Assembly (NCBI GenBank): GCA_900469625.1
Contig: UBXV01000035.1
Coordinates: 1 to 64,000, forward strand
Origin: Hyphomicrobiales bacterium
Lineage (GTDB): Bacteria; Pseudomonadota; Alphaproteobacteria; Rhizobiales; Rhizobiaceae
Reading direction: 5' to 3'
Length of the DNA stretch: 64,000 nucleotides
In this document: positions 1 to 64,000 of the stretch, in pieces
Layout of the letters: every line of letters starts with the position of its first letter
Numbering within the stretch: the stretch's first letter is position 1
Program-made: the position numbers and the translations under genes
The notes under the pieces: model-generated
The model's input: the letters and a program-made list of their open reading frames with translations, nothing else
What the model was told of the DNA's origin: nothing
Database searches by the model: none

Positions 1-56
1 TCATAGGAATTGCTGGTCATTATCGTTCCATTTCAGGTGGGTGAAGAGAAGGGGCG

Positions 57-995
57 TTACTTGCCGCCCCGGACGTATTTGTTGCCGATGGCCGCTGGCG
101 GCCGCACGCGGCCGGCGAAGACGACGAGCGCGATGAAGGACGCGATGAACGGCACCATCGAGAAGAGCTGGTAGGGCACATCCGGATTGTTGAACTGCAG
201 GCGCAGTTGCAGCGCTTCCGAAAAGGCAAAGAAGATGCAGGCGGCAAACACCAGCGCCGGGTTCCAGCGCCCGAGGATCACGGCAGCAAGCGCGATCCAG
301 CCCTTGCCGGCACTCATGTTTTCGGTGAACACGAACACCTGGCAAAGCACGAGATAGCAGCCGCCGAGCCCGCCGAGCACGCAGCTCCCGATGACGCAGA
401 GCGCACGAACCGCCGGCACGCTGACGCCGACCGTATCGGCGGCGACCGGATAGTCGCCGATGGCCCGCACGATCAGTCCAAAAGGCGTGCGGAACAGGAA
501 CCAGTAGGTCAGCGGCACGGCCAGATACATGAGGTAGGCCAGCGGATCCTGATTGAAGAGCACGGGCCCAATGACCGGAATGGACGAAAGGACGGGGATC
601 GCCAGCGGTGAAAAACCCGGCAGGGTCGTGGTCGCATCGGCTCCGAGGATGAGGCGCGCAAGATAGGAAGTCAGACCCAGCACGAGGATGTTGATGGCGA
701 TGCCCGTCACCAGCTGGTTGATGCCGAGGTTGACGGCAAGCCCTGCAAGCACGCAGCCGATGGCCACCGCAAAGAGCAGGCCCACGACGAGACCGCCAAC
801 CGGCGTGCCCGTCAGGTACGCTCCTGTCGCCGCTCCGAAGGCGCCGCCCAGGATGCAGCCTTCCAGCGAGACGTTGAATACTCCTGCGCGCTCCGAAAGC
901 ACCCCGCCGAGCGCGGCGAAGACGATCGGGATCGACAATCTGAGAACGGTGGACAGGAAATCCACCCAAGCGGACATATCGCCCAACAGGTTCAT
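57..995 (-). CDS. BMP-type ABC transporter permease (second subunit)
   Basis: 312-residue inner-membrane permease of the BPD_transp_2 type that serves nucleoside-like BMP transporters. Hydrophobic segments run along the protein and the conserved stretch SLEGCILGGAFGAA (about residues 40-55) follows ERAGVFNVSLEG, typical of YufQ-like subunits. The ATG at 995 was chosen because its ATGA overlaps the stop of the preceding permease; the reading frame stays open further upstream but would run through that gene. It is the last gene of the BMP operon (binding protein, ATPase, two permeases). The substrate cannot be read from sequence; purine nucleosides are the usual cargo of relatives, but other ligands are known. 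Confidence 0.88.
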   Translation of the reverse strand: MNLLGDMSAWVDFLSTVLRLSIPIVFAALGGVLSERAGVFNVSLEGCILGGAFGAATGAYLTGTPVGGLVVGLLFAVAIGCVLAGLAVNLGINQLVTGIAINILVLGLTSYLARLILGADATTTLPGFSPLAIPVLSSIPVIGPVLFNQDPLAYLMYLAVPLTYWFLFRTPFGLIVRAIGDYPVAADTVGVSVPAVRALCVIGSCVLGGLGGCYLVLCQVFVFTENMSAGKGWIALAAVILGRWNPALVFAACIFFAFSEALQLRLQFNNPDVPYQLFSMVPFIASFIALVVFAGRVRPPAAIGNKYVRGGK

Positions 996-2101
996 GACTT
1001 GCCTCCGGAATTGTTTGCAAAGCCCTCGGCAAGGCCGGCGTCCAGCAGCCGGCGGCGCTCGAGGAGCCGGCGCCAGTTGCCCCGGTCGAACCGGAAGGCA
1101 AGGCTTGCGGCAACGAAGATGATGACAAGGCCCTGGATCGCCTCGACGACCGTGCTCTCGAGGCCGACGGCCCGTTGCATGATGAGGCCACCGACCTTGA
1201 GCCCGCTGAGGAAGAAGGCGGCAATCGGCGCCATCAGCGGGGAAAGCTGCGCAAGGAAGGCAACGACGATGCCGTCGAAACCATAGCCCGGCGAGAAGAG
1301 ATGATAGAGCCGATGTTTCAGTCCCAGCACCTCGAAGGTACCGGCAAGACCGCCGATGGCACCGGCAACGAACATCACCGCGACGACATTGCGCCGGACG
1401 CGGATGCCGGAATAGGTGGCGGCTGCCGGGTTCTTGCCGATCATGCCCAGGCCGAAGCCGACCGTGGTGAAGCGAAAGACGAACCAGGCTGCAAGGCAGA
1501 GCGCGATCCCGGCGACCACGCCGAGATGGGCGTCCGTCTGCGGCATGATGTAGGGCAGCCACAGCCCCTCGCGGATCTCCTGCGAATAGGGATAGGGCGC
1601 GCCCTCCTGCATCATCGGCCCGCCCGCGACATAGCTCACCAGATTGATGGCAATGAAGTTGAGAAGGATGGTGATGATGACTTCATTGATGCCGCGATAG
1701 GCCTTCAGGTAACCGGGAATGAGACCCCACAGACCTCCGCCGAGAGCACCCGCAAGGACGCAGAGCGGCACCTGCAGGAGGGGCGACATCTCCGGCAGCA
1801 GCAGCGCCGCCATCGACGAGAACAGGCCGCCCATGTAGATCTGGCCTTCGGCGCCGATATTGAGCAGCCCCACCCGGAGCGGCACGATGACGGCAAGGCC
1901 CGCGAGCAGGATCGGCGACATCTTTGCCAGCGTGCTGGCAAGGCCGTAATAGTCGAGGAAGGCGCCGCCGAAGAGGGCGCCGTAGGCGTCCACGGGGTTG
2001 ACCCCGGCGACGGCGATCAGGCCGGCACCTGCAAGAAGTGCCGCCAGCACCGCCCAGACCGGACGCAACACGTAGATATATTGAATGACCAGCAACATCA
2101 T
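992..2101 (-). CDS. BMP-type ABC transporter permease (first subunit)
   Basis: 369-residue permease of the YufP/BPD_transp_2 family, partner of the permease at 57-995. It begins MMLLVIQ with a long N-terminal hydrophobic segment and contains the family stretch LNIGAEGQIYMGG (about residues 84-96) and the cytoplasmic coupling region near GINEVIITILLNFIA. The start overlaps the stop of the ATPase gene by 4 bases (ATGA) and its own stop overlaps the next start in the same way, so the three genes are likely translationally coupled. It forms a heterodimeric channel with its partner by family analogy. Confidence 0.88.
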   Translation of the reverse strand: MMLLVIQYIYVLRPVWAVLAALLAGAGLIAVAGVNPVDAYGALFGGAFLDYYGLASTLAKMSPILLAGLAVIVPLRVGLLNIGAEGQIYMGGLFSSMAALLLPEMSPLLQVPLCVLAGALGGGLWGLIPGYLKAYRGINEVIITILLNFIAINLVSYVAGGPMMQEGAPYPYSQEIREGLWLPYIMPQTDAHLGVVAGIALCLAAWFVFRFTTVGFGLGMIGKNPAAATYSGIRVRRNVVAVMFVAGAIGGLAGTFEVLGLKHRLYHLFSPGYGFDGIVVAFLAQLSPLMAPIAAFFLSGLKVGGLIMQRAVGLESTVVEAIQGLVIIFVAASLAFRFDRGNWRRLLERRRLLDAGLAEGFANNSGGKS

Positions 2102-3624
2102 GCCACCTCCGCCTCTGCAAGCCCGCCGAGGAGCGCGCCGACCCGGTCGGGTGTCGCCTCCTCGGGTGCGATGATGCCGGTGATCCGGCCTGCGCACATG
2201 ACCGCCACGCGGTCGCAGACGCTGAGAATGTGTTCCAGTTCCGTCGAGATGTAGAGGATCGCCGTGCCACGCTCCCGTTCGGCAAGAACGGTCCGGTGCA
2301 CGGCCTCGATGGCACCGACATCAAGCCCCTTGCAGGGCTGCATGATCACCAGCAGCCGCGGACGGCACTCCACCTCGCGGGCGAAGATCAGCTTCTGCTG
2401 GTTGCCGCCCGACAGAAAGCGGATCGCCTGATCGACCGATTGCAGGCGCACGTCGTAACGCCGCACCCAATCCTCGGTCACCGCTTTCGCGCCGGCCGTC
2501 TTCAGCAAGCCGCCGGAGGAGAACGGTTCCTCGCGGAAATCGCGGATCATCGCGTTCTGGTAGACCGGCAGGTCGAGGACGAGACCCGTGCCGTGGCGAT
2601 CCTCCGGCACGAATGAAATGCCGAGCCGGTGGCGGCGCTCGTAGACCCCGGCGGCGGTGATATCCTCGCCGGCGAGCTTCACCGTGCCGGCTTCGACCGG
2701 GCGCAAACCCGTCAGCGCCTCGGCAAGCTCCGCCTGGCCATTGCCGTCGACCCCAGCGACCCCAAGGATTTCGCCCGCGTGGATGTCGAACGACACACCC
2801 TTCAGCGCCTCGGTGCCACGGTTGTCCCGGGCTTTCAGATCACGCACGCTGACGAGCACCGCGTCAGACGTCATCGGCGATTTTTCAAGTGTCGTCAGGA
2901 CGACGTCGCGCCCGACCATCATGCGCGCCATTTCGGCGGGCGGCGTGCCCGCGACCGGCAGGTTCGCCGAGACGGCGCCACGGCGCAGCACCGTTACCCG
3001 GTCGGCCACTGCCGCTACCTCGTCCAGCTTGTGGCTGATGAAGATGATGGTCTTGCCTGCGGCCCTCAGCCGCCGCAGTCCCTCAAGGAAGGCGTCGACC
3101 TCGTTGGGCGCGAGCACGCTGGTCGGCTCGTCCAGGATGATGATGCGGGCGTCGCGATAGAGAACCTTCAGGATCTCCACACGCTGGCGCATGCCCATCG
3201 GCAGCTTCCACACCGCCTGATGCGGATCGATATCGAAGCCGAAACTGTCGGCAAGCGCGGACAGCTTGCGCGCATGCTCGTCGAGGGAAAGCCGCATCCC
3301 CTGCCCAGGCAGGCCGAGCACCACGTTCTCGACGACGGTCAACGTTTCCACCAGCATCAGGTGCTGGTGGATCATGCCGATGCCGAGATCCATTGCCCGG
3401 CGCGGCGAGCCGATCTTCTGCGGCGTGCCATCCAGCATGATGCGCCCGCCATCGGGTTGGTAAAGCCCGTAGAGAATGTTCATCAGCGTCGTCTTGCCAG
3501 CGCCGTTCTCGCCGAGAATGGCGTGCACGGTGCCTTGGGGCACCGTCAGATCGATCCCGTCCAGCGCCTTGAAGTCGCCGAACGTCTTGGTAATTTTTTC
3601 CAGCCGAAGTCCTTGCGCGGTCAT
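2098..3624 (-). CDS. BMP-type ABC transporter double ATPase
   Basis: 508-residue ATPase with two fused ABC domains, the usual length for nucleoside and simple-sugar importers. The N-terminal domain has Walker A GENGAGKTT (near residue 36), signature LPMGMRQRVEILK and Walker B IIILDEPTSVL. The C-terminal domain has a degenerate Walker A (VDGNGQAE), signature LSGGNQQKLI and Walker B LLVIMQPCKGLDVG, where the usual DEP is replaced by MQP, as is common in the second half of this family. ATG at 3624 begins MTAQGLRLEK. The gene lies downstream of the binding protein and energises uptake. Confidence 0.92.
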   Translation of the reverse strand: MTAQGLRLEKITKTFGDFKALDGIDLTVPQGTVHAILGENGAGKTTLMNILYGLYQPDGGRIMLDGTPQKIGSPRRAMDLGIGMIHQHLMLVETLTVVENVVLGLPGQGMRLSLDEHARKLSALADSFGFDIDPHQAVWKLPMGMRQRVEILKVLYRDARIIILDEPTSVLAPNEVDAFLEGLRRLRAAGKTIIFISHKLDEVAAVADRVTVLRRGAVSANLPVAGTPPAEMARMMVGRDVVLTTLEKSPMTSDAVLVSVRDLKARDNRGTEALKGVSFDIHAGEILGVAGVDGNGQAELAEALTGLRPVEAGTVKLAGEDITAAGVYERRHRLGISFVPEDRHGTGLVLDLPVYQNAMIRDFREEPFSSGGLLKTAGAKAVTEDWVRRYDVRLQSVDQAIRFLSGGNQQKLIFAREVECRPRLLVIMQPCKGLDVGAIEAVHRTVLAERERGTAILYISTELEHILSVCDRVAVMCAGRITGIIAPEEATPDRVGALLGGLAEAEVA

Positions 3625-3709
3625 GGCACAATCCAGCAAACCTGCGAGTGACGGGATGCGCGAGGAGGACGAACCGCCCTCCCCGCGCGGCAAATGCGCG
3701 GCCCGCGCG

Positions 3710-4675
3710 TCAGTGGACGTCGATTTCGCCCGACTTGATCTTCTCGATGATACCAGCCGCCTCGTCCTGCACCGTTGAAGGCACGGCTGAGGAATAGGTG
3801 CCGATACGGGCGGCCGCGGGCGTTTCGAGGCCGTAGATATAGGCCTTGCCCTCAAGCTTGCCCGCCTTGGCTTCGCCGAGCAGCGTCAGAAGCGCGCCGC
3901 GCATGTCGAAGATCGCAGACTGGATCACGGTGTCGGGCCAGTCGGAGATCGCATCGTAATAGATGCCGATCGCTTTTTTGCCTTTTTCCTTCACGCCCTG
4001 CAGGCTGCCGACCACGGCATTGTCCATCGACGGGAAGACGACATCGGCGCCCTGGCTGATTTCGTTGAGTGCTGCTTCCTTGCCCTTGGCGACATCGTCC
4101 CAATCGTTCGTCCAGGCCGTCATCACCTCGCCGTCGGGGCGTGCCGCCTTGAAACCCTTGGCATAACCATTGCCGAGATCGACGTAGAACTTGAGCTTCT
4201 GGGCGCCGATGTAACCGCCCTTTCCGGTCTCGGACACCTTGCCCGCGACATAGCCCATGACATAGCCGAGCGCCGGGAAATCGAAGCTCATGATCGCGAC
4301 GTTGCCGCCCGGCTCCGTGCCGTTGACGACGACGAACCTGGTATCGGGAAAGCGGGATGCGACCTTGGCGACCGAATCCTGGAATTCGCCGCCATGGCCG
4401 ATCACCACGGAATAGCCGCGCCGCGCATAGTCGGCGAGCGCTTCAGGCTGGTCCGGCTGGGCGACCTTTTCGCTGTAGGCGAACTCGAGGCCGAGTTCCT
4501 TGGCCGCGTGTTCCACCCCTTCATAACCTGCCTGATTGAACGACTTGTCCGTCTTCACGCCCGGCAGGACGATTGCAACCTTGAGATTATCGGCAAGGGC
4601 CGGCGCCGACAGGCTAAAGCCCGCCACAACCGTCGCCGTTGCCAGCAAGCAGAAAGAACGTCTGGAAATGCTCAT
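3710..4675 (-). CDS. BMP family ABC transporter substrate-binding protein
   Basis: 321-residue periplasmic binding protein of the BMP/PnrA-like family. Residues 1-27 form a signal peptide starting MSISRRSFCLLA; the twin Arg in SRRSF is Tat-like but could equally be a Sec signal. The mature part has the family features DKSFNQAGYEG, GHGGEFQD and PSMDNAVVGSLQG. The frame is open upstream of 4675, but those residues show no signal-peptide character. It is the first gene of a four-gene import operon read leftward and lies divergent from the TetR regulator at 4804. Substrate unknown; a nucleoside or a related heterocycle is most likely from the family. Confidence 0.9.
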   Translation of the reverse strand: MSISRRSFCLLATATVVAGFSLSAPALADNLKVAIVLPGVKTDKSFNQAGYEGVEHAAKELGLEFAYSEKVAQPDQPEALADYARRGYSVVIGHGGEFQDSVAKVASRFPDTRFVVVNGTEPGGNVAIMSFDFPALGYVMGYVAGKVSETGKGGYIGAQKLKFYVDLGNGYAKGFKAARPDGEVMTAWTNDWDDVAKGKEAALNEISQGADVVFPSMDNAVVGSLQGVKEKGKKAIGIYYDAISDWPDTVIQSAIFDMRGALLTLLGEAKAGKLEGKAYIYGLETPAAARIGTYSSAVPSTVQDEAAGIIEKIKSGEIDVH

Positions 4676-4700
4676 TTCGGTTCCCCATAATTTTGTAGAG

Positions 4701-4715
4701 CATAAAAAGTTTATG
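4701..4715. promoter_or_regulatory. Candidate TetR operator (inverted repeat)
   Basis: CATAAA-AAG-TTTATG is a perfect 6-base inverted repeat in the AT-rich divergent region between the BMP gene (start 4675) and the TetR gene (start 4804). It lies 26 bases upstream of the BMP start. Its role as TetR operator is inferred from position only. Confidence 0.35.
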
Positions 4716-4803
4716 TGACTATAAATTCTTGTCAACATCATTTTTGTTGCGCATTAAGGAAATTGGAGGCACAAGCCATGGACGGGAGGAAAAGGCAGGC
4801 GAA

Positions 4804-5424
4804 ATGAATTCGATGGGATTGAGAGAACGACAGAAGGCGGACCGCCGTGAACGCATTCTGGAAGTCGCCAAGGTGCGGTTCCAGACAGACGGTTATGCCC
4901 CGACCACGATCGAACTGATCGCCAAGGACGCGGATGTCTCTGCCGTCACCGTCTACAACTATTTCGACAGCAAGGCGGGCCTTCTCCTCGCACTCGTCAG
5001 CGAAAGCGACCAGTTGCTCATCCAGCAATTGAAAACCATGATCGCGCGCAAGCCGACCGACGTGATCGACGCGGTTGCCACCTTCGGCCAGATCCTGCGC
5101 CGCCATGCCATGAGCTATCTGGCGAAATCGACGTGGCGGGAGGTTCTTTCGGCCAGCATCCAGGAAGGCAGCAGCGACTTCGGTCGGACCTATCTCGAAC
5201 TGGATCGCGTTCTCGTCGACCTCATGCGCGTCATGGTCGAAGAGTTCCAGTCGCGCGGGCTGATCCCGCAGACGGTCGATAGCGCAGCCCTCGCCGATTG
5301 CCTTTTTTCACTGCAGAATATCCGGTTCTTCCAGTTCATTGCCGACGACAATCGCAATGACGAGGATATCGACCAGCGCCTGCGCACCGACCTCAAGGCG
5401 CTGAAAAGCCTCTTTTCCCAGTGA
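4804..5424 (+). CDS. TetR family transcriptional regulator
   Basis: 206-residue one-component repressor. The N-terminal helix-turn-helix spans about residues 12-58 (RRERILEVAKVRF, then PTTIELIAKDADVSAVTVYN with the typical YNYFDSKAGLL). The C-terminal ligand-binding part is variable and gives no ligand. ATG 4804 (MNSMGLRERQ) follows a GGAGG at 4785-4789 with long spacing; ATG 4813 is an alternative. It is divergent from the BMP transporter operon, which it probably controls in response to the transported compound. Confidence 0.85.
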   Translation: MNSMGLRERQKADRRERILEVAKVRFQTDGYAPTTIELIAKDADVSAVTVYNYFDSKAGLLLALVSESDQLLIQQLKTMIARKPTDVIDAVATFGQILRRHAMSYLAKSTWREVLSASIQEGSSDFGRTYLELDRVLVDLMRVMVEEFQSRGLIPQTVDSAALADCLFSLQNIRFFQFIADDNRNDEDIDQRLRTDLKALKSLFSQ

Positions 5425-5437
5425 ATTGCAGGACGGC

Positions 5438-6325
5438 TCAGGCGGGAATTGAACCGGCATCTCCGGCCTGCCCCAGGTGCTCGGCGATATAGGTCTCGAG
5501 GTAGTCGATTGCCTCGGTGGACTCAGCAGTCGGCAGGCGGTGCAGGCGCACTTCCAGATAACCGAGCGATTCCAGGCCGTCGGCCGCTCCGAGCAGCCGC
5601 ACGTCACCCGGAAGGGTGCTCTTGGCCATCGCGGTAACGCCTAGCCCGGCCCTGACGGCGGCAAGCACGGCGCTGTGGCTGGAACTGAGATAGGCGATCC
5701 GGCAGGGCTTCGTCTCCCGGTTCAGCTGCTGCAGCATGCGCCGGCGGTAGACACAGGGCGGCGGCGCCAGCACCAGCGGCAGAGGACTTTGCATGTGCCC
5801 GAAGTGATCCGCGCTGGTAAACCAGATCAACGGCTCCGTATGAACGGGTTTGCCACCGCCTGCCTGTGCGTCGTCGTGCAAGGCAACGACCAGATCGAAC
5901 TCGCCGTTCTTCTGACGCGTCAGAAGGTTCTTGCTGAGATCACTGGTCACTTCGAGCATGACATTGGGGTGGGCCTGGGCGAAACGCCCGAGCAGGTGCG
6001 GCAGAAGCGAGTCGGTATATTCGCTCGGCGCGCCGAGCCGGACCCGTCCGGAGACTTCAGGGCTTTGCATCAGGGCCAGGACCTCATCGTTCAGGGCCAG
6101 TATCCGCCGTGCATATTGCGCGAAGGTTCGACCCTGCACCGTCAGCTTCAGATTATGCGCGTCGCGCTGGAACAGCCGCACCCCGACGACGTCCTCCAGC
6201 CGTTTGATCTGCAGGCTCACTGCGGACTGGGTGCGCCCCACCATCTGCGCGGCGCGCGTAAAACTGCCTCCGTCGATCGCCTTGACGAAGCTGCGCATCA
6301 ACTCAGTCGGAATATTCTGCATCAT
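5438..6325 (-). CDS. LysR family regulator of the glycine/serine operon
   Basis: LysR-type regulator of about 295 residues with an N-terminal winged HTH (SFTRAAQMVGRTQSAVSLQI, about residues 20-39) and a C-terminal substrate-binding domain. An ATG at 6337 would put the start inside a 23-base inverted repeat, so starts at 6325 or 6322 are preferred; AGGA at 6332-6329 best fits 6322. It is divergent from glyA-lpdA-gcvTHP-sdaA, so glycine, serine or a related metabolite is the expected effector. The analogy with GcvA of enterobacteria is by role and position, not by shown orthology. Confidence 0.85.
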   Translation of the reverse strand: MMQNIPTELMRSFVKAIDGGSFTRAAQMVGRTQSAVSLQIKRLEDVVGVRLFQRDAHNLKLTVQGRTFAQYARRILALNDEVLALMQSPEVSGRVRLGAPSEYTDSLLPHLLGRFAQAHPNVMLEVTSDLSKNLLTRQKNGEFDLVVALHDDAQAGGGKPVHTEPLIWFTSADHFGHMQSPLPLVLAPPPCVYRRRMLQQLNRETKPCRIAYLSSSHSAVLAAVRAGLGVTAMAKSTLPGDVRLLGAADGLESLGYLEVRLHRLPTAESTEAIDYLETYIAEHLGQAGDAGSIPA

Positions 6326-6331
6326 CGATCC

Positions 6332-6354
6332 TAGCATGAGTATACCTCATGCTA
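6332..6354. promoter_or_regulatory. Candidate LysR operator upstream of glyA
   Basis: TAGCATGAG-TATAC-CTCATGCTA is a perfect inverted repeat with 9-base arms and a 5-base spacer between the LysR start and glyA. LysR boxes are often T-N11-A palindromes of about this size. A second, weaker repeat (GAACT-ATGA-AGTTC, 6361-6374) lies just downstream. The glyA start is at 6453, leaving room for a promoter. Confidence 0.5.
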
Positions 6355-6452
6355 ACATGAGAACTATGAAGTTCAACAATGATCGGAATTCAATATCCTC
6401 TTGAAAACGAGCGGTCGGCCTGCGCTGCCCGTCATCAATCGGAGGACAAGAC

Positions 6453-7724
6453 ATGACAGACGCCAACGCCCCACTTTCCGCTTTCGACCCGGCCCTCTGG
6501 CAGGCCATTCAGGCCGAGGGGCGTCGCCAGGAAAACGAGATCGAACTGATTGCCTCGGAAAACCACGCGAGCCTTCGGGTGATGGCAGCGCAGGGTTCGG
6601 TCCTGACCAACAAATATGCCGAGGGTTATCCGGGCAAGCGTTACTACGGCGGCTGCGGCGAGGTCGATGTGGTCGAGCAGCTTGCCATCGATCGCGTCAA
6701 ACAGCTCTTCGGCGCCGCATTTGCCAACGTGCAGCCGCATTCGGGCGCGCAGGCAAACGGCGCGGTGATGCTGGCGTTGCTGCAGCCGGGCGACACCATC
6801 CTCGGCATGTCGCTGGATGCCGGCGGCCACCTGACCCATGGCGCCCGTCCAGCGCTTTCCGGCAAGTGGTTTCGTGCGATCACCTACGGTCTGACGCCGG
6901 AAGGCCGGATCGACTATGACGAGGTTGCATCGCTGGCGGAGGCAGAACGGCCCAAGCTGATCATCGCCGGCGCCTCGGCCTATTCCCGCATCATCGACTT
7001 TGCCCGTTTCAGGGCGATCGCCGACAGCGTCGGCGCCATGCTGATGGTCGACATGGCCCATATCGCCGGCCTCGTCGCCACCGGCCACCATCCGAGCCCG
7101 ATGCCGCACGCCCATGTGGTGACGTCGACCACGCACAAGACGCTGCGCGGGCCGCGCGGTGGCATCATCCTGACCAATGACGAGGCGATCGCCAAGAAGA
7201 TCAATGCGGCGGTCTTTCCCGGCCTGCAGGGCGGCCCGCTGATGCATGTGATCGCCGCCAAGGCCGTCGCCTTCGCCGAAGCCCTGCAGCCGGATTTCAC
7301 TGACTATGCGGGGCGGGTCGTCGCAAGCGCCAAGGCTCTCGCCGAGGTTCTGGTCGAGCGCGGCGCGGCGATCGTCTCCGGCGGCACCGACAATCACCTG
7401 ATGCTGGTGGATCTGCGCCCGCTCGGTCTGAAGGGCAACGAAGCCGCCGATGCGCTCGAGCGCGCCGGCATCACCTGCAACAAGAACGGCGTGCCCGGCG
7501 ATCCGGAAAAACCGACGGTGACATCAGGCATCCGCCTCGGCACCGCGGCCGGCTGCTCGCGCGGTTTCGGACCTGAGGAATTTCGCCGGATCGGCCATCT
7601 GATCGGCGACGTCCTCGACAGTCTGCGCGCCGGCACGAACGCTGCCGTCGAGGCCGCTGTTCACGAGAAGGTCGCAGCGCTCTGCCTCGCGTTTCCGATC
7701 TATGGAGGCAAGGCGGATGTCTGA
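6453..7724 (+). CDS. glyA: Serine hydroxymethyltransferase
   Basis: 423-residue PLP enzyme that interconverts glycine plus 5,10-methylene-tetrahydrofolate and serine. Visible features are [11 protein letters not shown] near the N-terminus, KRYYGGC, the cofactor-binding stretch [11 protein letters not shown] and the PLP lysine in [12 protein letters not shown] (Lys229). GGAGGACAAG precedes the ATG at good spacing. It leads an operon with lpdA, gcvT, gcvH, gcvP and sdaA and overlaps lpdA by 8 bases. Here it probably uses the methylene-THF made by glycine cleavage to turn a second glycine into serine. It may be a second glyA in the genome, which this window cannot show. Confidence 0.96.
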
Positions 7725-9099
7725 TTTCGACCTCGTCGTCATCGGCGCCGGACCCGGCGGCTATGTCGCGGCCCTGCGCGCCGCCGCTGCCGGCATGCGG
7801 GTGGCCTGCATCGACGAACGCGCGACCCCGGGCGGCACCTGCCTGAATGTCGGCTGCATTCCCTCCAAGGCACTGCTGTCTTCGAGCGAACACTGGGCCG
7901 AACTGAAGTCGCTCGCCGATCACGGCATTGAAACCGTCACCGCAAGCTTTGACCTCGCGCGCATGATGGCGCGCAAGGAGCGGGTAATTTCTGACCTCAA
8001 CAAAGGCATCGCCTTCCTGTTCAAGAAGGCCGGTGTCGAGTTCATCCATGGGCGGGCAAACATCACAGGCCCGGGGCGGGTCACGGTGGGCGAGCGTGAA
8101 ATCGCGACCCATCACATCCTGATTGCCACGGGCTCCGAACCGGCCGCCCTGCCCGGCGTTCCCTTCGACGAAAAGCGCGTCCTCTCGTCAACCGGCGCCC
8201 TGTCGCTCGAGAGCGTACCGGATCGACTGGTGATCGTCGGGGCCGGTGTGATCGGCCTCGAGATCGGCCAGATCTGGTCGCGCCTTGGCTCTCAGGTCAC
8301 GGTCGTCGAATATGTCGACCGCATCCTGCCCGGCATCGACGGCGAGATCGCCAAGGCTGCGCAGCGGATTTTCTCCCGCCACGGCATTGGCTTCAAGCTG
8401 AACGCTGCCGTCAAAACGGTTGCGGCCGCCGGCGCGACGGCGAGGATCGAGATCGAGAACCGCTCTTCCGGCGCGGTTGAAATTCTGGAGGCCGACGCCG
8501 TTCTGGTGGCGATCGGCCGGCGACCGCGCACAGGCGGGCTTGGGCTCGAAAGCCTCGGCGTAAAACTTGACGCCAAGGGTTTCATCGCTGTCGACGCGCA
8601 GTTCCGCACCAGCATCCCCGGCATTCTCGCCATCGGCGATGCGGTGCCCGGACCGATGCTGGCGCACAGGGCGGAAGAGGACGCGGCCGCCTGCATCGCA
8701 GCACTTGCGGGCGATCCGCATGACGCTCCCGACTACGGCCTCGTTCCGGGCGTGGTCTATACCGCCCCGGAGATCGCAGCAGTCGGCCTGGCCGAAGACG
8801 CCGCTGCCGGTCGCTCCATCCTTGTCGGCAAATCCAGCTTTCTTGCCAATGGCCGCGCCCGTGCGATCGGGGCAACCGACGGCTTCGTCAAGGTAATCGG
8901 CTGCGCCGAGACCGGCAGGCTCCTCGGCGCGCACATCCTCGGACATGGCGCCGGCGAGTTGCTGCAGGAGCTCGTTCTGGCGCTTCGCCTCGGCGCGACA
9001 TTGCACGATCTCGCCATGACGTCCCACGCCCATCCGGGAATGGGCGAAGCGGTGAAGGACGCCTGCCACGCAGCCGTGGCCACCCAACGCCAGACGTGA
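7717..9099 (+). CDS. lpdA: Dihydrolipoyl dehydrogenase (L protein)
   Basis: 460-residue FAD/NAD disulfide oxidoreductase. The FAD Rossmann motif [12 protein letters not shown] lies at residues 8-19; the redox disulfide is Cys42/Cys47 in [13 protein letters not shown]; the NAD motif is [12 protein letters not shown]; the catalytic His-Glu pair is in AHPGMGEA near the C-terminus. The ATG at 7717 is preceded by TATGGAGGC, which provides the ribosome site inside the end of glyA. It reoxidises dihydrolipoyl GcvH. Having a dedicated copy inside the glycine operon suggests the module does not depend on the E3 of pyruvate dehydrogenase. Confidence 0.95.
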
Positions 9100-9168
9100 C
9101 GTTGCGCCGTCGGTGCACGTGTCTTGCGTGCTCGACGGCCCCGCGTTTTCCCTCTTTCGGAGCTTTTG

Positions 9169-10311
9169 ATGACCTTGACAGAAGACTTGCGACAAACGCC
9201 GCTCACCGCCTTCAACATCGCGCATGGCGGCCGGATGGTGTCCTTCGCCGGATACGAGATGCCGGTCCAGTTCCCCGACGGGGTCCTGAAGGAACATTTG
9301 CACTGCCGCGCGGCGGCCGGCCTCTTCGACGTCAGCCATATGGGGCAGGTCATTCTGCGCCCGAAGGCCGGCAGGGTCGAGGACGCCGCCTTGGCGCTCG
9401 AACGGCTGGTGCCCGTCGACATCCTCGGGCTCAAGCCGGGACGCCAGCGCTACGGGCTCTTCACCGCGCAGGATGGCGGGATCCTCGACGACCTGATGAT
9501 CGCCAACCGTGGCGACCATCTGTTCCTCGTCGTCAACGCCTCCTGCAAGGTCGAGGACATTGCCCATCTGCGTGCGCACCTCTCCGATGATTGCGAGATC
9601 GAGGAATTGACCGATCGCGCCCTGATCGCGCTGCAGGGCCCTGACGCCGAGGCTGTTCTTTCGGTTCTTGCGCCTGAAGTGGTGGACATGCGTTTCATGG
9701 ACGTGGCCGATGTCACGCTTCTGGGCGTGTCCTGCATCGTGGCACGCGCCGGATACACCGGCGAGGACGGCTACGAGATATCGGTCGACGCCAGCCACGC
9801 CGTGGCGCTCGCCGAGGCGCTTCTCGCCGACATGCGGGTTCTTCCCGTCGGGCTCGGCGCACGCGACAGCCTGCGGCTCGAATCGGGCCTGTGTCTCTAC
9901 GGCCATGACATCGACGCGGCCACCACCCCGGCGCAGGGCGCGCTCGAATGGGCGATCCAGAAGGTGAGGCGAACGGGTGGAGCGCGCGCCGGCGGCTTTC
10001 CCGGCGCCGACATAATCCTGCCGGAACTGGAGACGGGCGCTGCGCGACGCCGGGTCGGGCTGCGCCCCGACGGGCGCGCACCGATCCGCGAGGGCGCAGT
10101 CCTTTTTGCAGACGAAAGCGGCGGCGAGCCGGTCGGACGGGTCACCTCCGGTGGCTTCGGTCCCTCCGTCAACGCGCCGGTGGCTATGGGATTTGTCGCT
10201 ACCGATCATTCCGGAACAGACACGCCCCTCTTTGCCGAGGTCCGCGGCAAGCGCCTTGCCGTCTTCGTCTCTCCGTTACCCTTCATCACCCAACGCTACA
10301 AGCGCAGCTGA
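9169..10311 (+). CDS. gcvT: Glycine cleavage T protein (aminomethyltransferase)
   Basis: 380-residue folate-dependent aminomethyltransferase. It takes the aminomethyl group from lipoyl-GcvH, releasing ammonia and forming 5,10-methylene-THF. Conserved stretches include [23 protein letters not shown] (about residues 52-61), [12 protein letters not shown] and [17 protein letters not shown] in the folate-binding core, followed by a C-terminal GCV_T_C region. ATG 9169 is chosen because homology starts at [12 protein letters not shown]; the upstream in-frame residues look non-coding. About 70 bases separate it from lpdA, and no glycine riboswitch fold is evident there. Confidence 0.95.
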
Positions 10312-10322
10312 GGAACCCTGAC

Positions 10323-10685
10323 ATGCTGAAATTCACCGAAGACCATGAATGGCTCGCCATGGAGGGCGATGTCGCGACCGTCGGCATCACCCGGCATGCC
10401 GCCGAACAACTGGGCGACCTCGTTTTCGTCGAGCTGCCCGAAGTCGGCGCGGTACTGGAGAAGGGCGGAGCCGCATCGACCGTGGAGTCCGTCAAGGCCG
10501 CATCCGACGTCTACTGCCCGCTGGCCGGCGAGATCGTTGCGGTCAACGAGGAAATCCTCGCCGATCCCTCGCTGATCAACAGGTCGCCTCAGGGCGACGG
10601 CTGGTTCTTCAAGCTGCGACTTGCCAATGCAGATGACGCGGCGGCGCTGATGGATGAAGCGGCCTATCTGGCGCTGGTCGGTTGA
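10323..10685 (+). CDS. gcvH: Glycine cleavage H protein
   Basis: 120-residue lipoyl carrier that shuttles the aminomethyl group among P, T and L proteins. The lipoylation site is Lys58 in [11 protein letters not shown]-terminal KFTEDHEWL and C-terminal GDGWFFKL are typical. Length matches the family (about 120-130). ATG at 10323 lies 11 bases after the gcvT stop, with AGGAACC between, so the genes are tightly coupled. Lipoic acid must be attached by enzymes encoded elsewhere. Confidence 0.96.
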
Positions 10686-10695
10686 GGAGATAGGG

Positions 10696-13542
10696 ATGAG
10701 CTACAAACCGACAGGCTATGCGCCCTACGACTTCGCAAACCGCCGCCACATCGGCCCGTCCCCGCACGAAATGGCAGAGATGCTGCAAACGGTCGGGGCC
10801 GAAAGCCTCGACACCTTCATCGACGCGGTCGTGCCCGCGGACATCCGGCAGGCGCGCCCGCTCGCCTGGGGCAAGGCGCTCTCCGAGCGCGGCGTTCTGG
10901 AACGCCTGCGCAACGTGGCCTCCAAGAACACACCCAATGCCAGCTTCATCGGCCAGGGCTACCATGGAACGGTCACGCCGCCGGCCATCCAGCGCAACAT
11001 CTTCGAGAACCCGGCCTGGTATACGGCCTACACACCCTACCAGCCGGAAATCAGTCAGGGCAGGCTCGAAGCTCTGCTCAACTACCAGACCATGATGGCC
11101 GAACTGACCGGGCTCGACGTCGCCAATGCCTCGCTGCTCGACGAGGGCACTGCCGCGGCCGAGGCGATGGCGCTGTGCGAACGTGCCTCGCGCACGAAGG
11201 CGCGCGCCTTTTTCATCGACCATCATTGCCACCCGCAAACCATCGCCGTGGTCACGACCCGCGCCAACCCGCTCGGCTGGGAGGTGATCGTCGGCAATCC
11301 CTTCAAGGATCTTGATCCGTCGCGCGTTTTCGGCGCCCTGTTCCAGTATCCCGGCACCTACGGCCATGTTCAGGATTTCACCGGCCCGATCGCTGCCTTG
11401 AAACAGGCGGGGGCCCTGGCCGCCGTCGCTGCCGATCCGCTGGCGCTGACATTGCTCAAACCACCCGGCGAAATGGGCGCGGATATCGCCATCGGATCCA
11501 GCCAACGCTTCGGCGTGCCGATGGGCTATGGCGGACCGCATGCGGCCTATATGGCCGTGCGCGCCAACCTGACCCGATCGATGCCGGGTCGCATCGTCGG
11601 CGTTTCGATCGACGCCCGCGGCAATCGCGCCTATCGTCTGTCGTTACAGACGCGCGAGCAGCATATCCGCCGCGAGAAGGCGACGTCGAATGTCTGCACC
11701 GCCCAGGCGCTGCTCGCGGTGATGGCATCGATGTACGGCGTCTTTCACGGCCCGGACGGACTGCGCGCCGTCGCCGAGCGCATCCACCGCAAGATGGCAA
11801 GACTGGTCAAGGGGCTTGAAACGCTCGGCTTCGGCATCGAACCGGCGACCTTCTTCGACACCGTCTCGGTTGAATGCGGCCCGCGCCGCGATGCCATCAT
11901 GGCAGCGGCGCTGCGTGAAGGCATCAACCTCAGGGCGATTGGCGACACGCGGATCGGCATCGCCTTCGACGAAACGACCCGGCGCAGCCACACCGAAGCG
12001 ATCTGGCGCGCCTTCGGCGGCGGGATGGCGGATGACGTTCTGGCCCACGAGTACCGCTTGCCCGAGACGCTGTTGCGTACGTCGAGCTTCATGACCCACC
12101 CGGTCTTCCACATGAACCGCGCGGAAGCGGAAATGACGCGCTACATGCGCCGCCTCGCCGACCGGGATCTGGCGCTCGACCGGGCCATGATCCCGCTCGG
12201 CTCCTGCACGATGAAACTCAACGCCACGGCCGAAATGATGGCGCTGAGCTGGCCGGAATTCGCAAACCTGCATCCCTACGCCCCCGCCGACCAGGCTGAA
12301 GGCTATGCCGAGATGCTGGCCGACCTCGAAGCGAAGCTGTGCCAGATCACCGGTTATGACGGCTTTTCCATGCAGCCCAATTCGGGTGCGCAGGGCGAAT
12401 ATGCGGGGCTGCTTGCGATCCGTCGCTACCACGAGGCGCGCGGCGATGCTCACCGCGACGTCTGCCTGATCCCGACGTCCGCGCACGGCACCAATCCGGC
12501 TTCCGCGCAGATGGCCGGCATGAAGGTGGTCGTCGTCGGCGTTGCGCCCGACGGCAACATCGACGTCGCTGATTTCCGTGCCAAGGCGCAGGCCCATTCC
12601 GCAAACCTTGCCGCCTGCATGATCACCTACCCTTCGACCCACGGCGTTTTCGAGACCACGGTGCGTGAGATCTGCAACATTACCCATGCCCATGGCGGAC
12701 AGGTGTATATCGACGGTGCCAACATGAACGCGATGGTCGGGCTTGCCCGGCCGGGCGACATCGGCGGAGACGTCAGCCATCTCAATCTGCACAAGACCTT
12801 CGCGATCCCGCATGGCGGCGGCGGGCCAGGCATGGGACCGATCGGCGTCAAGGCCCATCTCGTCCCGCATCTGCCGGGAAACCCGGCGTCGGGAGACTTC
12901 GCCGTCTCGTCGGCCACATTCGGCTCGGCCTCGGTCCTGCTCATCTCCTGGGCCTATTGCCTGTTGATGGGTGGCGAGGGCCTGACCCAGGCGACCAAGA
13001 CCGCGATCCTCAACGCCAACTACATCGCCCGACGGCTGGCAGCCGCCTACCCGATCCTCTACAGCTCGGCCACGGGCCACGTCGCGCACGAGTGCATTCT
13101 CGACACCCGGGTGCTGAAGGAGCGCGCCGGTGTGAACGTGGACGACATCGCCAAGCGCCTGGTCGATTGTGGCTTCCATGCACCGACCATGAGCTGGCCC
13201 GTTGCCGGCACATTGATGGTGGAACCGACGGAAAGCGAACCCAAGGCCGAACTCGACCGCTTCATTTCCGCCATGCTGGGCATTGCCGCAGAAGCGGACG
13301 CGATTGCGGCAGGCACGCTCGACATCGAGGACAATCCCCTGAAGCGTGCGCCGCACACCGTCGAGGACCTCGTCGGGGAATGGAACCGGCCCTATAGCCG
13401 CGAGGCCGCCTGCTTCCCGGCCGGCGCCTTCCGGGCGGACAAGTACTGGCCGCCGGTCAACCGGATCGACAATGTCCACGGCGATCGCAACCTGATCTGC
13501 AGTTGCCCACCGCTCGAAAGCTACGCTGAAGCGGCCGAATAA
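10696..13542 (+). CDS. gcvP: Glycine dehydrogenase, P protein
   Basis: 948-residue single-chain PLP enzyme that decarboxylates glycine onto lipoyl-GcvH. It is the long (fused P1-P2) form, as in many proteobacteria. The N-terminal region has [14 protein letters not shown]; the PLP lysine is Lys700 in [20 protein letters not shown] 10696 ([10 protein letters not shown]) follows TTGAGGAGATAGGG, overlapping the end region of gcvH. It completes the T-H-P set and commits glycine to CO2, ammonia and a C1 unit. Confidence 0.96.
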
Positions 13543-13545
13543 AAC

Positions 13546-13576
13546 GATCGCCCCCGGCACACCGCCGGGGGCGATC
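13546..13576 (+). terminator. Strong GC hairpin after gcvP
   Basis: A perfect 13-base stem (GATCGCCCCCGGC and its complement) with a 5-base loop lies directly after the gcvP stop and ends 16 bases before the sdaA ATG. There is no T-run after it, so it may be a leaky terminator, an RNA-stability hairpin or a processing site that lowers sdaA expression, not a full stop. Confidence 0.5.
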
Positions 13577-13592
13577 CTGTCAGGGAACCCCC

Positions 13593-14975
13593 ATGTTTCT
13601 ATCCGTTTTCGACATCTTCAAGATCGGCATCGGTCCATCCTCGTCGCACACGATGGGGCCGATGGTTGCCGCCTCTCGTTTCCTTACCGCGCTCGCGACC
13701 CTTCCCGACCGGGCAGGCTGTACGCGGCTCGCCGTGTCTCTGCACGGCTCGCTCGCCTTTACCGGCAAGGGCCATGCAACCGACCGTGCGGTGTTTCTCG
13801 GGCTCATGGGATGCCTGCCGGAAACGCTCGATCCCGACCAGGCGGAAGCCATGGTTGCGCAGCTGCGGGTCAACAGGACGATAACCGTGCCCGAAGGCGA
13901 CCCTGTTGCCTTCGACCCGGATCACGATCTCGTCTTCGACTATGGACCGCCGTTGCCGGGCCATGCCAATGGCATGGTCTTCACCGCATTCTATCCTTCC
14001 GGCGAGATCCTGCTGAGACAGGTCTTCTACTCCGTCGGCGGCGGTTTCGTCGTCAGCGAAGACGAACTTTCCGGACAGTCATCGTCACGCGACAGCGTGC
14101 CCGCAGACGTACCCTATCCCTTCACCTCCGCGGTCGAAATGTTGCGGATGGGGAAAGGCACCGGCCTTTCGATCGCCGCGATGAAAGAGGCAAACGAGCG
14201 CGCCCGCCATGGTCCCGAGCTTGAGCCGGGGCTCGAGCGTTTGCAGGCGGCAATGAACGCCTGCCTTGATCGGGGTCTTCGCCACGACGGAATACTTCCC
14301 GGGGGATTATCGGTCCGACGCCGCGCACGCGGCCTGCACCAGCAATTGCTGAGCGAAAGGGGAAGCAACCAGGCCCAGCCGCACGCGGCCACCGACTGGC
14401 TGCTGGTCTATGCGATGGCTGTCAACGAGGAGAACGCGGCCGGCGGCCGGGTCGTGACGGCGCCGACCAATGGCGCGGCCGGCGTCGTACCCGCCGTGCT
14501 GCGCTACTATCGCGACCATTGCATCGGAGCCAGTGCCGCCGGCGCGCGCCAGTTTCTCCTGACTGCAGCCGCCATCGGCGGGCTGATCAAGCACCGCGCT
14601 TCCATTTCCGGGGCGGAGTGCGGTTGCCAGGCCGAGGTCGGCTCGGCCTCCGCCATGGCCGCTGCAGGGCTGTGCGCGGCACTGGGCGGAACCAACGAGC
14701 AGGTGGAGAACGCCGCGGAAATCGCGCTCGAACATCACCTCGGCATGACCTGCGATCCGGTCGCGGGGCTCGTGCAGGTGCCATGCATCGAACGAAACGG
14801 CCTTGGCGCCATCAAGGCCGTTTCGGCTGCAAGCCTTGCGCTTCGCGGCGACGGCCAGCATTTCATGCCGCTCGACAACTGCATCGAAACGATGCGCCAG
14901 ACCGGGCAGGACATGGCAGACAAGTACAAGGAAACGTCGATCGGCGGCCTCGCCGTCAATCTGCCCGAGTGCTGA
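13593..14975 (+). CDS. sdaA: L-serine ammonia-lyase (single-chain, Fe-S type)
   Basis: 460-residue L-serine dehydratase that deaminates serine to pyruvate and ammonia. N-terminal [17 protein letters not shown] is the family hallmark; the C-terminal catalytic domain has [16 protein letters not shown] and [16 protein letters not shown], whose cysteines fit the oxygen-sensitive [4Fe-4S] cluster. Alpha and beta parts are fused as in E. coli SdaA. Placed after glyA and gcvTHP, it would drain serine made from two glycines into central carbon, turning the operon into a glycine-utilisation route. Start ATG 13593 has only a weak ribosome site (CAGGGAACC). Confidence 0.95.
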
Positions 14976-15042
14976 CATCCGCTCCTGCGCTTGTCAGCAG
15001 GCCTGCCTCCACGCCTCCCCCCACACAATCAGGCTAACAAAA

Positions 15043-15070
15043 ACCCGCCGCAACGAGATGTGCGGCGGGT
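15043..15070 (-). terminator. Rho-independent terminator of the APC permease gene
   Basis: A perfect 10-base stem (ACCCGCCGCA and its complement) with an 8-base loop, followed on the minus strand by TTTTTGTT. It lies 32 bases beyond the permease stop at 15102. Some two-way function for sdaA is possible, but on the plus strand there is no T-run. Confidence 0.75.
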
Positions 15071-15101
15071 CAAACTGTCGGCGGCTTGCGATGTATGTTG
15101 C

Positions 15102-16499
15102 TCAGGCCTCCTTGCGCCAGAGCTTCGACAACGCCCAAAGCCCGACGGCGGCACCGGCGAGCACCAGCTCACCGATCAGGAAGTCAGTGGTCTGGGAGAC
15201 AAGGGCATAGCCGGTAAAGGCGACGACGATGATGGGCGGAAGCGGCCAGAACGGCATCCGGAAGGGCCGATGGACATCCTTCTGGGCGATGCGGCTCCAG
15301 AAGGCGGCGATCCCGACGAAGAAGTACACCGTCGCGATCATGGTGCCGGCGAACATGATGAGCCAGTCGAGGCTCGACATCATGATCAGGAAGGCCGAAG
15401 GCACGAGCAGAGCGGCAACGCCCCAGCCCGGTGAACGGAAGCGGTTGAGCTCGGCAAGCTTGTTGCCGACCGCCGGCGGCCAGAGGCCGTCTCGCGCCGA
15501 TGCAAAGACGCCGCGGGCAAAGTACATCTGGAGCGTGAGAGCAGCGTTGAAGAGCGCTGCAATGACACCGATGTTGACGATCGTGCTTGCCCAAGGGCCG
15601 AGCGCGCTTTCGACCGCGGACACGATCGGCGCGTCCGACTGCAGGAAGGCGACTAGGTCGGGCGCCGCAATGACGCCTGCAAAGAGCGGGATGGTGATGA
15701 GGATCGAGGCCAGGATTGCCGCATAGACAACGGCTCGGCCGACGTCACGCGCACCTCCGACGAGCTCCTCGACGAAGCCGCAGACGGCATCATAACCGTT
15801 GAGCACGTTGAAGGCGGGGGCGAGCGTCGCCAGCGCGATGCCGAGGGTCAGGGGCACGAGCTGGCCGTTTTCCAGAACCACCGGATGGAACACCACGTCG
15901 ATCGGGTTCTGGACGGGGGCGACGATGGCCGCCAGCACGATGAGCCCGACGACGATGAGCTGCACGAAAAGAATGGCGATGTTCACCTTCGCGCCGATTT
16001 CGACCTTGGTGATCGCGATGGCGCCCGAGATCGCCAGCAGCACGAATGCGATGACCTCATTTGGAACGGTGATCCATGGCAGCATGTTCTTCAGGAAGAT
16101 CGGAATCCCGAGGAGCAGCGACGCCGGGATGACGATCCCCTGCGTTACGAAATTGAAGAGCGTGATCCAGGCGAGCGGCTCCGGCAAGGCGCTGCGGACC
16201 ATCGAATAGGAGCCGCCGGTCGACGGATAGGCCGATGCCAGTTCGCCGAGGCACATGGCGATCAGCACCACGACGACGCTGAGGATCAGCATCGCCCCGA
16301 CCCCGAACGTCCCACCAACCTGAAAAACGCCGGCCGTCAGCAGCAGGACGGCCATTGCGGGCGAGGCATCGGCCATCGCCAGGCACACCACATGCGAAAC
16401 CTGGAGCCGCCGCCGCAGCGTGTGCCCGGTCCCGTCGCTCGCCGCACCCTCGTATTCCGGGCTCTGGCCGGCTCCTTCCAACACTTTCGTCGATGACAT
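15102..16499 (-). CDS. APC superfamily amino acid permease
   Basis: 465-residue integral membrane transporter with about 12 hydrophobic segments. The first helix carries AMADASPAMAVLL, the conserved unwound helix shows GELASAYPSTGGSY, and helix 6 has NVLNGYDAVCGFVEEL, all typical of the APC/AmAT group. A GTG at 16502 precedes ATG 16499; the ATG has GGGAG at good spacing. It is convergent with the glycine/serine operon and so may supply glycine, serine or a glycine-yielding amine to it, but it is transcribed separately and its substrate is not readable. Confidence 0.87.
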   Translation of the reverse strand: MSSTKVLEGAGQSPEYEGAASDGTGHTLRRRLQVSHVVCLAMADASPAMAVLLLTAGVFQVGGTFGVGAMLILSVVVVLIAMCLGELASAYPSTGGSYSMVRSALPEPLAWITLFNFVTQGIVIPASLLLGIPIFLKNMLPWITVPNEVIAFVLLAISGAIAITKVEIGAKVNIAILFVQLIVVGLIVLAAIVAPVQNPIDVVFHPVVLENGQLVPLTLGIALATLAPAFNVLNGYDAVCGFVEELVGGARDVGRAVVYAAILASILITIPLFAGVIAAPDLVAFLQSDAPIVSAVESALGPWASTIVNIGVIAALFNAALTLQMYFARGVFASARDGLWPPAVGNKLAELNRFRSPGWGVAALLVPSAFLIMMSSLDWLIMFAGTMIATVYFFVGIAAFWSRIAQKDVHRPFRMPFWPLPPIIVVAFTGYALVSQTTDFLIGELVLAGAAVGLWALSKLWRKEA

Positions 16500-17124
16500 C
16501 ACTCACTCCCCCCAATTGTGCCGATCACGGACACACGCTCCAACCTCTTGGACTACGCTTTCCTGCGGACCGCCCGACGCGCTCGATTCCTCCGCCCCGT
16601 CGGCCCACTCAGCATCTCCACATGCTGTATCCACTATAAACTTATAGTCTGTATATTTTTGTAGTAGCTAAACCACCCTTCGTCAACGGAGAAACCGCCG
16701 ACATAGGCGATGAGAATTTTCACGAGTCTGGCGAGGTTTTGATCTGGTTGAGACGACCGACGGGGGCGCGATCACACGGCTGGCTTCGACGACCGGACAT
16801 AGACGCCAACCATCGTATTCTCAGGGTGGAGTGAACAGTTGCAGGATAGGCCGGGAGGGTCCGGCGCGGTCTCCGCGCCATCGGCCTCGCAATGGCGCTC
16901 TCTATTCGGTGGAGACGCTTACCTTTCTGTCGAAACGAGGCAAGAAGACCAGAACCGACCTCTCGCTAGCTGCCCGGCGGTGACGCTCGTAGTCAGCCTG
17001 AGCCCGGAGCGCAGTCAGGTCGTTCGATCAGCGCAACGCCTGCACCAGCGAAAAATGAGCCGCAGTGCATCGTATGCGGAGCCAATCGCAGAAAGGCAAC
17101 GCATTTGGCGCAAATGCCGCTTGC
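16500..17124. other. Intergenic region with no supported gene
   Basis: About 600 bases between the APC permease and the LivF remnant. It holds the permease promoter area (AT-rich 16625-16670). Open frames on both strands lack recognisable domains or good ribosome sites, so I call none. Its far end adjoins decayed ABC transporter sequence, so it may be the wake of a deletion. Confidence 0.5.
16633..16648. promoter_or_regulatory. Inverted repeat upstream of the APC permease
   Basis: ACTATAA-AC-TTATAGT, a perfect 7-base inverted repeat about 134 bases upstream of the permease start in an AT-rich patch. It could be an operator for an unlinked regulator or lie within the promoter itself. Confidence 0.3.
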
Positions 17125-17309
17125 CGGTTCTATCGTGGCCTCTCTCGCTCTTTCTTCGATCACCACTACGGCAATCCCGTCCGCTGCCAACGTCCGGATC
17201 CGCATCAACCCATTCTGGACTAGCGTTGGGGAAGCGTCGTCGTGGTCTCATCCATGACGAACAGCTTCGGCTGAAGCACCAGCGCCCGCGCGATCGCGAT
17301 GGCTCGCCC
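17125..17309 (-). pseudogene. Decayed C-terminal fragment of a LivF/LivG-type ABC ATPase
   Basis: On the minus strand, one frame from 17309 reads GRAIAIARALVLQPKLFVMDE, the post-signature helix and Walker B of an ABC ATPase. A neighbouring frame continues ASPTLVQNGLMRIRTLAADG and then IAVVVIEERAREA, the H-loop region of branched-chain amino-acid ATPases. The two halves are joined by a frameshift at about 17240, and the N-terminal half and terminal residues are missing. It overlaps the 3' end of the ATPase gene at 17248, whose own tail runs through this remnant in a third frame. It is a dead remnant from a deletion or recombination between two ABC operons. Confidence 0.7.
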
Positions 17310-18018
17310 GGAAGAGCGTGCGGGTATAGTCGTGCTGCATGTCGCCGGCGCGCAATTGTGCGCGCGTCAGCGTTTCGACTGCGCGGGCGTTCTGCATCAC
17401 CATCAATCGATCGCACATATAGGAGATGACGGCGAGGTCGTGGCTGACGATGACAAAGGTCAGGTTAAGCTCTCGACGAAGGCGGTTGAGGAGATTGAGG
17501 ATTTCGGCCTGTACCGAGACGTCCAACGCCGAGGTCGGCTCGTCGAGCAGGAGCACCTCAGGCGACAGCGACAGGGCGCGGGCTATCGCCACGCGCTGGC
17601 GTTGGCCTCCGGACAGTTCGTGCGGGAAGCGAAACCGGTGTGCTGCCGTCAGCCCGATCATCTCCAGAAGCTCGACCGTGCGGGCATCCACATCCGACAT
17701 GCGATTGATCAGCATCGGCTCGGCGATGGCCTGGCCGATCGTGTAGCGGGGATGCAGCGAGGCATAGGGGTCCTGGAACACCATCTGCGCCACGCGCACG
17801 AGGTCGCGCCGCCTTGCCTTGCGCAGATCAATATCGCCGATGTGGATATCACCGGTCCATTGGCGATTGAGACCCATGACCGTGCGCAAGACGGTGGATT
17901 TGCCCGAGCCGCTTTCACCGACGAGACCGAAGCTCTCGCCGCCTTCCACCGAGAGGCTGACGTTGTGCACCGCCACGGCGCTGCCGAAATGGACGCTGAG
18001 ATTTTCGATGCGGATCAT
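17248..18018 (-). CDS. Peptide-type ABC transporter ATPase (DppF-like) with chimeric tail
   Basis: 256-residue ATPase of the oligopeptide/nickel class. Walker A is GESGSGKST (residues 35-43), signature LSGGQRQRVAIARAL, Walker B VLLLDEPTSALD and H-loop VSHDLAV. It ends with QHDYTRTLFRAS, the normal C-terminus of such subunits, and then 17 residues (HRDRAGAGASAEAVRHG) encoded by out-of-frame LivF-type remnant DNA. The catalytic core is complete, so it is probably functional. The start overlaps the stop of the sister ATPase by 4 bases. Confidence 0.88.
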   Translation of the reverse strand: MIRIENLSVHFGSAVAVHNVSLSVEGGESFGLVGESGSGKSTVLRTVMGLNRQWTGDIHIGDIDLRKARRRDLVRVAQMVFQDPYASLHPRYTIGQAIAEPMLINRMSDVDARTVELLEMIGLTAAHRFRFPHELSGGQRQRVAIARALSLSPEVLLLDEPTSALDVSVQAEILNLLNRLRRELNLTFVIVSHDLAVISYMCDRLMVMQNARAVETLTRAQLRAGDMQHDYTRTLFRASHRDRAGAGASAEAVRHG

Positions 18019-18866
18019 AGGCGGGCCTCTCCCCAGCTCGCGTCGCGCGCGAGAGTTGGCAGTGGTGTCAGCGGCCCATCGATGGCTGGCAGGCAGGCGA
18101 GCAGCCCCCGCGTATAGGGATGTACCGCCTCGTGCATGCGTCGCGCATCCAGCGTCTCGACGATCCGGCCGGCATACATGACCAGTACCCGGTCGCAGAA
18201 GCGCGAGACGAGGTTGAGGTCGTGGCTGATGAAGACAAGGCCCATGCCGCGGCGCCTGACCAGTTCATCCATGATCTCGAGCACCTGCACCTGCACCGTG
18301 ACGTCGAGGGCGGACGTGGGTTCGTCGGCGATCAGCAGTTCCGGCTCGCGCACCACCATCATGGCGATCATCACCCGCTGGCCCATGCCGCCAGAGAGTT
18401 CGTGTGGATAGAGGTCGTAGACCCGTTCCGGCGCTCGGATATGCACCGCCTCCAACACCTCGAGCACTTTCTGGCGCACTTTTGCTGACGGCAGCGATCG
18501 GGCGCCGAGCCGGATCGCCTCGGCGATCTGCTTGCCGACGCGCATCACCGGGTTGAGCGAGAATTTCGGATCCTGCAGGATCATGCCCATGCGATTGCCA
18601 CGCAGCTGCCGGCGCACCCGCGGCGAGGCCGAAAGCAGGTCGATGCCGGCAAAGGACATGACATCGGCCGAGACGCGCGCATGCTCCGGCAGAACGCCCA
18701 TCAGGGCGCGACTGGAGAGACTCTTTCCCGAGCCGCTTTCGCCGACGATGCCGAGCTTTTCCCGGCCGACTTCGAAGGAGACGCCCTTGACCGCCTCGAT
18801 CATCGTGCCGCCCTCGCCGGCAAAGGCGATGCGCAGGTTTTCCACGGTGACAAGCGTCTGGCTCAT
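18015..18866 (-). CDS. Peptide-type ABC transporter ATPase (DppD-like)
   Basis: 283-residue ATPase with Walker [10 protein letters not shown], signature ELSGGMGQRVMIAMM, Walker [13 protein letters not shown] and H-loop FISHDLNL. The C-terminal HPYTRGLLACLP motif marks the oligopeptide-porter class. It would form a heterodimer with the ATPase at 17248. Starts and stops overlap neighbours by 4 bases on both sides (ATGA), indicating one operon. Confidence 0.92.
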   Translation of the reverse strand: MSQTLVTVENLRIAFAGEGGTMIEAVKGVSFEVGREKLGIVGESGSGKSLSSRALMGVLPEHARVSADVMSFAGIDLLSASPRVRRQLRGNRMGMILQDPKFSLNPVMRVGKQIAEAIRLGARSLPSAKVRQKVLEVLEAVHIRAPERVYDLYPHELSGGMGQRVMIAMMVVREPELLIADEPTSALDVTVQVQVLEIMDELVRRRGMGLVFISHDLNLVSRFCDRVLVMYAGRIVETLDARRMHEAVHPYTRGLLACLPAIDGPLTPLPTLARDASWGEARL

Positions 18867-19765
18867 GCGCGCCTCCTCAAGTGCGGGTCGAGCAGGTCGC
18901 GCATGGCATCGCCCAGAAGGTTGAAGCCGAGGCTAACGATGAAGATCGCAAGTCCAGGCATCGTTGCCACCCACCACTGATCGAAGATGAATTTGCGTCC
19001 GGTCGAGATCATTGCGCCCCATTCGGGCAGCGGCGGCTGCGCGCCGAGGCCGATGAAGCCGAGTCCGGCGGCTGTCAGGATAATGCCCGCCATGTCGAGC
19101 GTCATGCGCACGATCACCGAGGAGAGGCACATCGGCATGATATGGCGCAAGACGATGCGGAACTCTGAGCCGCCGGCCAGCCTGACGGCGTTGACATAGT
19201 CGCTGTCGCGAACGATCAGTGCTTCGGCCCGCGCGAGCCGCGCATAGGGCGGCCAGGCGGTGAGCGTGATCGCCAGCGCCGCATTGACGATGCCGGGCCC
19301 GAGAGCCGCCACGAAAGCAAGCGCCAGCAGCAGTTTCGGAACGGCAAGGAAAACGTCGGTGATGCGCATGAACACCGCATCGACCCAGCCGCCAGACGTT
19401 CCCGCCACCGCGCCGATGATGAGGCCGATCGGCGCGGATGTCGCCACCACCAGCCCCACGATGAGCAGGGTCAGCCGGGCGCCATAGAGGATGCGGGAGA
19501 AGATATCACGACCCAGTTCGTCAGTGCCGAGCCAGTTCTCAAAGCTCGGTGGCGAAAGGCGGTGCACGAGATCTGGCAGGTAGGGATCATGGGTCGCAAG
19601 AAGGGGCGCGAAGACTGCGCTCGCCAGCAGCACACCGAGGATGGCAAGGCCGATCATGCCCAGCGGATTACCGGCGAAACGGCGGGCAAACTTGGTGAAT
19701 TCACCGAGGCGCGCACGCCGAAGCTGGCGGCGGGTCTCGGCATGGGTGAGATTGATGGCGGTCAT
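18863..19765 (-). CDS. Peptide-type ABC transporter permease (DppC-like)
   Basis: 300-residue inner-membrane permease. An N-terminal OppC-type helix (NPLGMIGLAILG) is followed by HDPYLPDLVHRLSPPS and WLGTDELGRDIFSRILYGAR, the standard periplasmic entry of DppC subunits. The coupling EAA region is near YVNAVRLAGGSEFRIVLRHI. It follows the DppB-like gene by 9 bases and overlaps the next ATPase gene. Confidence 0.92.
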   Translation of the reverse strand: MTAINLTHAETRRQLRRARLGEFTKFARRFAGNPLGMIGLAILGVLLASAVFAPLLATHDPYLPDLVHRLSPPSFENWLGTDELGRDIFSRILYGARLTLLIVGLVVATSAPIGLIIGAVAGTSGGWVDAVFMRITDVFLAVPKLLLALAFVAALGPGIVNAALAITLTAWPPYARLARAEALIVRDSDYVNAVRLAGGSEFRIVLRHIMPMCLSSVIVRMTLDMAGIILTAAGLGFIGLGAQPPLPEWGAMISTGRKFIFDQWWVATMPGLAIFIVSLGFNLLGDAMRDLLDPHLRRRA

Positions 19766-19774
19766 GGCGGCCTC

Positions 19775-20899
19775 CTACCGGCGACGAAGGTTGGAGCGCG
19801 GATCGAGCATCTGGTAGACGACGTCCGAGACCATGTTGAGCAGGATGAACACGGCGCCGACCAGCACCGTGCCGCCGAGCACGGCGTTGATGTCGGCCCT
19901 GAAGAGCGATGAGGCTATGTAGTTGCCGATACCAGGCCAGGCGAAGACCGTCTCGACGAGCACGGAGCCTTCCAGCAGGCCGCCGTAGGAAAGGGCGATC
20001 ACCGTGACGAGCGGGATGGCGGCATTTCGCAGCGCATGCAGCATCACCGCGCGATATTCGGTCGCCCCCTTGAGGCGGGCCGTCAGCACATATTCCCGCG
20101 ACAGCTGGTCGAGCATCATCGAACGCGTCATGCGCGAGATGTAGGCGAGGCTGTAGTAGCCGAGCAGCGCTGCCGGCAGCACGATATGGCTCAAGGCGTT
20201 GCCGAAGACTTCCCACTCGCCAGATAGAAGCGAGTCGATCAACAGCGAGCCGGTCACCGGTTTGACGATGCCCTGATAGAAGACGTCGATCTGGCCAGGA
20301 CCGGCCACCCAGTCGAGCCGGGAATAAAAGACGAAGAGACCGACCAGTCCAAGCCAGAAGATCGGCACGGAATAGCCGATGAGGCCGACAAAGCGGATCA
20401 CGTAGTCGGGCCATTTGTCGTGCCAATAGGCAGCGGCCACGCCCGCCGGCACGCCGATGAGCGTGCCGGCCAGAAGGCCGAGCGTCGCAAGCTCCAACGT
20501 CGCGGGAAAGAAGCCGGCGAGGTCCGAGAGCACGGGCCGGTTCGTGACGAAAGAGATGCCAAAATCGCCCCGAACGAGCTTTCCGGCATAGACGACGAAC
20601 TGCTGCCAGAGCGGCTTGTCGAGGCCCATTTCGAGGAAGACGCGCTGGTAGACCTCCTCGCTCGCCTTCTGTCCGACCACCGACAGGACCGGATCGATCG
20701 GCACAACGCGGCCGATGCAAAAGGTGAGTGCCACCAGGCCAATGAGCGTGATGCCCACGGTGAGGAGAAGCGTGAGGATCCGGCCGGTGATACCGAGAAC
20801 CCGGTTGATGAGAACTGCCGGCACGAACCACTCCGTTGGCTTGACTGCGATTGACCTCGGCCGCGACCGGCGCCGGAGCACCGTTCGCGGCCGAAACAT
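19775..20899 (-). CDS. Peptide-type ABC transporter permease (DppB-like)
   Basis: 374-residue permease, slightly long for DppB because about 30 basic N-terminal residues precede the first helix (ILTLLLTVGITLIGLVAL). The true start may therefore be downstream of 20899. The C-terminal EAA loop reads EYVLTARLKGATEYRAVMLHALRNA, shown here in full family form (about residues 265-289), and VFAWPGIGNYIASSLF is the typical DppB ending. It sits 12 bases after the binding-protein gene. Confidence 0.9.
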   Translation of the reverse strand: MFRPRTVLRRRSRPRSIAVKPTEWFVPAVLINRVLGITGRILTLLLTVGITLIGLVALTFCIGRVVPIDPVLSVVGQKASEEVYQRVFLEMGLDKPLWQQFVVYAGKLVRGDFGISFVTNRPVLSDLAGFFPATLELATLGLLAGTLIGVPAGVAAAYWHDKWPDYVIRFVGLIGYSVPIFWLGLVGLFVFYSRLDWVAGPGQIDVFYQGIVKPVTGSLLIDSLLSGEWEVFGNALSHIVLPAALLGYYSLAYISRMTRSMMLDQLSREYVLTARLKGATEYRAVMLHALRNAAIPLVTVIALSYGGLLEGSVLVETVFAWPGIGNYIASSLFRADINAVLGGTVLVGAVFILLNMVSDVVYQMLDPRSNLRRR

Positions 20900-20911
20900 G
20901 GGTTCGGACGG

Positions 20912-22498
20912 TTACTTGATTACGTTCCAGTATCGGTCGTCGGCGAAGGTCTGCCCGAGGACGACCCCCTTGATCGAACTGCGCACGCCGACCTTTCGGA
21001 CCTGCTGGAACATGTAGAGGAAGGGCGAGGTGTCGGTGTGTGCCTTCTGCAGGGTTTCATACATCGCCCGTCGCTTGTCCGTATCCTGCTCGCGCACGGC
21101 CGCCATCGCATCCTGCGACAGGCTTCCGGCCGCCCAGCCAAATCGATCGGCAAGGCCGGCGGAACCGTCCGGCGCATCCTGCTTGTTCACGGCAAAGGCC
21201 TTGGCGTTGGAATGCGGGTCGGGATAGTCCGGCCCCCACAGGCCGAGCCAGATGTCGAGGTTTGACGAGCGATAGCGCTCCAGCCACTGCTGACCGTCGA
21301 CGACTTCAAGGTTCAGTTTGACGCCGGCCTGCGCCATCGTCGCCTGGATCGCCTGGGCGAAGTCAGTGTAGGGCGGCGTGTTCCAGACAACGGTGTCCAG
21401 CGTGAGCTCACCCGAAATTCCGGCCTCGCCCAACAGCGCCTTTGCCTTCTCGATATCGAGCTTGTACGGATTGTAGTCGATTTCGCCGAGGAAACCCTTC
21501 GGCACCAGCGTCTGGTGGACTTCCACCGTGCCACGCGAAATCGTGTCAGCGATGCCCTGGTAGTCGACCAGATACTTCAGCGCCTGCACGACCTTGGGCT
21601 TGGCCAGGTGCTCGTTCCTGACGTTCAGGCCCATGTAATAGATGGTTCCGGAACGACCGTCGACGAAGCCGACGTCCGGGTTCTCCTCGATTGCGCCGAA
21701 ATCATCCGGCCCGAGTTTGTTGGCGATGTCGATGTCGCCCTTTTCGAGCAACAGGCGCTGTGCGGCGCTTTCGGGAATGTGCTGGAGGAAGATCCGCTCC
21801 AGGCCTCCGGTCTCGCCGGTATAATTGGGATTGCGGGTCAACATGATTGACTGCTTGGGCTCCCAGCGCGACAGCACATACGGACCGGAACCGGCGGAGT
21901 TCTCAACCTTCAGCCAGGCATTGCCGAAGTCGCCATTGACCTCGTGCTCCTGCACCAGCTTGGAATCGACGATGCCGCCGACATAGGAAGACAGACAGTA
22001 ATAAAGGAACGACGGCGCATAGGTGTCACCGATCTCGATGACCAGCGTCATGTCGTCGGTCGCCTTGATGCGATCCTTGACGTTCTCAGGCGTGAAGCCG
22101 AACTGGGTGAGAATGAAGGCAGAGCGCGACTTCATCTGCACGACGCGGCGTAGCGAGTATTCCGCATCCCTCGCCGTCACCGGATTGCCGGAGGCGAATT
22201 TCAGCCCCGGACGCATCTTGAAGGTATGGGTCTTGCCGTCCGGCGAGGCCGTCCAGCTTTCGGCGAGCACGCCGATGATCTTGCTGGAATCGTCGGTCGC
22301 TGCCGTCAGAAGCGGCTGGTAGATCTGATTTGCCGCAAGCACGCCGCCAACCTCCGAGACCTCGCCCGGATCAAGCGTGATGATGTCGTCGATGGCATCG
22401 GCCACGACGAGCGTGTTCTTCGGCGTTTCGGCCAAAGCCTGGCCAGTTGCCAACGCCAGCACGAGCGCCGCGCCGTTTATCAATTTTTTCACGCGCAT
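20912..22498 (-). CDS. Peptide/opine-type ABC transporter substrate-binding protein
   Basis: 528-residue periplasmic protein of the SBP_bac_5 family. The signal peptide is MRVKKLINGAALVLALATGQ with cleavage after ALA. ATG 22498 is chosen over an upstream ATG because GGAGG lies just before it and it begins the signal peptide. Family stretches include LAESWTASPDG, FKMRPGLKFASG and GPDYPDPHSN. It is the first gene of a five-gene operon and sits about 160 bases downstream of a perfect operator shared with the XRE-cupin regulator. Ligand unknown; peptides, amino-acid conjugates or opines are possible. Confidence 0.92.
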   Translation of the reverse strand: MRVKKLINGAALVLALATGQALAETPKNTLVVADAIDDIITLDPGEVSEVGGVLAANQIYQPLLTAATDDSSKIIGVLAESWTASPDGKTHTFKMRPGLKFASGNPVTARDAEYSLRRVVQMKSRSAFILTQFGFTPENVKDRIKATDDMTLVIEIGDTYAPSFLYYCLSSYVGGIVDSKLVQEHEVNGDFGNAWLKVENSAGSGPYVLSRWEPKQSIMLTRNPNYTGETGGLERIFLQHIPESAAQRLLLEKGDIDIANKLGPDDFGAIEENPDVGFVDGRSGTIYYMGLNVRNEHLAKPKVVQALKYLVDYQGIADTISRGTVEVHQTLVPKGFLGEIDYNPYKLDIEKAKALLGEAGISGELTLDTVVWNTPPYTDFAQAIQATMAQAGVKLNLEVVDGQQWLERYRSSNLDIWLGLWGPDYPDPHSNAKAFAVNKQDAPDGSAGLADRFGWAAGSLSQDAMAAVREQDTDKRRAMYETLQKAHTDTSPFLYMFQQVRKVGVRSSIKGVVLGQTFADDRYWNVIK

Positions 22499-22655
22499 TT
22501 TTCCTCCTTCAGGCGTGAAGGGTTTCACCTTTCACCGCCTGCCCCCGCGTTGCGTTGTTTGAAATGCTAGTCCGCTTTCCGGCCCGGTCCTGTGACACAG
22601 ACACCGCACCGGCGAAGCGGCTTCCCGTCGGAGCGGCCTCCACCACTCCACCTCG

Positions 22656-22678
22656 AAACTTTAGTCACGCTAAAGTTT
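22656..22678. promoter_or_regulatory. XRE-cupin operator at the peptide transporter promoter
   Basis: AAACTTTAG-TCACG-CTAAAGTTT is a perfect inverted repeat with 9-base arms. The core CTTTAG-N5-CTAAAG recurs in the regulator's own promoter at 23389-23405. Two copies in the two promoters flanking one regulator gene make it a strong operator candidate. Confidence 0.65.
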
Positions 22679-22746
22679 ATTGAGGGCGTTTGTCAATCGG
22701 TCTCATGATAATTTCTGGGAGAACTGATGTGGCTGCCGCGCCCCCA

Positions 22747-23355
22747 TCACCGCTCCGGTATGATCCGCGTCGTGCCGACCCAAAGTTCCCGCGCCTCGCC
22801 GTGCCCGACATTGCGCGCACGGTGCGGCAAGGATGCGGGAAAGTGCAGCGTGTCCCCTGCCGTGAGCTGATACTTGCGGTCGCCGACCTCGTAGAGCATC
22901 TCGCCCTCGATGACATAGAGGAAGTCTTCGCCCTCGTGGCGCGTCACATCCGAGACGTATCCGGGAGGCATGTGCGTGATACAGCTGTTGAGAAGTGCAC
23001 CGGGAAAACCGCGCTGCAGCAGTTGGTACACCCGCTCTTCCGCCTCGATACTGTAGTTGTGGCGCTCGCTCGCATGCGAGACCACGGAATGGGACCGCTG
23101 CGGCACTTGCGGCAGAAAAGCCTCGACACTCGCCTCCAGACTGGAAGCGAGGTTGCAAAGCGAGATCAAAGAGGGCGTCGAAAGACCGCGCTCTACCTGA
23201 CTGACAAAACCCTCGCTAAGGCCCGCCTCGCGCGCAACCTGCCTCATCGTCTTGCCGATTTCCTTGCGCCGCTGTCGAAGCGCACGCCCGAGTGAAACGG
23301 CAGGTGGAAAAAGAGGGGATCCCTTCTGCGGCACCTCCCGATCGTTGAAGCTCAT
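22747..23355 (-). CDS. XRE-cupin transcriptional regulator
   Basis: 202-residue regulator: an N-terminal HTH_3 domain (TMRQVAREAGLSEGFVSQVE, about residues 36-55) followed by a C-terminal cupin (HEGEDFLYVIEGEMLYEVG, about 139-157; LPHRARNVG near the end). The class typically senses amino acids, polyamines or related ligands through the cupin. It lies upstream of the peptide transporter operon in the same orientation but with its own promoter. Both promoters carry CTTTAG-N5-CTAAAG, implying autoregulation and control of the transporter. Confidence 0.88.
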   Translation of the reverse strand: MSFNDREVPQKGSPLFPPAVSLGRALRQRRKEIGKTMRQVAREAGLSEGFVSQVERGLSTPSLISLCNLASSLEASVEAFLPQVPQRSHSVVSHASERHNYSIEAEERVYQLLQRGFPGALLNSCITHMPPGYVSDVTRHEGEDFLYVIEGEMLYEVGDRKYQLTAGDTLHFPASLPHRARNVGHGEARELWVGTTRIIPER

Positions 23356-23385
23356 CTTGTATGTCCGAATTTTGCTAGCTCGAGA

Positions 23386-23405
23386 AAACTTTAGTGTAAC
23401 TAAAG
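23386..23405. promoter_or_regulatory. XRE-cupin operator at its own promoter
   Basis: AAACTTTAG-TGTAA-CTAAAG lies 31 bases upstream of the regulator start. The left half is identical to the operator at 22656-22664; the right arm matches over 6 bases. Confidence 0.6.
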
Positions 23406-23945
23406 CAATTCTTGCAAGTCAAAACAGAGGTCGGGGTGTTGATTTACGCCGAGGGCCGACCGGGGATTGGCGCAGAGACGTGCCGCGATTTGGGATTGTT
23501 TCGGGTGGATCTGCCGCCAACGGGTGATGCAGGAGCGCCGGCACATGCGTCTTGGTTGGATGGTCGGATTTCAGCATCTTGCCTTCAGCACGGCTACTTC
23601 GTCGCGTTGAAGGCAGGCGACAGGTGTACGCGCCTGATGACGTGTCCGGGCAAGATCTGTTCGGCAGGCTGACAGAAGCCGATAGGCTGGATCCAGCATT
23701 CCGCCGGCGTCTGTTGAGGCAGATAGGCGATGCTCCGGGCAAAGGCACGGCCGACCACCTGGTCGAGTGCCACCGTGTCATAGCAGATGCGGCCACGCCG
23801 CTGCTGGCGCGCAAATCCCGTGACAGGCTGGCCCGTCCTTAATGCATCGCTGCGAACCAAAGGTGGAGCCGGCCGCCTCTTCGCCATCGAAGAGAGAAGG
23901 CGGCGACGCTTCTGCGCCGCCGCCAAACCTGCGGGATCAACAGGG
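23406..23945. other. Intergenic region with no supported gene
   Basis: 540 bases between the XRE-cupin gene and the sulfonate-type binding protein. Open frames of roughly 95-135 codons exist on both strands (for example 23552-23842 plus), but none has a domain I recognise or a convincing start. It may hold a small hypothetical gene or decayed sequence. Confidence 0.4.
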
Positions 23946-24971
23946 TCAGTTGCTGGCAGCAACTTTCTTGAGGGCTGCATCGTAGAAGGAACGGTCAATC
24001 CAGGTCTCGTAATTGACCTTGCCCTTCAACAGATCCGCATCCGCCATAAAAGCTTCTTCGCCCTGTAGCGCCTTGACGGCATCCTGCGTGATTTCGGGGT
24101 CCTGGAAGAAGCTGCCTTTCGGGTAAGTGGCCCTTACTGCCTTTTCGCTACTGCCGGTCTCCTTGACGAAGATCGCGATGGTCTCTTCCGGGTTTGCGTC
24201 TGCCCAGCGAGCAGTCGCGATATCGACGGCCAGCAGACGCGTCACGATGTCAGGATACTTGGCCGCAAATTCACCGTTGACGCTGAGGAGATGCGGAACC
24301 GCCCAATCCGGGTCGCCCGACACGCCGGCGTCGAAGATCACGCGCGCCGCGCCTTTTTCGACAAGCGTCTGGACAGGCCCCGTGCTCTCCACGATCGCAT
24401 CGACGTCGCCACGCGCCAGCGCCGGACCGGAGCTTTCGATACCGAGGTTCAGGCTCTCCACATCCTTGAGCGAAAGTCCGGCAGCCTTGAGTGCCTTGGC
24501 GAAGGTCGAGTGACGCACGGTGCCGGAGAGATAGGCGGCCTTTTTGCCCTTCAGGTCCTCGATCTTCTGGATCGAAGACTCCGGCTTGACGACGATCTGC
24601 GTTTCGTTCGAGCGGTTCCAGCTCGAAAGGCCGATGAGTTTGACGTCGGCGCCGGTCGCCGCAAGGCGAAGCGACGGATTGTTGCCGATATAGGTGAAGT
24701 CGATGGCCCCGGAACCGAGCGCGACAGTCGCGGCCGAACCGCCATCAAATGTCGTCAGCTCGATCTTGATGCCATCCTTGGCGAACTCGTCCTCCAGTAG
24801 CTTCTTGTTGCGATAGAGGATGAATTTCAGGTGGCCGGGCGCGGTGGATCCGATGCGGATGACCTCGGGCTTCGCCTCGTCGGCGAAGGCGGGCATGGCG
24901 TGGGCAGCCGGCAGAAGCGAGAATGCAATGGCGAGCTTCAACAGCGTCCGGCGGAGCGGATTGGACGTCAT
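23946..24971 (-). CDS. Sulfonate/nitrate-type ABC substrate-binding protein (SsuA-like)
   Basis: 341-residue periplasmic protein of the SsuA/TauA class. The signal peptide spans about residues 1-31 (MTSNPLRRTLLKLAIAFSLL...), ending near AFADEAK. Mature-region features are IRIGSTAPGHLKFILYR, FDGGSAATVALGSGAIDFTY and KKAAYLSGTVRH. ATG 24971 is preceded by AAAGGA. It heads no promoter of its own that I can see; it is the last gene of the operon read from 29356. Aliphatic sulfonates are the best family guess, though this fold also binds other small anions and heterocycles. Confidence 0.88.
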   Translation of the reverse strand: MTSNPLRRTLLKLAIAFSLLPAAHAMPAFADEAKPEVIRIGSTAPGHLKFILYRNKKLLEDEFAKDGIKIELTTFDGGSAATVALGSGAIDFTYIGNNPSLRLAATGADVKLIGLSSWNRSNETQIVVKPESSIQKIEDLKGKKAAYLSGTVRHSTFAKALKAAGLSLKDVESLNLGIESSGPALARGDVDAIVESTGPVQTLVEKGAARVIFDAGVSGDPDWAVPHLLSVNGEFAAKYPDIVTRLLAVDIATARWADANPEETIAIFVKETGSSEKAVRATYPKGSFFQDPEITQDAVKALQGEEAFMADADLLKGKVNYETWIDRSFYDAALKKVAASN

Positions 24972-25018
24972 GGATGGATCCTTTCGAGATCGCGTGTTCG
25001 TTGGGAGGGAGGCTGGAC

Positions 25019-25882
25019 TCAGTTCGGGCCGCTGTCGGCGTTGCCACGCCAACGGGTGGCGCGCCGTTCGCCGGCCACCAGCAGGTAGTTGAGGAGAAGG
25101 CCGATGATCGTGAGCGTCAGGATGCCGGCGTACATCCGGTCGGTTTCCAGCATCAGCGAAGCGTTCTGGATGAGGTAGCCGATGCCGGATTGGGCTGCGA
25201 GCATCTCCGCGGCGATGACCGAGAAGAGCGAGGTCTTCACACCAAGCCTTGCGCCTGCGACGATCGAAGGCACCGCCGAGGGAAGTATGACCTTCTTGAA
25301 GAGGTCCCAATCGGACGTTCCCATCGAGCGGGCCGCTTTTACCAGTAGCGGGTCGACCGACTTCACGCCAACGATGGTGTTGATCAGCAGGAAGAAGACG
25401 GCCGCATAGAAAGTGATGGCGATTTTCGACGCCTCGCCGATGCCAAGCAACAGGATGAAGACGGGCAGCAAGGCAAATTGCGAGGTATTGCGCAGGGTCT
25501 GGACGAGAAAGTCCGAGGCCTTTTCGAAGAGCGGATAGCGCCCCATCAAAAGGCCGAGCGGCACGGCGACAACCACGGCAAGCGAAAAGCCGATCGCGGC
25601 GCGCTGCAGGCTGATGCCGATGTGATCGGCAAGCTGACCGGAGACAATCATCTCCCACAGCACCGAGAGCACCTGGCTGAGGGGCGGGAAAAAGAGCGCG
25701 TTGATCCAGCCGGCGCGCGGCGCGATCTCCCAGAGAAGCGCAAAGGCGATGAGCGCCGGAAGGCCGAGTGTGATGGTTGAGAAGGTTTCACCCAACACCG
25801 TCGGCGGCTTCTCCGCCGCGCGTTTTCGGCGCGATGAAAAGGTGTTGCGGAGCGGCAGGTTGCGGTCGGCGATCAGACTCAT
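25019..25882 (-). CDS. Sulfonate/nitrate-type ABC permease (SsuC-like)
   Basis: 287-residue inner-membrane permease with about six hydrophobic segments. The coupling loop reads AARSMGTSDWDLFKKVILPS (about residues 185-204), the EAA form of the SsuC/TauC family, and GIGYLIQNAS follows. It lies between the ATPase gene (11 bases) and the binding-protein gene (47 bases). Confidence 0.9.
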   Translation of the reverse strand: MSLIADRNLPLRNTFSSRRKRAAEKPPTVLGETFSTITLGLPALIAFALLWEIAPRAGWINALFFPPLSQVLSVLWEMIVSGQLADHIGISLQRAAIGFSLAVVVAVPLGLLMGRYPLFEKASDFLVQTLRNTSQFALLPVFILLLGIGEASKIAITFYAAVFFLLINTIVGVKSVDPLLVKAARSMGTSDWDLFKKVILPSAVPSIVAGARLGVKTSLFSVIAAEMLAAQSGIGYLIQNASLMLETDRMYAGILTLTIIGLLLNYLLVAGERRATRWRGNADSGPN

Positions 25883-25893
25883 CGGAGCCTCCC

Positions 25894-26730
25894 TCAGTTG
25901 GCATAGCTGGATGCCAGCACCCAGTCGCGCTGGGCTTTGACGACTTCGTCACGCAGGCTTTCCCAGACGCGACCGCGATAGGCATTGAACGCTGCGCTGT
26001 TGCGGATTTCGAGGTCGCGCGGGCGCGGTAAATCGATCTCGACGATCTCCTTGACGCTTGCCGGGCGCGCGGTCATCACGACCACGCGGTCGGCGAGGTA
26101 GATTGCCTCGTCGATCGAATGGGTGACAAAGACGACGGTCGTCTTGATCTGTTCCCAGATGCGGAGAAGTTCACTTTGCAGAATGTCGCGCGTCTGGGCG
26201 TCGAGTGCAGCAAAGGGCTCGTCCATAAGAAGCACCTGCGGATCGGTGGAGAGCGCCCTGGCGATTGCCACGCGCTGCTGCATGCCGCCGGAAAGCTGCG
26301 AGGGGAAGCGGTCTTCGAAGCCTTTGAGCCCGAAAAGATGCAGGAAATGACGGGCCTTCTCTCGGCGCTCTGCCGCCGGCACGCCGCGAACCTCCAGCGC
26401 ATATTCGATGTTCTGGAGCGCCGTTCGCCAGGGAAAGAGCGCGTATTGCTGGAAAACATATGCTGTGCGGGCGTGCGGCTTCGAAACCTCGATGCCATCG
26501 ATCCGGGCAACGCCTGAGGTCGCCTCGGTCAATCCGGCAATGACGTCGAGCAGAACGGACTTTCCGCTGCCGGAAGGCCCGACGAGAGTGATGAATTCGC
26601 CGCGCCTGATTGTCAGGTCGACGCCGTCAAGCACCGCAATGCGGTTGGAAGTAACACCGTCGACCGTTACGGTCTGGCCTTGTTTGAGCGTGAATGTTTT
26701 GCGCAGTGCGCTGACGGCTATACGTTCCAT
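25894..26730 (-). CDS. Sulfonate/nitrate-type ABC ATPase (SsuB-like)
   Basis: 278-residue ATPase with Walker A GPSGSGKSV, Q-loop FQQYALFPWRT, signature LSGGMQQRVAIARAL, Walker B VLLMDEPFAALD and H-loop VTHSIDEA, the canonical SsuB/TauB pattern. The start ATG 26730 (MERIAVSALRK) lies 13 bases after the ferredoxin stop; the upstream open frame is the shadow of that gene. An internal insertion, QGQTVTVDGVTSNR, before the first strand pair is somewhat unusual. Confidence 0.92.
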   Translation of the reverse strand: MERIAVSALRKTFTLKQGQTVTVDGVTSNRIAVLDGVDLTIRRGEFITLVGPSGSGKSVLLDVIAGLTEATSGVARIDGIEVSKPHARTAYVFQQYALFPWRTALQNIEYALEVRGVPAAERREKARHFLHLFGLKGFEDRFPSQLSGGMQQRVAIARALSTDPQVLLMDEPFAALDAQTRDILQSELLRIWEQIKTTVVFVTHSIDEAIYLADRVVVMTARPASVKEIVEIDLPRPRDLEIRNSAAFNAYRGRVWESLRDEVVKAQRDWVLASSYAN

Positions 26731-26743
26731 GGTCGAACTCCCT

Positions 26744-27073
26744 TCAAACCTGCGCCACGCGGATGTGGCGGGTCGGATCATTTTGCGCGCCGCCGGCGCG
26801 GCCGCGGCTCCAGCCGAGCGACCGGGCGTAGGCGCCGAAAAGGTCACGCTCCACCACCTCGGCTTCGGCGATGCCGATCGGTCCGTGTGCCGCCTCGGCG
26901 ACATAGAGCGCATCCGTCGGACAGTAGATTTCACAGAGAAAGCAGGTCTGGCAGTCGTCCTGCCGGGCGATGACCGGAAGGCCGGTTTCGTCGCGATCGA
27001 AGACGAAGGCGGGGCAGACCCGTTCGCAGATGTCGCAGCGGATGCAACGGTCCGAGGAAATGACTTCGATCAT
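26744..27073 (-). CDS. Two-cluster 4Fe-4S ferredoxin subunit
   Basis: 109-residue iron-sulfur protein with two cysteine motifs, CIRCDICERVCP (residues 10-21) and CQTCFLCEIYCP (41-52), each suited to a [4Fe-4S] cluster. The spacing and the 50-residue C-terminal extension recall AprB-like electron-transfer subunits. Its start lies 3 bases after the flavoprotein stop, so the two are very likely a complex. With the sulfonate-type transporter downstream, it probably feeds or drains electrons in the oxidation or reduction of the imported compound. Confidence 0.88.
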   Translation of the reverse strand: MIEVISSDRCIRCDICERVCPAFVFDRDETGLPVIARQDDCQTCFLCEIYCPTDALYVAEAAHGPIGIAEAEVVERDLFGAYARSLGWSRGRAGGAQNDPTRHIRVAQV

Positions 27074-27076
27074 CGC

Positions 27077-28705
27077 TCAGCCCTCCCGAGCCGTTTCAAG
27101 CGCGAGATCTTCACGCAATGCGCTTACCCGATCGAGGCCGGAGACGATGATGCGGCTCGCCTGCCTTTCGTCTTCGCGCGGAAAGTCGCTCCGGCGATGC
27201 ACGCCTCGGCTTTCCGTGCGCAGAAGTGCTGCAGCGACCGTCCAACGGGCGCTCGCCGTTACGGAGGCCACCTCTCGAGCGCGAAGACGCTCGATGCCGA
27301 CTGAAGGCTTTGCCTGGTTAAGGCCGGCCCACACGTCTTCGAGGATGCGACGGCTGGCTTCGAGCACATTGGCCTTGCGCCAATAGCTTCTGTCGAGCGG
27401 CACGATCTCGTCATGGACCGTGCGGGCCGCAACCGCCAGTTCGACGTCCTCGCGCTGACCGGCGCCGCGCAAACCCGTTGCGCCAAGCGGCCGCAGGCGC
27501 GCGAAATCCCGGTGCTTTCGACTGCGGGCGTGGTGGGCAGCGCCGTGACCGGACCACCAGCCGCTCGCGATCGCCCAGGAGGCGTTGATTGCGCCGCCTC
27601 CGGAAACGCCGCCGGTCACGTTTTCGCGGCTCGCCGCGTCGCCGGCGGCGTAGAGGCCGGCAATGCCGGTTCCACAGTCGGAGGAGACGATGCGGATACC
27701 ACCCGTGCCACGCACCGTGCCCTCGTATTTGAGGTCCACCCGGAACAGCTGTTCGAAAGGGTTGATCCCCATGCGATCATAGGGCTGAAAACAGTTCGGC
27801 TGACCACGACGCAGCCAGTCCTGGATCGCCGGTTCGGCAAGATCGAGCCGCGCATAGACCGGTCCGGACAGCAACGCCTCGGCGACCTGACGCTCGCCGC
27901 CGCCGATACCGTTCGTTACCGGTTCTCCGCGATCGTCACGCAACACCTCGCCGCTCTCCCGGTAAAAGGTGGCCCAGCGGAAGGGCAGCCCCTTGTTGAG
28001 AGAGGAACCGTGCGGGGCAAGCGTGTACTTTCCGGTGAACTCCATGCCGGAAAGCGATGCGCCAGCCTCCGCAGCAAGCAGATAACCATCGCCGGTGAGC
28101 CCTGTCCCTCCAAGGATCCGTTCGAAGAAGGCGCATCCTCCGGTGGCGAGCACGACGGCACCGGCTGCCACGGAAAAGCTCGCGCCATTGCGGCGCGAAA
28201 GTCCTGCCGCGCCACCGACATGATTTTCGTCACCGAGCAATTCCAGAATCGGATGATGGTCGAGGATGGTGACGCCGGCCTTCTGTACACGTTGGCGCAT
28301 GAAGCGCATGTAGTCGGGGCCGCGCAGGTTGGCGATGTAGAGACTACCGTCCTCTTCGCTCGGAAAGGGATAACCCCAGTCGACAAGCTTCTGGAGATTT
28401 TCATAGGCTCGATCCGCCGCACGCAACATCCAGCGGCGATCGGCAAGGCCAGCCGTGCGTTTGAAGCGCTGCTCGACCGAAGCCGCCCTGCCCTCTCCCG
28501 GCGGCACACACCACGTTCCCGTATTGGAAGGAGCCGTTGCGCCGCTCGTGCCATGATAGCCCTTGTCCGCCAAGATGACGCGCGCACCGGCTTCTGCAGC
28601 TGAAAGCGCAGCCCAGGCGGCGGCGGGGCCGCCACCGACCACCAGCACGTCCGTCTCCATGTGTCGCCCGTCTTCGGTGGGCTGTTCCTTGCGACGCGAT
28701 GCCAT
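27077..28705 (-). CDS. FAD-dependent oxidoreductase, AprA/fumarate-reductase-like
   Basis: 542-residue flavoprotein. The N-terminal FAD motif is VVGGGPAAAWAALSAAEAGA (about residues 21-40), followed by a capping domain and a C-terminal helical region with RTESRGVHRRSDFP, as in succinate dehydrogenase/fumarate reductase and adenylylsulfate reductase A subunits. A second Met (28660, METDVLVVGG) is an alternative start. The adjacent two-cluster ferredoxin mirrors the AprBA arrangement, but gene context (sulfonate-type ABC, redoxin) and the short length set it apart from dissimilatory AprA. The reaction is unknown. Confidence 0.85.
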   Translation of the reverse strand: MASRRKEQPTEDGRHMETDVLVVGGGPAAAWAALSAAEAGARVILADKGYHGTSGATAPSNTGTWCVPPGEGRAASVEQRFKRTAGLADRRWMLRAADRAYENLQKLVDWGYPFPSEEDGSLYIANLRGPDYMRFMRQRVQKAGVTILDHHPILELLGDENHVGGAAGLSRRNGASFSVAAGAVVLATGGCAFFERILGGTGLTGDGYLLAAEAGASLSGMEFTGKYTLAPHGSSLNKGLPFRWATFYRESGEVLRDDRGEPVTNGIGGGERQVAEALLSGPVYARLDLAEPAIQDWLRRGQPNCFQPYDRMGINPFEQLFRVDLKYEGTVRGTGGIRIVSSDCGTGIAGLYAAGDAASRENVTGGVSGGGAINASWAIASGWWSGHGAAHHARSRKHRDFARLRPLGATGLRGAGQREDVELAVAARTVHDEIVPLDRSYWRKANVLEASRRILEDVWAGLNQAKPSVGIERLRAREVASVTASARWTVAAALLRTESRGVHRRSDFPREDERQASRIIVSGLDRVSALREDLALETAREG

Positions 28706-28768
28706 CTTGTTCCGGTCTAAAAAAGAGAGCGTTGGCCGGCGCTTCGACCGGCCATTTGCGGTTGGTGA

Positions 28769-29356
28769 TCAGGCGGCAGTCGAGAACCAGGACGGTTCGT
28801 TGCCGACCGTCCACTTGATGTTGCAGCCGATCGAGGGGACCTGGCCCGTGCCAAGCGCCTCGCCTTTCAGGACGGCGTCCACGGCCGCACGCAGGTCCGC
28901 GCCCGTCACGTCCTTACCGTTGCCGGGCCGGGCGTCGTCGAACTGGCCGTGATAGGCAAGTTTGCGATCGCGATCGTAGAGGAAGAAATCCGGCGTGCAG
29001 GCCGCACCATAGGCCTTGGCGACGTCCTGCGATGCGTCCTTCAGATAGGGGAAACCGTATCCGTGCGCCTTCGCCTCCGCGCTGATACGCTCCAGTGTCT
29101 CCTCTGGATGCGCTTCGGCGTCGTTGCTGTTGATGGCGACGACGGCAAGCCCCTGCCCGGCGTAGTCGCGGGCAAACTTCGCCAGCTCCTCGCGGATCAA
29201 CACCACGAAGGGGCAGCGATTGGAGATGAAGCCGACGAGCAGCGCCGGGCTATCCTCGAATTCGGCGAGTGTGAACAGGTTTCCATCGGCATCGGGCAAG
29301 GTGAAATCCGCGGCGCGGGTTCCGAGCTTGATGGGGTTGGATTCGGTTTTGGGCAT
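28769..29356 (-). CDS. Redoxin (AhpC/TSA-thioredoxin fold) with altered CxxC
   Basis: 195-residue cytoplasmic redoxin. Residues TRAADFTLPDADGN begin the fold; the place of the usual CNHC motif reads SNRCPF, so the first cysteine is lost and one remains, while a second cysteine sits in GAACTPDFFLYD. The family (peroxiredoxin-like thioredoxins of about 190 residues) is often linked to detoxification, but no reaction is established from sequence. ATG 29356 has AGGAGG 6 bases upstream. It is the first gene of the operon that continues into the flavoprotein, ferredoxin and ABC genes. Confidence 0.85.
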   Translation of the reverse strand: MPKTESNPIKLGTRAADFTLPDADGNLFTLAEFEDSPALLVGFISNRCPFVVLIREELAKFARDYAGQGLAVVAINSNDAEAHPEETLERISAEAKAHGYGFPYLKDASQDVAKAYGAACTPDFFLYDRDRKLAYHGQFDDARPGNGKDVTGADLRAAVDAVLKGEALGTGQVPSIGCNIKWTVGNEPSWFSTAA

Positions 29357-29390
29357 GGTATCCTCCTGGCAAGCCAACAGGACTATTAAC

Positions 29391-29414
29391 CTATGAAATC
29401 CATAGATTTTATAG
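29391..29414. promoter_or_regulatory. Repeated CTATR half-sites upstream of the redoxin operon
   Basis: CTATG-AAATC-CATAG followed by ATTT-TATAG, in an AT-rich patch about 35-58 bases upstream of the redoxin start. The first pair is a 5-base inverted repeat. This is the likely promoter/operator area for the operon 29356-23946; the regulator is not in the window. Confidence 0.3.
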
Positions 29415-29605
29415 ATATCAATTTTCTCGGAATTGCTGGCCTTTGAGATAATCTTGCCGCGCAGCCGGGCAAGACCCGGATTTTATTTCGGCTTGCCTGA
29501 AACATGCCCGTTCGCTTCAATCCTCCGGCAGACAAGCGTTTTCGGAGCTGTCGACGAAAGCGCTCTCGTACAGAGGTATCGTGCCATTCCGCCCCCACGT
29601 TGTGA

Positions 29606-30715
29606 TCAGATCACGAATTCCGCCTCGTAGGTCTGTGGCTCGGGAACCACCGTAACCTCCACCGGAACGATCCAATTGGCCCCGTAGCTCTCGAAGTCGG
29701 AATGCTGCAGGTCGGGCTGCACACGCCCCGCCCCATCGCTCGCGCGACATCGCAGTTTGTATTGCCCCACGTCTTCAGGGGTCCAGATGTACTCCCACAA
29801 GCGCCATACAAAGGGACGCTCCGCCTCGAGGAGCCTTGCGTCGCGCCACCCCCTGCCGTCTCCGGTGCAGACCTGCACCTGCCTGATAGGGGCCTCGCCG
29901 CTCCAGGCGGCTCCGAAAATCCGGTATGGTTGCCCGGTGATGAGACGCGCGCCCTGTACGGGTCGCGCGATCTGCGCTTTCACCTCCATCTCCGTGAGGG
30001 GCACAAGCCGGGGTTCCCCGAGGTTGCGCTCCCAACGGAAGTAGTCGCGGGCCTGCCAGTAGCCAAGGAACGGCTGTTCCAAAACCGTGATATGCGTGAT
30101 CCACTTGACCCAAGCCATGCCGAACCAGCCACCCACAACCGCCCGCAGCGGGTAGCCGTGTTCACGCGTTAACGGCGCATCGTTCATCGAATAGGCGAGC
30201 ATCGTGCTGTCAGCGACAGCCTTCGCAAGCGGTAAACTACGGGCAAATGCGATGGGGCCGGGAGAAGCCGTTTTCCTGTTCGTGTCGACGACGCCGCTGT
30301 CTGCGCCCACAAGCAGAACCTCACGCGCGGTTTGCCTGACGCCCGCCATCTCCAAGATCTCGCGCAGAAGAACACCTGTCCAAGCAGCATTGCCGACGGC
30401 TCCGTTCTGCCACTGCAACCCCTCTTTCGGTGGCACGTAATAGACGCGGCCGTTCCCGGCGCACTCGACGACGGCGTTGAATGTCGCGCTCCGCATCGAC
30501 TTGATGCTGTCGAGGTCGAGTTCGATCGGCCGCTCGACCGCCCCGTCAACGCGTAATCTCCAGTCTCGCACATCGAGGTCCGGCGCAGGGAAATGGTTTC
30601 GCACGAAGAACAGCTCGGTCGGGATCAGCCAATCGGAGAGCGATGCAAACGGGAACTCGGTGTTCTCCGGGGATTTCTGTCGAACAATCAGACCGGGCTG
30701 CTCTTGTGTCGGCAT
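29606..30715 (-). CDS. Sulfite oxidase family molybdoenzyme
   Basis: 369-residue molybdenum cofactor protein of the sulfite oxidase family. The Moco-binding cysteine is Cys85 in AVVECAGNGR. The N-terminal oxidoreductase domain (about residues 20-210) includes GYPLRAVVGGWFGMAWVKWI, and the C-terminal Mo-co dimerisation domain ends near EVTVVPEPQT. No signal peptide is seen, unlike periplasmic SorA. There is no adjacent cytochrome gene. ATG 30715 (MPTQEQPGL) was chosen over 30742 on GGGGAGAAG spacing. It probably oxidises sulfite released by the neighbouring sulfonate-type module, although a separate promoter separates the two units. Confidence 0.87.
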   Translation of the reverse strand: MPTQEQPGLIVRQKSPENTEFPFASLSDWLIPTELFFVRNHFPAPDLDVRDWRLRVDGAVERPIELDLDSIKSMRSATFNAVVECAGNGRVYYVPPKEGLQWQNGAVGNAAWTGVLLREILEMAGVRQTAREVLLVGADSGVVDTNRKTASPGPIAFARSLPLAKAVADSTMLAYSMNDAPLTREHGYPLRAVVGGWFGMAWVKWITHITVLEQPFLGYWQARDYFRWERNLGEPRLVPLTEMEVKAQIARPVQGARLITGQPYRIFGAAWSGEAPIRQVQVCTGDGRGWRDARLLEAERPFVWRLWEYIWTPEDVGQYKLRCRASDGAGRVQPDLQHSDFESYGANWIVPVEVTVVPEPQTYEAEFVI

Positions 30716-30896
30716 AGTGCACTTCTCCCCTTCCAACAGCACAACCTTGGCACTCGCCCGGGCGAATTACGGCTTGATTACAGCGCGTCTGTCGTGTTCG
30801 GCCTTCATACCGCACATTCCTCGGATCAACCTCGGACGGCAGAAAAGCGCATAAATGCTGCTAAGGGCCAGTTCTTTTTTCGCACCAGCCTGTCGT

Positions 30897-31568
30897 TCAA
30901 ACGCTCCCGGCGGAGAAGACCAGCAACATATTGTTGGCAGGCATCTCGACCGTCTCGCGGAGAACAAGTCCAGCGGCCTTACTCACTTGTTCAAGATCAG
31001 CGATATCACGCACGCCCCAGGAGGGGTCGCGCGCCTTCAGAGCCGCATCGAAAGCAGCATTCGAGGGGGCCGTGTGCGCCCCGTCGCGCATGAATGGGCC
31101 GTAGAGAAGAAGAAGCCCGCCAGCGTGAAGCAAGCGGCCAGCTCCTGCAAACAATCCCAAGCTTGCCGCCCATGGCGCAATATGGATCATATTGATCGAC
31201 ACGATGGCGTCGAAAGGGCCCGTCTGTTCGACGCCCCATTGCCCTGAGCACACATCGATATCGCGCGGCGCCAGCACATTCTTCAGCCTTGAGAATTTGA
31301 TCCAGCTAGACGTGCTGGTGCGGGCGTCGGCATCCGGATCACTCGGCTGCCAGGTGATGTTTGGCATTGCCCCCGCAAAACACACGGCGTGCTCGCCGGT
31401 CCCGCATCCAATCTCCAGCACGGCGCCACGGGCAGGAAGGACACGTTTCAGGACTGCGAGGATCGGCGTCGAATTTCGCGCAGCGGAAGGTGAAAACATG
31501 CGCTGGTCGCCGCTTGCGTCGCGCTGTTCCAGCGCAACAGGCGAACGGTCCTTCTTTCCTGGGAGCAT
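30897..31568 (-). CDS. DUF938 family methyltransferase-like protein
   Basis: About 223-residue Rossmann-fold protein of the DUF938 class. The SAM-binding motif I is VLEIGCGTGEHAV; the family stretch MFSPSAARNSTPIL precedes it and FDAIVSINMIHIAPW follows. Start is uncertain: a GTG at 31601, ATG 31568 or ATG 31499 are possible, and 31568 gives a typical length. It stands alone downstream of the AbrB-type gene and upstream of the sulfite oxidase gene. No substrate is known for the family. Confidence 0.75.
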   Translation of the reverse strand: MLPGKKDRSPVALEQRDASGDQRMFSPSAARNSTPILAVLKRVLPARGAVLEIGCGTGEHAVCFAGAMPNITWQPSDPDADARTSTSSWIKFSRLKNVLAPRDIDVCSGQWGVEQTGPFDAIVSINMIHIAPWAASLGLFAGAGRLLHAGGLLLLYGPFMRDGAHTAPSNAAFDAALKARDPSWGVRDIADLEQVSKAAGLVLRETVEMPANNMLLVFSAGSV

Positions 31569-31740
31569 TGGCCTTGAATCCCTCTGGGCGACGTCTTCCA
31601 CCTTATAGCTGAAATGATGAGACGGAAATCAAGGATTTCGGACTTAGGAAAGTGTCATCGACGCGTGCGTTCGGCCGAGGACGACCGAACGTCTACTTCC
31701 CGTCAGATCACGCGGCCACCGGAAGCCGACGAGCGAGGTG

Positions 31741-32793
31741 TCATTTGGTATTGAACGGATCGATACCTAGGCGGAAAACGGTGGCAGAACCGGCTACGAC
31801 CAACAAGACCCGGATAATGTGATGAAACACCACGAAGGGGACCTCAATCCCAAGGGAAAGCGCTATCAGGCTCATCTCGGCCACCCCTCCGGGCGAGTAT
31901 GCGAGGACAGTTCCGACAAGGCGATCCCCGGTCATGGTCGAGACAAGCAGCGCGAACCCGAGCGACACGGATAGCAACAGCACCGTCGAACCGACGGAAA
32001 GCCCGATCACCCTCAGGATCAAACTCGGGGCGGTGTTTACGAACCGGCATCCGACCGTGGCGCCGATCACCACCTGCGCTGCTACCAGAAAGACGCTCGG
32101 AAGCTGGAAATCGGATACGCCTGAGAGATGTAGGCCTGCGCTGACAATCATCGGTCCGAGCAGATAGCGCGCGGGGAGGCGCAGGATAATCCCGGCCGCC
32201 ACACCCATCCCTATGGCAGCGGCGAACCAAGCGAGGTCCTTCGCCTCGAGCGCTGAGAGTGGGACGTCGCTGGACCCGCTCCGACCTATCTCTTCTCCCG
32301 TTATGAGTTGGATGACAAACGGCAGTGAGAGAACGACCAGAAAGATGCGCGCCGCGTGGATGAGCGAGATCATCCTCTCGTCGCCGCCTCGTTCCGCACC
32401 GAGCGTGACCATTTCGACCAGTCCACCGGGCATGGCCGAGAAGAACGCCGTCGGATGGTTGAATTTGCCGACCTTGCGAAAGTAGACGTAGGCGAGCGAC
32501 GCCGCGGCGGCGATGAAGAAAACGAGCCCGGCAAGAGACACGAGCCATACGCTTGCATGTTCGAAGACGGCCGGCGAGAACGACGTCCCCAGCATTGCCC
32601 CGATCGTGGCGGTCATCGGAGGGCGCGCAAACTTTGGCATTGCGAGGGGAAGTCCCGCCATTGCTGCCAGCCCGCAGAAGATCATCGCGCCGAGAAGCCA
32701 GGCGAGCGGCATGTGAAAATGCCACATCACCCATCCACCGACCCCTCCGATGGAAAGCGTCAGCAGAAACCTTGCAGTGCCATGCACCTTCAT
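31741..32793 (-). CDS. AbrB family membrane protein (putative transporter)
   Basis: 350-residue integral membrane protein with about ten hydrophobic segments arranged as two repeats; each carries an AMPGGLVEM/SPGGVAEM motif (near residues 125 and 305), the hallmark of the membrane AbrB (PF05145) family once labelled ammonia monooxygenase. ATG 32793 lies after the stop of the ABM gene with ACGGGA before it. It is the last gene of the catabolic operon, and by analogy might export or import an organic acid. The function of the family is not established. Confidence 0.8.
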   Translation of the reverse strand: MKVHGTARFLLTLSIGGVGGWVMWHFHMPLAWLLGAMIFCGLAAMAGLPLAMPKFARPPMTATIGAMLGTSFSPAVFEHASVWLVSLAGLVFFIAAAASLAYVYFRKVGKFNHPTAFFSAMPGGLVEMVTLGAERGGDERMISLIHAARIFLVVLSLPFVIQLITGEEIGRSGSSDVPLSALEAKDLAWFAAAIGMGVAAGIILRLPARYLLGPMIVSAGLHLSGVSDFQLPSVFLVAAQVVIGATVGCRFVNTAPSLILRVIGLSVGSTVLLLSVSLGFALLVSTMTGDRLVGTVLAYSPGGVAEMSLIALSLGIEVPFVVFHHIIRVLLVVAGSATVFRLGIDPFNTK

Positions 32794-32798
32794 TCCCG

Positions 32799-33104
32799 TC
32801 ACGCGGCTCCGTATCGCGCCGTGGGCGAAGAATGCGTCACCAGCGGTGGGCTTTCGAAGAAAGCTCCGACGAGACGCCGCCACTCCTGGAAATCGTCGGA
32901 ACCGCGAAAATCGACGAGGTGATTATCGACGGTCTCCCATTTCACCAGAAGACGATACGTGGACCGGCTCTCCACGACCCTGTGGAGTGAAAGGCCGTAG
33001 CAACCTTTTGCACGAAGGAAAAGCGGAGCCGCTTGCTCGACCCCCTTTTCGAAATCGGCTTCCTGACCAGCCTTTACCGTGATCTCAGCAACCTCATAGA
33101 TCAT
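32799..33104 (-). CDS. Antibiotic biosynthesis monooxygenase (ABM) domain protein
   Basis: 101-residue ferredoxin-like ABM-domain protein, starting MIYEVAEITVKAGQEADFE with a conserved GCYGLSLHR strand and YRLLVKWET. The single-domain form usually dimerises; members include cofactor-free monooxygenases but also proteins of unknown role. It lies 7 bases from the cupin gene and 5 from the AbrB-type gene, so it belongs to the catabolic operon. No catalytic residue can be fixed. Confidence 0.8.
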   Translation of the reverse strand: MIYEVAEITVKAGQEADFEKGVEQAAPLFLRAKGCYGLSLHRVVESRSTYRLLVKWETVDNHLVDFRGSDDFQEWRRLVGAFFESPPLVTHSSPTARYGAA

Positions 33105-33111
33105 TGGAACC

Positions 33112-33519
33112 TCATGCGGGCTTGTGGCCGTGTTCGGCGTCGATCGACCGTTCCTCGCCGGTGGCGATCATCGTGCGGGTGGCATCGACGGACGCGTAGA
33201 CCCAGAAAATGCGCATGGGCTTGTCGGTCGGGTTGATGAAGCGATGTGGGACGTTTGCCGGAATCCATGTCGTGTCGTTTGTGTCGAGATGATGCTGGAC
33301 ACCGTCGATCTCGGCGATCGCCTGACCTTCGATCACCATCACGCTTTCTTCGCAATTGTGCTTGTGCAGCCCGATCGCAGCGCCGGGGTCGAAGGCGGTA
33401 ATGCCGTTGATCATGCTGGTCGATCCGCATTTGCGCGTGACCAGCGGTGTCGTCCGCGCGCCACCGCCACGGTCGTTGGTCCGCAGTTCACGCGGGCGAA
33501 GTATTGCTGCTTTCGTCAT
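33112..33519 (-). CDS. Small cupin protein
   Basis: 135-residue single-domain cupin. Metal-binding type motifs are visible: GLHKHNCEESVMVIEG (motif 1, two His and a Glu) and VPHRFINPTDKP (motif 2 His). Start ATG 33519 is preceded by GTGAGG; Met codons further upstream lack a ribosome site. It lies between the aldehyde dehydrogenase and ABM genes. Possible roles are sugar-acid isomerisation or dioxygenation; nothing in the sequence decides. Confidence 0.8.
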   Translation of the reverse strand: MTKAAILRPRELRTNDRGGGARTTPLVTRKCGSTSMINGITAFDPGAAIGLHKHNCEESVMVIEGQAIAEIDGVQHHLDTNDTTWIPANVPHRFINPTDKPMRIFWVYASVDATRTMIATGEERSIDAEHGHKPA

Positions 33520-33530
33520 CAAAGCCATCC

Positions 33531-34910
33531 TCACTTTGCGGTCACGGCAGGACCGATCCAGACGGTCTTGATGTTGACAAATTCGCGAATGCCATAGACC
33601 CCGAGTTCGCGGCCATAGCCGGAACGCTTGATGCCGCCGAAGGGATAGCGCGGGTCCGAAGCGACCATGCCGTTGATGAAGACGGCGCCCGCATCGAGAT
33701 CGCGGGCAAGCTTGCGCGCTCGTCCGACGTCGCGGCTCCAGATCGCCGAGCCGAGACCGAACTCGGTCTGGTTCGCCAGGCGGATTGCATCCTCGGCATC
33801 CCTCGCTCGAATGATTGCGGCGACAGGTCCGAAAGTCTCCTCGCGAAACGCCGTCATGTCTGGCGTGACGTGGTCAAGCACGGTCGGAGGATAGTAGAAG
33901 CCGTGACCATCGATCGGCTTGCCACCCATCTTGAGCGTCGCACCCGCCGCGACCGTCTTCTCCACCTGGGCATGCAGACCGCTCAGGAGATTGGCACGCG
34001 CCATCGGCCCGATATTGGTATCGCGTCCCAGGGGATCGCCGATCTTCAGCTTCGCAACGCCCGCGCAGAACAACTCGACGAAACGATCCGCAACCGCGTC
34101 TTCGACGATGAACCGTTTCGCGTTGACGCAGGACTGCCCGACATTGATGTAGCGCGCCTTGACGGCAACGGCGGCGGCCTCATCGAGATCGGCGTCGGCA
34201 AGCACGATGAACGGATCGGAGCCGCCGAGCTCCAGAACCTGTTTTTTCAAAGCGTTGCCGGCTTGCGAGGCGACGATAGCCCCGACCTCGGTCGAACCGG
34301 TCAGCGTAACCGCAGCGATGCGATCATCAGCGATGATCCCTGCGACCTTTTGAGGCTCGATCAGAAGCGTGCGGAACAATCCCTCCGGGCAGCCGGCTTC
34401 CATCATGATCTCTTCGATAGCCAAGGCGCATTGCGGCACGTTGTTGGCATGCTTGAGGATCGCGCCATTGCCGGCCGCAAAGGCCGGGGCAGCGAAGCGA
34501 AAGAACTGCCAGAAGGGATAGTTCCATGGCATGATCGCGAGCACGACGCCGAGCGGGTCGAAGGCGACCACGCTCTCGGACGCGTTCGAAGGGACCGGTT
34601 CGTCCGCGAGATACCTCGGTGCGTGTTCGGCGTAGAAGTCGCAATTATAGGCACATTTCTCGATCTCTGCCTCGGCCTCGACGATCGGCTTGCCCATCTC
34701 GAGCGTGATCATTTCGGCATACCGGGCCTTGCCGGTACGAAGCGCCTTTGCCATGCCGGCAAGCAGGCGCACCCGGTCTTCGACCGACACCTTGCGCCAT
34801 GCCTTCTGGGCGGCAGCGGCTGCGGAAAGCGCCGCATCGACATAAGCGTCGTCATGCGCCTCGAAACGCGCCAACTCCCTGCCGTTCGCCGGGTTTATTG
34901 CTGTGATCAT
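33531..34910 (-). CDS. NAD(P)-dependent aldehyde dehydrogenase
   Basis: 459-residue aldehyde dehydrogenase similar to the short succinate-semialdehyde dehydrogenases. The catalytic cysteine is Cys261 (NVGQSCVNAKR) and the general base Glu227 (VLELGGSDPF); the nucleotide-binding GSTEVG and MPWNYPFWQ stretches are present. It overlaps the Hyi-like gene by 4 bases. In context it may oxidise succinate, tartronate or malonate semialdehyde made by the pathway; substrate is inference only. Confidence 0.9.
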   Translation of the reverse strand: MITAINPANGRELARFEAHDDAYVDAALSAAAAAQKAWRKVSVEDRVRLLAGMAKALRTGKARYAEMITLEMGKPIVEAEAEIEKCAYNCDFYAEHAPRYLADEPVPSNASESVVAFDPLGVVLAIMPWNYPFWQFFRFAAPAFAAGNGAILKHANNVPQCALAIEEIMMEAGCPEGLFRTLLIEPQKVAGIIADDRIAAVTLTGSTEVGAIVASQAGNALKKQVLELGGSDPFIVLADADLDEAAAVAVKARYINVGQSCVNAKRFIVEDAVADRFVELFCAGVAKLKIGDPLGRDTNIGPMARANLLSGLHAQVEKTVAAGATLKMGGKPIDGHGFYYPPTVLDHVTPDMTAFREETFGPVAAIIRARDAEDAIRLANQTEFGLGSAIWSRDVGRARKLARDLDAGAVFINGMVASDPRYPFGGIKRSGYGRELGVYGIREFVNIKTVWIGPAVTAK

Positions 34911-35731
34911 GCGAGCCTCCTGTCTTGCCGCCTCTGCTGCAACTTGGCGCCGATCAACTGCGTCCAGAGGGGCAGGAAGGCGACGCTTTCAATTGTGGTT
35001 CTGGAAGGGATGTATTCGAAGCCGATCGCGCCCTCGTAGCCCTGCTCGGCAAGGGCATTGAGAAGCGCGTCGAAATCGATCGACCCGGTTCCGGGCTCAT
35101 GCCGGCCCGGATGATCGGCGATATGGATGTGCCCCACCCGATGGGAGTTGGCCCCTATCCAAGGCACCAGATCGATGCCGTTTGCCTGCGCGTGGAATGT
35201 GTCCAACAGCAGCGCGAGGTTGCCGGGACCAAAGATGTCCTGAACCCGGCTGGCATGCTCGAGCGTGGACATGAAATAGCCCGGCACCGCAACCTCGCTG
35301 ATCGCCTCGATGAGGATTTTGACGTTGGTCCCGGCGGTCCGTTCGACGGCGTAGCCCAGATTGCGATGATAGGTCTCGGCCGCAGCAGCCCCTGCGGCAT
35401 TGCCTGGAACGCCGGCCATAGGGTGCACGAACGGGCAATCGACGGCGACCGCATAATCGAGCGCCCGGTTGAAGCTCTCGCGGAAGTCCGCCTCCCTGTC
35501 CGCAAGGGCGGCAAGCCCCTTCTCGCCTTTGCTGGCGTCACCCACAGCCGCGCAGAGCTGCGAGAACGAAAAGCCATTGGCAACGAGACGCGATCGCATC
35601 TCGGTTGCGGGAACTCCCCATGGGCTGGGGTGCTCGATCGCCGTAAACCCGGCGCTGGCTGCCGCTTCAAGCCGTTCCAACAGCGGGAGTTCGCTGAACA
35701 GGTAGCCGATATGGGCGGAGAGACGATTCAT
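34907..35731 (-). CDS. Hydroxypyruvate isomerase-like TIM-barrel protein
   Basis: 274-residue AP-endonuclease-2/xylose-isomerase-like TIM barrel. It shows the Hyi pattern: the HIADHPGRHEPGTGSID stretch near residue 210 and KILIEAIS near 140, with candidate metal ligands in LIEAI and LLLDTFHAQ. Hyi proteins interconvert hydroxypyruvate and tartronate semialdehyde, but related proteins act on other keto sugars. The start overlaps the stop of the Ldh_2 gene by one base (TGATG). Confidence 0.85.
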   Translation of the reverse strand: MNRLSAHIGYLFSELPLLERLEAAASAGFTAIEHPSPWGVPATEMRSRLVANGFSFSQLCAAVGDASKGEKGLAALADREADFRESFNRALDYAVAVDCPFVHPMAGVPGNAAGAAAAETYHRNLGYAVERTAGTNVKILIEAISEVAVPGYFMSTLEHASRVQDIFGPGNLALLLDTFHAQANGIDLVPWIGANSHRVGHIHIADHPGRHEPGTGSIDFDALLNALAEQGYEGAIGFEYIPSRTTIESVAFLPLWTQLIGAKLQQRRQDRRLA

Positions 35732-36807
35732 CAGGCTGCCTCGCCGGATGCCTGGCCGGTCGGGAAACGCACGCCGATCCGTTCGCCTTCCTTTGTCAGG
35801 TCCGCAACCACGTTCTCGGTGATCGGAATTCCCGTCATCAGTCGCTCGTCCTCGCGGCGCTGTTCCGGCTCGCCCGGCATCATGATCTCCCCGACACCCG
35901 CCGCCTTCGGCAGCGCCTTGATGCGCTGATAGAATTCGTCCATGCGCGCGTCGAAGTTCTCGAGCGACATGAAAAGATCAGGCTTGATAGCGAAGAAGAG
36001 GTGGCCGACGTTCTGCGGCTCACTGTGATCGAAATAAAGGCTCTTCACGTCACCGCCGAAGTTCGCGCCGGTGAGAACACCGGACATGAGGTCCATCAAT
36101 GTTGCAAGCACGGATCCCTTGACCCCGCCAAATGGCAGGCAGACGCCCTCGAATGCTTTCGCCGCATCCGTCGTCGGGTTGCCGTCGACGTCGAGGGCAA
36201 GTCCCTCCGCAATGGCCTCACCCTTCATTGCGGCAAGGCGGATCTTGCCTCGGGCGATAACGGTCATCGCCATGTCCATGACATAGGGCGCGTATTTCCC
36301 GCCCGGAATACCCGCTGCAATCGGGCTTGCACCGAGGAAGGTTGTGCGCCCGCCCCACATCGGGATGGCCGGTGACGAGTTCGTGAAGATCATCGAAATG
36401 TAGCCGGCTTCGATCGCCTGGAGTGCATAAAGCGCACCCATGCCGAAGTGAGTGCTGCGGTGAACGCCGACCAGACCAATGCCGTTGGCTTTCGCCAGTT
36501 CAACGGCTTCTTCTGTCGCCTTATGGGAGGCAAGGAACCCCATGCCGTTGTCGCCGTCGACGAGGGAGACAGCGCCCGCAACCTTTTGGACGCGGATCTC
36601 AGGCCGTGCGTTCACGAGCCCGCGCTGCAATCTCTCGACATACATCGGTATCCGCGAGACCCCGTGGGAGTCGATACCGCGCAGATTGGCCTTCACCAGA
36701 TCGCGGGCGATCGTGGCTGCATCGGGCTCTGACATTCCAGTGCCGGCGAATATCTTCGTCGCGAAGGCAGTCAGTTCGTCGACGGAGAAGTAGGTGACTT
36801 TCGACAT
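35731..36807 (-). CDS. Ldh_2 family (malate/L-lactate-type) dehydrogenase
   Basis: 358-residue NAD(P)-dependent 2-hydroxyacid dehydrogenase of the Ldh_2 (PF02615) family. The catalytic histidine lies in GIDSHGVSRIPMY (about residues 55-67), and GVHRSTHFG and the Ile/Ser-rich SPIAAGIPGGKYAPYV stretch are family marks. Members include malate, ureidoglycolate, sulfolactate and 2,3-diketogulonate dehydrogenases, so substrate is open. It lies 38 bases downstream of tctA. Confidence 0.88.
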   Translation of the reverse strand: MSKVTYFSVDELTAFATKIFAGTGMSEPDAATIARDLVKANLRGIDSHGVSRIPMYVERLQRGLVNARPEIRVQKVAGAVSLVDGDNGMGFLASHKATEEAVELAKANGIGLVGVHRSTHFGMGALYALQAIEAGYISMIFTNSSPAIPMWGGRTTFLGASPIAAGIPGGKYAPYVMDMAMTVIARGKIRLAAMKGEAIAEGLALDVDGNPTTDAAKAFEGVCLPFGGVKGSVLATLMDLMSGVLTGANFGGDVKSLYFDHSEPQNVGHLFFAIKPDLFMSLENFDARMDEFYQRIKALPKAAGVGEIMMPGEPEQRREDERLMTGIPITENVVADLTKEGERIGVRFPTGQASGEAA

Positions 36808-36845
36808 GGCGATGTTCCTGGTTGATCGGTAACCGATGACAAGGC

Positions 36846-38363
36846 TCAGGCTTGGTTTGCCGCTTCGCTGGCCAGGCGCGCAGCGCGCCAGCGCAACAGG
36901 GTGGGCACGAGAACAAGCGTCACAGCGATGACAATCAGCGCGAGCGAGATCGGATGGGTGAAAAAGATACTTGCATCCCCCTGACTGATCGTCAGGGCGC
37001 GACGGAACTGCTGTTCGGCAAGCGGTCCAAGGATCAGGCCAACGATACAGGGCGCGACCGGGACGTTAAACACCCGCATGCCGAAGCCGATGACGCCGAT
37101 GATCCAGAGCAACGCCACATCGACGATGTTGTTGTTGAGCGTATAAGCGCCCATCGTCGCGAACAGCAAAATCCCTGAGTAGAGCCACGGACGCGGGATG
37201 GCGAGCAGCTTCACCCAGACGCCGGCGAGCGGCAGGTTGAGGAGGAGCAGCATGACGTTGCCGATATAGAGGCTGGCAATGAGCCCCCAGACGAGCTCGG
37301 GATTGTTGTCGAAAAGCAGCGGCCCCGGCTGGATGCCATATTGCTGGAATGCGGCGAGCATGATTGCTGCCGTCGCCGAGGTCGGCAGGCCGAGCGCCAG
37401 AAGCGGCGCAAGCACGCCCGCGGCTGCAGCATTGTTGGCCGCTTCGGGTCCCGCGACTGCCTCGATCGCACCATGACCGAACTCTTCCGGGTTCTTCGAA
37501 AGGCGCTTTTCCGTCAGATAGGACAGGAATGTCGGGATCTCGCTGCCACCGGCCGGAAGCGCACCGATCGGAAAGCCAATGGCCGTACCACGCAGCCACG
37601 GCTTCCAGGAGCGGCGCCAGTCTTCGCGGCTCAGCCACTTGGAACCCTTGAGCTGGTAGAGCTCCTCGGTTTCGAAGCAGTGGCGCGCAACTGTGAACAG
37701 CGTTTCACCGACGGCAAAGAGGCCAACTGCAACAACAACCACGTCGATACCGTCAAGCAGTTCCGAGATGCCGAGCGTGAAGCGCGCCTGGCCCGTCTGC
37801 AAATCGATCCCGACCAAGCCCAGCGCGAGGCCGAACAGCAGGCTGGCAAGGCCGCGAGACAGTGAATCGCCAAGCACTGCAGTGACCGTGGTGAGCGCAA
37901 GCACCATGAGTGCAAAATATTCCGTCGGGCCGAAGAGCAGCGCGATCTTCACCATCAATGGAGCGACAAAGGTGAGCGCGATCGTCGCGATGGTGCCGGC
38001 GACGAAAGAACCGATTGCGGCAGTCGCCAGCGCCTGCGCACCGCGGCCCTTGCGGGCCATCGCGTGGCCGTCGAGCGCCGTGACGATGGATGCCGATTCA
38101 CCAGGCGTGTTGAGCAGGATCGACGTGGTCGATCCGCCATACATGGCGCCATAGTAGATACCGGCAAACATGATGAAGGCGCTGGTCGGTTCCATCCCGT
38201 AGGTAACCGGCAGGAGCAGGGCGACCGTCAGCGCCGGTCCGATGCCGGGAAGAACGCCAATCGCCGTGCCAAGCGTTACGCCGACCAGGGACCAGAACAG
38301 GTTGTACGGCGTGGCGGCGACGGCAAAGCCGTGGAAGAGTGCTGCTAAGGTATCCATGTTCAT
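36846..38363 (-). CDS. tctA: Tripartite tricarboxylate transporter, large membrane subunit
   Basis: 505-residue membrane protein with about 12 hydrophobic segments and the family motifs [33 protein letters not shown] (about residues 75-90) and [17 protein letters not shown]. It forms the secondary carrier with TctB and receives substrate from the TctC binding protein. ATG at 38363; a second ATG at 38357 is possible. The substrate class is organic acids such as citrate, tartrate, or other carboxylates or sulfonates. Confidence 0.93.
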
Positions 38364-38425
38364 TCCGCCCTCAGGCTATGAGAATTCGGCAAGGTCTTTG
38401 TTTGCGCATTCGAACCGAGCGCGGC

Positions 38426-38923
38426 TCAAGCGGTGCTGCCGGAAAGATCGATCAGGTCTTCGATGTAGCTGCCGGTCGGCAGATCGAGATCAAGGCCGTA
38501 ATCGAAGACCAGATACGTCAGCGCGGTCAGCAACAGCCCAATCAGCAGATTGCGCAGATGAGTCCGGCTGCCGAAGGCCATTGCCGAGACGACGAAGAGG
38601 AAGGTGCCGGAGATGACCCAGCCGAGCCTCTCCAAGAGCACGAGCTGTGATGCGAAGGCTGCAGCCACAAGGATTACGGCCTTCCAGTCGAGCTCGGGAA
38701 ATTCCTCCACCTGCAAGCGATGAAGGAAAGCCTCGTAGAGAAGCTGCAGGCCGACGAGAAACAGTCCCGTGGCGATGAGGGCGGGAAACAGGCCTGGCCC
38801 GATCACCGTCTGCGCTGCGATGGGAGGCGTCGACCATGTCTCGAAACCGATGAACAGACCGAGACTGAGCGACGCAAATCCGAGGATTGTCTCCCCGATA
38901 CGGAAATTGGCCGATTTCAACAT
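38426..38923 (-). CDS. tctB: Tripartite tricarboxylate transporter, small membrane subunit
   Basis: 165-residue membrane protein with four hydrophobic segments and the TctB-type opening GIGE/GFASLSLGLFIGFETW and IGPGLFPALIATGL. ATG 38923 has GGGAGG 7 bases upstream. It lies between tctC and tctA, as in most TTT operons, and is the poorly conserved helper of the carrier. Confidence 0.88.
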   Translation of the reverse strand: MLKSANFRIGETILGFASLSLGLFIGFETWSTPPIAAQTVIGPGLFPALIATGLFLVGLQLLYEAFLHRLQVEEFPELDWKAVILVAAAFASQLVLLERLGWVISGTFLFVVSAMAFGSRTHLRNLLIGLLLTALTYLVFDYGLDLDLPTGSYIEDLIDLSGSTA

Positions 38924-38950
38924 GATGACACCTCCCAAGGTGGACGACGG

Positions 38951-39934
38951 TCAGAGAAGCCCGACTTCCTTCAATGCGCCCTCGACGCGCTTCTGCTCCT
39001 CGGCGAGGAACGCAGCGAAAGCGTCCGCCGGCAGATAGGTGTCGATCCAGCCGCGCTTCTCGAGAGCAGCCTTCCATTCAGGGGTCTTGACGAGGGCGGC
39101 AATCGCCTTCTCAAGCCCTTCGCGGTCCTTGTCGGCAAGCTTTGGGTGCGCCATGATCCCGCGCCAGTTCATGACGGCGAGATCAACGCCCGCCTCCTTC
39201 AACGTCGGAACATCGACCCCCGGAATACGAGTGTCCCCGGTGACCGCAAGTGCGCGAAGCTGTCCGGCCTCGACCTGCGCGCGGAACTCTTCATAGCCAC
39301 TGATGCCGACCGTCGCGTGCCCGCCAAGGGTCGAGGCCAGCACCTCGCCGCCGCCGGCATGCACCACGTAGTTGATCTTCTTCGGGTCGACGCCAACGGT
39401 CTTGGCAATCAAGCCCGCGGCGACGTGATCGATACCGCCGATCGAACCACCGGCCCAGGAGACCTTCGCCGGATCTGCCTTCAGACGGGCGACAAGGTCA
39501 TCCATCGTCTTGATATCGGAGTTCGTCGGCACCACGATGGCATCGGCCTCACCCATCAGCCTGGCGACCGGAACAGTCTGGTCGAGCGTCACGGGCGACT
39601 TTGTCGTCAACACGCCGCCGACCAAGGCAAAACCGATGACCAGGGCCGACGGATGACGCGGCTTGGTTGTCACGAACTGTGAAAGGCCGACCGTGCCGCC
39701 ACCACCGGCAGCGTTCTGAACCTCGACCGGTCCGGTGATCTTGTCTCCTTGCAGGATGGTCTGAATGGTTCGAGCCAACTGGTCGTAACCACTGCCAGGG
39801 CTGCTCGGCGCCATGACGTGAAGGGATTCCAGCTGTTCTTGCGCGAAGGCGGGAACGGTCGCCTGATGAACCAGCATTGCGGTTGCAGCGGCGGCCAGCG
39901 CCGTTGAAAGGACGCGTCGTGTGATCTTCTTCAT
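38951..39934 (-). CDS. tctC: Tripartite tricarboxylate transporter binding protein
   Basis: 327-residue periplasmic binding protein of the TctC/Bug family. The signal peptide MKKITRRVLSTALAAAATAM ends after AFA; the mature protein has MAPSSPGSGYDQLART and VEVQNAAGGGGTVGLSQF (about residues 66-83), where Bug proteins bind the proximal carboxylate through water molecules. ATG 39934 follows GGAGGAG. The ligand is an organic acid not readable from sequence. Confidence 0.92.
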   Translation of the reverse strand: MKKITRRVLSTALAAAATAMLVHQATVPAFAQEQLESLHVMAPSSPGSGYDQLARTIQTILQGDKITGPVEVQNAAGGGGTVGLSQFVTTKPRHPSALVIGFALVGGVLTTKSPVTLDQTVPVARLMGEADAIVVPTNSDIKTMDDLVARLKADPAKVSWAGGSIGGIDHVAAGLIAKTVGVDPKKINYVVHAGGGEVLASTLGGHATVGISGYEEFRAQVEAGQLRALAVTGDTRIPGVDVPTLKEAGVDLAVMNWRGIMAHPKLADKDREGLEKAIAALVKTPEWKAALEKRGWIDTYLPADAFAAFLAEEQKRVEGALKEVGLL

Positions 39935-40053
39935 GGAAACTCCTCCATCCATGTGCACTGTGTTGTTCGATCCCAGGGACCGCCACTCGGCCCCCTCCTC
40001 CCGGATCGCCGGAACACATTCCCGGCTCGCCCTTTCGGGAATTTCAGGTGTCG

Positions 40054-41145
40054 TCAGGCGGCCGATGTCGAAGCACCGACGGCGCGAATGGCATCCACCA
40101 CCTTCGCGGTGAAGGCATCGGTATCGAGGCTTCCGCCGACGTCGCGCGTGCGTGATTGCGGGTCCCGCAAGACGGCCTCGGTGGCTGTCTCGATCAGAGC
40201 CGCGGCGCGCGTGAGGCGCGGATCGCTTCGACGGCGAGCGAGCCATTCAAGCAACATGCCGGCCGAAAGAATGAGGGAGGTCGGGTTCGCAACGTTCCTG
40301 CCGGCAATGTCAGGCGCTGAGCCATGCTGTGCTTGTGCGACGCAAATGTCGTCGCCGGCGTTGATCGATCCACCAAGACCAAGGCTTCCAGAAAGCTCCG
40401 AGGCCTCATCCGAGAGGATATCGCCGAACATGTTGGTGGTGACGATGACGTCGAAACGATCCGGCGAGCGAATGAGATGGGCCGCCGCCGCATCCACGAT
40501 CAGCTCTTCCAGATGGACATCCGGATAGGCTTCCGCGACCTTGCGCACTTCGCGCAGGAACAGGCCGTCGGAGAGCTTGACCACATTCGCCTTATGCACC
40601 GCAGTCACCTTCTTGCGGCGGTGGCGTGCCAGTTCGAAAGCCACCTTGGCCACCCGCGAGGACGCCTTGGCAGTCACTTTTCGGATCGAAAACGCCATAT
40701 CCGGATCAGGCATGAATTCGCCAGCACCGGCGTACATGTTGCGGTCGGAGTAGAACCCTTCCGTGTTCTCGCGCACGAGGACCAGGTCCATCGGTTTACG
40801 AAGGATCGTCAATCCGTCGCGCGAGCGGCAGGGGCGAATGTTGGCATAAAGCTCGAATTTGGTTCTGAGCTCGCCGGACGGATTGACACCGCCTTTGTCG
40901 CGCGGCGGATACTCGTAGTGCGAGACCGGTCCAAGAATGACGCCATCTACCTCGGACACACGCTTCATCACCGCGTCCGCCAATGTCGTGCCCTGCTCGG
41001 CAAGCGACTTGAGGCCGATGTCTCTGATTTCGAAGTCGAGCCCCACGCCGGTTGCGGCATCGGCAGCCTTCAGCACCTCCAAGGTCGCGGTGGTGATTTC
41101 CGCACCAATCCCATCACCCGGCAGTACGAGAAGTTTAATCGTCAT
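40054..41145 (-). CDS. Isopropylmalate/isocitrate/tartrate dehydrogenase family protein
   Basis: 363-residue metal- and NAD-dependent beta-decarboxylating dehydrogenase. N-terminal LPGDGIGAEITTATLEVL, the phosphate/substrate-region LRTKFELYANIRP, RENTEGFYSD, and the metal site FGDILSDEASELSG are visible. RENTEGFYS and the missing IPMDH-type REL make leucine biosynthesis unlikely; tartrate or another 2-hydroxy diacid is more likely. It is the promoter-proximal gene of the operon read leftward and divergent from gntR, so it should be the first enzyme of the pathway. Confidence 0.88.
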   Translation of the reverse strand: MTIKLLVLPGDGIGAEITTATLEVLKAADAATGVGLDFEIRDIGLKSLAEQGTTLADAVMKRVSEVDGVILGPVSHYEYPPRDKGGVNPSGELRTKFELYANIRPCRSRDGLTILRKPMDLVLVRENTEGFYSDRNMYAGAGEFMPDPDMAFSIRKVTAKASSRVAKVAFELARHRRKKVTAVHKANVVKLSDGLFLREVRKVAEAYPDVHLEELIVDAAAAHLIRSPDRFDVIVTTNMFGDILSDEASELSGSLGLGGSINAGDDICVAQAQHGSAPDIAGRNVANPTSLILSAGMLLEWLARRRSDPRLTRAAALIETATEAVLRDPQSRTRDVGGSLDTDAFTAKVVDAIRAVGASTSAA

Positions 41146-41269
41146 GTCTTCCTCACCGTTCGGGAGATCGCGGAGGCCATGCGAGATCGTTCGCCGACTT
41201 CACGCCGGCGTCGAAAAAGCAAAGATAAAATTGGAGTCCTCCAGACCGCTCTTGGTCTTTTTCTCCTCT

Positions 41270-41301
41270 AAAATACCAATTACGCCGTTGCTTGGTATTT
41301 T
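41270..41301. promoter_or_regulatory. Candidate GntR operator (long inverted repeat)
   Basis: AAAATACCAA and TTGGTATTTT form a perfect 10-base inverted repeat separated by 12 bases, in the divergent region between the dehydrogenase gene (start 41145) and the GntR gene (start 41378). Many GntR sites have ATACCA-like half-sites, though usually closer together. Confidence 0.45.
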
Positions 41302-41377
41302 GCAATAGGGAAAAACCAAAATCCCTTGGCCTCATCGCTCGTCTGTGGCATAGATAAGCAAAATCGGGAGCTTAGCC

Positions 41378-42268
41378 TTGCAGACCACCCCGCTGATCGT
41401 CAGCCTCGCCGACCAGATCGTCGCCCACATTCGCACCGACAAGCTTTCCGAGGGCGATCGCCTGGTGGAACGAAAGCTTGCCGAACAGCTCCGGGTATCA
41501 CGCTCGCCGGTGCGCAACGCCATGAAGTTGCTGCACGAAGCCGGGGTACTGAAGCAGGGAGAAGGCGGCGGCTACATGATCGCCGACGTCGGGGCGGCCG
41601 AGAAGCTGTCGCTTGAATCGGCCTCCACGGAGGATGACGAACAGATCTATCTGACGATCGCCGACGACCGCCTGCACGGCCGCCTGCCGGAAAAGATCAC
41701 GGAAAGCGAGTTTCTGCGCCGCTACGACCTGACGAAGGGCCGGCTGTCAAAAATACTCTTGCGCATGGCCAATGAAGGCTGGATCGAGCGGCTTCCGGGC
41801 CACGGATGGGCATTTCTGCCGGTCCTTACGTCCCTCCAGGCCTACGAAGACAGCTTTCGGTTTCGCCTGTTGATCGAACCCGCCGCACTGCTGGAGCCAA
41901 CCTTCAAGCTGAACCGCCCCGCACTTTTACGCTGCCGCGAGGAACAGGAGTGGCTGGTCAACGGCGGCATCTGGACCGTGTCGGATGCAAAGCTGTTTGG
42001 ACTGAACAGCGGCATGCACGAGGCGATCATCGAATGCTGCCAGAACAGCTTCTTCATCGATGCGCTCAATCGGCTTGATCGCCTTCGCCGCCTCATTGAC
42101 TACCGCCAGATGCTGGACCGCAACAGCGCACGCGACCGATGCCTCGAACATATCGAGCTTCTGGACCTGATCCTCGCGGGGAAAAACGAAGAAGCGTCGC
42201 GCTACATGGCGCGTCACCTTGCAGACCTTGGCCGCCTCAAAACGGTGGCGCGGGAAATGCGAGGATAA
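41378..42268 (+). CDS. GntR family regulator with two winged-helix domains
   Basis: 296-residue regulator. The first winged helix is typical GntR (ERKLAEQLRVSRSPVRNAMK, about residues 29-48). A second wing-like unit follows (SEFLRRYDLTKGRLSKILLR, about 107-126, then MANEGWIERLPGHGW), before an FCD-type helical ligand domain with MHEAIIECCQN. Start is TTG 41378 with GGGAG 8 bases upstream; no better ATG is in frame. It faces the TTT/catabolic operon across the long inverted repeat and likely senses the transported acid. Confidence 0.83.
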   Translation: MQTTPLIVSLADQIVAHIRTDKLSEGDRLVERKLAEQLRVSRSPVRNAMKLLHEAGVLKQGEGGGYMIADVGAAEKLSLESASTEDDEQIYLTIADDRLHGRLPEKITESEFLRRYDLTKGRLSKILLRMANEGWIERLPGHGWAFLPVLTSLQAYEDSFRFRLLIEPAALLEPTFKLNRPALLRCREEQEWLVNGGIWTVSDAKLFGLNSGMHEAIIECCQNSFFIDALNRLDRLRRLIDYRQMLDRNSARDRCLEHIELLDLILAGKNEEASRYMARHLADLGRLKTVAREMRG

Positions 42269-42434
42269 TTCAACGCTCGCGACCCGAGATGGATCTGAAG
42301 CGAAGGTTGGCTCCACGGACCGGGAAAACCGGGATGCCATCCACGGACACGCAACGACCAGCCTGTTCCGGGTCTCCAGGGCTCTGCTACGACCGAAAGC
42401 TGACCGACAGGCCTCTCGCCTTCACCGGCATCCA

Positions 42435-45400
42435 TCACATTCTACCGCTTACTCCCACCTTCGCTCCAACTGACTTTTCACCGTTACCTTCGACATTGAG
42501 CAGCAGTCCTGCATCGATCGCCCACCCTTGCGTGGCATTAATCGACAGTCCGGCGGAAAGCGAGCCAAAAACACCCTCGCCATCAAGCTCGGAGTATCCG
42601 ACCGTGCCGGCGAGCCTGGGGGTCAGGGTCAGGTCGCTCTCAAGGTTGAACTGTCGGGCAATCTCCGCCCTCAGGCTGACCCGCAGCTGTTCTTCGGTGA
42701 AGCCCTCGATGTCGATGGCGTTGCCGGCGCCATTCTTCACCCCATAATCGTCAACCGTTTCGGAGAAGTAGACGGCCCGCAACGCCGGTGTGAACACGGT
42801 GACGTCATCCAGCTGCCACTGCCCCTTGATCGCGGTGTCCATGAGCAAGCGGCGGGTGCCGAACGTGCCGTCCCAGGCGTTCGCATCGATGGTGTTGGAC
42901 GATCCGCCATAAAGCAGGCTCGTATCCCAGAAGATGCCCTTGCCGATTTCGAAGGAGGCATAGGGACCGGCCAGCCAGCCATTGCCGAAAAGCTCCATAT
43001 CCTCGTCGGTCGGATCGGTCATCCGGTCATGGTGGAAGGACAGCCCGAGCAGCGCTTTCTCCGACAGCAGATAGTCCGCGCCGAGCGAGACCATGCCGAA
43101 GTTGCCCCACCTGTCGTCTTCGTCCTTGCGGCGGTGCATCAGGACTGTGCCGTCGAGCCAGATGTTGAATGGCGAGATTTCCGCCTGTTCAACGCCATCG
43201 GCCCTGTCGCGGGCTGCCTTCATTTGGGCAAGGCTGGTGGAAAAGCCAAGTGTCACGCCATCGGTCGAGGGTGTCATGCGGCTGGTCAGCGTCTCGGTGC
43301 CCGCGGCCATCCGCCGACGGTCGATCAGGCCCGGCACCTTGATGGTCGAAGCGATCAGGTTCTGGCGTGTCTGCACGAAGTCTCGCACCAGCGCGTTGAT
43401 CTCCTCGGCGTGCTTGGAGGCATCAAAGGCGAGCTTGTAGGTCACCGTCCCCGTGTTGGAAGCACCAAGCGCGCTGACGAGACGGAAGCCGATGCGCACC
43501 TGGCCGGAATAGGCCTTGTTGGGGATAAATTTCAGATACCAGCCGACCGGAGGAGCGACTGGGCCAACCTGTGCCAGTTCGCCCTGGATTATGGACGCGG
43601 TCCCGGCATGCTCCGGCTCCACGAAGGTCGCTTCGGCCCCGATGAACGGACCGCCGGTGGCGCCGCTATTGAGATAGACGTCCGATGGTGCCGATCCGGC
43701 CGGGACATCGACCACCTTGTCGGTGACTGTGATGGCGATGGCGCGAACGTTCAGGGTGTAGTTTACCGTTCCCGTTGCGCCGTTGTTGTCGCGAACCCCG
43801 ATCGTGAAGGCATAATTGCCTCCGGCGTCAGCTGCGAGTGGACCCGTCAGTTCGCCTGTTGAGATGTTCAGGACCATTCCTTTGGGCAATGTTCCGGATG
43901 CAAGGCGATAAAGCAGCGGAGCCGCTCCGCCTTCAGCAGAGATCGGCTGGCTGTAGGCCTCGCCCGCCATCGCCTGCCTGAGAGATCCACTGGATGGCGA
44001 AAAGACGAGGATCGGTTGCGTGACTGTGATCGTCACAGTCGCCGCTGTGGACGGCCCCGTAGCGTTGGAGGCAATGTAGGTGAAGCTGTCGACACCGGAA
44101 TAGCCCGGGGCCGGTGTGTAGGTAATCGCAAGTCCGGAGGCCGTTGCGATGCCGTGTGCCGGCCGGGTCACGATGGAAAGTGTGTCGGCGGCACCGCCGC
44201 CGAGGTTCAGCGGTATCGAATTGCCAGTCGAGTTTGCGGCAACAGTCGCATTTGAATCGCTTGAGGTCGGAGCGGGGACCACGATTGTAATCGAATAGGC
44301 CGACGTCCCCACGGCACCATTGGCATCGGTTGCCGTCACGGTGAAATCATTGGCCCCGGCGGTGGTTGGCACACCGGAGATGGTGCCCGTCGCGCCGTCG
44401 AACTTGAGGCCCTCAGGAAGCCCGCCCAAAGTGACGTCATAACGAGTAACCGGCGCTGCGGTCGCCGCAATGATCGTGAGCCCGTTATAGGGCGTTCCGA
44501 CGGTTCCACGCGGCAGCGCGCCGGCCACAGGCGAAAAGACGAACGTCGGTTGCTCGACGGTGATTGTCACCATGCCCGGGAGAGAGTCCCCAAAGGGATT
44601 GCTGATCCTGTATCCGAAACGCACTTCGCCGGCCGCGTGGCCCGGCGGTGTATAGGTTACGACGGTACCCGCCACGGCAGTCACACCGTCCGCGGGCGAG
44701 CTGACAAGGGTGGCTGCGGTAAACGGTCCGCCGGTCGCTCCGGCCGCAAGGTCAATCGCGACAGCAACACCGGCGGCGGTCTTTGCGCCATGCGCGGTGA
44801 CCGTCGGCACCGGCGCCGGCATCACGGTGACGGTCACAGTGGCGGGCGCGGAAGTTCCATCGGGGCCGGAAGCCACATAGGTGAAACTGTCCGTGCCGAA
44901 GAAATTGGCAGCGGGCGTATAGACCAGGACGTTCGGCAAACTGACGGACGCCGTGCCGTGCGCTGGCGCCCTGTCGATCGCGATTTCTGCGATGACCCCG
45001 CTATCGTTCCGGGTCACGAAGATGTTGGCGGAGCTGTTGGCCACCATGCGCTGTGTGTCGTCGGTCGCCACCGGAGCGGGCCTTCCAAGGACATTGATCG
45101 TCACACGCGCTGTATTCGAAACGCCGCCGGGGCCTACGGCCTGGTAGGTAAAAGTATCTGTGCCCTTGAACGGCCTGCCGCTTCCGTCCTCGCCCCGCTC
45201 ATATGTTCCCGTTCCGTCCGCGAGAAAGCTGAATCCTCTCAAATGCTGGGGCTGGCTTTGCATCCTGAACTGGAAGGGTCCGGCTCCTGTAGCGAGGAGG
45301 CTGAAGCCCAGTCTCGTTTCCTCTGGCTTCATCTCAAATGTGAGGTCTTGCGCAACCGGGGGCGGGGGGTCTCCGACAGTCACTGTCACACGTGCTGGCA

Positions 45401-46244
45401 GGGAGGTCCCTGACGCATCCGTCACTGTATAGGTGAAACTATCGATGCCGTAAAAGCCTGGCCGCGGCTTGTAGCTGATCGTGATGCCGCTCGCCACGGC
45501 ATCACCGTTGGCCGGGGAACTGGCCACTGCCACCGAGACTGGTGTGCCTTCGATGATGCGCAATGGCACCTGCACCTCGTCGCTATCATAGGCAACGTCC
45601 AATGCGACATCACCGACAACCGGCAAGCTGTCGTCGACGGAAAGTTTGTAGAGTCGATACTCATAAAAAGCTCCGTTCTTGGTGTAGAGGTTGACTACGA
45701 CCACCACCGAATGTTCGCCTGGATCGCGCGCCGTACCAGACAGCAAGCCCGATCGCGACAGGGTCATGCCAGCTGGCAGCCGGCCGCTATCTATGGCGAT
45801 ATCATAGGGCTGGCGGGCGCCGCTAACCTGCATCTGTTGCGAATAGAAGGTACCGCTTGTCGCGTGCGGTAATGTGAGCGGCGATATCGTGATATTCGGA
45901 CGGATGAGCATAATATAGGCTCGCTCACCGGTGTTGCCTTGGCTGTCGCGGACACCAATCGTAAAGCTGTAAGGGTCATAGCGACTTGGGGTGCCGCTGA
46001 GACCGCCCTCGGGAGAGAGACGCAGGCCGTCGGGAAGTTCGCCATATTTCAGGCTGAATGTATAAGTGCCAGCGCCTCCAGCCGCGGTGAAAGCTTTGCT
46101 GTAAGATGAACCTGCCATTCCGGAGATAAGATATAAATCGCTAGGACCGATCGTAATGGGCGCCGCCAGTGAAATCGTCGGAACAATCAAGAAAATGAGC
46201 ACTGAGACCAGAATAGCCCGCAGGTCCAGAAGTCCTATCTGCAT
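42435..46244 (-). CDS. Large Ig-repeat autotransporter-like outer-membrane protein
   Basis: 1269-residue protein. Residues 1-28 form a signal peptide (MQIGLLDLRAILVSVLIFLI...). The passenger carries at least four He_PIG-type repeats (for example LPDGLRLSPEGGLSGTP, LPAGMTLSRSGLLSGTA, LPEGLKFDGATGTISGVP) and six cadherin-like/Big_9-type repeats ending in forms of DSFTY...VTVTV. The last ~290 residues look like an autotransporter beta-barrel (alternating strands, for example GVTLGFSTSL, FGMVSLGADYLL). The chain ends VGVSGRM and lacks the usual terminal Phe. GGGGAA precedes ATG 46244. Probable surface adhesin; ligand unknown. Confidence 0.85.
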   Translation of the reverse strand: MQIGLLDLRAILVSVLIFLIVPTISLAAPITIGPSDLYLISGMAGSSYSKAFTAAGGAGTYTFSLKYGELPDGLRLSPEGGLSGTPSRYDPYSFTIGVRDSQGNTGERAYIMLIRPNITISPLTLPHATSGTFYSQQMQVSGARQPYDIAIDSGRLPAGMTLSRSGLLSGTARDPGEHSVVVVVNLYTKNGAFYEYRLYKLSVDDSLPVVGDVALDVAYDSDEVQVPLRIIEGTPVSVAVASSPANGDAVASGITISYKPRPGFYGIDSFTYTVTDASGTSLPARVTVTVGDPPPPVAQDLTFEMKPEETRLGFSLLATGAGPFQFRMQSQPQHLRGFSFLADGTGTYERGEDGSGRPFKGTDTFTYQAVGPGGVSNTARVTINVLGRPAPVATDDTQRMVANSSANIFVTRNDSGVIAEIAIDRAPAHGTASVSLPNVLVYTPAANFFGTDSFTYVASGPDGTSAPATVTVTVMPAPVPTVTAHGAKTAAGVAVAIDLAAGATGGPFTAATLVSSPADGVTAVAGTVVTYTPPGHAAGEVRFGYRISNPFGDSLPGMVTITVEQPTFVFSPVAGALPRGTVGTPYNGLTIIAATAAPVTRYDVTLGGLPEGLKFDGATGTISGVPTTAGANDFTVTATDANGAVGTSAYSITIVVPAPTSSDSNATVAANSTGNSIPLNLGGGAADTLSIVTRPAHGIATASGLAITYTPAPGYSGVDSFTYIASNATGPSTAATVTITVTQPILVFSPSSGSLRQAMAGEAYSQPISAEGGAAPLLYRLASGTLPKGMVLNISTGELTGPLAADAGGNYAFTIGVRDNNGATGTVNYTLNVRAIAITVTDKVVDVPAGSAPSDVYLNSGATGGPFIGAEATFVEPEHAGTASIIQGELAQVGPVAPPVGWYLKFIPNKAYSGQVRIGFRLVSALGASNTGTVTYKLAFDASKHAEEINALVRDFVQTRQNLIASTIKVPGLIDRRRMAAGTETLTSRMTPSTDGVTLGFSTSLAQMKAARDRADGVEQAEISPFNIWLDGTVLMHRRKDEDDRWGNFGMVSLGADYLLSEKALLGLSFHHDRMTDPTDEDMELFGNGWLAGPYASFEIGKGIFWDTSLLYGGSSNTIDANAWDGTFGTRRLLMDTAIKGQWQLDDVTVFTPALRAVYFSETVDDYGVKNGAGNAIDIEGFTEEQLRVSLRAEIARQFNLESDLTLTPRLAGTVGYSELDGEGVFGSLSAGLSINATQGWAIDAGLLLNVEGNGEKSVGAKVGVSGRM

Positions 46245-47052
46245 CACGCAATTCCCCGATCCAGCTTGATCTCGCGCAAAGAGTGCTGCCCTCACGACCA
46301 TCGAGTATTTGGTGAGGTTAAACTCCCAAGGGTTCTCTTGCGCTTCGGGCTGGCTTCTCACGTCTGTCGCGGCAAAAAAATACGGCAGATGCCGTACTTC
46401 GACCGCATGGGGTCGGCTCACCCTACCCATGCAATCATGATGGGGATCGGCACAATTTTAGACGCAGCTTCGATCCTGATCGTAGCGACTTGAGCCAAGA
46501 CGTCCGACGCTGTCGCAAAGCTTCTGAAAGACCAGGTGACCCTAAACCTCCCAGCGTCCGCTTTGAGAAAGCACCCTGACGTGACTGTCCTGGTCGACCC
46601 TGCTGCGTTCAGCAAAGCAGATTGAGATCGGACGCTATCGAAGCAGAGTCCGCTCTTGGGAGCCTGCAAACTCGATATCTGCCCCCCTCCAATGAGCGCA
46701 CCAGGCGGCCGGGCCAGTTGGCGGTTAGAAAGGTCACCGCAGGAGGTGCAGCGTAGCGCCGACCAGCGGCCGGGAACTGGTACCGTGGGCAAGCCGCAGC
46801 CGCCTGGATGAGGGATGCCACCCATTCGCGCTACCGACCATTTCGAGCCTTCGTTCGCCGTTCGCGTCAGAAGCATACGAACAGCATCCGATATCATCGC
46901 TGATATGATTGAAGACGATGCTCACAGCGTCAGGCTGTGCACCCTCACGGGTGTTGAAGAATGGCCCTTCCCTTGCTCAAAGTAGGCAGATGCGGATTTT
47001 TATACGACGCTTCTGCTTGGGAGAACCGGGCGCCTGATCCAATGAGGAACCG
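46245..47052. other. Long intergenic region with no supported gene
   Basis: About 800 bases upstream of the autotransporter-like gene. It must hold that gene's promoter. Open frames of up to about 160 codons exist on the minus strand (46418-46897), but their composition is irregular and no domain is recognisable. I see no transposase, tRNA or clear hairpin. Part may be decayed DNA. Confidence 0.45.
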
Positions 47053-47580
47053 TCATCCTAATAGCCACCCGGCCAATCCACCGGCAGCAATGATCAATAG
47101 GATCGGTATGCGTGGCACTCCCATCACCGCGGCGGCCGCGGCAGCCGCGGTAGCCGCGGTGAAACCCACAGCGCCGGAGAGTTGCAGTATCGAGACCACG
47201 CCGGCAATGATCAGTCCGGTCCCGACCGGCGCGAGGCCTTCGCGCATGGCACGATGCCAGGCTTTTTCGCGGTGGGCGCTCGTCAGCCTGAACACTGCAT
47301 AGCAAAGCAGCGAGGACGGAGCGAAGAGCGCAAGCGACGCGACCACCGCTCCTCCCCAGCCAGCGACCTTCCAGCCGACCAGGGTCGCGAGCATCGTTCC
47401 AGGGCCGGGAGCGGCACGCGAAATCGCAAACAGCTCGACAAATTCGCGTGAACTGAGCCACGCCCGTGCCCGCACGACCTCACCTTCCATGCCGGAGATG
47501 ATGCTGGCGCCGCCGCCGATGGAAATCAGCGAAAACGGAATGAAGACGGCGAGAAGTCCGAGATAGGCATCGTCACGCAT
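47053..47580 (-). CDS. Chromate transporter, C-terminal half (split ChrA)
   Basis: 175-residue half-size CHR-family membrane protein. The conserved FSLISIGGGASIISGMEGEVV (about residues 14-34 region), ELFAISRAAPGPGTMLA and GWKVAGWGGA are typical. It overlaps the N-terminal-half gene; GTG 47592 would extend it by 4 residues. Paired short CHR proteins act together, often exporting chromate or transporting sulfate-like anions. It is the last gene of the operon starting at 53889. Confidence 0.87.
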   Translation of the reverse strand: MRDDAYLGLLAVFIPFSLISIGGGASIISGMEGEVVRARAWLSSREFVELFAISRAAPGPGTMLATLVGWKVAGWGGAVVASLALFAPSSLLCYAVFRLTSAHREKAWHRAMREGLAPVGTGLIIAGVVSILQLSGAVGFTAATAAAAAAAVMGVPRIPILLIIAAGGLAGWLLG

Positions 47581-48154
47581 CGGATTTGACACGCCCCCAG
47601 CTGAGCGTGACGCTGATCGGCGCGATAACGGCTGCGACCAGCAACAAGGGCAGTTTCAGGACGGCGACGGCTATCGCCGTCGCAGCGACAATGGCAAGAC
47701 CGGAACCATGCCGTGCGGCCCGTCGCGTACCTTTCCAGCAGATGACGAGAAGCAGACCGCTGGCGCTGGCTGCAATGCCCGTGAGCACACCCTCGAGTTC
47801 GGCCAGGTCGTGCACGTGGTCGACGATCGCGCTCATACCGATCACGGCGAAGAAAGGTCCGATGAGGAAGCCGAATGTCGCCACGACAGCGCCGAGGGGG
47901 CCACGCAACTGCTCCCCCATGCAGACCACCAGATTGACAACGTTCGCCCCGGGCAGCATCTGCGAGATCGCCAGGCTGCTGGCGAAATCGTCCTCGCTGA
48001 TCCAGCCGCGCCGCTCGACGAACTCCCGATGCAGCCAACCGGACAGACCACCGCCGAAGCTCAGCACGCCGATCTTCAGGCAGACGCCAAAGAGGGCCGG
48101 CAGGCTGGCGCCGCCTCCTGCTTGCCCGTTTTCCCGCTCGTCGTCAGGCTGCAT
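47573..48154 (-). CDS. Chromate transporter, N-terminal half (split ChrA)
   Basis: 193-residue half-size CHR-family protein with LKIGVLSFGGGLSGWLHREFV and ISQMLPGANVVNLVVCMG, the signature of the first CHR domain. ATG 48154 overlaps the end of the ABC ATPase gene by 11 bases, so it is in the same transcript. Heterodimer partner of the gene at 47053. An unusual passenger for a peptide-type ABC operon. Confidence 0.87.
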   Translation of the reverse strand: MQPDDERENGQAGGGASLPALFGVCLKIGVLSFGGGLSGWLHREFVERRGWISEDDFASSLAISQMLPGANVVNLVVCMGEQLRGPLGAVVATFGFLIGPFFAVIGMSAIVDHVHDLAELEGVLTGIAASASGLLLVICWKGTRRAARHGSGLAIVAATAIAVAVLKLPLLLVAAVIAPISVTLSWGRVKSDA

Positions 48155-49772
48155 TCGGAAGCTGTGCCATGCTCGCCGAAAGAAGCCGCTTCGTATAGTC
48201 GTGCTGCGGATTATCATAGACCGCCTCGGTCTTTCCCTGCTCGACGATGCGGCCGCGATACATCACCACCACGTCGGTTGCGAAATCGCGCACCAGCGCC
48301 AGATCGTGGGCGATGAAGATGTAGGACAAACCGAGCTCGCTGCGCAGTTGCTTCAACAGATCGATGACCTGCGCCTGGACAGAAACGTCGAGTGCCGAGA
48401 CGGCCTCGTCGCACACGATGACCTCGGGCTTGAGGGCAAGTGCGCGGGCGATCGCGATGCGCTGGCGCTGGCCGCCGGAAAACTGATGCGGATGTCGGTC
48501 GATGTGATCTGCGTTCAGGCCGACACGTTCGAGAAGGCCGATTACCCCGTCACGCCACTCGCGCTTCGGCAGCACGTCGGAATGGATCGCCCATGGTTCG
48601 GAGACGATCTGGGCGATTGTCATGCGCGGATTGAGGGAGGCCGTCGGATCTTGGAAAACGAACTGCATGCGCCGGCGGACCTTGAAGGTCTCAGCCGGGC
48701 TCATGCCATGAAGATCGCGCCCATCGAAGCGGATCGTGCCTATGGTCGGTCTGTCGAGGCCAAGCAGCATTCTTGCCAGTGTCGATTTTCCGGAACCTGA
48801 TTCGCCGACGATCCCCAACGTTTCGCCGCTGCGCAGCATGAAGCTCGCGTCATCAACGGCTCGGATTGCCTTCGGCCCGGCTTGCGCCGCCTTGCCCGGC
48901 TCGACGCCGTAGATCCGGGAAACCCCGTCGACGTCGAGCAGCACCCTGCCCTTCGCGTCGTGCGTGTTCGATTCGAAACCATGACGGCCGGGCATGGCGT
49001 CTAGCAATTTGCGCGTATAGGGGTGCTGGGGCGCGTTCATGATCGCATGAGCCGTTCCCGCCTCGACGATCCGCCCGCCTTGCATGACGACGACCCGGTC
49101 GGCGACCTTCTCGACAACGCCGAGATCGTGGGTGATGAGCACCATGCCCATGCCGCTCTCGGACTGCAGCTTCTTGAGCAACGCCAGCACCTGCGCCTGA
49201 ACGGTAACATCGAGCGCGCTTGTCGGTTCGTCGGCGATCAAGAGCTCTGGTGCGAGCGCAATGGCCGACGCGATCATGATGCGCTGGCGCTGCCCGCCGG
49301 AGAACTGGTGCGGGTATTGCCGCGCCCGGCGCTCCGGGTCGTCGATGCCGACCTTGGCCAGGAGATCGATGACGCGGGCATGGGCCGTGGCCTTGTCGAC
49401 GCCGTGCACACGCAGGGTCTCGGCAATCTGCCAGCCGACCGGGTAAACCGGATTGAGAGCCGCCAACGGGTCCTGGAAGATCATCGAAATCTTCTTGCCG
49501 TTGATCGCCCGGCGTTCTTCGCGCGAAGTCTTCAGGAGATCGCGCCCGCGATAGAGGATCTCTCCGCGCGAGATCACCGCCGGCGGCGTGTCGACCAGGT
49601 CGAGGACCGCCGATGCGCTGACGCTCTTTCCCGAGCCGCTCTCGCCCAGGATGGCGAGCGTTTCGCCCGGATTGATCGACCAACTGACATCATTGACCGC
49701 ATGCACGGTCCCCACGCGGCTCGGGAACTCGATGCACAGGTTGCGGATTTCGAGAAGGGCCTGCTCGGTCAT
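48144..49772 (-). CDS. Fused double ATPase of a peptide-type ABC transporter
   Basis: 542-residue protein joining DppD- and DppF-like halves. First domain: Walker [12 protein letters not shown], signature [15 protein letters not shown], Walker B DEPTSALD. Second domain (from about residue 277): Walker [10 protein letters not shown], signature [15 protein letters not shown] and Walker B VIVCDEAVSALD, with Pro replaced by Ala, a change that should be tolerated. Both halves end in a HPYT/HDYT element. ATG 49772 overlaps the permease stop by 4 bases. It powers the transporter encoded upstream. Confidence 0.92.
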   Translation of the reverse strand: MTEQALLEIRNLCIEFPSRVGTVHAVNDVSWSINPGETLAILGESGSGKSVSASAVLDLVDTPPAVISRGEILYRGRDLLKTSREERRAINGKKISMIFQDPLAALNPVYPVGWQIAETLRVHGVDKATAHARVIDLLAKVGIDDPERRARQYPHQFSGGQRQRIMIASAIALAPELLIADEPTSALDVTVQAQVLALLKKLQSESGMGMVLITHDLGVVEKVADRVVVMQGGRIVEAGTAHAIMNAPQHPYTRKLLDAMPGRHGFESNTHDAKGRVLLDVDGVSRIYGVEPGKAAQAGPKAIRAVDDASFMLRSGETLGIVGESGSGKSTLARMLLGLDRPTIGTIRFDGRDLHGMSPAETFKVRRRMQFVFQDPTASLNPRMTIAQIVSEPWAIHSDVLPKREWRDGVIGLLERVGLNADHIDRHPHQFSGGQRQRIAIARALALKPEVIVCDEAVSALDVSVQAQVIDLLKQLRSELGLSYIFIAHDLALVRDFATDVVVMYRGRIVEQGKTEAVYDNPQHDYTKRLLSASMAQLPNAA

Positions 49773-50692
49773 CGTACACCTGCTGATGTCTGGAAGCGCC
49801 AGCGTTCGACCGGGTCGGTTACCAGCCGGAGCCAATTGGAAAGGAGGTTCAACGCCATTGTCACCATCATGATCGCGACACCGGGCCAGAACGAAAGCCA
49901 CCAGGCAGATCCGAGGTAGTTGCGGCCATCGGCCACCATCAGTCCCCAGCTCACCTCGGGCGGCTGGATGCCGATGCCGAGGAAGCTCAGGCCGGATTCC
50001 ACCAGCATGACGAAAGCCATTTCGAGTGCCGCAAGATTGATGACCGTCGGCATCACCATAGGGGCAATGTGCCGGAACAGGATGCGGTTGGTGTTCGCGC
50101 CCATGGCAAGGGCGGCCGTGACGAACATTCGCTCCTTGATCTCGAGGACCTCGGCCCTGACGGTTCTGAGGAATATCGGAATGCGCGAAACCGCCAGCAC
50201 CAGAATGACGTTCTCGACGCCGGGATCGAAGACGAACAGCACGATGACGGCGAGCAACATCGAGGGGAAGCTCATGATTGCGTCCGCAAGGCGCAGAAGG
50301 GTCGCGCTGATCCAGCCGCCCTTGTAGCCGGCGACGAGCCCGAGCGCGCCACCGATCGTCATCGACAGAAGGACGGCGCTGCTGGCGATCAGAATGGTGT
50401 TCTGGCTTGCAACGATGATGCGGGCAGCCAGGCTGCGCCCGAGCGCGTCCGCGCCGAGCACGAACCACCAACCCTTGTCGAGCGAGAACGGCGGCGCGTT
50501 GCGCGCCATCAGGTTGACGGCCCGCGCCTGGTCGGCCATCAGCCACGGCCCGAAGATCGTGCAGAAGAAAACGATCAGCAGCAGGATGGCCGATACGAAG
50601 GCAACCTTGTCCTGCCAGAGGAGCGCGGCGATCTGCCTCGCTGCGGCCGATCGGGCCGCAGGTTTCGCCTTGGCCACCCGTGGGGGGGCCAT
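49769..50692 (-). CDS. Peptide-type ABC transporter permease (DppC-like)
   Basis: 307-residue permease. After a basic Ala-rich N-terminus, helix one is KVAFVSAILLLIVFF; the LGADALGRSLAARII stretch is the DppC periplasmic motif; the coupling region includes FVTAALAMGANTNRILFRHI. ATG 50692 (MAPPRVAKAKP) lies one base after the upstream permease stop. It pairs with the permease at 50694. Confidence 0.9.
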   Translation of the reverse strand: MAPPRVAKAKPAARSAAARQIAALLWQDKVAFVSAILLLIVFFCTIFGPWLMADQARAVNLMARNAPPFSLDKGWWFVLGADALGRSLAARIIVASQNTILIASSAVLLSMTIGGALGLVAGYKGGWISATLLRLADAIMSFPSMLLAVIVLFVFDPGVENVILVLAVSRIPIFLRTVRAEVLEIKERMFVTAALAMGANTNRILFRHIAPMVMPTVINLAALEMAFVMLVESGLSFLGIGIQPPEVSWGLMVADGRNYLGSAWWLSFWPGVAIMMVTMALNLLSNWLRLVTDPVERWRFQTSAGVR

Positions 50693-50693
50693 C

Positions 50694-51611
50694 TCAGTTA
50701 TACCGGATGCGCGGGTCGACGACGGCATAGGTGATGTCCACAAGGATGTTGATGATGAAGACGGCAAGTGCTGTGACGAGCACGGCGGCCTGGATGACGG
50801 CGAAGTCGCGAAGCATGACGGAATCGATCATCAGCTTGCCGATGCCGGGAAAGCCGAACACGGTCTCGACGATGACGGCGCCGTTGACGATGCCGGCCGC
50901 CTGGTCGCTGGCAACCGTGATCACCGGCAGAAGTCCGTTGCGCAGCGCATGTACGAACACGATCGATCGCGATCCGACGCCTTTGGCCCGCGCCGTCTTT
51001 ATGTAAGTCGACGACAGGGCCGTCATCATCGATGTACGAACGACCTGGACGAGCACGCCGGTCGGGCGCAGCGTCAGGACCGCCACCGGGAGGACCCAGT
51101 GCAAAACCGTTCCGGTACCCGACGTCGGCAGCAGGCGCAGCGTGACGGCAAACACCAGCACGCCGACGATGGCGACCCAGAAGTTGGGGGTGCTGGCGCC
51201 GAGCAGCGAGACGAAGCTGGCAAGCCGGTCAAAGGGCCCGCCTGGCTTGAAGGCGGCAAGCGAGCCTATGACGACCGCAAGCGCGATCACGAGCGGCATG
51301 GTGACGGCCGCAAGCATGAGGGTCGTCGGAAAGGCCTGAAGAACGACGTCGAGCGCCGGCCGCGAAAACTGCAGCGATTGCCCCATGTCGAGATGCATCA
51401 GGCCGACCATGAAGCGGCCGAACTGGAGATACAGCGGATCGTTGAAGCCGAGGCGTTCGTTGAACTGATGCCGGATCTCGGCGGACGCATCCTGCGGCAG
51501 ATAAAGGTCGGCGGGCGAGCCGGTCATACGCGCCAGGAAGAACACGAGAATAATCAGGACGATGAGCGAGAACAGGCTCTGGAACGATCGCTTGAATATG
51601 AATGAACCCAT
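50694..51611 (-). CDS. Peptide-type ABC transporter permease (DppB-like)
   Basis: 305-residue permease with the DppB-type opening (FKRSFQSLFSLIVLIILVFF), LYLPQDASAEIRHQFNERLG in the periplasmic loop, the coupling loop YIKTARAKGVGSRSIVFVHA (about residues 195-214) and the ending VFGFPGIGKLMIDSVMLRD. First permease of the operon, about 95 bases downstream of the binding-protein gene. Confidence 0.91.
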   Translation of the reverse strand: MGSFIFKRSFQSLFSLIVLIILVFFLARMTGSPADLYLPQDASAEIRHQFNERLGFNDPLYLQFGRFMVGLMHLDMGQSLQFSRPALDVVLQAFPTTLMLAAVTMPLVIALAVVIGSLAAFKPGGPFDRLASFVSLLGASTPNFWVAIVGVLVFAVTLRLLPTSGTGTVLHWVLPVAVLTLRPTGVLVQVVRTSMMTALSSTYIKTARAKGVGSRSIVFVHALRNGLLPVITVASDQAAGIVNGAVIVETVFGFPGIGKLMIDSVMLRDFAVIQAAVLVTALAVFIINILVDITYAVVDPRIRYN

Positions 51612-51705
51612 ATCAGCTCCTCCGCCGGATGTGGATTGAAGAATTGCCCGGAACCGGACGGAAACCTGCGGCGCCGGAGCATATCGCCCGGCGCCGCGCG
51701 CGTCT

Positions 51706-53220
51706 CTACTTCAGGGTCAGCTTTGCCAGTTGCAGTTCGACCGCGTTGGCGATGGTCGGCTGGAAGTCGAGCCTCGTGCCAACCCGCATATAGTTGACCA
51801 TGTGGAACAGCGGCACGTCGGCCACCTTGTCCTCATAGATCCTGCGGAACACTTCCTGGTAGGTCTGGGCCCGCTTGTCGCCTTGCTCGGTACCGGCGAG
51901 CACGATCAGATTGTCGAGTTCGGGGTCGTGCAATTCGCTCTGGCGACCGTTTGAATGGTACTTGAAGAAGGCGGTGAAGGCCGCGTCTCCGCTGTTGTTG
52001 TCGTGCATCGTCAGAAAGATGTTAGGCTGGCGATCCGGAGCGAACGGCTTGTTGGCCATCTGCAGCCATTGCGACATTTCGAGATTGTCGAGCTTGATGT
52101 TCAAACCGACCTGCCGAAGCATTTCCGCCGCCGCTTCGACGAACTCGTTGCTGTTGGCAAACATAGCCGGGCGGCCGACCATGCGGATCTCGCGCGTCAC
52201 GTCTACGCCGTCGGCCTTTGCCTGCGCGAGCAACGTCTTGGCCTCCTCCGGATCATAGGCCCAGGGCTTCAGGTTCGGATTGAAGCCAAGCACGTTGGGG
52301 CCGATCTGCTGCATGGCAAGCTGTGCCTTGTCGCTGACGATACTGCCGAGGAAGGCCTTGCGGTCGATGGCAAGGTTGATCGCCTTGCGCACACGCAGGT
52401 CGTTCAGCGGCGGAATGTCGACCGACAGGCGGAACATGGCGCTATCGGAGTTCGGATAGACCTTGTCCGTCGCCTCGTTGGTCGCATCCTGCGGCGCGAT
52501 GGAGAAGGCGAGGTCCGCCTCGCCCGTCTCGACCATCGCCGCCGCCACCGAGGATTCGGTGCGCCAGACATAGGTTGCCTTGTCGATGACGGGCTTTGCG
52601 CCCCAATAGGCGTCGTCGCGGACGAGTACGACATTTTCGCCCTGCGTCCAGTGATCGAACCGGTAGGGGCCAGTGCCTACGGGCTTTGCGGTGTATTCGC
52701 CCATCGGTGTGTTGGGCGATGAAATCGCGAGCTGCGCCAGAAGTGTCGGCAGGATCGGGACAGGCGCCTTGGTGGTGAACTTCACCGTGTGGGCGTCCAC
52801 CTCGCTTGCCGTCACATCAGTGCCGTCGAAATATTTAGTGCGGGTAATGCAGGTCAACTTCGGATCGACGGTGCGTTCCACCGAATGGATCACAGACTTG
52901 GCGTCGAAAGGAGCGCCGTCATGAAACTTGATGCCCTCGCGAAGCTTGAATACCCACTCGGTAGGCGAGGTCTGCTCCCAGCTTTCGGCCAGTCGCGGCA
53001 GGGTCGTGTTCTTGTCGTAGTCAAGCTCGACCAGCGTTTCGACGACATTCTGCTTGATGATGCGGCCGATGACGGAGCGCGGCGTTTCACACGGATCGAG
53101 CCGATCCGGTCCTGCGGGAAGCACGATCGTGACCGACGTGTTCGCCCCAGCCACCGCCATCCCGGCGGGCATTGCCATCGTTGTCGCCAACGCGACCGCA
53201 AACGATTTCCAAAGTTTCAA
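51706..53220 (-). CDS. Peptide-type ABC transporter substrate-binding protein
   Basis: 504-residue SBP_bac_5 family periplasmic protein with a signal peptide MKLWKSFAVALATTMAMPAG cleaved after VAGA. Family stretches include LAESWEQTSPTEWVFKLREG, VGTGPYRFDHW and RKAINLAIDRKAFL. It lies 39 bases after the RraA-like gene. Ligand not readable; the RraA-like and ChrA neighbours hint at an organic acid-type or anionic solute, but this is speculative. Confidence 0.9.
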   Translation of the reverse strand: MKLWKSFAVALATTMAMPAGMAVAGANTSVTIVLPAGPDRLDPCETPRSVIGRIIKQNVVETLVELDYDKNTTLPRLAESWEQTSPTEWVFKLREGIKFHDGAPFDAKSVIHSVERTVDPKLTCITRTKYFDGTDVTASEVDAHTVKFTTKAPVPILPTLLAQLAISSPNTPMGEYTAKPVGTGPYRFDHWTQGENVVLVRDDAYWGAKPVIDKATYVWRTESSVAAAMVETGEADLAFSIAPQDATNEATDKVYPNSDSAMFRLSVDIPPLNDLRVRKAINLAIDRKAFLGSIVSDKAQLAMQQIGPNVLGFNPNLKPWAYDPEEAKTLLAQAKADGVDVTREIRMVGRPAMFANSNEFVEAAAEMLRQVGLNIKLDNLEMSQWLQMANKPFAPDRQPNIFLTMHDNNSGDAAFTAFFKYHSNGRQSELHDPELDNLIVLAGTEQGDKRAQTYQEVFRRIYEDKVADVPLFHMVNYMRVGTRLDFQPTIANAVELQLAKLTLK

Positions 53221-53259
53221 AGGCGTATCCTCCTCTTGCCTTGTCTCATGCCGTGCGTT

Positions 53260-53889
53260 TCAACCTTTCACCAGCTGAAGCCGCGCCTCCCTGAATTTTG
53301 CAATCTTGTCGCGTTCACGCTCCTCCTGGGCGCGAATGCCGGGAATTAATCCCGCGGCGATCGCCGGGGACAACGCAACAACGCCGTCATCGTCGCCAAC
53401 AATCAGGTCCCCGGGATTGACGACCAGGCCGCCGATCGAGACAGGAACGTTGATCGCTCCCGGGCCATTCTTGTAGGGACCCCTGTGCGTCACGCCACGG
53501 GCAAAACAGGGCAGGTCCGAGGCGCGGATGGCGGCGACGTCGCGGATCGCGCCGTCGATGACGAAGCCGGCGACTCCGATCGATTCCGCATGGGTCAGGA
53601 TGATTTCGCCGATCAGGGCCTGACTGATATCGCCGCCGCCATCGACCACGATGACGTCACCCCGGCGCGCGACCTTCAGGGCGGCATGGATGGCGAGGTT
53701 GTCGCCGTGGCGGGTCTTGACCGTCAGCGCCGTGCCGATCAACTGGCCGCCCCGATGATAGGGCAAGATCCCGGTCGCACCGGGAAGGCGCTCCAGATTG
53801 TCACTGATGATGGACGTAGCGACGCTGCGGAACTGCGCCAGGAGTTCGGCGCCAACAGGCGCGGCTGTCGGGAATTCTTCGACTGACAT
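53260..53889 (-). CDS. RraA-like / HMG-CHA aldolase family protein
   Basis: 209-residue RraA-fold protein. Conserved patches: SDNLERLPGATGILPYH, VVDGGGDISQALIGEIIL (about residues 87-104, substrate/metal loop) and VIDGAIRDVAAIRASDLPCF with the Arg-Asp pair used in aldolases. Such proteins act as 4-hydroxy-4-methyl-2-oxoglutarate or 4-carboxy-4-hydroxy-2-oxoadipate aldolases or as oxaloacetate decarboxylases; true RNase E regulators are less likely here. ATG 53889 has GGAGGAAAC. First gene of the ABC operon, divergent from a LysR gene. Confidence 0.87.
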   Translation of the reverse strand: MSVEEFPTAAPVGAELLAQFRSVATSIISDNLERLPGATGILPYHRGGQLIGTALTVKTRHGDNLAIHAALKVARRGDVIVVDGGGDISQALIGEIILTHAESIGVAGFVIDGAIRDVAAIRASDLPCFARGVTHRGPYKNGPGAINVPVSIGGLVVNPGDLIVGDDDGVVALSPAIAAGLIPGIRAQEERERDKIAKFREARLQLVKG

Positions 53890-53959
53890 GTTTCCTCCGA
53901 TGAAGGCCATCCCAAGGCCTTCCTTCATGACAAACATCTAAACTTGCCAAGCGAAGCAA

Positions 53960-53995
53960 AAAAGCGATAAATTTCGTCCTATATAAATCGCTTTT
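53960..53995. promoter_or_regulatory. Candidate LysR operator (inverted repeat)
   Basis: AAAAGCGAT and ATCGCTTTT form a perfect 9-base inverted repeat separated by 18 AT-rich bases between the RraA-like gene (start 53889) and the LysR gene (start 54011). The arms are 16 bases from the LysR start, consistent with autoregulation. Confidence 0.4.
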
Positions 53996-54010
53996 ATTCA
54001 TGGAACGACG

Positions 54011-54916
54011 ATGTTCACCCTGAAGCAGATGGAAGCCCTCTATTGGGTCGCGACGCTCGGAAGCTTCGAAGCCGCGGCGTCCTATTTGAACGTCACCCAG
54101 TCGACGATCTCGAAGCGCATCGGCGAGCTGGAAAGCCGCTTCTCCGTCCCGCTATTCGACCGCTCCGCCCGGCAATCCGTGCTGACGTCCAAAGGGGGCG
54201 ATATCCGGGATATCGCCGAGCAGATGCTGCGACTGAACGACCGGCTGGTGCTTACGGCGCGGGCGTCGGTGGCACCACCCCTGCGCTTCCGGCTCGGCGT
54301 GACAGATCTCGTCGCGCTGTCGTGGCTGCCGGAATTGCTGGCGACCATCATCGACCGGTACCCGGATATCAGCTTGGAGCCCGAGATCGACCTTACGGCA
54401 GGGCTCATGGAGCGCCTGACCGACCGTAAGATCGATTTCGTCATCTGCCCAAGGATCACCCAGCATCCACAGTTCATCAACATGCGGCTGGGAGAGATCG
54501 AGCTGGTGTGGATGGCGAGCCCGAAGCTTTGCGGCGACGATCAAGTTCTTACGAATGACGAACTGCTGCGGTTTCCGCTTTTGATCCAGTCGACGGGCTC
54601 GATCTTGCGACCGATCCTCCACGATGTCATCGACAATCCGAAACTGCCTTTTGCCAAGACCATTTCATGCAACAACATGGCAGCGCTCGCCGAGCTTGCG
54701 GCTTTCGGCCTCGGGATCACGATCCTGCCGAAGGCTTTCTTCAGCAAATATGTCAGCGACGGACGGCTGCGCATCGTGAGAACTGCGATCGATCTGCCAA
54801 AGCTCGAATATTTCATCACCTATCGCAATGATTACAATGGCGCATTTTTTGAAGAGATCGCCGAACTCTGCCGCGCCCTTTGCGATTTCACGGGTCGAAC
54901 GGCCTCGGCGGGTTAG
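54011..54916 (+). CDS. LysR family regulator of the RraA-ABC-ChrA operon
   Basis: 301-residue LysR regulator. The HTH is at about residues 16-38 (SFEAAASYLNVTQSTISKRI). The effector domain begins near RFRLGVTDLVAL. It is divergent from the rraA-like gene, so it probably activates the transporter in response to its ligand. A short GGAAC precedes ATG 54011. Confidence 0.88.
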   Translation: MFTLKQMEALYWVATLGSFEAAASYLNVTQSTISKRIGELESRFSVPLFDRSARQSVLTSKGGDIRDIAEQMLRLNDRLVLTARASVAPPLRFRLGVTDLVALSWLPELLATIIDRYPDISLEPEIDLTAGLMERLTDRKIDFVICPRITQHPQFINMRLGEIELVWMASPKLCGDDQVLTNDELLRFPLLIQSTGSILRPILHDVIDNPKLPFAKTISCNNMAALAELAAFGLGITILPKAFFSKYVSDGRLRIVRTAIDLPKLEYFITYRNDYNGAFFEEIAELCRALCDFTGRTASAG

Positions 54917-55003
54917 CCTGAAATGAGCCCCCTCAGCTTCTGTTGAGTTTCGCGATGTGCCGTCCTAGCGGCAAAACCGGGCCTGCTCTGTTTCCCGTTC
55001 GCC

Positions 55004-55282
55004 TCAACGAGGAACCGGCGATGCAACCGATACTAGCATCGCGCCTGGCGACTCACGTAAAGGCCCTCGGTCCCGCGCGGCAATCAGTGCGGTAACCTGT
55101 TGCGCCAGCGCGCCATCCGGCACCTGCGCTGACCGCCGACGCACAAGCTCCTGCTCAAGCTGCCCGCGAGACGACGACTTGAGGTCCGAGCACAATGTCA
55201 GACCCTTCAGTTTGCCGCGACACGGCTTGATCGCCACAACCGGATATCGGAGCGTATGTTTCGACACGAGACAACCGCACAA
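55004..55282 (-). CDS. Small hypothetical open frame
   Basis: A 92-codon frame in the 400-base gap between the LysR gene and the phytochrome kinase gene. It is hydrophilic with a Gln/Arg/Ala-rich middle (GQLEQELVRRRSAQVPDG) and no recognised domain or clear ribosome site. It may be spurious; the rest of the 54917-55318 gap shows nothing I can name. Confidence 0.25.
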   Translation of the reverse strand: MCGCLVSKHTLRYPVVAIKPCRGKLKGLTLCSDLKSSSRGQLEQELVRRRSAQVPDGALAQQVTALIAARDRGPLRESPGAMLVSVASPVPR

Positions 55283-55318
55283 CCCGGCAGCCTGCCACAG
55301 GCTCCTGCACCCACAGGG

Positions 55319-57904
55319 CTATTGATCGCCCAACAGGGATGCAAGCGCCGCTACGATCGCCGTGCGACTATATGGTTTGCGCACGATTGGCACCCCGCTC
55401 AGCCCATCCGGCAGAGCCGCGCCTTCGCCGTATCCTGTGGCGAAGACAAAAGGCGTTCCCAATTCGCGAAGTTCCTCTGCTATCGCGAACGAATTGGTCG
55501 ATCCGAGGTTGATGTCGAGGATGGCGAGATCAGGCGGGCTGGTCTCGATCTGCCTCATGGCCTGCTGCACGGAACTGGCTGTCGCGACCTTGGAGAGACC
55601 TTCCTCCGCCAGCATCGTCTCCAGATCGAGCGCAATCAGAATCTGGTCTTCGACGATCAGAACGGCCGGATCAGCAACGCGCAGCGCGTCCTGCCGCATC
55701 GACGGATCCTGCGACGCGCGTGCCGAACGCATCACCTTCGATGCTGTCAGTTTCACATGCGGGGGCGGAATGCGAAACATCGCTTCGACACCTGACGGTT
55801 CGAACCGGACCGAGCTTTCGCCGTTGAGATCGTGGGGCACGCTGCGTTCGATCAGAGCACTGCCGAAACCGGTGCGAGACGGGATGCTGACACGCGGCCC
55901 GTTGCGCTCGCGCCAGCGAATTTCGCAAATGCCGCCATCGTCCATCGACCAGCTGACCTCGAGTTCGCCGGTCGGCATGGAGAGGGCACCGTATTTCGCC
56001 GCGTTGGTCGCCAGTTCATGGAAGACGAGCGCCATGACCGAAAATGCCTGGCTGTCGAGCCACACCGCAGGACCGCTGAGCTTCACGGTCGAAACCATGG
56101 TGCGATAGGGCTGCAACTCCGCATCGAGAAGATCGGCAAGGACGCCGCCGCCGTCGCCGCGCACCACCTGGTCGTGGGCGATCGACAGCGCCTCGATCCG
56201 CCCCTGCAGCGTGGCGACATAGTCCTCCAGCGAACTCTTGTGCTGGCGCGGTGTCGCGACCAGCGACTTGATGACGGCCAGGATATTCTTGACGCGATGA
56301 CTGAGTTCCTGGTTCAGCATGCGCTGGCGAACCTCGGATTTGCGCCGCTCGCCAGCCATCAGTTCATTGTGCCGGAGCACGATCTCGACGATCGCCACGC
56401 GCGCGATCTCGGCGATCTCCCTTTCCGACTCGTTCCAGGATTGCGACTGCGCCTTGACCGTTTCCTTCCAGATCGCGAAGCTCTTGCGCGGGGTCAGGCG
56501 ATCCCCCAGCGGCCCGGTTTCATAGGTCTTTTCCGGGTTTCCGGCCCAGGCCAGCGTCTGCTCCAGTTCCTTACGGAAGAACAGGAGGCAATCTGATCCG
56601 GTCTGGGATAGCGGAATGGCAAGCAGCCCCGAGACACGATCGCTATAAGCTGCCGCTTCCGGCATCTTTTGCGACAGCGTATGCGTCGCCCAGACGCGGC
56701 CTTCGCTGATGTCCCGGACGAATTCGAGAAGGCCTGGCATCATCTCGGCGGACGGCGCCGTGCCGAGCGACGCCCAGTTGCCGTCGAACATCACCCCGAT
56801 GCCATCGCTTGGCAGGAGCTCCGAGAATTCGCGCAGGCTCTGGCGCAGCAGTTCGCCGACATCCTCGTGATGCGAGGACAGGATCAGGAACCGGTCGAGC
56901 GCTTCGCGCGTTCCAGCGACGGCGGCGACGCGGCGGCGTTCCTTCAGTGATTTCAGATGCAGCGAGAAGAATTCGCCAAACACCTCCATGGCCACGCGCT
57001 GCGCCATCGGCAGCGAGCGCGGCGAATAGTGGTGGCAGGCAATCAACCCCCAGAGCTGGCCGTCAAGAATGACCGAAATCGACATGGATGCGGCGACGCC
57101 CATGTTGCGCAGATACTCGCAATGGATCGGCGACACGCTGCGCAGGTGCGCGAAGCTCAGATCAAGCGGCTCGCCCGATGCATCCAGCTCCGGCTGGATC
57201 GGCGCGCGCGCACCGCTGGCATCGGAAATGACGCGGATCGTATTCTTGAGATAGAGGGTGCGCGCTTGCTGCGGAATATCGCTCGCGGGGAAGTACTGGC
57301 CGAGAAAACTTTCGAGATCGGCGCGTTTCGCCTCGCTGACGACCTTGCCGGAGCCGTCATGTTCGAAGCGGTAGATCATCACACGGTCATAGCCGGTCAC
57401 GCCTGCCACGATGCGCCCGGCGCGCTGAACCAGCCGGTCAACCTCGGTGATGTCGCTGATACGGCCGATCATCTCACGCGCGATATGCAAGGGCTGGCCG
57501 ATCGACGGCGCCGGTTCGAACTCGATGATGACGGCCGACTTATGCTGGTGCACCGAAATGTCGAAAATGCCGTTGCCGACGGCAATGCCCAGCAGCAGGG
57601 CCGGGCGGGAGGCGGAGATCGACGTGGTCAGCGCATTGCGCAGATCGTGGAGAAGCGCGTGTCCAAGAACCTCGTCCACGTCGCGACCGAGAAGGTCGCC
57701 CGCAAAGCCGAGCATCGCACCGGCATTTGCCGAGATCCGCTCGACTGTCTTCAGCCCGAGATCACAGGCAAGTAGGCAGCCGTGCGGTTGAATGCTGCCG
57801 GGAATGTGGATCGGCTCGCGGTCGCAGGTGTCAAGGGAAACAGGTTCATTGGACGACAAGGCAATCACTTTCGAAGCATCGTAGTGCGAAGGCAAAGACG
57901 GCAT
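55319..57904 (-). CDS. bphP: Bacteriophytochrome histidine kinase (HWE type) with receiver
   Basis: About 861 residues: PAS, GAF and PHY photosensory modules, an HWE kinase and a C-terminal receiver. The probable bilin-binding cysteine is Cys27 in DTCDREPIHIPGSIQPHG; the GAF motif is PASDIPQQARTLY and the PHY tongue has PRKSF. The HWE kinase shows LSHRVKNILAVIKSL, HELATNAAKYG and the WRE of the family. The receiver has VLIVEDQILIA and the phospho-Asp in LAILDINLG. Start is uncertain: ATG 57904 overlaps the heme oxygenase gene by 59 bases and lacks a ribosome site; GTG 57868 or TTG 57859 would shorten the N-terminus. Confidence 0.92.
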   Translation of the reverse strand: MPSLPSHYDASKVIALSSNEPVSLDTCDREPIHIPGSIQPHGCLLACDLGLKTVERISANAGAMLGFAGDLLGRDVDEVLGHALLHDLRNALTTSISASRPALLLGIAVGNGIFDISVHQHKSAVIIEFEPAPSIGQPLHIAREMIGRISDITEVDRLVQRAGRIVAGVTGYDRVMIYRFEHDGSGKVVSEAKRADLESFLGQYFPASDIPQQARTLYLKNTIRVISDASGARAPIQPELDASGEPLDLSFAHLRSVSPIHCEYLRNMGVAASMSISVILDGQLWGLIACHHYSPRSLPMAQRVAMEVFGEFFSLHLKSLKERRRVAAVAGTREALDRFLILSSHHEDVGELLRQSLREFSELLPSDGIGVMFDGNWASLGTAPSAEMMPGLLEFVRDISEGRVWATHTLSQKMPEAAAYSDRVSGLLAIPLSQTGSDCLLFFRKELEQTLAWAGNPEKTYETGPLGDRLTPRKSFAIWKETVKAQSQSWNESEREIAEIARVAIVEIVLRHNELMAGERRKSEVRQRMLNQELSHRVKNILAVIKSLVATPRQHKSSLEDYVATLQGRIEALSIAHDQVVRGDGGGVLADLLDAELQPYRTMVSTVKLSGPAVWLDSQAFSVMALVFHELATNAAKYGALSMPTGELEVSWSMDDGGICEIRWRERNGPRVSIPSRTGFGSALIERSVPHDLNGESSVRFEPSGVEAMFRIPPPHVKLTASKVMRSARASQDPSMRQDALRVADPAVLIVEDQILIALDLETMLAEEGLSKVATASSVQQAMRQIETSPPDLAILDINLGSTNSFAIAEELRELGTPFVFATGYGEGAALPDGLSGVPIVRKPYSRTAIVAALASLLGDQ

Positions 57905-58403
57905 TGGCCGAAGCGGCCGCGCGCTCGATGTTAAAATCCGGCGCACTGTCCAGAAGTACGAGAAAGGATTGCCACTGCGCTATATCATTTGACATGAGGG
58001 CGAGGTGCCGCGCACCGAAAGTTTCATCAAGCCCGAGCGCGAGTGCACGCTGCCGCAGCACCCGGGCACCGAGCGTCGACCCCTCAAGAACATAGAGAGT
58101 GCCAAGCAAGGCGCTTTCGTCGCCCAGATCGAGGCACACCTTTTGCCGACTTGCCGGCGGCAGTTTTAGATCGAGCGTGTCGTCCGCAAGCGCATCTGCG
58201 ACCCATGTCGGCCGCCACCGCCACTCATCAGGCCATACGGCGTTAAGCAAAGCCGCATCCATCGTGGCGCGGAACGATCCGATGCGGGCGATGTAGTGGC
58301 AATACGCTTCAAGCGTACCGAATGCCCCCACTGCTGCGTCGAGTCGATCATGGCCTTCCCGCGTCCGGTCTCTCAGTTCAAAACGCCGTTGGCTGGGGGC
58401 CAT
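57846..58403 (-). CDS. bphO: Heme oxygenase (biliverdin-producing)
   Basis: 185-residue heme oxygenase of the bacterial BphO/HemO group. The likely proximal heme ligand is His18 in TREGHDRLD; the distal helix region has ESALLGTLYVLEGSTLGARV (about residues 93-112), whose Gly-rich part lies over the heme. Start ATG 58403 follows CGGAGACAG; ATG 58418 is an alternative. It supplies biliverdin IXalpha to the phytochrome encoded immediately downstream; overlapping reading frames imply coupled translation. Confidence 0.9.
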   Translation of the reverse strand: MAPSQRRFELRDRTREGHDRLDAAVGAFGTLEAYCHYIARIGSFRATMDAALLNAVWPDEWRWRPTWVADALADDTLDLKLPPASRQKVCLDLGDESALLGTLYVLEGSTLGARVLRQRALALGLDETFGARHLALMSNDIAQWQSFLVLLDSAPDFNIERAAASANAVFAFALRCFESDCLVVQ

Positions 58404-58519
58404 TCTGTCTCCGTTCATGGTTTGCCGTTTCGCGATGTCGTCTTGCCCTCGCACACCTGGCGGGGGCCGTCCAGATTCTGGAGAGAAAGCCAACATCAAA
58501 CGCGCGCCGCAAGCCGAAA

Positions 58520-58571
58520 TCGCGAGGAAATCTAGAGCATGTCGACATAACAACAAGGGAAATGCGAGGAA
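58520..58571. repeat. Direct repeats GCGAGGAAAT upstream of bphO
   Basis: GCGAGGAAAT occurs at 58520-58529 and again at 58562-58571, 42 bases apart, about four helical turns. Both are flanked by GAAAT. They may be regulator half-sites in the bphO promoter region; I know no regulator for this motif. Confidence 0.3.
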
Positions 58572-58574
58572 ATT
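58550..58574 (-). promoter_or_regulatory. EcfG-like promoter candidate for bphO-bphP
   Basis: The minus strand reads GGAAT-N17-GTT about 150 bases upstream of the bphO start, close to the alphaproteobacterial general-stress sigma (EcfG/RpoE2) pattern GGAAC-N16-17-CGTT but with one substitution in each element. The match is imperfect and such short motifs are common by chance. Confidence 0.3.
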
Positions 58575-58674
58575 CCGAAGACCGACAGGCGTGCAGAGAG
58601 AGTATCGCAGACCCGTCGGACAATCGGCAAGGGTGCTTGCCCCGGCCGCGTGACCGGCCGTCCGTGATGTTTTG

Positions 58675-59886
58675 TTACGATCCGCCGCTCAGGACGGACC
58701 TGGCCGCGCTTGGCATGGCGGCCGCATACCCCTTCGGCGCAAGGCGCATGACCAGAACGACGGCGATCGCGATGCAGCCCATTTGCCAGATCCAGCCGGC
58801 TGAAAACCCGCCCGTCAAATCGTGCAGGCTCGACACGATCAGCGGCGGGCACGCGGCAAGAAGGAAGCCGCCGCCCTGCATCAGAGCCGAAAGCGCGCCA
58901 GCCGGTACGGGATCGCTGAAATGATCGAGCGCCACGACAAGGGACAGCGCGAAACACCCACCCAGTCCGAATCCGGTCGCTGCGACGAAAAGAAACGGTG
59001 CAAGGTCGGGCGCAAGCGCAAAGCCGGCAAAACCTGCAAACTGGCAGCCGAGCGTCAGCCACAGCCATGGCCGATGGTCGGATCCGTTGCGGTGCGCCAA
59101 TGCCGGCAGAAAGAGGGCTGCCGCAGCCTGGCAGATTGCCATGACGGCAAGCAGACTGCCGCTCGCCGAAGCGCTCCAGCCAAGCTGCTGATAGGAAGGA
59201 GCGAGCCAGACCACGACGGATGTGTAACCGCCGTTGACCAGACCGAAAAAGGCCATCAGCAACCAGGATCGCGGCCGTGCCAGCAAGGCTCTGACGACAT
59301 TGCCTTCGGGCATGCGCGGTCGGTCGGCCGGAATGACACGCCACGCAACAATGGCGGCGAAAAGCCCCAGCAAGGCCAGCGCGCCCAGCCCGATGTGCCA
59401 GCTTCCCGTCAACTCCATGAGGATGGGAGAGGCCTGTGCGCCGAGCGCGCCGCCGCCCAAAAGCATCGCGGAATAGAGCCCCATGACCGGCCCCGCCTGT
59501 TGCGGGAACTCGCGCTTGATGATGCCTGGGAAGAGAGCCTGCACCACCGCGACGCCGAACCCTGTCAGCGCCGCCGTACCCACCATGGTCCAGGCGCTCG
59601 AGACGAAGAACCGCAGGAATGTCCCGAGCGTGATGAAGACGAGCGCCGCGATGACTGCCGGGCGTGCGCCGAGAAGCCGTTGCAGGGCGGGGCCGAGGAA
59701 TGCGAGACACCCCATCAGCACCATGGGTACGAACGTCAGCAGCGCGAGACCATGCGAACTGAGACCAGTGCCAGCGCGAATGCTCTCGGCCAGAGGTCCG
59801 ATGCTTGTGATGAACGGGCGAAGATTGAGACCGATGACGGCGACTGCGATCAAGAAAGTCCAACGCGACCCGGGATGGCCCTGCAT
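58675..59886 (-). CDS. CynX/NimT family MFS transporter
   Basis: 403-residue major facilitator with about 12 hydrophobic segments. The N-terminal stretch GLNLRPFITSIGPL with the RP pair and SSHGLALLTFVPM are characteristic of the CynX/NimT group (cyanate transporter and 2-nitroimidazole efflux relatives). No cyanase or partner gene is adjacent, so the substrate is unknown. ATG 59886 begins MQGHPGSRWT; no clear operon link to either neighbour. Confidence 0.87.
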   Translation of the reverse strand: MQGHPGSRWTFLIAVAVIGLNLRPFITSIGPLAESIRAGTGLSSHGLALLTFVPMVLMGCLAFLGPALQRLLGARPAVIAALVFITLGTFLRFFVSSAWTMVGTAALTGFGVAVVQALFPGIIKREFPQQAGPVMGLYSAMLLGGGALGAQASPILMELTGSWHIGLGALALLGLFAAIVAWRVIPADRPRMPEGNVVRALLARPRSWLLMAFFGLVNGGYTSVVVWLAPSYQQLGWSASASGSLLAVMAICQAAAALFLPALAHRNGSDHRPWLWLTLGCQFAGFAGFALAPDLAPFLFVAATGFGLGGCFALSLVVALDHFSDPVPAGALSALMQGGGFLLAACPPLIVSSLHDLTGGFSAGWIWQMGCIAIAVVLVMRLAPKGYAAAMPSAARSVLSGGS

Positions 59887-59996
59887 GTGTTTGTCCTGTC
59901 GTCGACGCTGGTGCCGGCACGGCTGATTGCGCCCGGATCCAGAGCGGGACCGAGCGCGTATCCAAGTGGTGGATGCCGGCCGGCGGCCGAAGATGG

Positions 59997-61790
59997 CTAG
60001 GCTATGCGAGCATAGTGTTCGATGCCGACCGCCTTCATGGGCGGCGTTTCATGCCGATAACCCGGCGGACGGATCGGGCTCCTGAGTTCGCGCGCTGCAA
60101 AGACGCGGGCCCGACGCTGATCCGGATGCACGATCGGTACGGCAGACAGCAATTGCTGTGTGTAGGGGTGGGCGGGCGCGCCGAGGACCGCGTCTCGCGG
60201 GCCGATCTCGATGATTTCGCCCAGATACATCACGGCGATGCGATCGCTGACACGCTCGACGACGGCCATGTCGTGAGAGATGAACAGGATGGAGATCGCA
60301 AATTCCTCCTGAATTTCGGCAAGCAGGTCCAGGATCTGACCCTGGATGGAAACGTCGAGGGCCGAAACCGGCTCATCGGCGATGATCACCTTGGGATTGA
60401 GTGCCAGAGCCCGGGCAATGCAGATCCGCTGTCGCTGGCCACCCGAGAACTGATGCGGGTAGAGGCTTGCCTGCGCCCGGGTCAGACCAACCCTGTCGAG
60501 CAGACCGAAGACGCGGTCCCGGATTTCAGTCGGGCTGCCGCTACGATGGATGCGCAAGGGTTCGGAAACGATCTGCTCGATCGACATGCGGGGATTGAGC
60601 GACGCATAGGGGTCCTGGAACACCATCTGGATGCGCTTGCGCATCTGCGTCATTTCGGACGCGCCGACGCCTTCGAGATTTCGCCCCTGAAGCAGGACCT
60701 CACCACCATCAGGGCGGATGAGCCGCATGATGCTCTTGCCGGTCGTGGATTTGCCGCAACCGCTCTCGCCGACGAGCGACAGCGTCTCCTTTTCCCTGAG
60801 ATCAAAGGACACATCCTCGACGGCGTGGACATTGGCAACGACGCGCTGGAACATGCCCTGGCGGACGGCAAAGCGCGTCACCAGATTGCGCACGCTGAGG
60901 ACGACCTCCGGTTTGGATGTCTCTTCGTCAGGCGCGTGGGCCGGTGCCTCGGTCACGCTTTGCGCACCACACTCCAGCCGGGCGCTGAGCTTCGGTGCGG
61001 CATCGAGCAAGCGGCGGGTATATTCATGCTGCGGCGCATTGAAGATGGCGTGCACGTCGCCGCTTTCGACCACCTCGCCCCGCAGCATGACGACGACCTT
61101 GTCGGCGATCTCGGCGACGACACCCATGTCATGGGTGATCAGGAGAATGGCCATGCCGGTCTCGCGCTGGATGGTCTTCAAGAGCGCAAGAATTTCGGCC
61201 TGTACGGTGACATCCAGTGCCGTCGTCGGCTCGTCGGCGATCAACAGGTCCGGCTTGCACAGGATGGCCATGGCGATCATCACGCGCTGACGCATTCCAC
61301 CTGAGAGTTCGTGCGGATACTGTTTCAGCCGGCGCTCGGGCTCCGGGATGCGCACCTGCTGCAGTGCGTTCAGCGCGATCTTGTCGGCCTCGGCCCGGCC
61401 GGCCTTGCGATGCTTGATCACGACCTCGCACAATTGCTGACCGATGGTCAGCACTGGGTTGAGCGAGGTCATGGGTTCCTGGAAGATCATGGCGACGCGG
61501 TCGCCCCTGACCTGCTGCATCCGGGCCTCATCCTGGACAAGCAGATCGGTCGCCCCCCCTGCCCTTTCGCTCAGCATGGCCCGGCCCCGAACGATCTCGG
61601 CGCCCATGAACTCGACCAGCCGCATGATGGATTTGGCCGTGACCGATTTGCCCGACCCGGACTCCCCGACGATCGCGACGACCTCGCCGCGACCGATGGC
61701 GAGGTCGATGCCCTTGACGGCAAGCGCACCGTCCGGCGCACCATGAAACTTCACGGCAAGATCGGAAATGCTGAGCAGGTTCTCGGTCAC
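59997..61790 (-). CDS. Fused double ATPase of a peptide-type ABC transporter
   Basis: 597-residue protein with two complete ABC domains. First: Walker [10 protein letters not shown], signature [15 protein letters not shown], Walker [14 protein letters not shown]-loop ITHDMGVV. Second (from about residue 300): Walker [11 protein letters not shown], signature [15 protein letters not shown], Walker [14 protein letters not shown] linker of about 40 residues joins them. The C-terminal 40 residues are unusual for GsiA-type proteins and are Arg/Pro-rich. It follows a Rid-family gene by 32 bases. Confidence 0.93.
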
Positions 61791-61822
61791 GGTCGTCTCC
61801 AGGTTAGGCAGTTGATGCGGTG

Positions 61823-62185
61823 TCAGCAGGCGGCGTAGGCGCGGATTTCGACCGCGCAGTCACGCCGTGCCGCATGCCCGGTGACGACGGACAGAGCGGG
61901 CACGCCCTCGGGATCGATCCAGTCGTTCCAAAGCGCGCAAAACGCCGGATATTCGGTGATGTCGAACAGCCAGACCTGCACCATGAGGATCTTTCTGCGC
62001 GACGAGCCGACGCTCTCGAAATATTCTTCGATGGCGTTCAGGATCTGCAGCGACTGGTCCTTCAGGTCGCCGGTCTTGTCCGGGGCGGTCAGGCACACGG
62101 ATGCCAATGTGTCGGAAGCCTTGCCGAGGCATATGCGCGGCTGATGGCCGGCACCGTCCTTCTTGCCGAGTTCTCTTAGTTCCAT
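61823..62185 (-). CDS. Rid-family protein (first copy in operon)
   Basis: 120-residue RidA-superfamily protein. Visible: a YjgF-type core with IEEYFESVGSSRRKILMVQV and YPAFCALWNDWID, ending VEIRAYAAC. The position of the catalytic Arg of archetypal RidA (before KIEIEA) is not Arg here, so it may belong to a Rid4-7-type subgroup without enamine deaminase activity. It lies 23 bases after the second Rid gene and before the ATPase gene. Confidence 0.83.
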   Translation of the reverse strand: MELRELGKKDGAGHQPRICLGKASDTLASVCLTAPDKTGDLKDQSLQILNAIEEYFESVGSSRRKILMVQVWLFDITEYPAFCALWNDWIDPEGVPALSVVTGHAARRDCAVEIRAYAAC

Positions 62186-62208
62186 GGGGTTCTCCTTCGG
62201 AAGGTCGC

Positions 62209-62568
62209 TCAGGCGCGATAGGCGATGACGACAGCCTCGACGAGAACGTCCGAACGGTAGAGCTCTCCGCTGACGCAGGTCCGTGCCGGCGGGTGCGCCG
62301 TGTCGGCCCATTCGTTCCACACGGAGTTCATCGCCCCGAAGTAGCGCATGTCCTTCAGCCATACATGCACGACGAAGATCGACTTCTGGTTCGATCCGGC
62401 CGCTTCCAGCAGCCGATCGATGGTCTTGAAGACCTCGCGGGTTTGTTCCTTGATGTCGCCGCTGGTGTCGGTGGCGTGCACGCCCGACAGGAAGACCATG
62501 TCGTTATGGACGACAGCCATGCTCTTGAGGGCGCCGTCCGCCATCGATGTTTCGATACGCTCAACCAA
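62209..62568 (-). CDS. Rid-family protein (second copy in operon)
   Basis: 119-residue RidA-superfamily protein starting MVERIETSMADGALKSM if TTG 62568 is used; AAGGA sits 8 bases upstream, and no ATG in frame gives a complete N-terminus. NDMVFLSGVHATDTSGDIKE and FGAMNSVWNEWADTAHPPAR are clear YjgF features. As in its neighbour, the RidA catalytic arginine seems absent. It lies between the DppC-like permease gene and the first Rid gene in one operon, which suggests a role in handling the transported compound, an amine or peptide-like solute. Confidence 0.82.
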   Translation of the reverse strand: MVERIETSMADGALKSMAVVHNDMVFLSGVHATDTSGDIKEQTREVFKTIDRLLEAAGSNQKSIFVVHVWLKDMRYFGAMNSVWNEWADTAHPPARTCVSGELYRSDVLVEAVVIAYRA

Positions 62569-62603
62569 TGCGATAATCCTTCTCTTCTTTAGGTTTGGAA
62601 CCG

Positions 62604-63467
62604 TCACGCGCGGTTCAGGCGGGGATCGAGATGCGTTCTCAGGACATCGCCCAGGAGATTGATGGCGAGAACGGTGCAGAAGATGCAGAGACCGGGAAAC
62701 AGCGCCATCCACCATGACGTGCTGATGTAGGCGCGCGCATCCGACAGCATGCCGCCCCAGGTCGGGGTCGTCGCCGGCACGCCGAGCCCGAGGAAACTGA
62801 GGCTGGATTCCGCGATGATCGCCGTCGCCATGGCGAAGGTCGCGACGATCAAAGCGGACTGGATGAGGTTCGGCAGGATATGTGTGCGCAGGATCCTGGC
62901 ATTGGTGGCGCCGAGCGAGCGGGCGGCGGAAACGAACTCCCGCTCGCGCAGGCTGAGGGCTTCGGCGCGCGCAAGGCGGCAATAGGGGATCCAGCGCTGC
63001 GACGCCAAGGCAACGATCAGGATACCGAGGCCCTGGCCGAGAAAGGCGACGATCGAGATCGCGAGCAGCAGCGGCGGGAATGCCCAGACGACTTCCAGGA
63101 ATTTCTGGACAATCGAGTCGACGCGGCCGCCGTAATAACCCGAAACGACGCCCAGGGTGACGCCCACCACGCCGGAGAACAGAACGACGGCGACGGCGAT
63201 CAGGAGCGAGACGCGCGAACCATAGATGATGCGGCTCATCATATCGCGCCCGACATGATCCGTGCCGAGGAAATGCGGCCCCGTGAGTTGCGGCGGCGTC
63301 ATCGCCAGCATCAGATCCTGCCGGTTCGGGTCGAATGGCGCAATCAGCGGCGCGAAGGTAGCAGCCAGCAGCAGGAGTACGATGACGGCGAGGCTGAAGG
63401 CACCCTTCGGCGATTTCATGGCCTGCGCGAGTTTTCGAGTTTTGGAGGAGCGAACCATCCTAGTCAC
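62604..63467 (-). CDS. Peptide-type ABC transporter permease (DppC-like)
   Basis: 287-residue permease with the DppC periplasmic motif HFLGTDHVGRDMMSRIIYGS (about residues 64-83) and the coupling sequence FVSAARSLGATNARILRTHI. GTG 63467 overlaps the upstream permease stop (GTGA); ATG 63458 is an alternative start. It pairs with the truncated permease at the window end. Confidence 0.9.
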   Translation of the reverse strand: MTRMVRSSKTRKLAQAMKSPKGAFSLAVIVLLLLAATFAPLIAPFDPNRQDLMLAMTPPQLTGPHFLGTDHVGRDMMSRIIYGSRVSLLIAVAVVLFSGVVGVTLGVVSGYYGGRVDSIVQKFLEVVWAFPPLLLAISIVAFLGQGLGILIVALASQRWIPYCRLARAEALSLREREFVSAARSLGATNARILRTHILPNLIQSALIVATFAMATAIIAESSLSFLGLGVPATTPTWGGMLSDARAYISTSWWMALFPGLCIFCTVLAINLLGDVLRTHLDPRLNRA

Positions 63468-64000
63468 CCCATACGGATGCGCGGGTCGACGATGGTATAG
63501 ATCATGTCGATCGCAAGGTTGATGAGAACGAACAGCGTCGTGTAGACGAGCACCAGACCGGTGATCAGCGGGAAGTCTCTAAACGAGATGCCCTGCAGCA
63601 GCAGGTAGCCGATGCCCGGCCAGGAGAACACGGTTTCGACGATGATGGCGCCGCTGATAAGGGTGCCGAATTCGAGACCGATGATCGTGATGACGGCAAT
63701 GAGCGCATTGCGGAACGCGTGGCGCCACAGCACGACGCGTCCGCTCATCCCCTTGGCGCGCGCCGTCATGACGTAATCCTCCTGCAGGTTCTCAAGCACC
63801 GAGGCGCGAGTGATCTGCATGATGATGCCTGTCATGTTGGTACCGAGGACCACGACGGGAAGCGCAAGGTGGCGAAGAGAGTCCCAAAGGGCGTCCCAGC
63901 GACCGGCAATGATCGCATCGACCGTCAGGAATCCGGTGACCCGTTCGACATTCAGGCCCCAGGTTTCCCGGCCACCTGACGGCAGCAGATTGAAGGTGCC
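63464..64000 (-). CDS. Peptide-type ABC transporter permease (DppB-like), partial
   Basis: The C-terminal 178 residues of a DppB-like permease; the frame stays open to the right window edge, so the N-terminal half lies outside. The coupling loop YVMTARAKGMSGRVVLWRHA and the ending VFSWPGIGYLLLQGISFRD are typical. Before it, TFNLLPSGGRETWGLNVE is the periplasmic loop. It is the promoter-side gene visible; the binding protein is likely upstream of the window. Confidence 0.9.
   Translation of the reverse strand, partial: GTFNLLPSGGRETWGLNVERVTGFLTVDAIIAGRWDALWDSLRHLALPVVVLGTNMTGIIMQITRASVLENLQEDYVMTARAKGMSGRVVLWRHAFRNALIAVITIIGLEFGTLISGAIIVETVFSWPGIGYLLLQGISFRDFPLITGLVLVYTTLFVLINLAIDMIYTIVDPRIRMG

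Follow-up and report, generated by a model that had tools for sequence, protein, structure and literature searches.

A conserved six-gene block of Rhizobiaceae joins a sulfonate-type importer to an AsfAB-family flavoprotein-ferredoxin pair and probably shares a regulon with ssu

What would a sulfonate-type ABC importer do in one operon with a flavoprotein and a two-cluster ferredoxin, and does the combination amount to a new route for organic sulfur? The operon lies in a window of 64,000 nt (the whole stretch of DNA that was analysed), for which a preliminary description had proposed an undescribed organosulfur module that works without SsuD or TauD and has its sulfite cleared by a neighbouring sulfite oxidase. 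The features discussed here are:

23946..24971, minus strand: periplasmic binding protein, SsuA family (NMT1; SsuA_fam TIGR01728)
25019..25882, minus strand: ABC importer permease (BPD_transp_1; nearest models SaoP, SsuC and TauC, all under cut-off)
25894..26730, minus strand: ABC importer ATPase of the nitrate/sulfonate/taurine type (ABC_tran)
26744..27073, minus strand: AsfB-like ferredoxin, 109 aa, two four-cysteine cluster motifs (Fer4 dicluster, eight Cys)
27077..28705, minus strand: AsfA-like FAD flavoprotein of the complex-II superfamily, 542 aa (Pfam, tree, fold, signature)
28769..29356, minus strand: redoxin/thioredoxin-family protein, 195 aa (Pfam AhpC-TSA/Redoxin)
29385..29417, minus strand: palindromic promoter element, idealised CTATAAAAT-N6-ATTTTATAG, common to ssuD promoters (matrix search)
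29606..30715, minus strand: sulfite-oxidase-type molybdoenzyme, judged outside the unit (Oxidored_molyb, Mo-co_dimer)

The six-gene operon at 29356-23946 is real: every named gene is present as an open frame on the minus strand, and the flavoprotein and ferredoxin genes are separated by 3 bases, as had been claimed. The binding protein is a member of the SsuA family, with 315.2 bits against SsuA_fam TIGR01728 in a profile search (cut-off 163.5), and its top four matches among solved structures comprise two SsuA chains, a TauA chain and a chain titled as a nitrate transport protein. The cluster cysteines of the ferredoxin are at residues 10, 13, 16, 20 and 41, 44, 47, 51, and the flavoprotein contains FAD_binding_2 and a partial Succ_DH_flav_C domain (Pfam).

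The flavoprotein-ferredoxin pair belongs not to AprBA but to the AsfA/AsfB family, which is known from bacteria that take their sulfur from arylsulfonates. The flavoprotein is 47.2% identical over 527 aa to its homologue in Cupriavidus metallidurans CH34, a probable AsfA that was used for the comparison in place of the AsfA of P. putida S-313, and the ferredoxin encoded directly beside it is 50.5% identical to the CH34 ferredoxin over 91 aa; such a ferredoxin accompanies the flavoprotein in 57 of 63 loci. The CH34 homologue is the sole match in its replicon and falls at about Rmet_4339 by interpolation from TauD genes; equating it with asfA/asfB, given as Rmet_4334/5 in published passages, depends on this interpolation and not on a gene label. 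Since the CH34 record has the flavoprotein gene on the minus strand, rising tags would put asfB ahead of asfA, and the paper writes AsfA/AsfB as 4334/5. The label ‘AprA-like’ is apt at the superfamily level only: the AprA model NF005331 reaches 61 bits (cut-off 557), and the fold is nearer to FrdA (Z 43.9) and a methanogen PAPS reductase (40.4) than to AprA (33.7). AprBA or fumarate reductase proper was rejected, with no family cut-off passed among the 25 of 51 models listed. The block does resemble AprBA and the PAPS reductase of Methanothermococcus in pairing a complex-II-superfamily flavoprotein with a small two-cluster ferredoxin, but structural alignments with AprA and PAPS reductase run at 17-22% identity, and the block stands in a sulfonate-importer and ssu context.

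Within the family, the window protein has a subfamily of its own. In a tree that omits seven minus-strand loci (L120, L123, L125-L127, L130, L134), L005 and L133, and the loci whose frames are broken or split (L078, L091-L093, L118), and that thus lacks four block flavoproteins out of 13 (L118, L135, L137, L138), the protein falls in a separate clade (support 100/100) on a long stem (0.83 changes per column). The alignment sets the subfamily off by eight fixed differences besides a loop signature, TGGVSGGGAINASWA in the window flavoprotein vs CGGFTGGGSHNAAWA in the CH34 type, these signatures being defined from the same alignment and not a published criterion. The loop, near residues 364-378, differs between subfamilies that can co-occur in one locus.

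Like asfRABC of P. putida S-313 (asfRAB in CH34), the block has a flavoprotein of this family followed by an AsfB-like ferredoxin, a sulfonate-type ABC importer nearby and SsuD in the genome; it differs in its flavoprotein subfamily, in the redoxin gene in front and in its own ABC order. No LysR gene (asfR) was found beside it in a single-seed search, which likewise drew a blank at the CH34 locus and whose nearest match in the window lies at 5477-6322, and none is annotated alongside the corresponding block of S. meliloti Ak57. Passages of a review state that asfA mutants of P. putida S-313 fail on aromatic sulfonates and that asf complements ssu. A function in common with AsfA is not assured here, since the window protein does not carry the CH34 loop signature and no LysR gene was found adjoining the block. 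The literature found on AsfA/AsfB enzymology offered nothing decisive and does not settle the chemical role of the two proteins, and two papers on actinobacteria fed organosulfur compounds do not name AsfA in the main text searched.

The flavoprotein-ferredoxin-ABC-redoxin block does recur as a unit. The identical six genes, in identical order, occur at 13 loci in Rhizobiaceae and related bacteria, not all of them independent, and this conservation of order is far above chance. In the three closest relatives similarity ends 105-107 bases ahead of the redoxin and 57 bases past the binding protein, and our best reading is that the block is a portable, mobile unit. The same six genes in S. meliloti Ak57 (84-94% identity) are followed by an MFS transporter gene, of which the window has neither a copy nor a remnant; literature searches on the neighbour genes by product name yielded nothing decisive.

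An orthologous operon is already in print under another heading. The model of the redoxin matches PDB 3u5r, titled ‘hypothetical protein SMc02350 from Sinorhizobium meliloti 1021’, with Z 31.8 and 87% identity in a structure comparison, and the redoxin is the orthologue of SMc02350. On this match, the Ak57 block and the published operon (PMC5940162), the window block matches smc02350-smc02344 of S. meliloti 1021, both being six-gene operons headed by a redoxin and ending in ABC genes; the S. meliloti tags compared are SMc02350 and SMc02344-46, the latter reported as ABC transporter genes. With an orthologous operon published and the pair placed in the AsfA/AsfB family, the block can no longer be called an undescribed system. 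Published passages do not link smc02350-smc02344 to sulfur, and the words sulfur and sulfonate occur zero times in the main text of PMC5940162. The passages describe SMc02344-SMc02346 as up under nitrogen stress, down under phosphate stress and a glycine-betaine/choline importer, and SMc02344 as Hfq-dependent. Neither the literature on SMc02340-43, SMc02349 and 3U5R nor that on sulfur-starvation transcriptomes of Rm1021 held anything decisive.

The two remaining elements of the original proposal are not supported either. A profile search found no match to SsuD or TauD on the window's contig, so their absence holds for the window, but not for the genome, which encodes elsewhere an SsuD scoring 621 bits against a cut-off of 518, a second SsuD-like gene and one TauD-family gene. 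Each of the 16 genus genomes searched has an SsuD above the cut-off, and full SsuD is present in seven of eight other flavoprotein carriers (the exception being G151) vs six of 20 non-carriers (Fisher one-sided p 0.0087). SsuD is thus not missing from this genome or its genus, and a reading based on the absence of SsuD and TauD is rejected. The sulfite-oxidase-type molybdoenzyme is indeed adjacent, 249 bases upstream, but falls under the NCBIfam cut-offs of SorA, SoxC, SorT and MsrP, and similarity to block relatives stops short of its gene. Such a gene adjoins the block in one of the 13 loci, within the stretches fetched; among genus members bearing the block it lies about 290 kb away in one and is absent from another, and five block-less genus genomes have it, one copy with a stop. 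On this neighbourhood and non-matching distribution, a partner role is rejected.

The promoter region points to a connection with ssu. A matrix was trained on 12 sites aligned by eye, all from block promoters; two of the 14 upstream regions were set aside, L115 as a near copy of L136 and L140 for want of the redoxin. Its best site upstream of ssuD scores 29.1-41.4 in 15 of 15 relatives and 30.3 in the window's own genome, against a background maximum of 22.9 in 320 pieces, and none of 640 shuffles attains the real score. Because a matrix trained on block promoters alone picks out the site before ssuD in every one of the 16 genomes, the block and ssu are probably in one regulon; the ssuD promoters are orthologues, so these are not 16 independent events. 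Further sites scored by the matrix stand at the second SsuD-like locus (29.6) and at two more AsfA-like genes (27.1 and 27.9); at the genome's own TauD-family locus (8.2) the element is missing, and none was found at the CH34 locus (best 12.6, with a first matrix of 13 partly misaligned sites). A whole-genome pattern search was drawn up after the ssuD site was known, and its ssuD match is not independent. The block thus resembles ssuEADCB in its SsuA-family binding protein, its ABC importer and the element that precedes ssuD in the genus, while differing in having the flavoprotein-ferredoxin pair and no SsuD. The literature on sulfonate regulons was not decisive. When the generally known sigma-54 consensus of 12 positions was run over 14 upstream regions (260 bases each), the best sites had 3-5 mismatches; with none below three, a sigma-54 (nitrogen) promoter is unsupported.

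Taken as a whole, we lean, slightly, towards reading the six genes as a mobile sulfonate-scavenging operon that supplements the SsuD route with a redox step of the AsfAB type. The binding protein and importer would, judging by their families, take up an organosulfonate. The flavoprotein and two-cluster ferredoxin would form an AsfAB-type iron-sulfur flavoenzyme, in which the ferredoxin may pass electrons to the FAD for a two-electron redox step on the imported compound that enables or assists C-S cleavage; we hold such a step on the substrate to be about as probable as a pure electron-carrier role. Release of sulfite could be aided by the SsuD encoded elsewhere, given the published asf/ssu partnership. 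The redoxin probably controls thiols or peroxides and looks dispensable, and the common promoter element suggests that the operon is probably induced together with ssuD at low sulfate. The sulfonate-type importer and pair, kept as a unit, are what survives of the organosulfur module first proposed, strengthened by the promoter element in common with ssuD; its undescribed, SsuD-less and sulfite-oxidase parts do not survive.

The likelihoods given here overlap, since the electron-carrier and other-sulfur-compound alternatives both contain the scavenging part of the preferred reading. It is possible, though we would not bet on it, that the pair itself does the catalysis. It would then be a new subfamily of iron-sulfur flavoenzymes, in the superfamily of fumarate reductase and APS reductase, whose direct substrate is the imported sulfonate (or some related C-S compound), SsuD working only after it or in parallel, and the electron-carrier label would be wrong for the AsfA family at large. 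A little less probable is the opposite, in keeping with the asf literature and with the SsuD of the genome and genus, that the AsfAB-type pair is a plain electron carrier to a monooxygenase (SsuD or other) that does all the chemistry. However, all FAD-type Pfam matches, Pyr_redox_2 (35.8 bits) included, begin at residue 19 and fall in a single N-terminal FAD region, with no separate NAD(P)H domain in the flavoprotein, its fold is that of enzymes working on a substrate at the FAD, and the loop varies among subfamilies that can share a locus.

The separate subfamily, with its loop, fixed differences and long stem, might instead reflect scavenging from a non-classical sulfur compound (sulfone, sulfamate, sulfonamide or thiosulfonate), but we consider this unlikely in view of the SsuA-family binding protein and the element common with ssuD. 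More doubtful still is a role in importing and converting a nitrogen compound or an osmolyte such as glycine betaine or choline, with nitrogen stress as the inducer. The reported induction and naming of SMc02344-46 favour it, as does an OpuAC model at 32 bits (cut-off 21.2), but the binding protein is far nearer to SsuA_fam, the promoter element is that of ssuD, and no sigma-54-like site was seen. Moreover, the nitrogen-stress study compared ammonium vs glutamate in Minimal MOPS, a sulfonate buffer, and its main text uses the word sulfate zero times, so that a concurrent change in sulfate cannot be judged. A self-contained pathway free of SsuD and TauD, its sulfite cleared by the sulfite oxidase, draws on gene adjacency in this window and is hardly tenable given the SsuD of genome and genus and an oxidase that is neither a regular neighbour nor co-distributed.

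The asf system and the S. meliloti operon being known, the block is probably a relative of asf that works alongside SsuD and not a wholly new pathway. Sulfonates are a main form in which soils store organic sulfur, and according to the passages concerned asfA serves as the marker gene for bacteria mobilising aromatic sulfonates (PMC4267179, PMC9694294). Here an operon of S. meliloti 1021, a genetic model, is placed in the AsfAB family and probably in the ssu regulon, although papers list its ABC genes as a betaine/choline importer. The role of AsfAB-type pairs thus becomes addressable in a genetically tractable strain for which a smc02350::lacZ fusion already exists. Finally, the tree also places members of the AsfA-like family in Cyanobacteriota, Bacillota, Myxococcota and Armatimonadota, a wider range than the Proteobacteria and Actinobacteria that published passages on asfA name as carriers.

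The six genes of the block, whose description was confirmed and whose reading as a sulfur module was strengthened, are listed here with the neighbouring sulfite-oxidase-type gene.

29356-28769, minus strand: redoxin, head of a six-gene head-to-tail series
28705-27077, minus strand: flavoprotein, second gene of the block
27073-26744, minus strand: ferredoxin, third gene
26730-25894, minus strand: ABC ATPase, fourth gene
25882-25019, minus strand: permease, fifth gene
24971-23946, minus strand: binding protein, sixth gene
30715-29606: sulfite-oxidase-type gene, 249 bases upstream of the block

From redoxin to binding protein, the intergenic gaps computed from these coordinates are 63, 3, 13, 11 and 47 bases. 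Family scans bore out the gene and family names given in the preliminary description: the binding protein exceeds the SsuA_fam cut-off (315.2 against 163.5 bits), and the flavoprotein has a single N-terminal FAD region with a partial fumarate-reductase match at its C-terminus. The flavoprotein passed no NCBIfam cut-off among the matches listed (25 of 51 models), and the AprA model reached 61 bits against a cut-off of 557. The ferredoxin has two four-cysteine motifs. The genome holding the window comprises 6.54 Mb in 74 contigs; the nearest flavoproteins among the plasmid-collection matches listed, at 92%, are from E. adhaerens records, so the genus is probably Ensifer. Downstream of the block (17248-23355) lies an oligopeptide-type ABC operon whose binding protein is at 20912-22528; an HTH-cupin regulator gene (22747-23355) stands in front of it, and the stretch shows no visible link to the block.

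The operon is conserved and mobile. We compared 63 loci. The window is one; 11 are plasmid-collection records (six hand-picked from 60 matches listed, five added later as close relatives); and a further homologue search with 69 loci supplied 51, its other 18 (L097-L114) being dropped as short or weak matches. Ferredoxin accompanies flavoprotein in 57/63 loci, and an ABC ATPase of the block type occurs somewhere in the stretch in 45/63. The block does recur across genomes, with the full order redoxin-flavoprotein-ferredoxin-ATPase-permease-binding protein found at 13 loci, not all of them independent since L136 is close to L115. Nine belong to the 63-locus set: the window, S. meliloti Ak57 (L035), Brucella pituitosa (L046), Aureimonas altamirensis (L047), E. 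adhaerens (L115), two Shinella (L116, L118), Sinorhizobium sp. RAC02 (L117) and S. mexicanum (L119). The other four (L135-L138) came from six stretches around relatives' homologues, of which the remaining two were L140, without redoxin, and L139, which holds a distant homologue. The flavoprotein frame of L118 is split. The redoxin may be dispensable, because in L046 it is degraded (7589-7912; 46% match over 146 residues, shortened frame) while the remaining five genes match at 87-94%. Behind the block, 9/13 loci have an MFS transporter gene, which the window lacks there. One same-order genome (L138, 2.1-9.1 kb) has two flavoprotein-ferredoxin pairs either side of one ABC importer, with a divergent MFS gene. 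The L035 record (CP090106.1) is 3.7 Mb long, as would be expected for the chromosome in S. meliloti, so its pSymB label looks wrong.

Compared with its three closest relatives, the window stays similar from 105-107 bases upstream of the redoxin to 57 bases downstream of the binding protein, and in three further relatives the similarity ends 56-111 bases upstream of the redoxin; the unit is therefore the promoter plus six genes. Its distribution is patchy: 3/16 genus genomes carry the block, the window's own included, and a fourth has only a 46% flavoprotein homologue. A flavoprotein homologue was found in 2/61 genomes of a family sample (the window's own and G057) and in 8/249 at the order level (E 1e-60; scoring limited to five candidates per genome).

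The sulfite oxidase, previously proposed to clear sulfite produced by the module, is a bystander. Of the 13 loci, only the window has it next to the block (as judged from the stretches fetched, L118 giving only ~1.8 kb before the redoxin); another AsfA-like locus (L078) has a 31% sulfite-oxidase match nearby. Orthologues occur in 7/16 genus genomes: the window's own, G061, whose copy shares a contig with the block at a distance of ~290 kb, and five that lack the block, one of these with a stop in the gene. G075 carries the block and has no orthologue at the threshold used.

Nor did the supposed absence of SsuD and TauD hold. Elsewhere in the window's genome, one gene encodes a full SsuD scoring 621 bits (cut-off 518), a second is SsuD-like at 415 bits and one belongs to the TauD family; SsuD exceeds its cut-off in 16/16 genus genomes, whether or not they carry the block. 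Outside the genus, SsuD exceeds the cut-off in 7/8 flavoprotein carriers (the exception being G151) versus 6/20 genomes without the flavoprotein (one-sided Fisher p 0.0087, with the 20 hand-picked among genomes lacking a strong match and genome size uncontrolled); the six-gene block was seen in only two of those eight carriers, G180 and G283. In G151, SsuD survives as fragments at C3:123151-123449, one of them interrupted by a stop codon, ~4 kb from the AsfA-like gene.

The block operon is probably co-regulated with ssu. Alignment of 14 upstream regions (the 13 block loci and L140) revealed a common AT-rich palindrome, idealised as CTATAAAAT-N6-ATTTTATAG, which is weakest in L137 and in the window ends 28 bases before the redoxin start; we read it as a putative sulfur-regulon operator or promoter, shared with ssuD. 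With a matrix built from 12 of the 14 sites, the window's genome scored 30.3 directly before ssuD and 29.6 at the second SsuD-like locus, before the binding-protein gene preceding the SsuD-like gene, against a best background of 22.9 in 400 kb from two contigs; its TauD locus has no element (8.2). For each of the 15 other genus genomes, 1.2-1.3 kb around the start of ssuD was scanned; the top site scored 29.1-41.4 and lay 75-105 bases ahead of the SsuD domain in every case, and the maximum in 320 background pieces of 1.2 kb was 22.9. When the 250 bases upstream of ssuD in each of the 16 genomes were dinucleotide-shuffled, 0/640 shuffles scored as high as the real sequence (highest 24.1). Being orthologous, the ssuD sites amount to a single observation made repeatedly. 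The second SsuD-like gene scored 20.9, 26.6 and 28.2 in three relatives, and two other AsfA-like genes have sites (L057, 27.1; L073, 27.9, abutting the assumed start). The homologous locus of Cupriavidus metallidurans CH34 showed no element (12.6 with the first matrix rather than the 12-site one). A degenerate pattern, written after the ssuD and block sites had been seen, matched six distinct places in 6.5 Mb, two being the block and ssuD, and its reversed control two. Among minor matches in the window's own genome, L171 (C56:48302) lies 60-70 bases upstream of a rhodanese-domain gene with 23.4, barely above background; L170 (C23:6477) has one mismatch to the pattern, lies next to no evident gene start and is ~1.4 kb from the end of an MbnB/TglH-family gene; and window positions 16628-16660 and 4676-4750 are AT-rich and weakly element-like (15.6 and 8.3 with the 12-site matrix).

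Evidence against the sulfur reading, and for a nitrogen-related role, comes from the matching operon of S. meliloti. The window redoxin model is 87% identical to PDB 3u5r ('hypothetical protein SMc02350 from Sinorhizobium meliloti 1021'), to which the Ak57 redoxin is identical at 194/195 positions counted on the alignment. A 2018 paper describes a six-gene operon, printed 'smc0235-smc02344' and studied with an smc02350 fusion, that is raised upon deletion of either of two pSymB regions; the words sulfur and sulfonate are absent from its main text (PMC5940162). SMc02344-46 are reported to rank with the genes most strongly induced by nitrogen stress and are named a glycine-betaine/choline transporter (PMC8829014; also PMC3596328), and SMc02344 is Hfq-dependent (PMC3484140). 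The nitrogen-stress RNA-seq compared ammonium with glutamate in Minimal MOPS, and the word sulfate is absent from its main text (PMC8829014). The induction, the naming and the Hfq dependence all count against the sulfur reading. MOPS is a sulfonate, and with it and the ammonium salt used, sulfur supply may have differed between the two cultures, a possible confounder and no refutation of the nitrogen reading.

For the sulfur reading, which we favour, AsfA/AsfB is the one published family that fits the flavoprotein-ferredoxin pair, and the claim of an undescribed system finds no support. Published papers describe asfRABC as an extra tool-kit beside ssu for aromatic sulfonates, report that asfA mutants of Pseudomonas putida S-313 lose aromatic and keep aliphatic sulfonate use, and present asfA as a marker gene for aromatic sulfonate use (PMC4267179, PMC9694294). 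AsfA/AsfB of CH34 are reported as Rmet_4334/5 (PMC2864759). The second replicon of CH34 has one homologous place among the matches listed, where the flavoprotein shares 47.2% identity with the window's over 527 aa and the ferredoxin that comes after it 50.5%. As this record is unlabelled, the gene was placed via six TauD genes found and six published TauD tags, assuming the same order; it interpolates to near Rmet_4339, at most five genes from Rmet_4334/5, and the strand order fits the printed asfA/asfB tag order imperfectly. From this interpolation we infer that the CH34 homologue is the published AsfA. The literature searched yielded no enzymology of AsfAB-type pairs.

Judged by sequence, the pair is a new subfamily within a known flavoprotein-ferredoxin kind. 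In a 73-row tree the window flavoprotein falls in a clade of nine rows (support 100/100, stem 0.83 changes per column) that excludes the CH34 protein. At eight positions the clade is invariant and departs from the residue that 80% or more of the 62 other members have. The loop spanning residues 364-378 is TGGVSGGGAINASWA in the window and CGGFTGGGSHNAAWA in the CH34 type, with further forms in other members. The predicted structure (mean pLDDT 87.4, pTM 0.91) matches FrdA (Z 43.9, 3.0 A, 487 residues), a methanogen PAPS reductase (Z 40.4, 3.7 A, 497 residues) and AprA (Z 33.7, 3.8 A, 511 residues). Since these enzymes, whose fold it shares, act on a substrate at FAD, we lean towards a catalytic role for the pair.

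Six loci, in Actinomycetota (L065, L077, L079, L084) and Paenibacillus (L038, L067), each hold two pairs that belong to different subfamilies and are separated in the tree, one copy having the CH34-type loop; two steps, or two related substrates, may be involved. On the Nostoc edaphicum plasmid pNe_5 (L036), an AsfA-like pair lies inside a dense organosulfur island that also holds ssuD, genes for three annotated LLM oxidoreductases and for a nitroreductase, and one for a sulfonate-type binding protein.
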